Shown one piece after another: positions 1 through 41,458 of a DNA stretch of 41,458 bases. The stretch spans positions 1 to 41,458 of the forward strand of contig JANXYU010000022.1 of assembly GCA_025355855.1 (NCBI GenBank). Reading direction: 5' to 3'. The translations under genes and the position numbers were made by a program. The notes under the pieces were generated by a model. It saw nothing but the letters and a program-made list of their open reading frames with translations, was not told where the DNA came from and did not search any database. The DNA is from Actinomycetota bacterium (GTDB taxonomy: Bacteria > Actinomycetota > JAHEXW01). Each line of letters starts with the position of its first letter. The first letter of the stretch is position 1.

Positions 1-2
1 GT

Positions 3-875
3 ACCACCTTGGGTTCAGAGACCACTGCCTTTGGTTATCAGGGAGACGGCATGCGGAGGAGCAAGGTTGTAGACACTGCGACTACTAACTATCTGACAGA
101 CGGATTGAATACGATAAGGGAAACGGACGGGAACAGCGCAACTATCGCGGATTACACAACCGATCCCTCAAGGCTCGTAGGGCAGATTATCAGCCGGACG
201 GACGCAGCCGAAAACACAGCGTTCTACTCGGGCGACGGTATTGGGTCGACAAGTAATCTGACTGATCCAACCGAAACCCAGGCCGCCTCATATTCCTATG
301 ACGGCTTCCGGAACGCGATAAGTCACGCCGGAGCCGATGCAATATACTCGTTCTCGTCGAAGGAACAAGACGCCACGGGCCTCTACTACTTTGCCGCCCG
401 CTATTACGATCCAGCGACAGGGAGGTTCACGACCAAAGACCCGGCTCCGGCCAACCTCTACGATCCGCAGAGCTTGAACAGGTATGTATATTGTCGCAAC
501 AATCCGTTAAATCTGATTGATCCGTACGGGTTATGGTATGAGGACGTGAACGTATCTGGAGGATATTGGGGTGGAGTCACGGCTGGATTAATGATTGATT
601 GGGAACAAGGGTCGTTCTACCCGTATTTTGGCTTTGGTGGCATGACCCCTGGTGTTGGTGGATCAGTTACTTGGAATCCAGGTCATCCTACTCAGGGGTG
701 GAATGCAGGTCTGTCTGGCCAAGGTATTGTAGCCGGCCAACTTGGTTATGGCTTTGGGGGTAAATGCGAAACGATTGACGTTCGCAAAAAAGGCTATTTG
801 GAACTTGGGTTTGGGGCGGATGCCCCAGGGTTGGTTGGTGCGCAGCTAACAGGGTTCTACGTATGGCGAATCTAA
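3..875 (+). CDS. RHS-repeat protein, C-terminal part (5' end outside window)
   Basis: This is the C-terminal end of an RHS/YD-repeat surface or secreted protein; the frame is open to the left window edge, so the TTG at 9 is not a believable start. Around residues 115-170 lies the classic RHS core: GLYYFAARYYDPATGRF, then LNRYVY, then the terminal NPLNLIDPYGL. In this family everything after DPxGL is a variable tip, often a toxin delivered between cells. Here the tip is about 115 residues, glycine- and aromatic-rich and probably beta-structured, with no toxin family I recognise. The stop codon overlaps the start region of a small membrane ORF, the usual layout for a toxin tip followed by its immunity gene. 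The RHS assignment is firm; toxicity is inferred. Confidence 0.9.
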   Translation, partial: TTLGSETTAFGYQGDGMRRSKVVDTATTNYLTDGLNTIRETDGNSATIADYTTDPSRLVGQIISRTDAAENTAFYSGDGIGSTSNLTDPTETQAASYSYDGFRNAISHAGADAIYSFSSKEQDATGLYYFAARYYDPATGRFTTKDPAPANLYDPQSLNRYVYCRNNPLNLIDPYGLWYEDVNVSGGYWGGVTAGLMIDWEQGSFYPYFGFGGMTPGVGGSVTWNPGHPTQGWNAGLSGQGIVAGQLGYGFGGKCETIDVRKKGYLELGFGADAPGLVGAQLTGFYVWRI

Positions 876-1087
876 TGGTAACACGCGTACTCCTAGGGTC
901 TATTTTTATTACAGTAGGAGGCCTAATAATTGTATTTGTTGGCCGGCTTATTGATTTTCAGGAGCATAGATACAAAACGATATTAGGCCATGAGGTCAGC
1001 CGGCTTGGTCTTTTAATCTCAAATTACGTTTGTGGCGGCCTCCTTATTACGGTTGGAATCCTTGTCCTCCTCGGATATTTTGTTTAG
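863..1087 (+). CDS. Small two-helix membrane protein, candidate immunity protein for the RHS tip
   Basis: This 74-residue protein has two hydrophobic segments, at about residues 8-26 and 52-72, with a charged loop between them. It belongs to no family I recognise. The ATG at 863 lies inside the end of the RHS gene, 13 bases before its stop codon ends. An AGGG eight bases upstream is a plausible ribosome site. A second ATG at 875 overlaps the RHS stop as TAATG and is an alternative start. Tight overlap downstream of a variable RHS tip is the position where immunity genes normally sit, and a membrane protein would suit protection from a membrane-acting toxin. That role is inferred from position only. 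Confidence 0.6.
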   Translation: MANLMVTRVLLGSIFITVGGLIIVFVGRLIDFQEHRYKTILGHEVSRLGLLISNYVCGGLLITVGILVLLGYFV

Positions 1088-1113
1088 CCAAATATCCCTT
1101 AAGAGGGTTTGGC
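1087..1113 (+). terminator. Stem-loop directly after the RHS/membrane-protein pair
   Basis: GCCAAA pairs with TTTGGC and an inner CCCT pairs with AGGG, with a small bulge, starting at the stop codon of the membrane ORF. No T-run follows, so it may be a processing or 3'-stabilising hairpin rather than a classic intrinsic terminator. Confidence 0.4.
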
Positions 1114-1203
1114 AAACGATGTCTTAACTGACCTTGCGGATATCCACAGGGTCGGGTCTTGTATTTTAACATCTTGTCATATATCTAAGCCCTTACCGGG
1201 CAT

Positions 1204-1251
1204 TATGCCAAACTCTGAATGTGTGAAAATTGTACAATCCGGGGAGCCAGA
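1204..1251 (+). repeat. Dispersed 48-bp repeat, copy A
   Basis: This 48-bp block is about 92% identical (44/48) to 7845-7892, and its 3' half also matches 4817-4846. The shared core is GTACAAYCCGGGGAGC. All three copies lie in non-coding sequence on the same strand. Confidence 0.75.
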
Positions 1252-1333
1252 CTTCGCAGATAGACTCCCTACTTACGTCCTTTCGTCTTCTCGGGCGCTT
1301 CGCCTGGCAGGCCAGACTTCGTTTTGTTTTTGA

Positions 1334-1471
1334 CTATCTTGGACGAGTTTAGCCGGCAGAAGTAAGGGGGAGCTCCCTCGGCAGACCACTCGGGACGCCG
1401 ACTGCGGCGGTTCCTTCGCTCCTAAAGTAGGTTTCTGTCTATCTTGGACGAGTTTAGCTGGTAGAAGTAAG
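1334..1471 (+). repeat. Pair of 33-bp direct repeats
   Basis: The unit beginning CTATCTTGGACGAGTTTAGC occurs at 1334-1366 and again at 1439-1471, with 31 of 33 bases identical and a 105-bp period. Neither copy is in a gene. Confidence 0.75.
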
Positions 1472-1535
1472 CCTCGTGTTCGTTCCTTCGATGCTTCGCA
1501 TCTCAGGATGACTGTTTATGGTCTTGTTTCAGTTT

Positions 1536-1581
1536 CTCGTAGGTTGCTTCGTCGGCCAAAAATCGGCCTCCTCGCAATGAC
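1536..1581 (-). repeat. Inverted intergenic repeat, arm 1
   Basis: On the minus strand this reads GTCATTGCGAGG, then a short variable middle, then GAAGCAACCTACGAG. It matches the ends of the plus-strand element at 1721-1786. GTCATTGCGAGG-type intergenic repeats occur in many bacterial genomes. Confidence 0.65.
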
Positions 1582-1720
1582 CGAATGTCCCGTCTCTAGG
1601 ACAAAAACATAAGGCTCACGTCATCCTTAGATTCGGCAAGAAACAAATACCTAAACAAAGAACATGAAAACAGTCATCCTGAATACGTGATTGAACAAGA
1701 ACCAAGAATCGTGTCGTTCC

Positions 1721-1786
1721 GTCATTGCGAGGCCCATTCTTCCCTGAGCATGTCGAAGGGCAACCCGGGCCGAAGCAACCTACGAG
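1721..1786 (+). repeat. Inverted intergenic repeat, arm 2
   Basis: The element starts GTCATTGCGAGG and ends GAAGCAACCTACGAG, the same ends as arm 1 in opposite orientation. Its middle is about 20 bases longer and contains CCCTGAGCATGTCGAAGGG, another short quasi-palindrome common between bacterial genes. It may be a degenerate, non-autonomous mobile repeat. Confidence 0.65.
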
Positions 1787-2079
1787 AATTCTCGTCCCCG
1801 ATGTCAGAAACCAACCCGTGCCCCATTCTATATACCCTAAACTGACACGAACTTCTTACCAAATAGACTTTCAGTAGGATCCTGAAAGATCAGCGAGGGC
1901 GGCAAAAGTGAATGCTACACATCTAATTTTGATTCTAGGTCAAAGCGACATATATATGGCCTAGCGGTGTGCCTAGGATTGCCTAAGTGACGAGCGAATA
2001 TCTTGCAGGTTCTCAGTTTACAGAATTATACTTAACATCTGCCGACGAAAACTTCTGTATGCGGATTGAGAGGCTTATT

Positions 2080-3180
2080 ATGAAAAAGAAAGGCGTAACG
2101 ATTCCCAAAGGGAAATCCCGTGGCAAAAAAACTAAGGTAATGAATACAGTCGGAACCGCTGCCGGCGTTGTCCAGACGGTGAAACTTACGGCGGCTTCAG
2201 CAACTGCCGCCGCCAAAAATGCCGCAGAAGCTGCTGCCGTCGCGGAAAGCGCTGCCAAGGCTGCAGCCAAAGCAGCTACCGCTGTTGATAAGGCAGTTGT
2301 GGACGCGACGAATAAGGCATCCCAGGCGGCTATAGCAGCCGCTGAAACAGCCGCTACGGTTGTTAAAGACGCCGTGATCGCAGCTGCCAGCGCGGCAACA
2401 GATGCCGCAACCGCAGCTACCCATACCGCAGAAGCAGCAGCAGCAACCGCTGCAGCTGCCGCAGACGCAGCAGCCTTTACCACGGCCAACGTCGCCACTG
2501 TCGCGACCAAAGCGGCTGATAAGGCCGCTTACACAGTTTCCGCCGCCACTGAAGCAGCCGCCACCGCAACTGCTACTGCCAAGGCAGCGGATGCCGCCAC
2601 CACCACTGCTACCAATGCAGCGGCGGCTGCAAACGCCGCCACCGTAGCCTTGCTTGAAACAGAAAATCAACGCGGTAAACAAGAAAAACTCGCGAGGATG
2701 GACGGGCTCACAAAGCTAGGAAACCAGAATGGATTTTTTGAGGACATTGATCGAGAACTGAAGATGTTAGCCCGATATAAGCATCCGGCCGCACTCGCCA
2801 TAATCGACATAGATGATTTTAAACAAGTCAACGATTCCCTGGGACACGTCGCTGGGAATAGATTTTTGAAGATTCTTGGCTTAACAATTCGCAAATCACT
2901 ACGCTCGACTGATATTGCCGCCAGAATTGGCGGCGACGAGTTTGCTATCTTGTTTCCCCAAACCGCGCCTATTACGGCCAAGAAAGTAATAGTGAAACTT
3001 GTCAGCACCCTCGCGAAAACCATGAAAGCGGAGTTTCCGAACGTAACGATAAGTGTCGGGATAGCCGGCTACCATTCCGTGCCCGCCACGTCAGAGATTA
3101 TGCTGCGCGAGGCCGACCTTTTGATGTATGAAGTAAAGGGAAGCGGGAAAAACGCGTTAAAGCTGAAGGTAATGAATTAA
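2080..3180 (+). CDS. Diguanylate cyclase (GGDEF) with long alanine-rich helical N-terminus
   Basis: The C-terminal half is a GGDEF domain, which makes cyclic di-GMP from two GTP. The active-site motif GGDEF is intact at residues 284-288. An RSTD inhibitory-site motif lies five residues before it, so product feedback is expected. Residues about 27-190 are extraordinarily alanine-rich, with Ala/Thr/Lys/Glu/Asp and no proline or glycine. This predicts one very long helix or coiled coil instead of a recognisable sensor. No membrane segment is seen, so it should be cytoplasmic; the N-terminus is basic. I start at ATG 2080 because GAGAGG lies six bases upstream; the GTG at 1987 has no ribosome site. 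The alanine codons create spurious antisense frames. Confidence 0.88.
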   Translation: MKKKGVTIPKGKSRGKKTKVMNTVGTAAGVVQTVKLTAASATAAAKNAAEAAAVAESAAKAAAKAATAVDKAVVDATNKASQAAIAAAETAATVVKDAVIAAASAATDAATAATHTAEAAAATAAAAADAAAFTTANVATVATKAADKAAYTVSAATEAAATATATAKAADAATTTATNAAAAANAATVALLETENQRGKQEKLARMDGLTKLGNQNGFFEDIDRELKMLARYKHPAALAIIDIDDFKQVNDSLGHVAGNRFLKILGLTIRKSLRSTDIAARIGGDEFAILFPQTAPITAKKVIVKLVSTLAKTMKAEFPNVTISVGIAGYHSVPATSEIMLREADLLMYEVKGSGKNALKLKVMN

Positions 3181-3204
3181 GCGAGCCTGAGATATAATGT
3201 AGGC

Positions 3205-3441
3205 ATGGAAAATACCGGAACAATCCTTATCGGCTTATTTGTCTTATATGCGGCCGCCAAAATTGCGGCCTTTATTTTTGAGCGCTTCAAGACGCGAGAC
3301 GAGGCCGGATTCGCGGTATTCTCTTACATCGAAGGGTTCTACAACCCGCGCAGAAGGCACTCGACATTGGGCTATCTTTCGCCAGTCGAATTTGAGAGAA
3401 TGGCGCTAGCAGAATCCGCCGCAATGGCGGTGGGGGGTTAG
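3205..3441 (+). pseudogene. Chimeric remnant: antiporter-like N-terminus joined to IS3-family transposase C-terminus
   Basis: The 78-residue frame has two unrelated halves. Residues 1-28 are hydrophobic and resemble the first helix of Kef/CPA2-type cation-proton antiporters (LYAAAKIAAFIFERF). From about residue 27 the frame reads FKTRDEA, then YIEGFYNPRRRHSTLGYLSP, the very C-terminus of IS3-group OrfB transposases, including the last part of the integrase fold. The junction keeps the frame open through a shared ERF/RRF-like segment. Neither half can be functional alone. The likely history is IS insertion into an antiporter gene followed by deletion. A TATAAT at 3193-3198 lies just before the ATG. 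The transposase half is certain; the antiporter half is moderately sure. Confidence 0.75.
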
Positions 3442-3451
3442 AAAAAAACTG

Positions 3452-3527
3452 TCAACGGAAACGGGGCAAGACCAACTCCATGAATGCTAAAATACACGAC
3501 CTGACCCCCTAACCGACCTGACCCTCT
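3452..3527 (+). repeat. Probable right-end remnant of the IS3-type element and adjacent short direct repeats
   Basis: Just after the transposase remnant, TGTCAACGGAAACGGGGC resembles the terminal repeats of IS3-type elements. It is followed by two near-identical 14-mers, CGACCTGACCCCCT (3497-3510) and CGACCTGACCCTCT (3514-3527). No matching left end is present in the window. Confidence 0.4.
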
Positions 3528-3531
3528 GGAC

Positions 3532-4692
3532 TCAAAAACTACCCGTTAATTGTGTGCCTTCCTCGATAATCCTTAGGTATTCTTCGTATGAGTACAAGCG
3601 ATAACGTGGCGAGCCTGTTAGTTCTTTTAGAATCCCAAGCTCGGCTAATCGTGAGACAAGGTTGCTGGCGGTTTGATACGTCACGCCAAGCTGGTCCCGG
3701 ACGCGAGGGATGCTGATCACGGGTTCTTTGAAAAGGATTCTTAGCAGAGATACGATGTGCGGTGAAGTGATGCCCGCAGACAGCGTCCTTTTCGTGTCTC
3801 TTTCCTGGAGTTCGAAAATCTGACGAGCAGTTGTGGTCGCCTGTTTTGATACTTCGATGACTCCGGTCAAGAAGAATCTGATCCATTCCTCGTAATCGTC
3901 CTTTTCGCGAACCGCAGACAACAGTTCATAGTATTCGTTTCTTTGCCGTTTCAAGTAATAGCTAAGGTAGAGAAGGGGACGCTCGAGGATATCTAGCCAG
4001 CATAGAAAGAACGTGATTAACAGGCGCCCAACACGCCCGTTTCCATCTAGGAATGGATGGATGGTTTCGAACTGATAGTGTATCAACGCGCATTTGATTA
4101 GGGGTGGTAACGAATCCTCGGCGTGGATGAAATTTTCAAGCGCTCCGATCATGGTGGCGACTTGATCTGCCGGCGGCGGCACGAATCTGGCCTCAGCTAA
4201 CGACGCTCCAGGAGGGCCAATCCAGTTTTGGGTTGAGCGGAATTCGCCTGGCGCCAGATGACCGCCACGCGTACCGTCCATCAAGACAGAATGAATATCT
4301 CTAATAAGCCTTGAAGAAAGAGGGAAAGTCTCGAGCCGCTCTAGCCCGAACTTCATCGCGTCAACATAGTTGGTGACCTCTTTTACGTCATCGGCATTTT
4401 GGCGTTGTTTTCGTCCGGCCTCGAACTCGAGAACGTCGATCAACGATGACTGCGTGCCTTCAATCTGCGAGCTAAGGACCGCTTCCTTCATGGAATACAT
4501 AACAACAAAAATGTCGGCATCCGGCAGTATATATGAGATTCCGTCGAGACGTGCCAAGGCGCGATCCGCTGCAGATAGAAGCGCCAGCATTTCTCCGCTT
4601 ATATCAACGGTAGGGTTGACAGGTAATTGCGAAGGAATGAATGCCTTATATCCAGCGGGCTGCAATACGTAATTGCCGCTTCTCTGTCCCAT
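3532..4692 (-). CDS. Fic-family AMPylase with N-terminal inhibitory motif and C-terminal winged helix
   Basis: Fic proteins transfer AMP, or another nucleotide part, to a hydroxyl of a target protein. The catalytic motif HPFLDGNGRVGR is complete at residues 212-223. Residues 74-79 (SSQIEG) fit the [S/T]xxxE[G/N] inhibitory helix found before the Fic core in class II members, so the enzyme should be self-restrained. The last 90 residues look like a winged-helix DNA-binding domain (QTASNLVSRLAELGIL), as in many 370-390-residue Fic-HTH proteins. There is no antitoxin gene beside it. The start has GGAGG five bases upstream. Two identical-type palindromes flank its promoter, suggesting autoregulation through the winged helix. 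The target protein is unknown. Confidence 0.9.
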   Translation of the reverse strand: MGQRSGNYVLQPAGYKAFIPSQLPVNPTVDISGEMLALLSAADRALARLDGISYILPDADIFVVMYSMKEAVLSSQIEGTQSSLIDVLEFEAGRKQRQNADDVKEVTNYVDAMKFGLERLETFPLSSRLIRDIHSVLMDGTRGGHLAPGEFRSTQNWIGPPGASLAEARFVPPPADQVATMIGALENFIHAEDSLPPLIKCALIHYQFETIHPFLDGNGRVGRLLITFFLCWLDILERPLLYLSYYLKRQRNEYYELLSAVREKDDYEEWIRFFLTGVIEVSKQATTTARQIFELQERDTKRTLSAGITSPHIVSLLRILFKEPVISIPRVRDQLGVTYQTASNLVSRLAELGILKELTGSPRYRLYSYEEYLRIIEEGTQLTGSF

Positions 4693-4703
4693 GCGCGCCT
4701 CCG

Positions 4704-4719
4704 TTCAATGATTATTGAA
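4704..4719 (-). promoter_or_regulatory. Operator palindrome 1 of the fic gene
   Basis: This is a perfect palindrome of the form TTCAA-N6-TTGAA, 12 bases upstream of the fic start codon and downstream of its predicted -10 box. It shares its form with operator 2, and the two centres are 40 bp apart. Winged-helix autorepression is the simplest explanation. Confidence 0.6.
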
Positions 4720-4748
4720 TTAGAATGCAGAAGTGATTTCTAATTCAA
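4719..4748 (-). promoter_or_regulatory. Predicted sigma70-type promoter of fic
   Basis: On the minus strand TTGAAT (4743-4748) and TCTAAT (4719-4724) are separated by 18 bases. The -35 lies inside operator 2 and the -10 abuts operator 1, so binding at either palindrome would block polymerase. Confidence 0.45.
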
Positions 4749-4760
4749 GTTTTCTTGAAT
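4743..4760 (-). promoter_or_regulatory. Operator palindrome 2 of the fic gene
   Basis: ATTCAAGTTTTCTTGAAT is a perfect inverted repeat with the same TTCAA-N6-TTGAA core as operator 1, and it overlaps the predicted -35 box. Confidence 0.6.
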
Positions 4761-7299
<2,539 letters not shown>

Positions 7300-7365
7300 A
7301 GGCGGGACAAAAGGCAATTAGCACATGCAGCCGCTTTGAAAGGATGATGTTAAAGGAGGATTAGC

Positions 7366-7764
7366 ATGAAAGGGTTTAAAGACAACATCGAGAAGCTGAC
7401 CTTGGAGAACGATAACTTCCGCAAGGTCTTGTATTCGGGGCCGCACAGCCAGCTTGTTCTGATGAGCTTGAAGCCGAATGAAGAGATCGGGATGGAAGTA
7501 CATAAAGACAATGACCAGTTCTTCCGGTTTGAAGAAGGTCAGGGCAGGGTCATCATCGATGGCCACGAATATGATGTTTCTGACGGGGATGCCGCGATTG
7601 TGCCAGCCGGTTCTGATCACAATGTCGTAAACAAGTCAGGCACAGACAACTTAAAGTTGTACACCATATACTCTCCGGCCCACCATAAAGATGGCATTGT
7701 CAGGGCCACTAAAGACGAGGCTGAAGCGAACGAAGCGGAATTTGACGGCCAAACAACTGAATAG
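7366..7764 (+). CDS. Single-domain cupin protein
   Basis: This 132-residue beta-barrel protein is dominated by one cupin domain, roughly residues 25-105. The second cupin motif is textbook (GDAAIVPAGSDHNVVN). The first keeps one His (MEVHKDNDQ) but replaces the second His with Asn/Asp, so metal binding may use His-Asp/Gln-His ligands. It starts at ATG 7366 behind AAAGGAGG. It follows katG closely on the same strand and is followed by a long hairpin, suggesting a katG-cupin transcript and perhaps a peroxide- or metal-related job. Its substrate cannot be read from sequence. The acidic tail after residue 115 is low complexity. Confidence 0.85.
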   Translation: MKGFKDNIEKLTLENDNFRKVLYSGPHSQLVLMSLKPNEEIGMEVHKDNDQFFRFEEGQGRVIIDGHEYDVSDGDAAIVPAGSDHNVVNKSGTDNLKLYTIYSPAHHKDGIVRATKDEAEANEAEFDGQTTE

Positions 7765-7765
7765 G

Positions 7766-7816
7766 CAGTACAACTAAGAGGCGGGGTTACAATGCCTCCG
7801 CCTCTTAGTTGTACTG
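7766..7816 (+). terminator. Perfect 19-bp hairpin after the katG-cupin unit
   Basis: CAGTACAACTAAGAGGCGG is exactly inverted at 7798-7816 around a 13-base loop, starting two bases after the cupin stop codon. There is no T-tract after it, so termination may be factor-assisted. The hairpin may instead protect the mRNA end or serve the convergent gene as well. Confidence 0.6.
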
Positions 7817-7844
7817 GCACAGAACTATGAGATTCATCTCGCTT

Positions 7845-7892
7845 TATGCCAAACCTTGAATGTGTGAAAATCGTACAACCCGGGGAGCCAGA
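7845..7892 (+). repeat. Dispersed 48-bp repeat, copy B
   Basis: 44 of 48 bases are identical to copy A at 1204-1251, and the 3' half is shared with copy C at 4817-4846. It sits between the cupin hairpin and the end of the convergent DUF1801 gene. Confidence 0.75.
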
Positions 7893-7906
7893 TCTGCGGA
7901 CCGCCG

Positions 7907-8296
7907 TTACTTCACCTGGTTTATGACCACGGCGTCCCGGATGATGGCTGCCAGTGCCGGCTCGTCGACTGCCACTCCTTCGGAGAAATCTACAGCGCGG
8001 ACCGTTTTGCTGTCCAACCGGGTGTTGAACAACTTCTGTGGGTCGCGTAGCTGAGCACCTTTTGGAAACGTCAGTCGAACCGCGTTCTTGAGAATGTCGC
8101 AGACGCAGATCATCCCGCCCTGTGACCATACGGGCACGCCTTCCGGCCGGGACGGCTTCTTCCATTTGACCTCTTCGAATACTCCGGAGTCGGCAGCCAG
8201 AATCACGGCGCGCAACCGCGTCGTCATTTCGCCTTTCCAGCCGGGGTTCTTGGCGATGATATCGTCAATCTGCGCGGATGCCGATTTCTCTTCCAT
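7907..8296 (-). CDS. DUF1801 family protein
   Basis: This 129-residue soluble protein has the DUF1801 (YdhG-like) fold. Its landmarks are VKWKKPS, GVPVWSQGGMICVCD, VRLTFPKGAQL and a C-terminal helix VDEPALAAIIRDAV. Members are small single-domain proteins; some have been called iron-chaperone-like, but no reaction is established. It is divergent from a second DUF1801 gene with a 55-base spacer, which implies a shared regulatory region. The gene ends just beside dispersed-repeat copy B. The family call is confident; the function is unknown. Confidence 0.85.
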   Translation of the reverse strand: MEEKSASAQIDDIIAKNPGWKGEMTTRLRAVILAADSGVFEEVKWKKPSRPEGVPVWSQGGMICVCDILKNAVRLTFPKGAQLRDPQKLFNTRLDSKTVRAVDFSEGVAVDEPALAAIIRDAVVINQVK

Positions 8297-8351
8297 GTCC
8301 CCAGAATACCACTAGTATACAAAGGCGAGAATCGTTGATATCCTGAAATCT

Positions 8352-8723
8352 ATGAATGAGGATAAAGCGCTTCGACTAGCGAAGAAGCGGGCTGACGACG
8401 AAAAGGCGGTCCTGGCGACGATTGCCGCGATGCCCGACGCGGATCGTATCCTAGCCGAGAAGCTAAATGAAATCGTCACGACCAACGCGCCGGAGCTGGC
8501 GCCGAAACTCTGGTACGGGATGCCCGGGTATGTGAAGAATGACAAGGTGGTCTGCTTCTTCCAGGCGGCCGCGAAGTTCAAGACGAGATACGCCACGTTC
8601 GGTTTCCAGCATGACGCGCAGCTCGACGAAGGTCCCATGTGGCCGGTTGCTTTCGCTGTGAAAGAAATAACCGCCGCAGAAGAGAAGAGAATCGCCGCCC
8701 TCGTGAAACAAGCAGTAGGCTGA
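8352..8723 (+). CDS. DUF1801 family protein, second copy type
   Basis: This 123-residue protein begins with a charged helix and then carries the DUF1801 landmarks LWYGMPGY, KVVCFFQAAAKFKTRYATFG and LDEGPMWPVAF. It is a different subfamily from the divergent neighbour at 7907-8296, which has the WKKPS-type core, so the two are not a recent tandem duplication. No ribosome site better than AAATCT precedes the ATG, so it may be translated from a short leader. The function is unknown. Confidence 0.82.
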   Translation: MNEDKALRLAKKRADDEKAVLATIAAMPDADRILAEKLNEIVTTNAPELAPKLWYGMPGYVKNDKVVCFFQAAAKFKTRYATFGFQHDAQLDEGPMWPVAFAVKEITAAEEKRIAALVKQAVG

Positions 8724-8731
8724 TATTGGGC

Positions 8732-9355
8732 TTACCTAATGAAGTTCGTCCGGACGGGCGTCTCGAGTTCGGGTAGTTGTATTCCGGCTTTCCGGCCGAC
8801 TTCGATTGACTTGAGCAGCCAGGCCATGTTCCGCCCCAATGTTCTCATTGTTTGCATTCCTTCCAGGTCTTGCCGCACATCCTCCGGTTTGGCGCCGTGC
8901 ACCATGTTCCAGTATTGCGATGAGACGATAGGCATGTTGGCGATGGTGAAGTATCGGTTGATTTGGTCGAAGGTCGCGGTGGCGCCGGCGCGCCGGCAAC
9001 TGACAACGGCTGCCGCCGGCTTGTAGGCGAATAGCCCACCCATTTGCGCGTAGAAGGCTCTGTCCATAAACGATGTAATCGCGCCCGATGCCGCCGCGTA
9101 ATGAACGGGCGAGCCGAATACGAATCCATCGGCTGACTCTGCCAAGTCAAGGAAATCGTTTACCGTGTCATCGATGTTGCAGCGGCCGGTTTCGCGGCAC
9201 TTCAGACAGGCCGTGCATCCGGAGATCGGCTTGATACCTATATGGAAGATCTCGGTGTCGACATCTGCGTGGTTCAGCGCTCCGGCGACTTCCGCCAGCG
9301 CCGTATAGGTGCAGCCGCCTTTGTGCGGGCTGCCATTGATTAATACTACCCTCAT
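8732..9355 (-). CDS. Iron-sulfur flavoprotein-like NAD(P)H/FMN reductase
   Basis: The N-terminus has the flavodoxin-like FMN-binding start (VVLINGSPHKGGCTYTAL), and residues 78-95 carry GFVFGSPVHY, the second flavin loop. Between them is a compact cysteine motif, C47-x2-C50-x2-C53-x5-C59, matching the [4Fe-4S] motif of archaeal and clostridial iron-sulfur flavoproteins. The 207-residue length fits. Such proteins pass electrons from ferredoxin or NAD(P)H to oxygen, peroxide or quinone-like acceptors; the exact partner is not visible. AAGGAG precedes the ATG. It is divergent from padR and shares an inverted repeat with that promoter. Confidence 0.88.
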   Translation of the reverse strand: MRVVLINGSPHKGGCTYTALAEVAGALNHADVDTEIFHIGIKPISGCTACLKCRETGRCNIDDTVNDFLDLAESADGFVFGSPVHYAAASGAITSFMDRAFYAQMGGLFAYKPAAAVVSCRRAGATATFDQINRYFTIANMPIVSSQYWNMVHGAKPEDVRQDLEGMQTMRTLGRNMAWLLKSIEVGRKAGIQLPELETPVRTNFIR

Positions 9356-9411
9356 GGATCGTCTCCTTTGTTAGCTGGCTCTCTTGACTAGTATTACCAC
9401 AAAGGCCCGAC

Positions 9412-9468
9412 CTATGCCAAGTCGACTACCTTGACAGGCATAGTAGGCGTAAGTTATAGTTCAACTAT
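9412..9468 (+). promoter_or_regulatory. padR promoter with two operator-like palindromes
   Basis: TTGACA (9431-9436) and TATAGT (9455-9460) form a strong sigma70-type promoter. ATAGTT-C-AACTAT (9456-9468) is a perfect 13-bp palindrome covering the -10. CTATGCC (9412-9418) and GGCATAG (9437-9443) form a second inverted repeat spanning the -35. The minus strand has TTGGCA at 9415-9420 as a possible -35 for the flavoprotein gene, so both directions could be controlled from here. PadR is the obvious candidate regulator. Confidence 0.6.
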
Positions 9469-9480
9469 GGAGGTGACTAC

Positions 9481-9810
9481 ATGGTTGACGCTAGTATTTC
9501 CTCTGACCTGCTAAGAGGACACACGGACACAATGATATTGAAGTTACTGATCGACGGCGATAAATACGGGTACCAGATCTCCAAATTAATCCGCGCGGGC
9601 TCAAACAACGAATATGACCTTAAGGAAGCAACGATGTATTCGAGCCTAAAGCGTTTAGAAAATGACGGCTACATCACTTCCTATTGGGGTGACGAAACCC
9701 AAGGAGGCCGCCGAAAGTATTACCGCATAACCAAGACCGGGAAAACGTTGCATGCGGAAAACAAAAAGAATTGGCAATACGCGAAGCGCATTTTGGACCA
9801 ACTGCTGTAA
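9481..9810 (+). CDS. PadR-family transcriptional regulator
   Basis: This 109-residue short-form PadR repressor has the winged helix at about residues 12-85. Typical landmarks are ILKLLIDGDKYGYQI, the recognition region EATMYSSLKRLENDGYI and the wing GGRRKYYRIT. A single C-terminal helix provides dimerisation. The ATG follows a near-perfect GGAGGTGA. It is the first gene of an apparent operon with a HAAS-pentapeptide protein and a DrrAB-like exporter, the standard setting for PadR regulators that respond to exported toxic compounds. The inducer is unknown. Confidence 0.92.
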   Translation: MVDASISSDLLRGHTDTMILKLLIDGDKYGYQISKLIRAGSNNEYDLKEATMYSSLKRLENDGYITSYWGDETQGGRRKYYRITKTGKTLHAENKKNWQYAKRILDQLL

Positions 9811-9820
9811 AGGAGAAGCG

Positions 9821-10609
9821 ATGAAAGACACGAACAAGCCATTAATTGATTATTTGGACAGTATATTCGCGCCTTACGCTGACATTCCGGCAACACGAGA
9901 ACTAAAAGAAGAGCTGTCGGCCAACCTGCAGGAGAAGTTCACTGATCTAAAAAGCCAGGGGCACAACGATGATACGGCGTTCAACTTGACGGTTGAGTCC
10001 ATCGGCGACTTATCAGAAATCATCGAAAACATCTCGGCGAAAAATAGAGAGACCAAAGCGACGTCGGCGACTGATTTGTCGGCTATCAGTCTAAGGGGCT
10101 CCGACCTAAAAGACATACAGGTTGTCGACGGGGAGTTTAACGCTAGTGACTTGCGAGACTCTGATTTCAGCGGCGCTAGTCTCATCGGCAGTTCTTTTAA
10201 AGCCAGCGATATGCGCAACGTGCGGTTCGACGCTGCGAACCTAACGGACGCTAAGCTCATCACGAGCGACCTGAGGGCTGCCTCGTTCGTTGGAGCGGAC
10301 CTAACGAGGGCAAGGTTATTGATGTGCGATTTGACAAAAGCCATTTTTAAAGACGCCAAATTGATCGATACAGATCTAAGTTTCGGGGACTTGTCCGGCG
10401 TGTCTTTCGACAATCTGACGATCCGAGGCACCAGCTTCAAAGGGTCGGCGCTTAAGGAGACGTCATTTAGGAACGTCGTTTTCAAAGACGTCTCATTCAA
10501 GCATGCCTACGTCAAACGATCTGATTTTGAAGGAGCGACAATGGATAAGTTAACGTACGCGGTCTTGCAAGGCGCCAAAGCAAATTTAAATGGTGTCAAG
10601 ATTAAATAA
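9821..10609 (+). CDS. HAAS (DUF1700-like) domain fused to pentapeptide-repeat domain
   Basis: The first about 75 residues (YLDSIFAPYADIPATRELKE through TVESIGDLSEI) match the HAAS/permease-prefix helical domain usually encoded directly after PadR genes. The rest, from about residue 88, is a pentapeptide-repeat fold with A(D/N)Lxx-like five-residue units such as SDLRD, SDFSG, ASLIG and ANLTD. This predicts a right-handed beta-helix of about 30 repeats. No membrane segment is present, unlike common HAAS proteins. The start is ATG 9821 behind AGGAG, 10 bases after padR; frames extending to 9752 lie inside padR. HAAS may bind PadR or the exporter, but the partner is not shown. Confidence 0.85.
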   Translation: MKDTNKPLIDYLDSIFAPYADIPATRELKEELSANLQEKFTDLKSQGHNDDTAFNLTVESIGDLSEIIENISAKNRETKATSATDLSAISLRGSDLKDIQVVDGEFNASDLRDSDFSGASLIGSSFKASDMRNVRFDAANLTDAKLITSDLRAASFVGADLTRARLLMCDLTKAIFKDAKLIDTDLSFGDLSGVSFDNLTIRGTSFKGSALKETSFRNVVFKDVSFKHAYVKRSDFEGATMDKLTYAVLQGAKANLNGVKIK

Positions 10610-10620
10610 GGGGGGGCAAG

Positions 10621-11574
10621 GTGAGCACAGATAAGGCTGTTTCAGTTGTCGGCCTAGAGAAATCATATAAGAATCTCAAAGTGCTGGACAAGATTGATTT
10701 TACCGTGCCAAAAGGAAGTATATTCGCGTTGTTGGGTCCCAACGGGGCCGGCAAGACTACGACTATCAAGATCCTGACCACATTGCTTAAACCAGACCAA
10801 GGCAATGCGCAGATATACGGCTTTGACGTTGTCCGCCAACCTGGTCGCGTCCGGGAGTTGATCGGTTTAGCCGGCCAGGAGGCCGCGGTCGACCACGTCT
10901 TGACCGGGCGAGAAAACCTGCAATTGATTGGTCGTTTGCGCCATTTGCCGAACGTCGATAGAGAGGTCGACGCCCTGCTTGATCAGTTTGATTTGGCGGA
11001 CGCGGCCGACCGTCGGGTCGCGACATATTCCGGCGGAATGGGACGTAAACTAGATTTGGCAATGAGTTTGCTTGGCAGCCCAAAGGTAATGTTCCTGGAC
11101 GAACCGACGAGCGGGTTGGACCCGCAAAGTCGCTTGACAACCTGGCAGATAATCAGCGATCTGGCGGCTTCAGGCATCACCGTGTTTCTAACCACGCAGC
11201 ATTTGGAAGAGGCAGATCAACTTGCCAACCACATCGCGATCCTCAATGAAGGCAGGATCGTGGCCGAAGGGACACCGCTAGACCTTAAGAAACTGCTGCC
11301 GCACGGTCATATCGAGTTAGACTTTACCGAAGGCCGCGATCTGCGAGCCGCGGCCGACATCCTTAGCAAATATAAAGGTCAAATCGATGAGCCTAGGCAA
11401 ATACTTGTCATCGTTACCGATGGCAGCATAAAACAGATGACCGGTATTTTGAAGCGATTAGAAGACGCGAATATTGTCGTTGCCGGATTTGCCCAGAAAC
11501 TGCCGACGCTTGAGGACGTCTTTCTATCGTATACCGGTAAGGAAAAGGCAGAGGAGAATGGACATGAGAACTAG
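10621..11574 (+). CDS. ABC exporter ATPase, DrrA/daunorubicin-resistance type
   Basis: This nucleotide-binding subunit has Walker A GPNGAGKTTTIK near residue 40, signature YSGGMGRKLDLA, Walker B VMFLDEPTSGLDP and the switch His in LTTQHLEEAD. The 317 residues include the C-terminal extension typical of DrrA proteins (LEDVFLSYTG), which contacts the permease. The GTG start lies behind a G-rich ribosome site. The end overlaps the permease start by 11 bases, so the two are translationally coupled. It should energise efflux of a hydrophobic drug or antibiotic; the substrate is unknown. Confidence 0.94.
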   Translation: MSTDKAVSVVGLEKSYKNLKVLDKIDFTVPKGSIFALLGPNGAGKTTTIKILTTLLKPDQGNAQIYGFDVVRQPGRVRELIGLAGQEAAVDHVLTGRENLQLIGRLRHLPNVDREVDALLDQFDLADAADRRVATYSGGMGRKLDLAMSLLGSPKVMFLDEPTSGLDPQSRLTTWQIISDLAASGITVFLTTQHLEEADQLANHIAILNEGRIVAEGTPLDLKKLLPHGHIELDFTEGRDLRAAADILSKYKGQIDEPRQILVIVTDGSIKQMTGILKRLEDANIVVAGFAQKLPTLEDVFLSYTGKEKAEENGHEN

Positions 11575-12334
11575 CATCAGAAACAGCCTAAGCGACGTCA
11601 TGGTCATGATGGGGCGACGTTTGCGCCATTCGTTCCGCAGCGTCGACACAATAATCACGGTCGTCGCGATGCCCGTTGTCTTGATGCTGATGTTCGTCTA
11701 TGTATTCGGCGGCGCGATGAATACCGGCGGCGGGCATTACATTAACTATATATTGCCGGGCATTATTTTAATGACAATCAGCAGCGGCGTCGCGTACACT
11801 GCCGTTGGTCTGAATATGGACATCACCTCAGGCTTCTTTGACCGTTTTCGGTCAATGCCTATAACGGAGTCGTCGATTCTAACGGGGCATGTGCTGACTT
11901 CGGTTGTGTTTAGCGGCGTTTCGTCGCTCGTTGTCGTCGCGGTTGCGTTGGTGATGGGTTTTAGAACGAACGCCGGAATCGCTGCCGGCTTACTGATGGT
12001 CGGCATCTTCTTGCTGTATACGATTGCGACGACCTGGCTCGCGGTAATGTTTGGTCTTATGGCCAAGAGCGCGGAGGGCGCGGGCATATTCGCCTACCCT
12101 TTGATATTCCTGCCATTTGTTAGCTCCGGCTTCGCGCCGACCAAAACAATGCCCGGACCGCTCCGGGTTTTCGCCGAAAATCAGCCAGTCACGCATATAA
12201 TCAACTCAGTTCGCGCTCTTTTGGCTGGCCAGCCCGTTGGAAACAGCGCCTGGATCGCCGTTGCGTGGTGCCTGGTTCTGTTGGTTGCCGCCTACTTCGC
12301 GTCCATGTACATCTACAAAAACAAAACCGCCTAG
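11564..12334 (+). CDS. ABC-2 type permease, DrrB-like
   Basis: This 256-residue membrane protein has about six hydrophobic helices and a DrrB-like layout. It has an N-terminal cytoplasmic amphipathic part, a first helix VDTIITVVAMPVVLMLMFVY, the GFFDRFRSMPI cytoplasmic loop and a conserved LIFLPFVSSGFAPTKTMPG segment. I place the start at ATG 11564, seven bases after GGAG; the longer frame to 11474 lies wholly inside drrA and is not needed. With the preceding ATPase it forms a complete exporter under PadR control. Confidence 0.92.
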   Translation: MRTSIRNSLSDVMVMMGRRLRHSFRSVDTIITVVAMPVVLMLMFVYVFGGAMNTGGGHYINYILPGIILMTISSGVAYTAVGLNMDITSGFFDRFRSMPITESSILTGHVLTSVVFSGVSSLVVVAVALVMGFRTNAGIAAGLLMVGIFLLYTIATTWLAVMFGLMAKSAEGAGIFAYPLIFLPFVSSGFAPTKTMPGPLRVFAENQPVTHIINSVRALLAGQPVGNSAWIAVAWCLVLLVAAYFASMYIYKNKTA

Positions 12335-12417
12335 TCCAAAAGCGGCGGCTTAGATTACCGGCAATGCTAGAATACAAGAGTGGCGCATTGACCAGTAAGT
12401 CTTTTTGAAAGGAAGTA

Positions 12418-13476
12418 ATGGAGCTTAAGACGCTCGGGTGGAGCTCATTCTTTGAGTCCGGATTCCAACCTTTTTCCAAATCCGGATATTCGGTTGGCCG
12501 AGTAACCGAAGCGCACAAGAACCTCTATCGCATTCTGACGGAGCGAGGCGAGCTGATGGGCAAGATGTCCGGCAAGATGAGGCATGAAAACGTGGCAGGC
12601 GCCGATTTCCCCGCAGCCGGAGACTGGGTTGTTTTGCAAGAGAGAACCGAAGAAAGAACGGCGACCATCCAAGCGATTCTTCCCCGATTCAGCAAGTTCT
12701 CTCGCAAGGTCGCGGGCAAGACTACCCGAGAGCAGATCTTAGCCGCGAACATCGATACGGCTTTCTTGGTTATCGCCCTCAACAACGACTTTAGCATCAG
12801 AAGAATGGAACGTTATCTAGCAATTGCGCGGGAGAGCGGCGCTGCGCCGGTTGTCTTGCTCAATAAAGCGGATCTTATGGATTCGGATACCCTGGCGGAA
12901 AGAGTGACAGAGGTGCTGAAATCAGCGTCAGTGGTACCGGTTCACGCTGTGAGCGCTAAAACGAAGCAAGGTCTGCGTGACGTTGAGTCTTACTTAAAGA
13001 AAGGCAAAACGGCGGTCTTCTTAGGCTCGTCCGGTGTTGGCAAATCCGCCCTCATCAACGCCTTGTTTGGCAGCGAGGAACAAAAAACAGGGGAGACGAG
13101 GCAACGCGATGACAGCGGCAGACACACCACTGTGTTTCAAAGGCTCATTATATTGCCGGAAAAGGGCATGGTCATAGACACACCCGGCCTTCGCGAACTA
13201 CAACTCTGGGAGATCGAAACCGGCCTGAGCGAGGTTTTTCAAGACATAGAAGACCTAGCCGCCGGATGTCGCTTTCGAGATTGCTCGCATGAAAGCGAGC
13301 CGGGCTGTGCGGTAAAAGAGGCGATTAAGCAGGGAACTCTCGATCTGGCCAGACTGGAGAGCTATCTCAAGTTGCAGAAAGAAATGGCTTTTACGGCCGA
13401 TCGGAAAGAGTATCTCGAAAAAAAGAATGAACTATTCCGGCACTATAGCCAGATTAACAAGGCGGCCCGAAGGTAG
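12418..13476 (+). CDS. rsgA: Ribosome small-subunit biogenesis GTPase RsgA
   Basis: RsgA is a circularly permuted GTPase that checks late maturation of the 30S subunit. The permuted order is visible: G4 NKAD (149-152) comes before G1 GSSGVGKS (203-210) and G3 DTPG (254-257). An N-terminal OB-fold precedes it and a zinc motif follows (Cys284, Cys289, His291, Cys297). The 352-residue length suits the longer RsgA subgroup. AAAGGAAG precedes the ATG. It stands apart from the exporter genes by 83 bases and probably has its own promoter. It is followed by a second pentapeptide protein. Confidence 0.95.
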   Translation: MELKTLGWSSFFESGFQPFSKSGYSVGRVTEAHKNLYRILTERGELMGKMSGKMRHENVAGADFPAAGDWVVLQERTEERTATIQAILPRFSKFSRKVAGKTTREQILAANIDTAFLVIALNNDFSIRRMERYLAIARESGAAPVVLLNKADLMDSDTLAERVTEVLKSASVVPVHAVSAKTKQGLRDVESYLKKGKTAVFLGSSGVGKSALINALFGSEEQKTGETRQRDDSGRHTTVFQRLIILPEKGMVIDTPGLRELQLWEIETGLSEVFQDIEDLAAGCRFRDCSHESEPGCAVKEAIKQGTLDLARLESYLKLQKEMAFTADRKEYLEKKNELFRHYSQINKAARR

Positions 13477-13520
13477 CCGGTTGCGTACTTTAAGCGGCGA
13501 CAAAAGAAAAAGAGGCTTCT

Positions 13521-14102
13521 GTGCTGTTTGACAAGGACGCTGCATATGAGCATGAGACCTTTAAAGGCCTGAAGCAAGAGGGCCTTGAAATGACAGCGGT
13601 TGACTTTTATGACGTGCTCTTTGACGGCTGCAATTTTCAGAAAGCCGCGTTTTTGGAGTGTAAGTTTGAAAAGTGCCGCTTTGTAAATTGTGATCTAAGT
13701 CTCGCTAAGTTCCAAGATGCAAGCTTCCCGGACACCGAGTTCGATGGCTGCAAAATGCTCGGTATCGACTGGACGCAAACCGCGAAATCCTTTTTCACTG
13801 TAGGCTTCGCAAGATGTATTTTGAATGACTCGCGCTTCGTCGGCGCCAACCTGCGTCGCGTTAAAATGGTTGATTGCCTAGCCAAACGTGCCGATTTTGA
13901 GGCTGCTGATCTATCTGACGCGGATTGCGAAATGACGGATTTCGAGGGCGCGAATTTTCTAAAGACTGAATTAACGAGAGCAGATTTTCGGCAGGCGAAA
14001 AACTACTCAATCGATCCGAGCGTCAATAAACTCAAGAAAGCGAAGTTTACGCTACCCGAAGCTTTGTCACTGCTCGCGTATCTCGACATAACGGTCGATT
14101 AG
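13521..14102 (+). CDS. Pentapeptide-repeat protein, Qnr-like size and layout
   Basis: This 193-residue protein consists almost wholly of five-residue repeats (CDLSL, AKFQD, ANLRR, ADFEA, ADLSD, ADFRQ), predicting a right-handed quadrilateral beta-helix. The N-terminal YEHETFKGL, the break around residues 85-95 and the C-terminal PEALSLLAYLDI helix resemble chromosomal Qnr-like proteins that mimic DNA and protect gyrase. Many such proteins have no proven quinolone role. The GTG start follows AGAGG. It is cysteine-rich (about 10 Cys), unlike the pentapeptide protein at 9821. The gyrase link is inferred. Confidence 0.85.
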   Translation: MLFDKDAAYEHETFKGLKQEGLEMTAVDFYDVLFDGCNFQKAAFLECKFEKCRFVNCDLSLAKFQDASFPDTEFDGCKMLGIDWTQTAKSFFTVGFARCILNDSRFVGANLRRVKMVDCLAKRADFEAADLSDADCEMTDFEGANFLKTELTRADFRQAKNYSIDPSVNKLKKAKFTLPEALSLLAYLDITVD

Positions 14103-14391
14103 AAGACGGGTGTTCGCGAGCGAGATGAGGAGCCAGGTATTTCATACGTAATCGTCTCGTTGCTGATGGGTAGTAGTACGGGGCTCTTGTCCGGGATGTT
14201 CGGGGTGGGGCGCTCTGGGGCACATTGATTGGACGCTAGCTGGCTTGCTGGCGTTAAGCGTCGTCCCAGGCGGCTATCTTGGAGCCAGGATAACAGCACA
14301 CGCGCGGGCGAGAACCGTTGGACTAACATTTGGTCTATTTTTGCTAGCTGTGGCGTTTATCTTGGGCGCGTCGGAGATAGCTTCAATATAG
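14103..14391 (+). pseudogene. Decayed TauE/SafE-type sulfite/sulfonate permease
   Basis: Two pieces of the same membrane-protein family remain, in different frames. From about 14139 one frame reads ISYVIVSLLMGSSTGLLSGM then FGVG, the conserved first helix of TauE/SafE permeases. From 14221 another frame reads LAGLLALSVVPGGYLGARIT and ends at TAG 14391, the last helices of the same family. The middle of about 130-150 residues is deleted and the frame is shifted. No start codon with a ribosome site is left. This is a clear non-functional remnant. Confidence 0.75.
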
Positions 14392-14458
14392 GCGCAAGGG
14401 CGGACTGGCTAATGGCGAACCGCTTTTGTTGAAACAGTATGCGAACAATGTCTAAGAA

Positions 14459-14476
14459 ACCAGGTCTTACCCTGGT
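14459..14476. other. Short hairpin upstream of the DipZ-like gene
   Basis: ACCAGG and CCTGGT are separated by six bases. It may mark the end of the decayed permease transcript. The rest of the spacer to 14545 shows nothing else. Confidence 0.3.
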
Positions 14477-14545
14477 ATCTTGCTTGTGCGCGAGGCGCTA
14501 GTCTGTTAGAAGTCTAGTGCTATGGTTAACGGGGAGGAAGATTAA

Positions 14546-15520
14546 ATGACCAGCCAGCCCGATATCGTTGGTGATGTGTGGTTCAACAGCAAACCTCTCA
14601 AGGCGAAGGACCTCCGCGGGAATGTTGTGTTAGTTGATTTTTGGACGTATTCCTGTGTGAATTGCCTTCGGACCCTACCTCACCTGCGAAAATGGTGGAG
14701 CCGGTATAAAGACAAATCGTTCATTCTGCTCGGTGTTCATTCTCCAGAGTTCGACTTCGAGAAAGATCCGGCTAACGTGAAGAAAGCGCTGGAAGATCTG
14801 GATATCAACTGGCCGGTCGTTCTAGATAATGATTTTGTAAACTGGCGCAACTTTTCCAACCAGTATTGGCCGGCAAAATACTTGGTCAACCAAGAAGGTG
14901 AAATCATCTACACACATTTCGGAGAAGGCGGATACGACAAGACTGAGCAAGAAATCGCCAATCTGCTAGGCGAGAAAATAGGCGAGACCAACGCCGAAGC
15001 AATCACTAGCAGTGAGCCGGGCAGCGCTTGTTTTGTAACCACACCTGAAATCTATTGTGGTTATGGTCGCGGCCAGCTTGCCAATAAGGCGGGCTATACT
15101 CGCGATATTCTGGCGCGATATGTCCGCCCGGGGAAGATGGAAGACGACGTTATCGCGCTGAGCGGTCAATGGCTGGCGGCCAAAGAGTATGTTGAATCCC
15201 AAGAAGCCGGCGCTGTCTTGTGGCTCAGTTTCCGAGCGACTGAAGTAAACCTTGTTCTAAAGCCGGGGGACAGGGCGGCAACCGTCAAAGTAAAAGTCGA
15301 CGGCGAAGCGTTGCCAGACCGCATCAGAGGTCTTGATGTCGATAAGGAAGATACTATTACGGTGACCGAACCGAGGATGTATAACCTGCTGCGCAGCGAC
15401 GACTTGATTAGTCAACCCAATCTTGACGAGAGCCTATTGTCTCTTGAAGCGATCGAGGGCACTGTGCAGGCATTCGCCTTCACCTTCTCTGGCTGCAAAG
15501 ACATCAAGCGCGGCGGCTAG
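14546..15520 (+). CDS. Redoxin with DipZ-type C-terminal domain
   Basis: Residues 1-150 form a TlpA/redoxin domain with the active-site pair Cys37-Val-Asn-Cys40 (WTYSCVNCLRTLP) and the later WPAKYLVNQEG cis-proline-region loop. Residues about 175-315 match the carbohydrate-binding-like domain found at the C-terminus of actinobacterial DipZ (SGQWLAAKEYVES, LWLSFRATEVNLVL). True DipZ proteins carry an N-terminal CcdA-like membrane part and act outside the membrane; here both that part and any signal peptide are missing. The protein is therefore predicted cytoplasmic, which is odd. GGGGAGG precedes the ATG. It is first in a string of small redox genes. Confidence 0.87.
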   Translation: MTSQPDIVGDVWFNSKPLKAKDLRGNVVLVDFWTYSCVNCLRTLPHLRKWWSRYKDKSFILLGVHSPEFDFEKDPANVKKALEDLDINWPVVLDNDFVNWRNFSNQYWPAKYLVNQEGEIIYTHFGEGGYDKTEQEIANLLGEKIGETNAEAITSSEPGSACFVTTPEIYCGYGRGQLANKAGYTRDILARYVRPGKMEDDVIALSGQWLAAKEYVESQEAGAVLWLSFRATEVNLVLKPGDRAATVKVKVDGEALPDRIRGLDVDKEDTITVTEPRMYNLLRSDDLISQPNLDESLLSLEAIEGTVQAFAFTFSGCKDIKRGG

Positions 15521-15590
15521 AGCGGCGAAAGGTAACGTTCCCTGTGCTACGCTAGTACTACTGTTAAAGAAGCCAAGGGAGAACCTGCGG

Positions 15591-15980
15591 ATGAAGACAA
15601 AGCGAACAATTGTGGAGATCGATCAGATAAAGTGCAATGGTTGCGGCGCGTGCGTTACTCCGTGCGCCGAGGGCGCCATTGAGATAGTTGACGGTAAAGC
15701 GAAGGTCATTAAGGATGAACTGTGTGACGGAGCCGGTTTTTGTCTGGGCGTCTGTCCGCAAGGAGCGCTGACGATAATTGAGCGTGAAGCGGAAGAGTTT
15801 AACGAAGCGGCGGCTGAGGCGAAGATGAGCGAGCGAGCAACGGCGCACAAAAACTACATCTCGCAGTCCTGCTATTCCTGCGGCGCCTCGGAAGAGACAG
15901 CGACCTTGCTCCCATGTCGCCGACAAGGCCAAAGCGTTTGGGTCTGCACCCATTGTTTGCCGGCTCTAATCCACGGTTAA
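15591..15980 (+). CDS. Ferredoxin-like protein with C-terminal zinc ribbon
   Basis: This 129-residue protein has a full [4Fe-4S] motif, CNGCGACVTPC, near residues 15-25. A second cluster region, CDGAGFCLGVCP, has the middle Cys replaced by Ala. The second site therefore has three of the usual ligands, a pattern also known in ferredoxins with the CDGLGxC signature. The last 35 residues (CYSCG then CTHC) form a four-cysteine zinc ribbon or rubredoxin-like knuckle. I start at ATG 15591 behind AAGGGAGA. It probably shuttles low-potential electrons; its partner is not identifiable. The next gene begins 20 bases later. Confidence 0.85.
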   Translation: MKTKRTIVEIDQIKCNGCGACVTPCAEGAIEIVDGKAKVIKDELCDGAGFCLGVCPQGALTIIEREAEEFNEAAAEAKMSERATAHKNYISQSCYSCGASEETATLLPCRRQGQSVWVCTHCLPALIHG

Positions 15981-16000
15981 CCGTTAAATACCCCAAGCCG

Positions 16001-16474
16001 ATGCCAAAAGATAGCGCCGGGATCTTATTATTCAAAGGCCGGAATGGCACCTTACAGGTTTTTTTGGTGCACCCGGGTGGTCCCTACTTCGCGGTCAAGG
16101 ACGCCGGTGTTTGGTCGGTACCCAAGGGACTCCTTGAACCGGGTGAGAGTCATCTTCAAGCCGCGCGCCGCGAGTTCGAGGAAGAAACAGGACAACCCAT
16201 AGACGGAGAGTTTGTCCAGCTGACGCCTGTGAAGCAAAAAAACGGCAAAATTGTCCATGCCTGGGCCGTCGAAGGAGACATCGACGCGGCCCACATCCGC
16301 AGCAATGCCTTCTCGCTGGAATGGCCCCCGCACTCCGGTAAATTTCAAGATCATCCTGAGATCGATCGGGGCGCGTGGTTTGCCGTTCCTGTTGCCAAGA
16401 CAAAGATTAACGACGCCCAAGCCGCCTTGATCGACGAGCTGGCCGCTCTATTGCAAGTTTCCGGACAAGCCTAG
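16001..16474 (+). CDS. Nudix hydrolase
   Basis: A complete Nudix box lies near residues 45-70 in the form Gx5Ex7REFEEExG (GLLEPGESHLQAARREF then EEETG), which binds Mg2+ and cleaves nucleoside diphosphates linked to another group. The N-terminus (SAGILLF, VFLVHPGGPYF, GVWSVPKG) places it in the subgroup near diadenosine-polyphosphate hydrolases of about 155 residues. The exact substrate cannot be given. The ATG at 16001 has no visible ribosome site and may be reached by coupling from the ferredoxin gene 20 bases before. The stop overlaps the next start. Confidence 0.88.
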   Translation: MPKDSAGILLFKGRNGTLQVFLVHPGGPYFAVKDAGVWSVPKGLLEPGESHLQAARREFEEETGQPIDGEFVQLTPVKQKNGKIVHAWAVEGDIDAAHIRSNAFSLEWPPHSGKFQDHPEIDRGAWFAVPVAKTKINDAQAALIDELAALLQVSGQA

Positions 16475-17028
16475 TGAAGCGGGGAAGAGTGGCCGTAAGC
16501 CTGATAACGCTCGGTTTGGCGGCCCTGGTCATTTGGGGTTACGTCACAGGTACCGCAGGCGGCGCGGCTGGATTTGACCTCCAGAAAGTACCGATGTTCC
16601 GCGACTGCGGAAAAAGCGGTCCCGACTATACCCCGGCGGACACGGTAGTGCTGGAGACCTGCTCTTGGCGCGTTCTTAAGACTGAGACATTGAAAACCGC
16701 AGGCGCCGGATTGCGCGCCAAAGGCGAGTTCTTACTGATTGATCTGAAACTTAAGAATCTTGGCGCGTCCGACGCCACTCTTACCGGGGTCGAGGTTGAG
16801 TTGATTGATATGGACAATATCTCGAAAATTTATGATCCGCAAGAGAACAACGCTGTTCTAGAGGCGCTTGGCCGCGATAGCATATTGGCCGGCAAGGTTA
16901 AACCGGGCCAGACTATTACCGGTTGGGTGGCCTTCGATATCAATTCGGGTGCGAGGAATCTCAAACTGCGAGTCAGAGATATTGACCTGACTAAGGGTGC
17001 CGCGGCAAGCATTGACCTGAAAATCTAG
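16474..17028 (+). CDS. Membrane-anchored DUF4352 protein
   Basis: The GTG start shares one base with the Nudix stop (TAGTG). Residues about 5-28 are a hydrophobic signal-anchor. The extracytoplasmic part from about residue 60 resembles the DUF4352 immunoglobulin-like fold (GEFLLIDLKLKNLG, KPGQTITGWVAFDI), known from Gram-positive lipoproteins and exported proteins. There is no lipobox cysteine at the end of the helix, so it should be anchored by the N-terminal helix. Its role is unknown; the operon context is redox and housekeeping genes. Confidence 0.75.
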   Translation: MKRGRVAVSLITLGLAALVIWGYVTGTAGGAAGFDLQKVPMFRDCGKSGPDYTPADTVVLETCSWRVLKTETLKTAGAGLRAKGEFLLIDLKLKNLGASDATLTGVEVELIDMDNISKIYDPQENNAVLEALGRDSILAGKVKPGQTITGWVAFDINSGARNLKLRVRDIDLTKGAAASIDLKI

Positions 17029-17050
17029 CAAAAGATGAAAGGATCCTATT

Positions 17051-17545
17051 GTGCAAGCGATTGTTGTCTACGAGTCCAGGTGGGGTAATACCGCCGCCAT
17101 TGCCAAGGCAATAGCGGCTGGCTTGGGACCTGATGCCAATGTGCTGACTACGGATGAGGCAACGCCGGCGGCGGTTGCGGGCGCTGATTTGATTGTTGCC
17201 GGGTCACCGCTTTTGGGATTCACTTTACCGACAGAGGCGATGCTGGAGAGTATTAAGAATGACGCGAAGAACCCCGCGGCCGCGCCGGATGCTTCGCATA
17301 GTACAATGCGGTCATGGTTGGCCGGTCTGCCAGCCGGCTCGGGCGAGAGTGCATCATTTGAGACTCGCATCTGGTGGTCGCCTGGGAGTGCCGCGAAGAC
17401 GATCTTAAAAAGCCTGGAGAAAGCTGGCTATCGGGCCGCAGACGAGCCGCAAAAGTTTATCGTGACCGGCCGCGTCGGACCTCTAAAGGATGGAGAGCTG
17501 GAGAGAGCCCAGCTATGGGGCGCTGCCTTGGCGACTAAAGGTTGA
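17051..17545 (+). CDS. Flavodoxin-domain protein
   Basis: This 164-residue protein begins with the FMN phosphate loop YESRWGNTAAIA and has the second flavin loop LIVAGSPLLGF. This is the short-chain flavodoxin fold, here used either as an electron carrier or as a menaquinone-dependent oxidoreductase-like enzyme. The GTG start follows AAAGGA. It is last in the 14.5-17.5 kb string and converges with, and overlaps by 11 bases, the lipoprotein gene on the other strand. An interrupted Ala/Pro-rich stretch at residues 75-85 is a probable surface loop. Confidence 0.87.
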   Translation: MQAIVVYESRWGNTAAIAKAIAAGLGPDANVLTTDEATPAAVAGADLIVAGSPLLGFTLPTEAMLESIKNDAKNPAAAPDASHSTMRSWLAGLPAGSGESASFETRIWWSPGSAAKTILKSLEKAGYRAADEPQKFIVTGRVGPLKDGELERAQLWGAALATKG

Positions 17546-18131
17546 TGTTGTTTGCTTTTCGTTTGGCTTCGGCCTGATTCTGCAGCTTACCTGCTTCGGC
17601 GATGAGCTTACGGATAGCCTGTTCTTGTTCCGTGACTTGGGACAAGCGGGTCGGCGGAATCTGAAGGGGTGTCGCGTCGGCCGGCAAATCTTTAACCAAG
17701 TTTGTCGTTTCATTGAGAATCTCGACTGTCATTTTTTGGGCCTTTTGTTTTTTGGTTGTGGCCTCAATCAAAAGCCGTATATAGGCATGATAATCGGCCG
17801 GCAGAAGCAATTTATCGGCCGCCGCCAGATCTTTGCTCGCGGCCGTCAGCAGGGGTGCCTGCTGTTTGATTTTAGGACCGGATTTGTCGATTAATATTTG
17901 TAGCTGGGCACCGACTTTTGCGGTCGCCGGTATCTCTAGGGCCGTCGCCCAAGTACCGTTGATATCATTTTGCAGTTTGTCGAACTTGGTCAAAGCTTGA
18001 CGCGCGGCGGTGACGCGCTGCGCGGCGATGTTGTTTTTATAAGTTGGCGTCGCGCGACAACCAAAGCTAGCCAGACACAAGGTCAGGACCATCAACAGTA
18101 TTATTTTCTCAGACAAGGTTCGGCTGCTCAT
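17535..18131 (-). CDS. Predicted lipoprotein of unknown function
   Basis: This 198-residue exported protein has a signal peptide (residues about 8-24) ending in LCLASFGC, a slightly atypical lipobox, so lipidation at Cys is likely but not certain. The rest is strongly helical and rich in Lys, Ala and Gln (KAQKMTVEILNETTNLVKDL), suggesting a helical bundle. I choose ATG 18131 because AGGAG lies just upstream and the signal peptide then starts normally; the longer frame to 18227 adds an unlikely Arg-rich leader. It is divergent from the multiheme cytochrome gene. I recognise no family. Confidence 0.7.
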   Translation of the reverse strand: MSSRTLSEKIILLMVLTLCLASFGCRATPTYKNNIAAQRVTAARQALTKFDKLQNDINGTWATALEIPATAKVGAQLQILIDKSGPKIKQQAPLLTAASKDLAAADKLLLPADYHAYIRLLIEATTKKQKAQKMTVEILNETTNLVKDLPADATPLQIPPTRLSQVTEQEQAIRKLIAEAGKLQNQAEAKRKANNINL

Positions 18132-18233
18132 TTCTCTCCTTATATATTGGCGCCTATTCGCATCATAGCCTGCGGACGCACGTATCGGCAAACGCATGGG
18201 TCGCCAAAACGCTCGATACGGTATCATATTTAT

Positions 18234-19325
18234 ATGAAGCGAAGAAAACGCAATCGTAAGGGCGGTGCGAGGGTGCCTTTTTGGGCTCGCATCGTCCTTG
18301 TTATCCTCATACTGTTATTGTTCGGGGCCGCTGGCTTTGCCGGTTTTAGCCGGCCGGAAAGCTGCAATCTTTGCCATGTCATGCAATCTAGGGTTGATTC
18401 ATGGCGTCTCGATATCCACGCCAAAAATAACATTACTTGTCTTGATTGTCATGCGGACCGTGGATTTTACGGTGAAACAATCGCTCACGTGAGCGGTATC
18501 GGCTACCTTTTTAAGATCGGTGAGAAGACCGCGTTAGAATCAAAGGTTCCCAATAGCCGGTGTCTGGTGTGCCACTTTCCGCCCGGCAAAAGGGACAAGG
18601 ACGCCACCGCCCGCCTGCATTTCGCAGACTACCTGGACAACGGAGCGACCTGCGGCGATTGCCATATTGCTTTGGCGCATACGTCTAAGGGCGCCCGCGT
18701 CGACACGTCCAGGAAGAATCGCATCTGTGGTGGCTGTCACCCAGCCAACATGAACGAGATAGGCTTGGCGCAAGATCGGCATAAAGCCGCCTGCGAAGAT
18801 TGCCACAAGAATAGCGCCCGCCACGTGTTGTCGCCCCATCGAGACAATGTACCGTCGCCGGGTATGAGCGCGGAAGTTTGTTTGGAATGTCACAAGCCCA
18901 CCGACGGGACCCGATCAATGTGGGAGATGAGTAAACACGGGAATGTTAAACTCTCCTCCGATCTTAAAAAGAAACTCGTTGGCATCGGCGTCGTGAACCC
19001 GCCGGATGTGGTTACGTGCTCGGTATGTCACAACCCGCACACAGCCAAACCCAGGCTGGCGGGCGGGGAAATCTGTCTAACGTGTCACAAAACGAGTGAT
19101 ATGTATGCCAATGCCGGTCAGATAATGCCCGGTTGGCCGGCGTCGAGTTTTCACAATCGACACGCGGTCAACAAAATCACTTGTATCCAATGCCATATCG
19201 ACGTTTTGCCGGTCGCCAACAAAGGGTCTACGCAACACGGGTTTGACGTGACTACGACCCGTTGCCTTTTCTGCCATCCCGGACTGAACATCTCCGAACT
19301 CGCGCCCTCTATTATCCGGCGCTAG
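18234..19325 (+). CDS. Membrane-anchored 11-haem cytochrome c
   Basis: Eleven CxxCH haem-attachment motifs are present (CNLCH, CLDCH, CLVCH, CGDCH, CGGCH, CEDCH, CLECH, CSVCH, CLTCH, CIQCH, CLFCH) in 363 residues. A basic N-terminus and one hydrophobic helix (about residues 18-40) anchor it to the membrane with the haem part outside, as in NapC/NirT/NrfH-type quinol dehydrogenases. The first motif lies just after the helix, as in that family, but eleven haems is many more than their four. It should pass electrons from membrane quinol toward an external acceptor or partner reductase not encoded nearby. No ribosome site precedes the ATG. The neighbours (LysE, lipoprotein) do not explain it. Confidence 0.92.
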   Translation: MKRRKRNRKGGARVPFWARIVLVILILLLFGAAGFAGFSRPESCNLCHVMQSRVDSWRLDIHAKNNITCLDCHADRGFYGETIAHVSGIGYLFKIGEKTALESKVPNSRCLVCHFPPGKRDKDATARLHFADYLDNGATCGDCHIALAHTSKGARVDTSRKNRICGGCHPANMNEIGLAQDRHKAACEDCHKNSARHVLSPHRDNVPSPGMSAEVCLECHKPTDGTRSMWEMSKHGNVKLSSDLKKKLVGIGVVNPPDVVTCSVCHNPHTAKPRLAGGEICLTCHKTSDMYANAGQIMPGWPASSFHNRHAVNKITCIQCHIDVLPVANKGSTQHGFDVTTTRCLFCHPGLNISELAPSIIRR

Positions 19326-19328
19326 ATT

Positions 19329-19961
19329 ATGGCCATGTGGGTCTTTGCCAAAGCTATTGTTCTGGGGTTCGCCATAGCGGCTCCGCTCGGCCCGGTAAAC
19401 ATCCTCGTTATGCAGAGAACGCTTTCATCCGGACGAAAAATCGGTTGGCTCTCAGGCGCAGGCGCAGCTGTGGCCGATGGATTGTATGCTGCCGCCGCCG
19501 TGTCCGGCGTTAGTCTGGTGGCGGGTTTCTTAGCCGACAATCAGGTTTGGTTGCAGCTGGCTGGCGGAATTATCTTAATCTTATTGGGGACGCGCGTCGT
19601 GCTGGCGCATGTTTCTACGACCGCAGCCGAGCCGCCAGCCGGGCGCGGCCACGTATCCGCGTTTGCTTCGATGTTTCTCTTCAATCTTTTCAGCCCGGTC
19701 ACGATTGCGACCTATGCCGGGGCGATTGCCGGAATGGGAGCCGTTTGGCAAACAACCGGCGGCATTCTACAACCGGCGTTGATTGTCATGGGGGTCACGT
19801 GCGGTTCGCTATTGTGGGTCACTCTTTGGATAGTCGGCGCGCACAAGCTGAAAGGGATTCTCAGTGAGCGTTGGCTGCGCGGGGTTAATCTGATCGTTGG
19901 CGTGGCGTTGGGCGGGTTGGGGGCAGTGGCTCTAGTTCATAGTCTAGCGGCCGCGTTTTAG
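19329..19961 (+). CDS. LysE/RhtB-family exporter
   Basis: This 210-residue membrane protein has about six helices. The N-terminal AIAAPLGPVNILVMQRTL is the LysE-family signature, and FLFNLFSPVTIATYAG is the matching motif in the fourth helix. Members export amino acids or related small molecules. The ATG begins three bases after the cytochrome stop, so the two are co-transcribed, which is an unusual pairing. Its stop codon overlaps the stop codon of the convergent EamA gene. Confidence 0.87.
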   Translation: MAMWVFAKAIVLGFAIAAPLGPVNILVMQRTLSSGRKIGWLSGAGAAVADGLYAAAAVSGVSLVAGFLADNQVWLQLAGGIILILLGTRVVLAHVSTTAAEPPAGRGHVSAFASMFLFNLFSPVTIATYAGAIAGMGAVWQTTGGILQPALIVMGVTCGSLLWVTLWIVGAHKLKGILSERWLRGVNLIVGVALGGLGAVALVHSLAAAF

Positions 19962-20851
19962 GTCTCCAGGCGCCCCACAGCGCCTTCGCGGGCGCGGCGC
20001 GGACCTAACTCTACAAGGTACATAGCAGCCAACACCAGTGCGCCGCCCAGCACCGTCCGTATCCCTAGGTGCTCCCCGCCCAGCCAGACGGCGAATAGTC
20101 CCGCGAATACCGGTTCCATCGTCATCACGATCGCGGCTCGCGTCGGAGAGATTATCGCTTGCGCCCAGGTTTGAATAACGAAGGCAAAAGCGGTCGCGAA
20201 AACAGCGGTAACCAGGATAGCCGTCCAGGCCGCGGTGTCTGGCGGCAACATAATGCCTCCGGGGAGCGCGGCAGCGCCGCAGACCAATGTGACTACACCC
20301 AACTGCACGACTGCGAGGGCGTAGGGGTTGCGTCCGGCCGACCATTCACCCAGAGCAACTATGTGTACCGCGTAGATTAAGGCGCACAAGAGTGTCAGCA
20401 ATTCGCCGCCACCGATTGAGAAACCGCGCAGTGATATTATCGCCAAACCGAGCGTCGCGACGCCTACGCCAGCCCAGGCGGCTCGTCCGACTGGACGGCG
20501 CAAAAACAACCCCGCAATAATGGGCGTGAAGACGACGAACATGCCAGTTATGAAACCAGAGACGGCCGCCGAGGTATGGGCCAGGCCGAATGTCTGCGCG
20601 ACGTAACCCGCTCCCAAGAGGAGCCCTAGGACGGCGCCGCGTTGCCAGTCTGCCATTGATAGTTTCTTGAGGACAAGCGGGCGGATCATAATCATAAGCG
20701 TTGTCGCTAAAGCGAAGCGGACGGCGAGGAAATCCATGACGGGCATTCGGGATATCGCGTCCTTGACCATTACGAACGTCATACCCCAGGCCGCGGTCAC
20801 TAGAACGAGTGAGGCTATGGCAATAAATTGTTTGTCTGGTTTAAGCCGCAA
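19958..20851 (-). CDS. EamA/DMT-family transporter
   Basis: This 297-residue protein has ten predicted helices arranged as two EamA repeats. The first starts with LVLVTAAWGMTFVMVKDAI and the second with ALIYAVHIVALGEW. The repeat-end signatures AVSGFITGMFVVFTPII and RAAIVMTMEPVFAGLFA are clear. DMT transporters move metabolites or drugs, usually out of the cell; the substrate cannot be told. The gene is a single unit convergent with lysE and divergent from the amino-acid importer. Confidence 0.9.
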   Translation of the reverse strand: MRLKPDKQFIAIASLVLVTAAWGMTFVMVKDAISRMPVMDFLAVRFALATTLMIMIRPLVLKKLSMADWQRGAVLGLLLGAGYVAQTFGLAHTSAAVSGFITGMFVVFTPIIAGLFLRRPVGRAAWAGVGVATLGLAIISLRGFSIGGGELLTLLCALIYAVHIVALGEWSAGRNPYALAVVQLGVVTLVCGAAALPGGIMLPPDTAAWTAILVTAVFATAFAFVIQTWAQAIISPTRAAIVMTMEPVFAGLFAVWLGGEHLGIRTVLGGALVLAAMYLVELGPRRAREGAVGRLET

Positions 20852-21018
20852 CTGCCCTCAGTCCTCAATATTGCGATCTCTTTATAATCCGACCCTACGC
20901 GAACTCGTTAATTATAGACCAGACCCGCCGTCTAAGATGAGATTGACTTATAGCCCTAGTCATTGGACAATATAGCCATTGTTTTTATCCGCGTTTCGAA
21001 AACAACAGGGGGTAGCTG

Positions 21019-21831
21019 ATGGTGGTAAAAAAGGGTTTGGTCACGGCTGTTGCGGTGGCGGTAGTGATGCTAGCGGTTCTACTAGTTGCCGGATGTGCAA
21101 CGACCACAACCACGACGACTACGAAAGGGATTGCGGGGATCACAACGATCAAAGCAGGCGAGCTGCAAATTGGCAGCGATACGTCTTTCCCGCCGTTCGA
21201 AACGCTTGAAGGTAATAAGGTCACAGGGTTTGACGTGGATCTAATGACCGCGATCGGCAAGAAAATGGGCTATAAGGTCGTTTTCGTGACGGCCAATTTC
21301 GATGGCTTGATTCCTTCGTTGAAGTCGAAGAAATTTGATGGTGTCGCCACCGCGATGACCATCACCGCCGATCGGAAGAAAGAGATCGCGTTTTCCGACC
21401 CATATATTGACTCCGACCAGTCGTTGACGGTGAAGGCCAACTCGGGAATCAAGAGTACCAAAGACCTGACCGGAAAAGCTATTGGTGCTCAGACGGGCAC
21501 CACAGGCGAGAAATGGGCGCAGGAAAACTTGATGTCAATCGCGAAAGACAAAGCCATCAAGTCTTACCCGACGGCGACCGAGGCCTTTACAGCCCTGGAA
21601 GCCGGGCAAATAGACGCAATTATTAACGACTACCCGGTCAGCGCGTTTATCGTTAAAGATAAGCCCGAGCTCGCGTTGGTTGAGAAGATTAAAACGAACG
21701 AGAAGTACGGCTTCGCGTTTCGCAAAGAAGACACAAAATTGGTTTCTGAGGTTAACAAGACGTTAAAAACCTTAAAGAGCAATGGCGAGTACGACAAGAT
21801 TTTCGAAAAATGGTTCGGGAAGACGAAATAG
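21019..21831 (+). CDS. Polar amino-acid ABC transporter, substrate-binding lipoprotein
   Basis: This is a family-3 solute-binding protein of 270 residues. The signal peptide ends in the lipobox LLVAGC, so it is a membrane-tethered lipoprotein, as expected without an outer membrane. It is followed by an unusual run of eight threonines as linker. The binding domain shows LQIGSDTSFPPFE, GFDVDLMTAIGKKMG, IPSLKSKKFDGVATAMTIT (ligand-binding Thr/Arg region) and GQIDAIINDYPV. The binding of glutamine, glutamate, arginine or similar is expected. AGGGGGT precedes the ATG. The permease and ATPase genes follow. Confidence 0.95.
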   Translation: MVVKKGLVTAVAVAVVMLAVLLVAGCATTTTTTTTKGIAGITTIKAGELQIGSDTSFPPFETLEGNKVTGFDVDLMTAIGKKMGYKVVFVTANFDGLIPSLKSKKFDGVATAMTITADRKKEIAFSDPYIDSDQSLTVKANSGIKSTKDLTGKAIGAQTGTTGEKWAQENLMSIAKDKAIKSYPTATEAFTALEAGQIDAIINDYPVSAFIVKDKPELALVEKIKTNEKYGFAFRKEDTKLVSEVNKTLKTLKSNGEYDKIFEKWFGKTK

Positions 21832-21852
21832 TCTAGACCAAGATAGCAAATA

Positions 21853-21891
21853 CAGGAGGGCTCGCGCCACAGAACGGCGCTAGCCCTCCTG
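21853..21891 (+). terminator. Stem-loop between binding-protein and permease genes
   Basis: CAGGAGGGCT pairs with AGCCCTCCTG and an inner GCGCC pairs with GGCGC. No T-run follows. Such intercistronic hairpins in binding-protein operons usually stabilise the upstream message or lower read-through, so that the binding protein is made in excess. The stem also hides a GGAGG, which could prevent false initiation. Confidence 0.6.
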
Positions 21892-21913
21892 CTACGAAAA
21901 GGAATAAGCGCGC

Positions 21914-22636
21914 TTGTCATTCTTAACTTCCATATCGAACTGGCTGGACAGTATCCCGGTAATTCATCAGTTCGCCTCACCTAAGATTCTGGCCAGCGTT
22001 TTCCCCTTTCTGTTGGAAGGCGCCAAGCTAACAATCCTGTTTGCTGTTCTAGGTGAGTTGTTTGGAATCCCTTTAGGCTTGTTAGCTGCGGTCTTCAAAC
22101 TATCGAAACTTAAAATCCTAAGGGCGCTCGCCACCGTTTACGTCGACTTTTTTCGCGGCACGCCGCTTCTTGTCCAACTCTATATCGGGCTGTTCGCTTT
22201 GCCGATAGCGTTTCCGGTGATTCAAAAGATTCCGGACTTCACCTTCTATGGTGGGGTCGCGGTTCTCGCCATTAACAGTGGCGCTTATGTCGCGGAAATA
22301 TTCAGGGCAGGTATAGAGTCGATTCACAAAGGCCAGATGGAGGCGGCCCGCAGTCTCGGCTTCTCTTATCTTAAAGCTATGTGGTATGTCATAATTCCGC
22401 AGACATTCCGCCGCGTTCTGCCACCGTTGACCAACGAGTTCATCGCCCTGCTGAAGGATACCGCGTTGCTGAGCGCCTTAGCCATTACGGAGCTGGCAAT
22501 GAAGGCGCGCTATCTGTCTTCCTGGAAAGCCAATGTCAGCCCATTCATGGGTGCCGCGCTGATTTACCTAGCCATGACGATCCCTCTGACCAGGCTGGTC
22601 GCGTACATGGAAAAGAGGTTGGCTATCAGTGATTGA
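21914..22636 (+). CDS. Polar amino-acid ABC transporter, permease
   Basis: This 240-residue permease of the HisMQ/GlnP family has about five helices. The conserved EAA loop that contacts the ATPase is present: [20 protein letters not shown] then IPQ. The early [13 protein letters not shown] motif is typical. The best start is TTG 21914, ten bases after AAGGAAT; no ATG gives full length. Only one permease gene is present, so a homodimer is expected. Its end overlaps the ATPase start by eight bases. Confidence 0.92.
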
Positions 22637-23357
22637 GCTAGTCGACGTTCACAAGTACTTCGGTCATAGCGAGGTCTTAAAAGGTATCAATCTTAAGGTT
22701 GAACAGGGTGAGGTAATTGTAGTCATCGGCCCGTCCGGTTCTGGCAAATCGACGATGTTGCGCTGCATAAACAAGTTGGAAGACGTCACTAAAGGACACA
22801 TCTACATCGACGGCCAAGACATCACCGATCCCAAAAACGACATCAACGCTTTGAGGCAAAAGGTTGGCATGGTCTTTCAATCATTCAACCTGTTTCCCCA
22901 TTTGACGGCCCTTCAAAATGTCACAATCGCTCCTATACGGGTGCAGAAGAAAGATCGCCGGGACTCGGAACAAAAGGGCCGTGACATGCTGGCTCGAGTC
23001 GGGCTGACCGGCAAGGAAGACTTTTTCCCCTCTAAACTGAGCGGAGGCCAGCAGCAGCGAGTCGCCATAGCGCGCGCGCTGGCGATGGAGCCTGAAGTAA
23101 TGTTATTCGACGAGGTTACCAGCGCCCTTGACCCCGAGCTCGTCAAAGAGGTTTTAGACGTCATGAAGAATCTGGCGCTGGGCGGTATGACAATGGTCTG
23201 CGTAACCCATGAGATGGGCTTCGGCCGAGAGGTCGGAACCCGGGCGATCTTCATGGATGAGGGCGTTATCATGGAAGAAAATACGCCTGCGGAATTATTC
23301 GCCAACCCGCGAAATAAGCGCACGCAAGCTTTTTTGGGAAAAGTCCTGGCACAGTAG
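22629..23357 (+). CDS. Polar amino-acid ABC transporter, ATPase
   Basis: This 242-residue GlnQ/HisP-type subunit has Walker [14 protein letters not shown], signature [15 protein letters not shown], Walker [15 protein letters not shown] and the switch His in CVTHEMGFG. The proline usually following DE in Walker B is Val here, a variation seen in this family. The GTG start overlaps the permease stop by eight bases. With the upstream lipoprotein and permease it completes an ATP-driven amino-acid importer. Confidence 0.95.
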
Positions 23358-23390
23358 TAACCTTTGTCATTTGCGTCTGATAAAACTCAC

Positions 23391-23434
23391 GTTCATCTAC
23401 TCTTCACATTTCTGCTACGACCTGTTCACATGAC
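23391..23434 (+). promoter_or_regulatory. Four 11-bp phased units resembling a PHO box
   Basis: Consecutive 11-mers begin GTTCATC, CTTCACA, TGCTACG and GTTCACA. Three of the four carry [G/C]TTCA at the same place, in an 11-bp period. Direct 11-bp repeats with GTTCAC-like half sites are the binding pattern of PhoP/PhoB-family response regulators in actinobacteria and others. The block ends about 50 bases before an ABC permease start and just upstream of AT-rich sequence TCATATAAATA, a possible -10 zone. The regulator identity is inferred. Confidence 0.45.
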
Positions 23435-23484
23435 ATTGCTATGGTGGTCATATAAATATATTGCTGTTTAGACAAGGAGAAACT

Positions 23485-24876
23485 ATGGGTTCGCTAAGCC
23501 GCGGCGGGAAAAACGCCTTTCGTAACGTCGTTAGGACAATATCTATAACCATGATTGTCGGCCTCAGTATTGGGCTGGCGTTGGTAATGGTTCTTTCCCT
23601 TAAGGCGGTGCAAAGCAGGATCGACAGCGTAAAAAGCCAGATCGGCAACAACATCACGGTCTCTCCGGCCGGCGCCCGCGGTTTCGAGGGCGGCGGAGAA
23701 CCGCTCACGCAAACGGAAATGAAGGCCGTGGCGACCGCCGCGCATGTTGTCAAAACCACATATACCTTGTCTGACCGTGTTACAACGGGCGACACGACAA
23801 ACCTGACCGCGTCAATAGATTTGGGAACCCTGGGGCGACGGCAGCGCAACTTCAATAACAACAATACCGATCAGACGGGCCCGCCTCCGGGAGCGGCGGA
23901 ACGGCAGTCGGGAGGGAGCGGTGGAACAACCACCCGGACATTTACTATGCCGGTAATGATTACCGCGACTAACAATTTAGCCAGCACCTCGGTCGCCGGC
24001 GGCAGCAAAATGACTATAACCGCGGGGACTTTACCGTCCGGCGGGAGCAGCGCTGACGTTGCCGTTGTAGGCAAGGCTTTAGCGATAAAAAACAACTTAA
24101 AGGTTGGGTCGACCTTCACCTTGTACACCAAAACGATAAAAGTCGCAGCGATATTTGACGCGGGAAATGCTTTCGCCAACGGAGGGCTGCTGATGCCGCT
24201 CGCTACGCTGCAGACGCTCTCAGCTCGGCCCAGTGAGATTTCGGCAGCGACTGTTCAGGTCGACTCCATCACAAATGTGGACGCGGTGGCTAAAACGGCG
24301 ACCGCGAAATTGGGCAGCAAGGCCGATGTTGTCACCCCAACAGATACGTCAAGTTCCGCCATCACGCCTTTGGAGAACATAAAGACTATCGCCACGTATA
24401 GTTTGATCGGCTCCTTGGTGGCCGGCGCGGTTATTATTCTGCTGACGATGCTGATGATAGTGCGCGAACGTCGGCGGGAGATCGGCGTCCTAAAGGCGAT
24501 CGGATCATCGAACGTATCTATTGTGACGCAGTTCATAACCGAATCGACGGTGCTTACCTTGTTGGGTAGCGCCTTCGGCGCGATTTTGGGCATATTGCTC
24601 AGTAATCCGATCCTAAAAGTCATGGTTTCCAATAGCCAGTCGACAACCGGTCAGGCATTAAGGGGTCCAGGCGGCGGCGGTTTTGGGGCCATGCGCGCCG
24701 CGTTTTCCGGCGGACCGGGGATCAGGACGGCGCTGCAAAACATTCAAACCAGTGTCGGACTCGATTTATTGCTGTACGGACTTCTGGCCGCGATAATCAT
24801 CGCGATTATCGGCAGCGCCATACCTGCCTGGATGAGTGCCAGGATACGCCCGGCCGAAGCTATGAGGAGTGAATAA
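23485..24876 (+). CDS. MacB/FtsX-type ABC permease
   Basis: This 463-residue membrane protein has an N-terminal helix (TISITMIVGLSIGLALVMVL), a large extracellular MacB-like domain of about 270 residues with a Gly/Pro-rich loop, and three C-terminal helices with the FtsX signature (MIVRERRREIGVLKAIGSSN). These permeases work mechanically on extracytoplasmic substrates rather than as channels. I begin at ATG 23485 after AAGGAG. The ATPase and a small anchored protein follow with no gaps, forming a three-gene unit behind the PHO-box-like repeats. Glycine-rich low-complexity segments near residues 125-145 and 390-410 are unusual. Confidence 0.9.
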   Translation: MGSLSRGGKNAFRNVVRTISITMIVGLSIGLALVMVLSLKAVQSRIDSVKSQIGNNITVSPAGARGFEGGGEPLTQTEMKAVATAAHVVKTTYTLSDRVTTGDTTNLTASIDLGTLGRRQRNFNNNNTDQTGPPPGAAERQSGGSGGTTTRTFTMPVMITATNNLASTSVAGGSKMTITAGTLPSGGSSADVAVVGKALAIKNNLKVGSTFTLYTKTIKVAAIFDAGNAFANGGLLMPLATLQTLSARPSEISAATVQVDSITNVDAVAKTATAKLGSKADVVTPTDTSSSAITPLENIKTIATYSLIGSLVAGAVIILLTMLMIVRERRREIGVLKAIGSSNVSIVTQFITESTVLTLLGSAFGAILGILLSNPILKVMVSNSQSTTGQALRGPGGGGFGAMRAAFSGGPGIRTALQNIQTSVGLDLLLYGLLAAIIIAIIGSAIPAWMSARIRPAEAMRSE

Positions 24877-24877
24877 C

Positions 24878-25600
24878 ATGATAAAAGTCACCGACCTTAA
24901 GAGGTACTTCAAAACCCGCGACAATACTGTTAAAGCTGTCGATGGGGTTGATCTGACTCTAGACGAGGGCATACTGGCTTCGATAATCGGGACGAGCGGC
25001 AGCGGTAAAAGCACGCTGCTGGCGCTGCTGGGCGCCCTCGACAAACCTTCGGAAGGCACCATCGAGATTGACGGACAAGATGTTACGAAGATGGGCGGCC
25101 GGCAGCTGACCGCCTATCGTCGGGATAAGGTCGGCTTTGTGTTTCAGGCCTATAACTTGATACCGAACCTATCCGCGATTCAAAATGTCATGATTCCGAT
25201 GGAATTTGCCGGCGTGAAACGGGGCGAAAGACGCGCTCGAGCAGAGAAGCTGTTAGAACAGGTCGGTTTGGATAAGGAAAAGCAGAATCGCAAGCCGGGC
25301 CGCTTATCCGGGGGTGAGCAACAGCGGGTCGCGATCGCCCGCGCGCTGGCCAATAGGCCAAAATTAATCTTAGCTGACGAACCGACAGGCAATTTGGACA
25401 CGGAGACAGGCAAAGTAATCGTTAATCTGCTGCACGACCTGGCAAAAACGGAGAAGGCGACGATCTTGGCCGTGACGCACGACGCTGAGATTGCTAAACA
25501 AACGGACGAAACGTTCAAGATTCAGGACGGCCGGATCGTCGGCAACAATAAGAATCATAACGGCAAAAGCCTAAGTGAAGAGGCGAAAACTGATGGATAA
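24878..25600 (+). CDS. MacB/LolD-type ABC ATPase
   Basis: This 240-residue ATPase has Walker [16 protein letters not shown], signature [15 protein letters not shown], Walker [17 protein letters not shown] and switch His (AVTHDAEIA). The DEPTGNLD form is diagnostic of the MacB/LolD/FtsE group that partners FtsX-like permeases. ATG 24878, eight bases after GGAG, is preferred over the GTG nine bases earlier. The end overlaps the next gene by eight bases. Confidence 0.94.
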
Positions 25601-26081
25601 GGTAACTAGAAGCATCCTGATCATAGTGGGAACTGTGGCCCTGGCCGGAGGTATCGCTGCCAGCTCTTTCTTTGGGGGCGCGGCTTGGCAGCGTGGTCAA
25701 GACACAACGACAATCAGCGCCAATACAGCTTACGGGCAAAATTCCACAAATGGCAACAGCGGCCCAGGTGCTGGGAGCGGAAATGGACGGCCAGGACCGG
25801 GTGGCGCCGGCAGGCAAGGTTTCCGGCCCGGGGGTATGCCCGGGGGTACCGCGGGTACGATCCAGTCAATTTCCGGCAATACCATTACAGTCAAACTAGA
25901 CAACGGAACCGTGGAAACGGTGACTATGACCGCCGACACGATTATTGCTAAAAGTCAAACCGCGGCGTCAGCGGATTTGGCCGCCGGCCAGACCGTTCAA
26001 GTCGCGGGATTACCGGCAGACAACGGCGCAAGCGATGGTTCAGGCGGCATTACAGCCAGGCAGATTACGATCAAGCAATAG
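25593..26081 (+). CDS. Small membrane-anchored protein with Gly/Pro-rich linker (DUF5666-like)
   Basis: This 162-residue protein has an N-terminal helix (about residues 6-28), then a 55-residue Gly/Asn/Pro-rich linker (GPGAGSGNGRPGPGGAGR), then a compact beta domain. That domain contains AGTIQSISGNTITVKLDNGT and VTMTADTIIAKSQT, resembling the DUF5666 barrel. It is co-translated with the MacB-like ATPase (eight-base overlap) and is the last gene of that unit, so it may be an extracytoplasmic accessory in place of a MacA adaptor. ATG 25593 is preferred to GTG 25575. The functional assignment is open. Confidence 0.7.
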   Translation: MDKVTRSILIIVGTVALAGGIAASSFFGGAAWQRGQDTTTISANTAYGQNSTNGNSGPGAGSGNGRPGPGGAGRQGFRPGGMPGGTAGTIQSISGNTITVKLDNGTVETVTMTADTIIAKSQTAASADLAAGQTVQVAGLPADNGASDGSGGITARQITIKQ

Positions 26082-26083
26082 CA

Positions 26084-26776
26084 TCAAACAGGGGAGAGGA
26101 CGTCCTGAATGAGCTTGCCGTCCTGGATCTCCAGGATGCGATCGGTTTGTTGTGCGATGCGTCGATCGTGCGTGACTATTAAAAAGGCTGTACCCAGGTC
26201 CTTGTTGATTTGGCGAAAAAGCCGAAAGACTTGGTCGGTGTTGGTGGTGTCCAAGTTGCCTGTGGGTTCATCCGCGAGAACTAGCGCCGGTTTGTTCATC
26301 AGCGCCCGGCCTATTGCGACCCTTTGTTTCTGACCTCCGCTCAGTTCAGTCGCGCTCTTGTTCTCCAGTCCCGACAAACCCAACAGTTCTAGAACTTCGT
26401 GCCCATATGAGAGCGCGTCCGCCTTGTTATCCCCGCTGATCAACGTGGGCATCAAGACGTTCTCCAGGACGCTGAATTCCGGTAACAGGTAGTGGAATTG
26501 AAAAACGAAGCCGAGCCTACGATTTCGCAATCCGGCGCGGGCCCGCTTGCCAAGATCATTGGTCTTCAGGTCGTCGAGTCTGACTTCACCCGAGGTCGGT
26601 GTATCCAGAAGCCCCAGCATGTTCAGCAGGGTTGACTTGCCTGACCCGGATTGGCCGACCAGAGAGACAAATTCTCCGTGGTCAAGGCTCACAGTGACAT
26701 CGTTTAGGGCCACTGTGGGAGCGAGTGAGCCGTAGACTTTCGTTATGCCGTTGGCTTGCAGCAATCTATCCGCCAC
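26084..26776 (-). CDS. LolD/MacB-type ABC ATPase of the B12-sensor operon
   Basis: This 230-residue ATPase has Walker [16 protein letters not shown], signature LSGGQKQRVAIGRAL, Walker [17 protein letters not shown] and switch His (IVTHDRRIA). It uses a GTG start that overlaps the permease end by 11 bases. It is the last gene of a four-gene minus-strand operon and converges with the DUF5666-like gene, with three bases between them. It energises the FtsX/LolE-like permease encoded just before it. Confidence 0.94.
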   Translation of the reverse strand: MADRLLQANGITKVYGSLAPTVALNDVTVSLDHGEFVSLVGQSGSGKSTLLNMLGLLDTPTSGEVRLDDLKTNDLGKRARAGLRNRRLGFVFQFHYLLPEFSVLENVLMPTLISGDNKADALSYGHEVLELLGLSGLENKSATELSGGQKQRVAIGRALMNKPALVLADEPTGNLDTTNTDQVFRLFRQINKDLGTAFLIVTHDRRIAQQTDRILEIQDGKLIQDVLSPV

Positions 26777-27914
26777 TTTGAATCACCTCGATAGGGTCAA
26801 GGCGCGCGGTTCGGCGCGACGGCAGAATAGCTGATAGCATCGCGACGGCCAAACCGATGCCAACAGAGACAATCACGAAGGTAGTTTGCGGCGTAATCGG
26901 GAAGGAACCAGGTTTTGCCCCTGCTGTAACGCTAAAAATGGCGATAAGACCTAAGCCAAGAAGAAGACCGCCCAATGAGCCCAGAAAGCCTAGAAACAGC
27001 CCCTGCCAGAGGAAGATGGTTCCGGAGCGGCCGTCGGTCATGCCCAGCGCTTTTAGGATGCCGATTTGGCGCGTCTTTTGGATAGCCGAGATCGAAAGGG
27101 TTGACGCGATGCCGAGCGCAACTGCGATGAGCACAAAAAACTGAATCATAAACGTCGAGCTGGATTGGGCTTGCAAGCCTGAGAGCAGGCTTTTCTGCTC
27201 AATCTGCCAGTCGGTAATCGTGATATCTGGAAATGCGCCGGCAAGGTTTTTGGCGATCGCGGTTGATTGGAACACTTGAGACAGTTGAATCTCGACCGCG
27301 GAATACCGGTTGACGGACGCCCCCAAAGCGGCGCGGCCAAACCCCGTTCCGGCGAAAGCCACGGTCTCGTTAGCTTGTTTGTTTCCCAGGTCAACAATAC
27401 TGCTTACCCTAAGTTCCTTAACAGCGCGTGAGGCTAAGGTCAATTTGATCATATCGCCGGGGCGGACATTTTGTCCTGAGGCGAAGTCTGAACCAACAAT
27501 GATCTCATTGTCCCCAAGCGAGTAGTCTCCGCCCTTAAGCTTGCTCTTTAGTTTGTAAATGCTGTCAAGCTTCGTAGCGTCGGCGCATTTTATGCTGAGC
27601 GGCGCGCTTTGGCTGCCTTTTACGAAAATCGCTGATACGGTTCGCTGCGGCACAACCGCTTTGACGACCGCGTTTTTCTTCAGCTTGATTCGTAATGCCT
27701 GGTTGTAATCAATAAATTCGCCTTTTGCTTTCGCTGTCAGAGTCAAATGCGGGCTAGAGCCAAGCGTCTGATCGATCAGAAATGATTGCAGGCTGGCGAT
27801 CAGTGAGCCCACAAAGATCTGGACGGCAATGCCGACCGCAATGCCGGCGACGATCAGGACGGTTTGAATCGGACTCTTGAGCAGAAATCTGACAGCTATT
27901 CTCAAACTAAGCAT
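26766..27914 (-). CDS. LolC/E-FtsX-type ABC permease
   Basis: This 382-residue permease has the four-helix FtsX layout. It has an N-terminal helix (PIQTVLIVAGIAVGIAVQIF), an extracellular domain of about 210 residues, and three C-terminal helices with ISAIQKTRQIGILKALGMTD, the FtsX-family signature. In LolCDE these proteins extract lipoproteins, but in hosts without an outer membrane homologues export peptides or act on the envelope. The start overlaps the stop of the cobalamin-binding gene as TAATG. Transport substrate is unknown; the sensor-like genes upstream may tell when it is made. Confidence 0.9.
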   Translation of the reverse strand: MLSLRIAVRFLLKSPIQTVLIVAGIAVGIAVQIFVGSLIASLQSFLIDQTLGSSPHLTLTAKAKGEFIDYNQALRIKLKKNAVVKAVVPQRTVSAIFVKGSQSAPLSIKCADATKLDSIYKLKSKLKGGDYSLGDNEIIVGSDFASGQNVRPGDMIKLTLASRAVKELRVSSIVDLGNKQANETVAFAGTGFGRAALGASVNRYSAVEIQLSQVFQSTAIAKNLAGAFPDITITDWQIEQKSLLSGLQAQSSSTFMIQFFVLIAVALGIASTLSISAIQKTRQIGILKALGMTDGRSGTIFLWQGLFLGFLGSLGGLLLGLGLIAIFSVTAGAKPGSFPITPQTTFVIVSVGIGLAVAMLSAILPSRRTARLDPIEVIQSGG

Positions 27915-28549
27915 TAGCGGCCTTCTTGAAGCCGAAACACGTTCGGGTCGAGTATTTCCTCATCCGTCCAACCGTCATGGCCCGCGCTGAAAGCCGGGCC
28001 TGTGACTTGAAGCTTAACGGTTGGAAATTTCCGGCGAAGCTCGGTCGTAAGGTCGCGCAGACGTAATCGGTGATAGTGGGTGGCGGCGCTTAAGACAACT
28101 AAGTTTGCGTCCAGGACGGAAGCGGCGCTGAAAATTTCGTCAGCCGGCGTGTTGGCTCCTAAAAAGTAGGCGGTCCAACCGTTCAATCGAAACAAATCCG
28201 CCAACATTCTCAGGCCCAGATCGTGCTGCTCTTCTGTCGGACAGGCTAGGAGTACAACCTGCCCATTGGCGAAAGAGGCCAGGCTCGCGACAGTCAGCGT
28301 CAACGCCTCGATGACTGTCCTAACCGTTGAGCTAATCAGATGTTCCTGCCAGATCGCCGTTTGGCCGGCCTGCCAAGAATCGCCGGTTCCAAGAAGAATC
28401 GGACTTAGATAATCAAGATAAAGTGATGTGATGGTGACAGCATTGGACTTAAGGGCTTTGTCGACCAAACCTATGGCGCCCGGAGCGTCAGCGGCTTGAA
28501 TATGCTGGGTCAGTTTGGCTTGGAAAGCCGAGTCCGCCACGGCCATCAT
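27914..28549 (-). CDS. Cobalamin-binding protein with CarH-like photoreceptor signature, no DNA-binding domain
   Basis: This 211-residue protein has the two-part B12 module, a helical cap (about 1-90) and a Rossmann-like cobalamin domain (about 95-205). The cap holds Trp59 followed after nine residues by Glu69-His70, the Wx9EH signature that marks adenosylcobalamin light receptors of the CarH/LitR type. The B12 motif appears as Glu107-x-His109-x-x-Gly112, with Glu for the usual Asp, keeping the lower-ligand His and Gly. No MerR helix precedes it. It overlaps the upstream sensor-like gene (ATGA) and the downstream permease (TAATG). Sensing of light or cobalamin coupled to the membrane proteins is inferred; methyl-transfer carrier use is the main alternative. 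Confidence 0.85.
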   Translation of the reverse strand: MMAVADSAFQAKLTQHIQAADAPGAIGLVDKALKSNAVTITSLYLDYLSPILLGTGDSWQAGQTAIWQEHLISSTVRTVIEALTLTVASLASFANGQVVLLACPTEEQHDLGLRMLADLFRLNGWTAYFLGANTPADEIFSAASVLDANLVVLSAATHYHRLRLRDLTTELRRKFPTVKLQVTGPAFSAGHDGWTDEEILDPNVFRLQEGR

Positions 28550-29124
28550 TTGGAGCGTTCGATTTGAAGCGCTATCATTTGCCCTGTCAGAAATACTAAA
28601 AGCGAGGCAAGTAGGGTAATCAGCCAGCCGATAGCGACCATATGGCCTAAGTTATCGATCCGCTTCTCAACCTCTCGCAAAGACCGCCCCACGACAACAA
28701 CGCCGCTGTGCTGACCATTGTAATAAACGGCAACGATGGCTAGCCTGATACCTGTGCGCGGTTGCCAGGTTACGCGGTCTTGGCCATGGCTGACAGCATA
28801 GTTAAGGACACCGGCCGGCAGATTCGGCACGTCTCCGTCGAGGCGAGCGTTTGAGGCCGCCACTTTCTGCGGACCGCTGTAAAGCGTGATGAAAGTCGCC
28901 AGGCTGGTGCCGATGTCGACTGTCTCTTTTGGCACCACGCTGGTCGGAGTGTCCCCCGACGTTAGGCGAGCCGCCGCGTCCTCGGCTAACTGGATCTGCG
29001 GATCATTGGCGCTAATACGCAGATTCTGTTGGGTAACCAAGTAGATGAGACCGGCCAGTCCAGACGCAAATACAGCCACAGGCAGCCAAATAATCACCAA
29101 AGACAAGAGCATTTTCTTTAACAT
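28546..29124 (-). CDS. Two-helix membrane protein with extracellular sensor-like domain
   Basis: This 192-residue protein has a hydrophobic helix at residues 6-30 and another at about 165-187, enclosing an extracellular domain of about 130 residues. The domain end (AIVAVYYNGQHSGVVVVGRS) looks like a Cache/PAS-like sensory strand pair as found in receptor kinases, but no kinase, HAMP or signalling output follows. It is first in the minus-strand operon. Its ATG at 29124 lies only about seven bases from a TATAAT box, so the message may be leaderless; ATG 29112 is an alternative. The Cache comparison is by pattern only. Confidence 0.7.
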   Translation of the reverse strand: MLKKMLLSLVIIWLPVAVFASGLAGLIYLVTQQNLRISANDPQIQLAEDAAARLTSGDTPTSVVPKETVDIGTSLATFITLYSGPQKVAASNARLDGDVPNLPAGVLNYAVSHGQDRVTWQPRTGIRLAIVAVYYNGQHSGVVVVGRSLREVEKRIDNLGHMVAIGWLITLLASLLVFLTGQMIALQIERSK

Positions 29125-29130
29125 ACCTGG

Positions 29131-29176
29131 ATTATACCTTAGACGCTTGACTTGTAATAGTTAAGTAGCTAAACTA
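29131..29176. promoter_or_regulatory. Divergent promoters and MarR-type operator
   Basis: On the plus strand TTGACT (29147-29152) and TAAACT (29170-29175) are 17 bases apart, serving marR. On the minus strand ATTACA (29153-29158) and TATAAT (29131-29136) are 16 apart, serving the sensor operon. TAGTT-N9-AACTA (29158-29176) is an imperfect palindrome with seven of nine pairs, overlapping both promoters. This is a typical place for MarR to bind, possibly controlling both directions. Confidence 0.55.
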
Positions 29177-29214
29177 ATAAGTAACTGGATAACAGGACTC
29201 AGCCTGGAGGCCTT

Positions 29215-29673
29215 ATGGTTCAAGAACGCGACAAAATCATCGACGAGATATTCAACGATTTTCGCGTGATTGGCAGAACGGCCAAGCGCGGCATGAAACC
29301 GTCGGCCGGAATCGGACGTCCATCTCCGGCGCAAATAGAGATGATCAATATCATATCAGGGCGCGGCTCGGTGACGGTAAAGGAGATCGCCGAGACCATG
29401 CGTGTCTCGGGCAGTGCCGTCACACAATTCGCGGATCCATTGGTTGAAGCGGGACTGATTGAGCGCCATCATGACGCCCGCGACCGGAGAATCGTCAACA
29501 TCAAAATGTCTCCCGCAGGCCGCAGAGAATTGTCCGCGTTAGAGACCCACGGACGAGAACATCTGGCGATGATGTTTGAGACGCTGTCAAATGAAGAACT
29601 GGAAACAATGCGCGATTTGCACCGTAAGGTTATCGATAACATTGTGAATATTAATGGACAGGGGAATTCATGA
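29215..29673 (+). CDS. MarR-family transcriptional regulator
   Basis: This 152-residue regulator has the MarR winged helix at about residues 35-115. It shows [20 protein letters not shown] as helix-turn-helix and [18 protein letters not shown] as the wing with the conserved DxRDRR. Terminal helices form the dimer. GGAGG precedes the ATG. It overlaps the efflux gene by four bases (ATGA), the usual design in which MarR represses its own drug exporter until a ligand releases it. Confidence 0.94.
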
Positions 29674-31334
29674 AAGAGACAAGAACCAAGATTTTGATTA
29701 TGTGCGGCGTCTTGCTGGCGATGCTTTTGAGCGCGCTGGATTCAACGATCGTCGCGACCGCCATGCCGAAGATCGTCGGCGACCTTGGCGGGCTGTCTTT
29801 GCTTAGCTGGGTTTTCACTGCGTATATGTTGACGAGCACCATATCGGTGCCGCTCTACGGCAAACTAAGCGACCTCTATGGCCGCAAGATGTTCTTCGTT
29901 AGCGGAATCGTAATCTTTATGATTGGTTCGGCCTTAGCCGGTGCGGCCCAGTCGATGTGGTGGTTGATCCTGTCACGCGGCCTCCAGGGCGTCGGCGGCG
30001 GCGCCATTATGGTGAACGCCATGGCCGTTATCGGCGATATCTTCCCGCCCGCTGAACGCGGTAAATGGCAAGGCGCCATGGGAGCCGTTTTCGGTTTGGC
30101 CAGCGTTGTCGGCCCCCTGGTAGGCGGTTGGATAACGGACAGCTTTAGCTGGCGTTGGATCTTCTATATAAACATACCGCTCGGTGTGCTGGCGGCCTTC
30201 GTTTTGGTCGCCGTTTTGCCCAAAATAGACTCTGATTTCAAGCAGAAGAGGATTGACATCGCCGGAGGCACGACCTTGGCGATGACCTTGGGCGCGCTTT
30301 TGGTAGCAATGGAATGGAGCAGTGGTCAGTATGGTTGGGCTTCGTGGGAGACAATCGGATTGCTGGCCGGATCGGCCTTGAGTCTGCTGGCTTTCATATT
30401 CGTCGAGTCGAGGGCAAAAGAACCGATCCTACCGCTTATGTTGTTCAAGAAACGAATCTTCAATGTATCTGTCTTTATCACATTCATTAGCGGGTTGGCG
30501 ATGTTCGGCGGCATTATGTATATCCCGCTTTTTGCCCAGAGCGTGACTGGGATCTCGGCGACGAATTCCGGTTTAATATTAACGCCTATGATGCTGGCGC
30601 TGGTATTCGCCAGCGCTATCAACGGGCAGATTATCTCTCGAACAGGACGATACAAGATATCCGGCATTATCGGCTCCGCGGTCACGGCGGGAGGACTATA
30701 TATGATGTCCTTAATGACCGGCACAACTACCAGCAATACGCTGATGCTCAATATGATCGTCGTTGGTATCGGTATCGGTATCACGTTGCCCATCTTCGTG
30801 GTGGCCGTTCAGAGCGCTTTCGAGCACAAGATGCTGGGCGTCGTTACCGCCTCAGTGCAGCTTTTCCGCAGCGTTGGCGGCACCATCGGCGTGGCTATAT
30901 TCGGAACGATCCTCAACAACGGCCTGGTCGACAGGCTGGGCGGCGTGGCCGGGGACAAAACTCTGGCGCCGCTATTTAAGGTCAGCCCGGCTTTAGTCGG
31001 CATGGTTACCGACGTGAACAAGGTGCAAGCTCTGTTGTCGACCGCGGGCCAAGCCGAAATGCAGAGCCTAGCGGCCAAACTGCCTGCCCAATTTAAGGCG
31101 CCGATCGTCGCTGCTCTGAACCATCTGACGGAGCTTCTAAAGACAGCCTTCGCTGGCGCCGCGGCGCATGTTTTTTTGATTGCGTCGGTGGTCGCGACCT
31201 CTGCGGTCGTTGCGGCTTTTTTCCTGCCGGAGATCGAGCTGAGGAAAACAAACGAGTCGACGCTGTTAAGCGCCAGTCGAACGCTGGACGCGGAGTTTGG
31301 GATGGCCGAGCCGAAGGATGAGCCGACACTCTAG
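29670..31334 (+). CDS. DHA2 (EmrB/QacA-type) drug:proton antiporter
   Basis: This 554-residue major facilitator has 14 predicted helices. Family motifs are [13 protein letters not shown] in helix 1, the loop motif [12 protein letters not shown] and the antiporter motif C region [13 protein letters not shown]. After helix 13 there is an extra extracellular segment of about 100 residues before the last helix, common in EmrB-like proteins. It exports hydrophobic toxic compounds using the proton gradient. Translation is coupled to marR through ATGA. Confidence 0.94.
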
Positions 31335-31434
31335 CTCCGTCATTGCTATACTGGCAATATACAGCCAGACACATCTGGAATCACAAGAGCTTGCGCGTTA
31401 CCCTAAGTTGGCATTCGAATTCTAGGAGGCTGTT

Positions 31435-32373
31435 ATGAAACCCCGAACGATCGCCATAAGTATTGTCGTGTTAGTCCTTGTTGTTCTGGCGTTGTTTGTT
31501 GGCAGCCGCCTTTCAGGACCGAAGCAAACCAGCTCGTCCGCTGCGACTACTGCGACTGCTACCTTGGGAACAATCCACACTACGCTAAACGCCACCGGGA
31601 CGATAATTAGCGCCAACCAGGTCGATCTCAATTTCAATACGCCCGGTAAACTAACCGAACTCGACGTCGCCGTGAATCAGGTTGTGGCCGATGGTCAACA
31701 GCTGGCGATTCTGGCACCGACAAGCGGCGCCGCTGATGTTGTCTTGACCTCTACGCTCGCCGGAACGGTCATCCACATCGGCGCGAAGGTCGGCGAACAA
31801 ATTGGCAGCACAACAGCGCAGTCAGGCAACGGGAGCGCGACGGGGTCCGGCAGTCCGGCAATCGCCACGACCGGCTTTTTGACAGTCGCTGACCTGAACA
31901 ATCTGCAAGTCAAGGTCGGCGTAGACCAAGCTGACATCGCTAAGCTCTCCATAAATCAAGCAGTCGCTATATCCTTGGACGCGATTCCGGACAAGACCTT
32001 TGCGGGCGCGGTCGTCTTTATCGACCCAATCCCCTTAAACAGCCAGAATGTAATTACCTACAACGCATACGTCAGCCTAACCGCACCAGATCCGCTTGTC
32101 AGGCTGGGGATGAGCGCGAACGCGTCAGTCGATCTCGGCAAGAAGGAAAACGTGCTTCTAGTACCCAACCTGGCCGTAAAGACTGTTAACGGACAGAAAG
32201 TTGTGACAAAGGTCGTGCGGGGAAAACAAACCGACGTCAACGTGACCGTCGGAGTGGCTGACGACAAAAACACCGAGATTAAGAGCGGCCTGAGCTCCGG
32301 GGACAAAGTTGTCGTGGGCGTTGTCACCGTTACGTCGAGCGCTAGGGGAGGCGGAGCCTTTGGCGGAGGATAA
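31435..32373 (+). CDS. MacA-like membrane-fusion/adaptor protein
   Basis: This 312-residue HlyD/MacA-family adaptor has an N-terminal membrane anchor (about 6-26), then a biotinyl-lipoyl-like domain (GTIISANQVDLNFNTPGKL, VNQVVADGQQLAIL) with only a short hairpin, and a beta-barrel domain (VAISLDAIPDKTFAGAVVFI). The lack of a long coiled-coil hairpin fits Gram-positive adaptors that need no outer-membrane channel. The ATG follows AGGAGG. It is the first of a MacA-MacB-MacB set of overlapping genes. The Ser/Thr/Ala-rich linker after the anchor is typical of exported proteins. Confidence 0.9.
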   Translation: MKPRTIAISIVVLVLVVLALFVGSRLSGPKQTSSSAATTATATLGTIHTTLNATGTIISANQVDLNFNTPGKLTELDVAVNQVVADGQQLAILAPTSGAADVVLTSTLAGTVIHIGAKVGEQIGSTTAQSGNGSATGSGSPAIATTGFLTVADLNNLQVKVGVDQADIAKLSINQAVAISLDAIPDKTFAGAVVFIDPIPLNSQNVITYNAYVSLTAPDPLVRLGMSANASVDLGKKENVLLVPNLAVKTVNGQKVVTKVVRGKQTDVNVTVGVADDKNTEIKSGLSSGDKVVVGVVTVTSSARGGGAFGGG

Positions 32374-33088
32374 GTCCGCTGAGACGATAATCCGGACAAC
32401 CGACCTGGTCAAAAAATACGGTGAGGGAAAAGCGGAATTCAAGGCCCTTAAGAGCGTCTCCATTGCGATTCGTCAGGGTGAATTCGTCGCCGTCATGGGG
32501 CCGTCCGGATCAGGTAAATCCACACTAATGAATCTTATCGGCTGTTTGGACACACCGACCAGCGGCCGGTACAGTCTAGCCGGGCGGGCGGCTGAGACTA
32601 TGACACAAGACGAATTAGCCGATATTCGGTCCGATGAGATCGGGTTTGTTTTTCAGCAGTTTAATTTATTGCCTCGGACGAGCGCGCTTGAGAATGTGAT
32701 GATGCCATTGTCATACGCGCATCGGAAACGCGACAACCCGAGGGAATGGTGCGAAGGATTGTTGCGTTCGGTCGGCCTGGCCGAGCGCATCGGCAGTCTC
32801 CCGAATGAAATGTCAGGCGGTGAACAACAGCGTGTGGCCATTGCCAGAGCGCTGGTGAATGATCCGGGGATTCTATTGGCCGACGAGCCCACTGGGGCTT
32901 TGGACTCGAAGTCGGGCGACGAGATAATGGGAATCTTTAGCCGCTTGAACAAAGATGGCCGAACTATCGTCATGATTACCCACGAACAGTATATCGCCGA
33001 ATATGCCGGCCGAATAATCCATCTCAAAGACGGTCGCGTAGAATCAGACGAGCCAAACGGCGATCGACATTCAAGGGGAAGACAATGA
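32360..33088 (+). CDS. MacB-type ABC ATPase
   Basis: This is a 242-residue ATPase with Walker [16 protein letters not shown], signature [15 protein letters not shown], Walker B ILLADEPTGALDSKSG and switch His (MITHEQYIAE). I place the start at TTG 32360 because GGGGAGG lies eight bases upstream. It gives the normal N-terminal length, while the longer frame to 32309 runs deep into the adaptor gene. It overlaps the adaptor by 14 bases and the permease by four (ATGA). Confidence 0.92.
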   Translation: MAEDKSAETIIRTTDLVKKYGEGKAEFKALKSVSIAIRQGEFVAVMGPSGSGKSTLMNLIGCLDTPTSGRYSLAGRAAETMTQDELADIRSDEIGFVFQQFNLLPRTSALENVMMPLSYAHRKRDNPREWCEGLLRSVGLAERIGSLPNEMSGGEQQRVAIARALVNDPGILLADEPTGALDSKSGDEIMGIFSRLNKDGRTIVMITHEQYIAEYAGRIIHLKDGRVESDEPNGDRHSRGRQ

Positions 33089-34302
33089 ACCTGACGCAGA
33101 GCCTAAAGACGGCCTATCGCGGCCTAGTGACCAATAAATTGCGGTCCTTCCTGACCTTATTGGGCATCATGATCGGTGTCGCCGCGGTTGTGGCTATGAT
33201 TTCGATTGGGACCGGCGCTTCTTCATACGTTTCGGCTCAGATTCGCGGCCTTGGCTCGAATTTATTGATTGTTACACCCGGCCGGGCGGCGACCGGCCAA
33301 GGCGGGGCTAGCCAAGCCCAGGGCACCGGCCAGAGTCTGACCATGGCTGACGCTAACGCCATCAAACAAGAAGTCTCGGGCATCAGTCGAATGTCGCCTG
33401 AGCTGTCAGGACAGGCTCAAGTTATTTATCAAGACAAGAACGTGAGCACATCGATATCCGGCGTGACTGATACCTACGAAACGGTACATAACTTCCACGT
33501 GCTCTACGGCGACTTCATGGGGACTGAAGAGGAGCAAGTCGGCGCGGCCGTGGCCGTGTTAGGGCAAAACGTTGTGGTTAATCTGTTTGGCCAGGCCAAT
33601 CCTATCGGTGCGATCATCAAAATAAAGAACGTTCCATTTAAGGTGATTGGAATAATGGAATCGAAAGGCGGCAGTTTTGGCAATCAGGACGACACGATCC
33701 TAGTGCCGCTATCGACTGCCCAACGGCGGTTATTCGGGGCTGATTACCTTCGGTCAATCTATGTGCAAGTTGTGTCGGAAGCCCAGGTTCCCCAAACGAA
33801 CAGCGAGATCACTAGCTTACTTCTGTCACGGCATCACGTTACTGACGCGGCCCAGCGGGACTTCAACGTCAGCAGCCAGGCAGACATATTGAATACTGTT
33901 AGCCAGATCACCGGGGTTCTAACTATTCTTCTTGGCGGTATAGCGGCCATATCGTTGCTTGTTGGCGGCATAGGTATCATGAACATAATGTTAGTCAGTG
34001 TGACCGAAAGAACGCGCGAAATAGGTCTGCGCAAAGCAGTCGGCGCGCACGGCCGTGACATTCTGTTTCAGTTCCTCATGGAATCAGTGGTGTTGAGCCT
34101 TATCGGCGGGGTCCTTGGACTCGCCCTAGGTGCCCTGGGCGGTATAGCGATCGCCCGTTATGGTGGCTGGACGCCTGTCATCTCGCTCAACTCCGCCTTG
34201 TTGGCTTTGGGATTCTCGGCCGGCATCGGCATATTTTTCGGTGTTTATCCAGCCAGAAGAGCGTCTCGTCTAAATCCTATCGAGGCTCTGCGATACGAGT
34301 AG
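33085..34302 (+). CDS. MacB-type ABC permease
   Basis: This 405-residue permease has an N-terminal helix (FLTLLGIMIGVAAVVAMISI), a MacB periplasmic-core domain (IRGLGSNLLIVTPG, PIGAIIKIKNVPFKVIGIME) and three C-terminal FtsX helices with VTERTREIGLRKAVGA. It completes a MacAB-like three-gene set with the adaptor and ATPase. Such systems export peptides, antimicrobials or siderophore-like compounds. The ku gene follows after only 13 bases on the same strand, so read-through is possible. Confidence 0.93.
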   Translation: MNLTQSLKTAYRGLVTNKLRSFLTLLGIMIGVAAVVAMISIGTGASSYVSAQIRGLGSNLLIVTPGRAATGQGGASQAQGTGQSLTMADANAIKQEVSGISRMSPELSGQAQVIYQDKNVSTSISGVTDTYETVHNFHVLYGDFMGTEEEQVGAAVAVLGQNVVVNLFGQANPIGAIIKIKNVPFKVIGIMESKGGSFGNQDDTILVPLSTAQRRLFGADYLRSIYVQVVSEAQVPQTNSEITSLLLSRHHVTDAAQRDFNVSSQADILNTVSQITGVLTILLGGIAAISLLVGGIGIMNIMLVSVTERTREIGLRKAVGAHGRDILFQFLMESVVLSLIGGVLGLALGALGGIAIARYGGWTPVISLNSALLALGFSAGIGIFFGVYPARRASRLNPIEALRYE

Positions 34303-34315
34303 AAGAGGAGGAATC

Positions 34316-35101
34316 ATGCGTCCGATGTGGTCAGGTTCTCTCTCCTTTGGGCTAGTCAACATCCCGGTGAGTATTTACAAAGCGACAGGGGAAGATCGAC
34401 CGCGGTTTCACTGGCTGCACAATAAAGATCTGGCGCGCGTCCGCTATATGCGCGTTTGTGAGGCCGACGGGCAAGAAGTTCCCTATGACGAGCTGGTGCA
34501 CGGTTTTGAATACGCCAAGGACGAATATGTCGCGCTCACGGAACGAGATTTAGAGAAGGCCAACGTACGCAAGACTAAATCCATCGAAGTCGTCGCTTTT
34601 ATCGATCCAGCCGAGGTTAACCCGATTCTCTTGGAGGAAGCCTATTACCTTGAACCAAACCCCGGCGCGGAGAAAGCGTACTCCCTGCTGAACCAGGCTC
34701 TTAGGAAAACCGACAAAACGGGCGTCGCTAGATTTGTCTTTTCCAACCGCGAAAAATTGGGCCTGATCAGAGCAGCTGACAATCTGCTTTGGCTCGAACA
34801 AATAAGATACGTAGCGGAAGTGAGACAGACAAGCGAACTCAAGATTCCCGCTGCCGCCCTAGGAACGGCGGACGAGCTGGCCATGGCCGAAACGCTGATT
34901 ACCCAGCTGACCAAGCCGTTTAAACCGGCTGACTACCACGATACGTACCGCGAAGACGTCGAACGCATTGTCGCCGAAAAAGTCGCGGGAAAACGAACTA
35001 CCTCGGTCGGCGACGCGCCTGAACCGACACGGGCCAGAGACCTTATGGCGGCCTTGACAGCCAGTCTGGATAAGACGCGGGAACCAGCCGGGAGGCACTA
35101 G
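34316..35101 (+). CDS. ku: DNA end-binding protein Ku
   Basis: Ku homodimers ring double-strand DNA ends and recruit LigD for non-homologous end joining. The 261-residue length and motifs MWSGSLSFGLVNIPVSIYKA, YDELVHGFEY and LLEEAYYLEP are characteristic. The core ring domain ends near residue 215, and the last 45 residues form the basic/helical tail involved in LigD recruitment. AGAGGAGG precedes the ATG. ligD follows after five bases, so they form one operon. Confidence 0.97.
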   Translation: MRPMWSGSLSFGLVNIPVSIYKATGEDRPRFHWLHNKDLARVRYMRVCEADGQEVPYDELVHGFEYAKDEYVALTERDLEKANVRKTKSIEVVAFIDPAEVNPILLEEAYYLEPNPGAEKAYSLLNQALRKTDKTGVARFVFSNREKLGLIRAADNLLWLEQIRYVAEVRQTSELKIPAAALGTADELAMAETLITQLTKPFKPADYHDTYREDVERIVAEKVAGKRTTSVGDAPEPTRARDLMAALTASLDKTREPAGRH

Positions 35102-35106
35102 GCCTC

Positions 35107-37572
35107 ATGGTTCTGGAAGAATACCAGCGAAAACGCCATTTCGCCAAGACACCCGAGCCAACCGGGAAAACCCCCACGGGTCGGCCGGGAGGTCGTTTTG
35201 TTATACAGAAGCACGCCGCGTCGCGCCTGCACTACGATCTGCGTTTGGAGCACGCCGGTGTCTTAAAGAGTTGGGCCGTTCCTAAGGGGCCTTCACGTGA
35301 TCCCGAGCATAAACGTTTGGCAGTGATGGTCGAAGACCACCCCATCGATTACATTGATTTCGAAGGTGTGATTCCGGAAGGTGAATACGGAGCCGGGCAG
35401 GTTATCGTTTGGGACAAGGGAACATACAGCTGGGCCGGGCCGGAAAAGTCGGGCCCGCAACAAGCCGAAGCGTTCGCGGCCGGTCTTGCTAAAGGACATC
35501 TAAGCGTAGTTTTGGAAGGCGAGAAACTTACTGGCGAGTTTGCTCTGGTGCGGGTCGCGCGCGGGGGCCGGAACGCCTGGTTATTGATTAAAGCGCACGA
35601 TAGCGGCGCAGCGGAGAACGACGTTCTAGCCTTGGACAAATCGGTCGTTTCCGGCAAACGGATTGAAGAGATTGGCGGTCTGTCTCTATACGGAGCGCCA
35701 CAGGGGCCGCTCCCAGACCACCTGATTCCCATGATGGCAACGCTTGTCAGCCGTCCTTTCGATCGGAAAGGGTGGTTGTTCGAGGTTAAATACGACGGGT
35801 ATCGCGCCGTCGGCCAAGTGAACGAAAAAAAAGTCCGGCTGTATTCGCGCGCGGGCCATTCGCTTAACGACCGCTTTGCTCCTCTGGTTAAGCAACTGGA
35901 GGGATTGGGCCACAATGCGGTGGTTGACGGCGAGGTAGTAGTTCTAGACAGCGATGGCCGGCCTTCTTTTCAGCTACTCCAAGATTATCTGCGGGACGGA
36001 CGAGGGGAATTGGTTTATTATGTCTTCGACATCCTATGGCTCGACGGTCATGACCTGAAAGAGCTGCCCCTGCTAGACAGGAAAGCGATTCTGGCGCAGA
36101 TCTTGCCCAAGAATTCTCTTATTGCCTTCGCGGAGCATGTCGAGAGCTCCGGCCTCGCGTTTTTTAAAGCCGCGGCGAAGGCGGGGTTGGAGGGTGTTGT
36201 CGCCAAGGACGGTGCCAGCCATTACCGACCAGGGGAACGCGGCCACCGCTGGCTTAAGATCAAAGCTCGCCTTAGCCAGGAGTTTGTCATCGGGGGCTAC
36301 ACGGCGCCACAAGGCAGCCGAAAACACTTCGGTTCGCTGCTTGTCGGATTCTACCGCCGGGATGATTTTGTCTTTGCCGGCCACGTCGGTACGGGGTTCG
36401 ATGAGGCGATGTTGACCAATCTCTCGCGAGAGCTTGCCACGCGTGCAATCACGACGTGTCCTTTCGTCGCCGAGCCGGCGGTTAATGCCCCCGCGACTTG
36501 GGTTAAGCCTGAGTTGGTAGCGGAAGTCGAGTTCGCCGAATGGACACAGAATGGTCTGCTGAGGCAACCGTCCTACATGGGTCTACGCGATGACAAAAAC
36601 CCGCGGGACGTTGTCGCGGAGAATATCGCGCTCGGTTTTCAAGCAGCGGTATCGGATCCGGCAGAACCAACCGACGCGCCGACGCAAACAGTGAGGCGAA
36701 CCAATCCCGCCAAGCTATACTGGCCGGACGACGGTATTACCAAAGGCGATATGATTGACTACTACCGGGCGATGGCGCCGTATATTTTGCCGCATCTCGC
36801 CGGCTACCCGCAATCCCTGCATCGCTTTCCCAACGGCCTGGCGGATGTGGGCTTCTGGCAAAAGAACGCTGGGGAAGATACGCCTGGCTGGGTCGAAACC
36901 ATCGCCATCACGTCGGCGGAAGAGAGCAAGACCGTCAACTACATTCTATGCGGGGACGAACGCACCCTGCTGTACCTGGCCAACCTGGGCTGTATCGAGA
37001 TGAACCCGTGGTTGTCCCGGGTCGGCAGGCTTGATAACCCGGATTTCGCCGTCATCGATCTCGATCCCTTGGATGTTCCTTTCTCGGCTGTCTTGGAGAC
37101 GGCCTTGACGATTCATGAGGTCCTACACCAGGCGGATGTCAAACCATACATAAAAACGTCCGGAGCAACCGGGATGCACATCTTCTTGCCTCTCGGGGCG
37201 CGCTATTCTTACGATCAAGCTAGAGAGTTCGCCGAATTGATTTGTGTTTTGACGAACCGACGTCTGCCGGATATCACGAGTCTGGCGCGTGACCCGAAGG
37301 TCCGCGAGAAACGAGTCTACCTTGACTACCTGCAAAACCGGAAAGGCGCGACGGTGGCCGCGCCATATAGCCTACGGCCACGTCGGGGCGCGCCGGTGTC
37401 AATGCCGCTGCGCTGGTCTGAATTGAAGCAAGGACTGCGGCCAGAAGACTTTAATATACAGAACACGGTTGCGCGGGTGAAGAACAAGGGTGATTTATGG
37501 AAACCTTTGCTTGATCAGGCAATCGACATCAAGACGGCCTTGAGAAAGCTTAAGGCTTTGGTCGAGGGTTAG
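35107..37572 (+). CDS. ligD: Multifunctional DNA ligase D
   Basis: This 821-residue protein has three domains in the order phosphoesterase, ligase, polymerase. The PE domain (about 25-165) keeps His36, Asp44 (HYDLRLE) and His78 (VEDHP). The ATP-dependent ligase (about 205-510) has Lys228 in KYDGYR as the adenylated residue, plus DGEVVV, EGVVAKD and WLKIKA motifs. The primase-polymerase domain (about 530-815) has the acidic pair in VIDLDP and SGATGMHIF. All three activities should be intact for end cleaning, gap filling and sealing with Ku. This domain order is the one known from Pseudomonas, not the POL-PE-LIG order of mycobacteria. Confidence 0.97.
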   Translation: MVLEEYQRKRHFAKTPEPTGKTPTGRPGGRFVIQKHAASRLHYDLRLEHAGVLKSWAVPKGPSRDPEHKRLAVMVEDHPIDYIDFEGVIPEGEYGAGQVIVWDKGTYSWAGPEKSGPQQAEAFAAGLAKGHLSVVLEGEKLTGEFALVRVARGGRNAWLLIKAHDSGAAENDVLALDKSVVSGKRIEEIGGLSLYGAPQGPLPDHLIPMMATLVSRPFDRKGWLFEVKYDGYRAVGQVNEKKVRLYSRAGHSLNDRFAPLVKQLEGLGHNAVVDGEVVVLDSDGRPSFQLLQDYLRDGRGELVYYVFDILWLDGHDLKELPLLDRKAILAQILPKNSLIAFAEHVESSGLAFFKAAAKAGLEGVVAKDGASHYRPGERGHRWLKIKARLSQEFVIGGYTAPQGSRKHFGSLLVGFYRRDDFVFAGHVGTGFDEAMLTNLSRELATRAITTCPFVAEPAVNAPATWVKPELVAEVEFAEWTQNGLLRQPSYMGLRDDKNPRDVVAENIALGFQAAVSDPAEPTDAPTQTVRRTNPAKLYWPDDGITKGDMIDYYRAMAPYILPHLAGYPQSLHRFPNGLADVGFWQKNAGEDTPGWVETIAITSAEESKTVNYILCGDERTLLYLANLGCIEMNPWLSRVGRLDNPDFAVIDLDPLDVPFSAVLETALTIHEVLHQADVKPYIKTSGATGMHIFLPLGARYSYDQAREFAELICVLTNRRLPDITSLARDPKVREKRVYLDYLQNRKGATVAAPYSLRPRRGAPVSMPLRWSELKQGLRPEDFNIQNTVARVKNKGDLWKPLLDQAIDIKTALRKLKALVEG

Positions 37573-37620
37573 AAAACTCGGGCGCTAGGATCTATCGGCC
37601 GCTCGGATTTCGGCCATGGT

Positions 37621-38106
37621 TTAACCTGTCACGGCCGATTTGTCTGCTTTGAATCCGGAGCGCACCGAAGCGGATTCATCCCGCATCTTAACGAGCAGCC
37701 AGAGGTTGCCGCCGCTCTTAGGATTGCGCAGTTTGACTAAGGCGAACCCGCCGCGCAGTTTCTGTCCGTCTAGGCGGAAATAGCATCTTGCCGCGCTCCA
37801 GCTCTTGTTCCATCGTCATTGTCGTTTGCTGATGGATTTCCTTAAGGTTGCGGTAGGTTCCGGTATCCCAGATCTGCACGACGCCCGCCTCGGAATCGGG
37901 GCTCGTCACGACGCCTTGAATGCGGCAAAAGACAAGGGCTGGTCGTCGACCGGAATGGCGAGTCTTTTTACACGGGGGTTGGTGGACGGGCCTCTCGGAA
38001 TCGACCAGCTCTTTAAGGCGCCGGCAATCTCTAAACGCAGGTCACAGTGGAGACGATCCCCGGCAGTGGTGTGCGCTTGGATGACGAAGACAAGAGCTTC
38101 GTTCAT
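37621..38106 (-). pseudogene. Frameshifted stand-alone LigD phosphoesterase-domain protein
   Basis: Three reading frames together rebuild a small PE-domain protein like those encoded beside bacterial ligD genes. From 38106 the frame reads MNEALVFVIQAHTTAG and LHCDLRLEIAGALKSW. It stops near 37906 and resumes in another frame with AGVVQIWDTGTY and ERGKMLF. After a further shift near 37770 it continues as LRGGFALVKLRNPKSGGN and LWLLVKMRDES, ending at 37621. At least two frameshifts make it non-functional. It is convergent with the intact ligD. Confidence 0.8.
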
Positions 38107-38112
38107 GGGCGT

Positions 38113-38913
38113 TTAAACGTATAGGTCGCGCCGGCGGTAGAAATAGAACGTAATGCCGGTGAATACCGCAATCAAGCTAACCGAAATAGCGACGTAGCCC
38201 CAGTCAAGCGCCGAGGCTTTCACGATTGCGACAGCGTCGTAGTACCGGAAAGGCGTTAGAAAACGCAGCCACTGATATTTCTCCGTGATATCCAGCCCCA
38301 ACTTCAGGAAGAAGGCGGTGAACATATAGGCGGACGCGACTGGCCCAGCCGCTTTGGGGTTGTTTAGAACTGCCGCTGCCGCCATGCCGATCGACAGAAA
38401 GATGAGCTGGGCCAGCAGCATTCCCACCATCATTAGTAGGATCGGCTTGGTCGCAGTAGGGCCGCCTTTGTTGTAAGCGGCAACGAATACGACCGAAGAG
38501 ACCGCAGCCACCAGGTTGAGGATGATTACGCTGGTTACTGCGGCTAGCGCTTTCTCGGCCACGACGCAAACGCGCGATACAGGTTTCGGGTATAGGAATT
38601 CGGCGGTGCGCTCCAGCTCTTCTTCGGTCAAGATGCCGGCACCCAGCAACGTAGCATGGATGGCTGCCATCACGAACAGATAGATGAAGAGCACGGTGAA
38701 GAAGCCGATGGCCGTCGTCAAATCGATGTTGCCGATGCCGAAGACGGCGAGGACGCTCTTAGGCAGGCTTTTGAAAATATCCAACGCGGCCGGTCCGGCT
38801 GACTTGAAGCCGCCGTACTTGGCCATGCCGGCGTAGACCATAAACAGCATACCGACTGACCACCAGATCAATCCGGTTCGATGAGCCCTGAACTCGTGAC
38901 GGAATATGTTCAT
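38113..38913 (-). CDS. ABC-2 type permease, second subunit
   Basis: This 266-residue membrane protein has six helices and the cytoplasmic loop EELERTAEFLYPKPVSR that marks this ABC-2 group. It is clearly paralogous to the upstream permease at 38939-39739 (same length, same EKTAEFLxxKPL-type loop), so the pair likely forms a heterodimer. It is last in a three-gene minus-strand operon. Its stop lies just beyond the decayed PE-domain gene. Substrate unknown. Confidence 0.88.
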   Translation of the reverse strand: MNIFRHEFRAHRTGLIWWSVGMLFMVYAGMAKYGGFKSAGPAALDIFKSLPKSVLAVFGIGNIDLTTAIGFFTVLFIYLFVMAAIHATLLGAGILTEEELERTAEFLYPKPVSRVCVVAEKALAAVTSVIILNLVAAVSSVVFVAAYNKGGPTATKPILLMMVGMLLAQLIFLSIGMAAAAVLNNPKAAGPVASAYMFTAFFLKLGLDITEKYQWLRFLTPFRYYDAVAIVKASALDWGYVAISVSLIAVFTGITFYFYRRRDLYV

Positions 38914-38938
38914 CTTGCTACGGTCTCCTTTGGTACAG

Positions 38939-39739
38939 CTAGATGGTGTTGATGTCGCGTCCTTGATAGATAATGTATCCGGCGATTCCCGCCGCGATTA
39001 CGAAGACGGCCTCGACGATGAGATACTGCCATTCGTAGGAGCTGTGTTTGTAAACGTAGATCAAGTCGAAGAACTTAAACGGTGTCAAATACCGGACCGC
39101 CTTCGCTCCCAGCACGGCGTCCAGCATGCCGATGATATAGAACCCGAACACGGTGACCAGCGAAACGCTGAGCACCGATCTGACTTTTGGCAGCGACACC
39201 GACATCAGCAAACCAAGGGCTAGGAAGAATATCTGGATCAGCAACATCGACCCGGTCATTAGCAGAAACACCGGTTCAGTGAGGCTGGTCTGGCTGATAG
39301 ACATCAGGAGCAAACGCATCGAAATCATGAAAACAACGTTTGTACTCAGGATGATTGTCACCGCGGCCGCCAGCTTACCGGTCAAAATGCTTTGCCGCGT
39401 CAACGGCTTAGACAACAGGAACTCGGCGGTCTTCTCTCGCTCTTCTTTGCTGGTGATCGCCGTGCTAAGGTTCATCGCTTGGATGGCCGCGGCCAGGGTG
39501 ATAAAACCCATGACTAGGGCAAAGAAACTGGCCAGAGCGAAGTGGGCGTCGAAGTTGATATTCAGGGCTTTACGCAAGACCGGAGGATAGTTCTGCAAAA
39601 CTTTGTTGAGCTCATTGGCGTGCTGGGCGAACGCCGGGTAGAGCGACATATAGAGCCCGGTCCCGCCGACTAGCGAGACGATCCAAATAATGGCTGTCCG
39701 CGCGTTTTGCCTTAACTCGTGCAAGTAAACGGTTTTCAC
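38939..39739 (-). CDS. ABC-2 type permease, first subunit
   Basis: This 266-residue membrane protein has about six helices; the loop SKEEREKTAEFLLSKPLTR is shared with its downstream paralogue. The N-terminal YLHELRQNARTAIIWIVSL segment is typical of ABC-2 permeases of the bacitracin/Nat type. It lies 11 bases after the ATPase gene and 25 bases before the second permease. Confidence 0.88.
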   Translation of the reverse strand: MKTVYLHELRQNARTAIIWIVSLVGGTGLYMSLYPAFAQHANELNKVLQNYPPVLRKALNINFDAHFALASFFALVMGFITLAAAIQAMNLSTAITSKEEREKTAEFLLSKPLTRQSILTGKLAAAVTIILSTNVVFMISMRLLLMSISQTSLTEPVFLLMTGSMLLIQIFFLALGLLMSVSLPKVRSVLSVSLVTVFGFYIIGMLDAVLGAKAVRYLTPFKFFDLIYVYKHSSYEWQYLIVEAVFVIAAGIAGYIIYQGRDINTI

Positions 39740-39750
39740 TGTTGGGGCTC

Positions 39751-40629
39751 CTACTGATAATAGTGCAGGAAGATATCTTCCAAGTCAGGCTCCTCTACCA
39801 TCAAGCTCTGGAGGTCGAGGGTGGAGATCATCTTGACGATCATGTTCAGGTCGCCCTTGAACAGGAAACTGACATGCGTTTCGTTGGTCTTTAGTTCGCT
39901 GACACCTTCAATGGCGAAATAGTCTTTGGAAATCGGCTTGTTGGCAACGATTCGGAACTGACTGTAATTGCTCTTACCCAGGTCGCTCATCCGTTCGATC
40001 TTGATGATCTTGCCTTCTTTGATGATGGCCACCCGGTCACAGAGGCGCTGAACCTCGCTCAAGATATGGGACGAAAGGAAGACCGTCGCGCCCTTCTTGT
40101 TCTCCTCGTGAATCAGGTCGAAGAATTTCTGCTGCATCAGCGGGTCCAAGCCGCCCGTCGGCTCGTCGAGGATGATTAGCTTGGGTTCGTGGAGCAGCCC
40201 CTGAACGATGCCGACCTTCTTCTTGTTGCCGTAGGAGAGGTCGTCGATCTTCTTGCTCAGGTCCAGGTCCATGATTTCGGAAAGTTCATTGATCCGTTTA
40301 GAGCAGTCTTTTTTGTAGAAACTGGCCGAATAGTCCAGCAGTTCCTTGACCCGCATGTTGTCGTAGTAAAAGACCTCGCTGGGCAGATAGCCGATTTCTT
40401 GCCGGATTTCCGGCCCGTCTTTGACGACGTCTTTGCCGAAGATGGTCGCGGTGCCGCCTGTCGCGTAGATCAGGGCGAGCAAGATGCGGATGGTGGTCGA
40501 CTTGCCGGCGCCATTTGGTCCGATGAATCCGTAGATCTCGCCTTCGTCGACGCTCATGTCGACGTCGATGATGCCGCGCGACTGGCCGTAATACTTGGTC
40601 AACTTCTTGGTTTCAATCACTGTAGTCAT
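39751..40629 (-). CDS. ABC-2 exporter ATPase, BcrA/NatA-like
   Basis: This 292-residue ATPase has Walker A GPNGAGKSTTIRILL, a signature of the form LSYGNKKKVGIVQGL (SYGNK in place of SGGQ, usual in this subgroup), Walker B LIILDEPTGGLDP and switch His (SSHILSEVQ). The C-terminal LEDIFLHYYQ end contacts the permeases. GGGAGGT lies six bases before the ATG. It leads the minus-strand exporter operon, and a TATAAG about 25 bases upstream may be its -10. Function is likely export of an antibiotic, peptide or ion. Confidence 0.94.
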   Translation of the reverse strand: MTTVIETKKLTKYYGQSRGIIDVDMSVDEGEIYGFIGPNGAGKSTTIRILLALIYATGGTATIFGKDVVKDGPEIRQEIGYLPSEVFYYDNMRVKELLDYSASFYKKDCSKRINELSEIMDLDLSKKIDDLSYGNKKKVGIVQGLLHEPKLIILDEPTGGLDPLMQQKFFDLIHEENKKGATVFLSSHILSEVQRLCDRVAIIKEGKIIKIERMSDLGKSNYSQFRIVANKPISKDYFAIEGVSELKTNETHVSFLFKGDLNMIVKMISTLDLQSLMVEEPDLEDIFLHYYQ

Positions 40630-40688
40630 ATGGGACCTCCCTGAAAATACCTTATACTAGTTTATTTTGCAGGGCAAGCAGCGACCGA

Positions 40689-40712
40689 AGGCGCGTTCTT
40701 ACCAGGGCGCCT
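40689..40712. other. Small hairpin in the exporter-msrA spacer
   Basis: AGGCGC and GCGCCT are separated by 12 bases in the divergent spacer between the exporter operon and msrA. It could be regulatory, but nothing ties it to a known element. The rest of 40630-40766 shows no gene. Confidence 0.3.
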
Positions 40713-40766
40713 CTTTGGCTTATGTTAGAATTGAGGCATGAAAGCCAGTTTAAGGGGGCGAGCGTT

Positions 40767-41195
40767 GTGGAAGAACAAGCTATCTTCTCCTTAGGGTGAT
40801 TCTGGGGCGTGGAGAGGTATTTCTCTTCACTGGCCGGGGTCACCGGCACGGCAGTCGGCTATACGGGAGGGACCAGCGTCAACCCGACTTATCACCGGCT
40901 GGACGGGCATACCGAATCCATCAAGATCACCTATGACCCGGCGACAATAACATATCAGGACCTCCTGCACCATTTCTGGGGGTTCCGCGATCATTCGGGA
41001 GTCTACATGACCCAGTACGAATCGGCGATTTTCACCACCAATGACGAACAAATGAAGCTGGCTCTGGAATCAAAGGAAGCGCAACCGGCGCACCGGTTCC
41101 GGCCCCTTCGTGTACGTATCGAACCGGCCGGACCTTTCTATCGGGCGGAGGAATACCATCAACAGTATTACGGCAAAATGAAAGCTCAAGTCTAG
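40767..41195 (+). CDS. msrA: Selenocysteine-containing peptide methionine sulfoxide reductase A
   Basis: MsrA reduces methionine-S-sulfoxide in proteins and free methionine. The normal start of the family is AIFxxGCFWGVE; here the frame reads AIFSLG, then TGA at 40797-40799, then FWGVERYF. The TGA exactly replaces the catalytic Cys and should be read as selenocysteine. Homology is continuous on both sides: AVGYTGGTSVNPTYH, GHTESIKITYDP, TQYESAIF and FYRAEEYHQQYY. GTG 40767 gives the family N-terminus, with GGGGG eight bases upstream. A SECIS-like hairpin follows the TGA. The 142-residue product has no cysteine at all, so no resolving Cys. A conventional call from 40809 lacks the active site. 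Confidence 0.9.
40797..40830 (+). promoter_or_regulatory. UGA codon and bacterial SECIS hairpin of msrA
   Basis: GTGGAGAG (40809-40816) pairs fully with CTCTTCAC (40823-40830), with one G-U pair. The pairing closes a six-base loop, GTATTT. The loop begins 17 bases after the TGA and its first base is G. A small loop with an early G, a stem of 4-16 pairs and a UGA-to-loop distance of about 16-37 bases are the known bacterial SECIS features that SelB recognises. The hairpin is also coding sequence. Confidence 0.8.
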
Positions 41196-41458
41196 ATGCG
41201 GCTGGCAAAATATCTGGCAAGTTGCGGCCGGGGCTCGCGCCGCGCTTGTGAGGATATCGTACGAGGCGGTACCGTCGCGGTCGACGGTGAGATTATCACC
41301 GACCCGGCCTTTAACGTTGAACCGGACAGAGACAAAGTGACTGTCAAAGGCCAGGACGCCGCGCCACGGGAGCTCGTCTACTACGCGCTGAACAAACCGG
41401 TCGGCTATACCTGCTCCCGCGAAGACAAACACGCGGCCCATCTGGTAACCGAGCTGGT
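41196..41458 (+). CDS. RluB/RsuA-family 23S or 16S rRNA pseudouridine synthase, N-terminal part
   Basis: The ATG directly follows the msrA stop (TAGATG) and the frame runs off the window. The first 60 residues are an S4 RNA-binding domain (MRLAKYLASCGRGSRRACED, GGTVAVDGEIITDPAFNV). The catalytic domain begins with YYALNKPVGYTCS, the usual KPxG motif of RsuA/RluB/RluE/RluF enzymes. The catalytic Asp lies beyond the window, so subfamily cannot be fixed. There is no separate ribosome site, so translation is probably coupled to msrA and would depend on ribosomes passing the UGA. Confidence 0.92.
   Translation, partial: MRLAKYLASCGRGSRRACEDIVRGGTVAVDGEIITDPAFNVEPDRDKVTVKGQDAAPRELVYYALNKPVGYTCSREDKHAAHLVTEL

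Follow-up and report, generated by a model that had tools for sequence, protein, structure and literature searches.

Does the in-frame TGA at the catalytic codon of the msrA gene near the end of the window (the whole stretch of DNA that was analysed, 41,458 nucleotides) specify selenocysteine (Sec), or is the gene broken or misread? MsrA, peptide-methionine (S)-S-oxide reductase, is an enzyme of protein repair. The locus consists of the following elements.

40767-41195, plus strand: msrA, 142 aa, start codon GTG at 40767, Sec as residue 11, no Cys
40797-40799, plus strand: UGA in frame at the catalytic position (G-U-FWG), interpreted as selenocysteine
40809-40830, plus strand: upper hairpin of the SECIS, whose stem pairs 40809-40816 with 40823-40830; the loop GUAUUU (40817-40822) begins with G
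40795-40844, plus strand: extended fold, lower stem 40795-40805/40834-40844, UGA included
41196-41458, plus strand: gene of an S4-domain protein (probably a pseudouridine synthase of the RsuA/RluB type), its ATG directly after the msrA TAG

The GTG start, the TGA and the TAG at 41193-41195 share one frame, and a purine-rich AAGGGGG is located ~9 nt upstream of the GTG. The DNA around the TGA reads TTA GGG TGA TTC TGG GGC. With TGA taken as Sec, the N-terminus becomes VEEQAIFSLG-U-FWGVERYF, and the frame contains no further stops. The Pfam family PF01625 has a single match in the whole genome to which the window belongs (C28:40776-41189, E 1e-37), which spans the TGA and contains no other. The window MsrA scores 137 bits with this model (cut-off 23.7) and 120 bits with TIGR00401 (cut-off 108.1). 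In an alignment of seven TGA-type MsrA, U11-F12-W13, Y42, E50 and EEYH 128-131 are invariant (U or C being counted alike in column 11); these active-site columns include the catalytic U/C-F-W and the Tyr and Glu of the substrate pocket. Apart from the Sec codon, there is no Cys in the 142 residues, which places the protein in the 1-Cys type, defined by the lack of a resolving Cys. The segment 40767-41195 is thus confirmed as an MsrA gene with TGA at the catalytic codon, as the preliminary description had claimed. The TAG-ATG junction with the S4-domain gene is also found in the sister genome, MAG nzgw113 (G001, JAHEXW010000014.1), the only genome of the same genus in our sample.

Elsewhere, the window encodes a haem peroxidase of catalase-peroxidase size (5134-7299, 721 aa), an oxidative-stress gene; a multihaem cytochrome c-type protein (17970-19325); a Fic-domain protein on the minus strand (3532-4692); and a three-domain DNA ligase D of non-homologous end joining (35107-37572), here in a small 1.34-Mb genome.

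The UGA is followed by a hairpin that had been described as having an 8-bp stem, a 6-base loop starting with G and a spacing of 17 bases from the UGA. It refolded exactly so, with an energy of -9.8 kcal/mol. The bSECIS model calls for a loop of 3-9 nt, a stem of 4-16 bp, a G in loop positions 1-2, a distance of 16-37 nt from the UGA and an MFE of -7.5 or lower (PMC13188914), and the window hairpin falls within every one of these limits. When 40790-40850 is folded, the larger structure reaches a total of -31.4 kcal/mol (z -5.6), a value equalled by none of 200 shuffles. Of 104 Cys-type MsrA genes judged by the same rule, 9.6% have a hairpin within the energy limit and 1.9% have one as stable as that of the window; a SECIS-type hairpin of that stability also appears in 1.9% of 5000 synonymous recodings of the window msrA. 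Thus, the hairpin exceeds chance. Sec forms as a group have lower hairpin energies than Cys forms (Mann-Whitney p 0.0003, for sequences that are related by descent). An RNAalifold consensus of four sequences displays little covariation (2 pairs) and was not counted as evidence.

Good SECIS-type hairpins are not universal among the seven TGA-type MsrA: they are found in L130 and L056 and are missing from L092 and L124. A TGA at the catalytic codon alone is therefore no general proof of Sec. The latter two, from a Planctomycetia MAG (L092:10022) and an Abditibacteriales MAG (L124:335), combine a catalytic TGA with a poor hairpin and could represent atypical SECIS elements, relics or errors. An MsrA gene of an Obscuribacterales (Melainabacteria) MAG (L146:5386) carries both the TGA and a strong SECIS-type hairpin; a 2006 survey found no Sec decoding among Cyanobacteria (PMC1794560).

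An ordinary Cys-MsrA turned into a pseudogene by a nonsense mutation of TGC or TGT to TGA would require a single-base change, and the absence of visible sel genes from the organism's own assembly would fit such an origin. The comparison with nzgw113 makes it very improbable. Its MsrA (87-88% protein identity) has the identical TGA codon and the same hairpin, and the part of the gene downstream of the TGA evolves under strong constraint (dN 0.072, dS 1.42, dN/dS ~0.05). Synonymous changes are suppressed over the hairpin, with two in 16 in codons 12-28 versus 53 in 103 elsewhere (Fisher p = 0.003), and the only change in the SECIS-bearing stretch after the TGA converts a stem U-A pair into U-G. 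The shared TGA, the low dN/dS and the suppressed synonymous change together rule out a decaying pseudogene, and they make an error at this codon very unlikely as well.

A sequencing or assembly error could be suspected because the source is MAG data, but the same codon stands in the independent nzgw113 MAG, and Actinomycetota genomes outside the genus likewise have an MsrA match with one TGA, which in two of them reads G-TGA-FWG. The chance of such an error is therefore close to negligible. Among 397 Actinomycetota genomes sampled, 296 carry MsrA, and at least six of these have one TGA in the match: the two sister genomes, G043 and G189, where the codon is read as G-TGA-FWG, and G250 and G306, which were counted by the single TGA inside the match. 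The earlier characterization of Sec-MsrA as rare is thus fair. Beyond Actinomycetota, TGA-type MsrA occurs in Planctomycetia, Abditibacteriales and Obscuribacterales. The Sec forms lie scattered over a tree of 111 MsrA (six changes), with at least two changes forced by well supported branches. The Sec-MsrA L130 groups with a Cys-MsrA of its own family (support 100/96), which means that there is no single clade of Sec forms. The pair formed by the window MsrA and its nzgw113 counterpart sits on a long branch (1.74), and its exact place in the tree is unsure.

Absence of selABCD and tRNA-Sec from the assembled genome had been named in the preliminary description as grounds for abandoning the Sec interpretation. 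In the organism's own assembly (G000; 1.34 Mb, 35 contigs, 91% complete), selA, selB and tRNA-Sec were sought and none was found above the cut-off. The apparent selB matches cover the GTPase part only (best 83 bits, cut-off 242), as expected of other translation GTPases, and the apparent tRNA-Sec matches are tRNA-Leu, Ser, Arg, Cys and others. Taken literally, the absence thus holds for these three genes, but it is best explained by a gap over the sel block. In nzgw113, selD, selA (608 bits) and selB (broken off by the contig end) form one block, at 93-97 kb of contig C13. In G002, a genome of the same order, selD, selA, selB and tRNA-Sec (anticodon UCA) stand in a row. SelD itself contains a UGA in both, within KSG-U-ASKLGP in nzgw113 (L054:7546-8595) and KAG-U-AAKIGP in G002 (L057:6390-7445).

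Orthologous DNA of the two sister genomes is ~76-84% identical and easy to find. Positions 40001-60000 of the nzgw113 contig C13 match positions 14007-32303 of our contig C23 end to end, and a 30-kb stretch of C13 that ends with the sel genes has no collinear match in our assembly. C23 is 34,575 bases long and ends ~2.3 kb beyond the last match. As the sel block is missing together with the surrounding 30 kb, and C23 stops near the last match, the block probably lies beyond the contig end. The simplest reading of the missing selA, selB and tRNA-Sec is therefore an assembly gap over the whole block, and sel genes missing from an incomplete MAG are by themselves no veto on a selenoprotein call.

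The organism might instead have truly lost selABCD, with its Sec genes left as recent relics. The lack of a collinear match to the sister's whole selD-selA-selB block would be expected in that case. The gap-like pattern around the block, the purifying selection on msrA and the retention of Sec UGAs in two further genes of the same assembly, both of formate-dehydrogenase type, leave such a loss with very little probability.

G000:C30:129568-131583: FdhA-type gene (L171), UGA at the Sec site, CARL-U-HSPTVAGL
G000:C20:11734-12501: FdhA-type gene (L175), UGA at the Sec site, QARI-U-HSSTVAGL

All the UGAs found occupy known Sec sites, which argues against reassignment or suppression of UGA across the genome (as Trp, Gly or Cys) in place of site-specific recoding. 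TGA terminates seven of the 34 main open reading frames of the window and so is no general sense codon, tRNA-Cys has its ordinary GCA anticodon, and the relatives possess SelA and SelB, with tRNA-Sec(UCA) in G002. Nothing but the absence of sel genes from the assembly speaks for reassignment, and its likelihood is minimal.

Taking all of this into account, the window MsrA is most likely a functional selenoprotein of the 1-Cys type (probability of roughly 0.94). The sequence itself, its homology, the SECIS-type structure, conservation, the Sec machinery of the two nearest relatives and the other UGA-Sec genes support the initial Sec-MsrA interpretation. Translation would begin at GTG 40767. The hairpin 40809-40830 would recruit SelB-GTP-Sec-tRNA(Sec) at UGA 40797, and the ribosome, having inserted Sec, would continue to the TAG at 41193. 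In the catalysis that we infer, the selenolate would attack methionine-S-sulfoxide; Met would be released, and the enzyme would retain a selenenic acid. As there is no resolving Cys, resetting would need an outside thiol, which could be thioredoxin, glutaredoxin or a small thiol and might act by way of a Sec-Sec dimer, as in the Clostridium oremlandii enzyme. A thioredoxin-reductase-like gene of nzgw113 lies in the stretch that is conserved in C23; at 301 bits it is below the TIGR01292 cut-off of 343 and gives only a hint at the reductant.

Standard annotation would either miss msrA or report a 128-aa fragment that lacks the active site. Sec-MsrA is an already established selenoprotein family (PMC13188914, PMC1794560), and what is new here is a member with a modest structural difference, from an uncultured lineage of actinobacteria (sister MAG nzgw113) that joins the known Sec-MsrA carriers. 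A short, Cys-free Sec-MsrA is convenient for asking how an MsrA that lacks a resolving Cys recycles and what selenium adds.

The Sec-MsrA of other Actinomycetota MAGs (G043/L056, G189/L055/L130) have TGA at the same GUFWG codon as the window MsrA, with an identity of only 40-42%. The MsrA of G002 (G002:C3:48220-48681), from the same order and a genome with a full sel operon, has Cys and not Sec at the catalytic codon. The best relatives in the Protein Data Bank are the structures of CoMsrA from C. oremlandii OhILAs (Clostridium/Alkaliphilus; PDB 4LWJ-4LWM, 4U66, 4W8C; E 7e-32), the organism that had been cited initially as a known Sec-MsrA carrier. CoMsrA is a Cys-free Sec enzyme of the 1-Cys type with 20-fold higher activity with Sec than with Cys; substrate causes it to dimerise, glutaredoxin resets it, and its C-terminal helical domain is essential for its active site (PMC4479559). 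The window MsrA shares with it the G-U-FWG active site, the catalytic Sec, the lack of Cys and the 1-Cys type. It differs in a divergent loop, FRDHSGVYMTQYES, and in ending at residue 142, without the helical domain (residues 145-209 of CoMsrA). We consider the odds about even that the Cys-free Sec-MsrA works without this domain, with dimerisation or the direct action of thioredoxin or a small thiol resolving the selenenic acid, and with a Cys-to-Sec change that may have been separate from that in clostridia.
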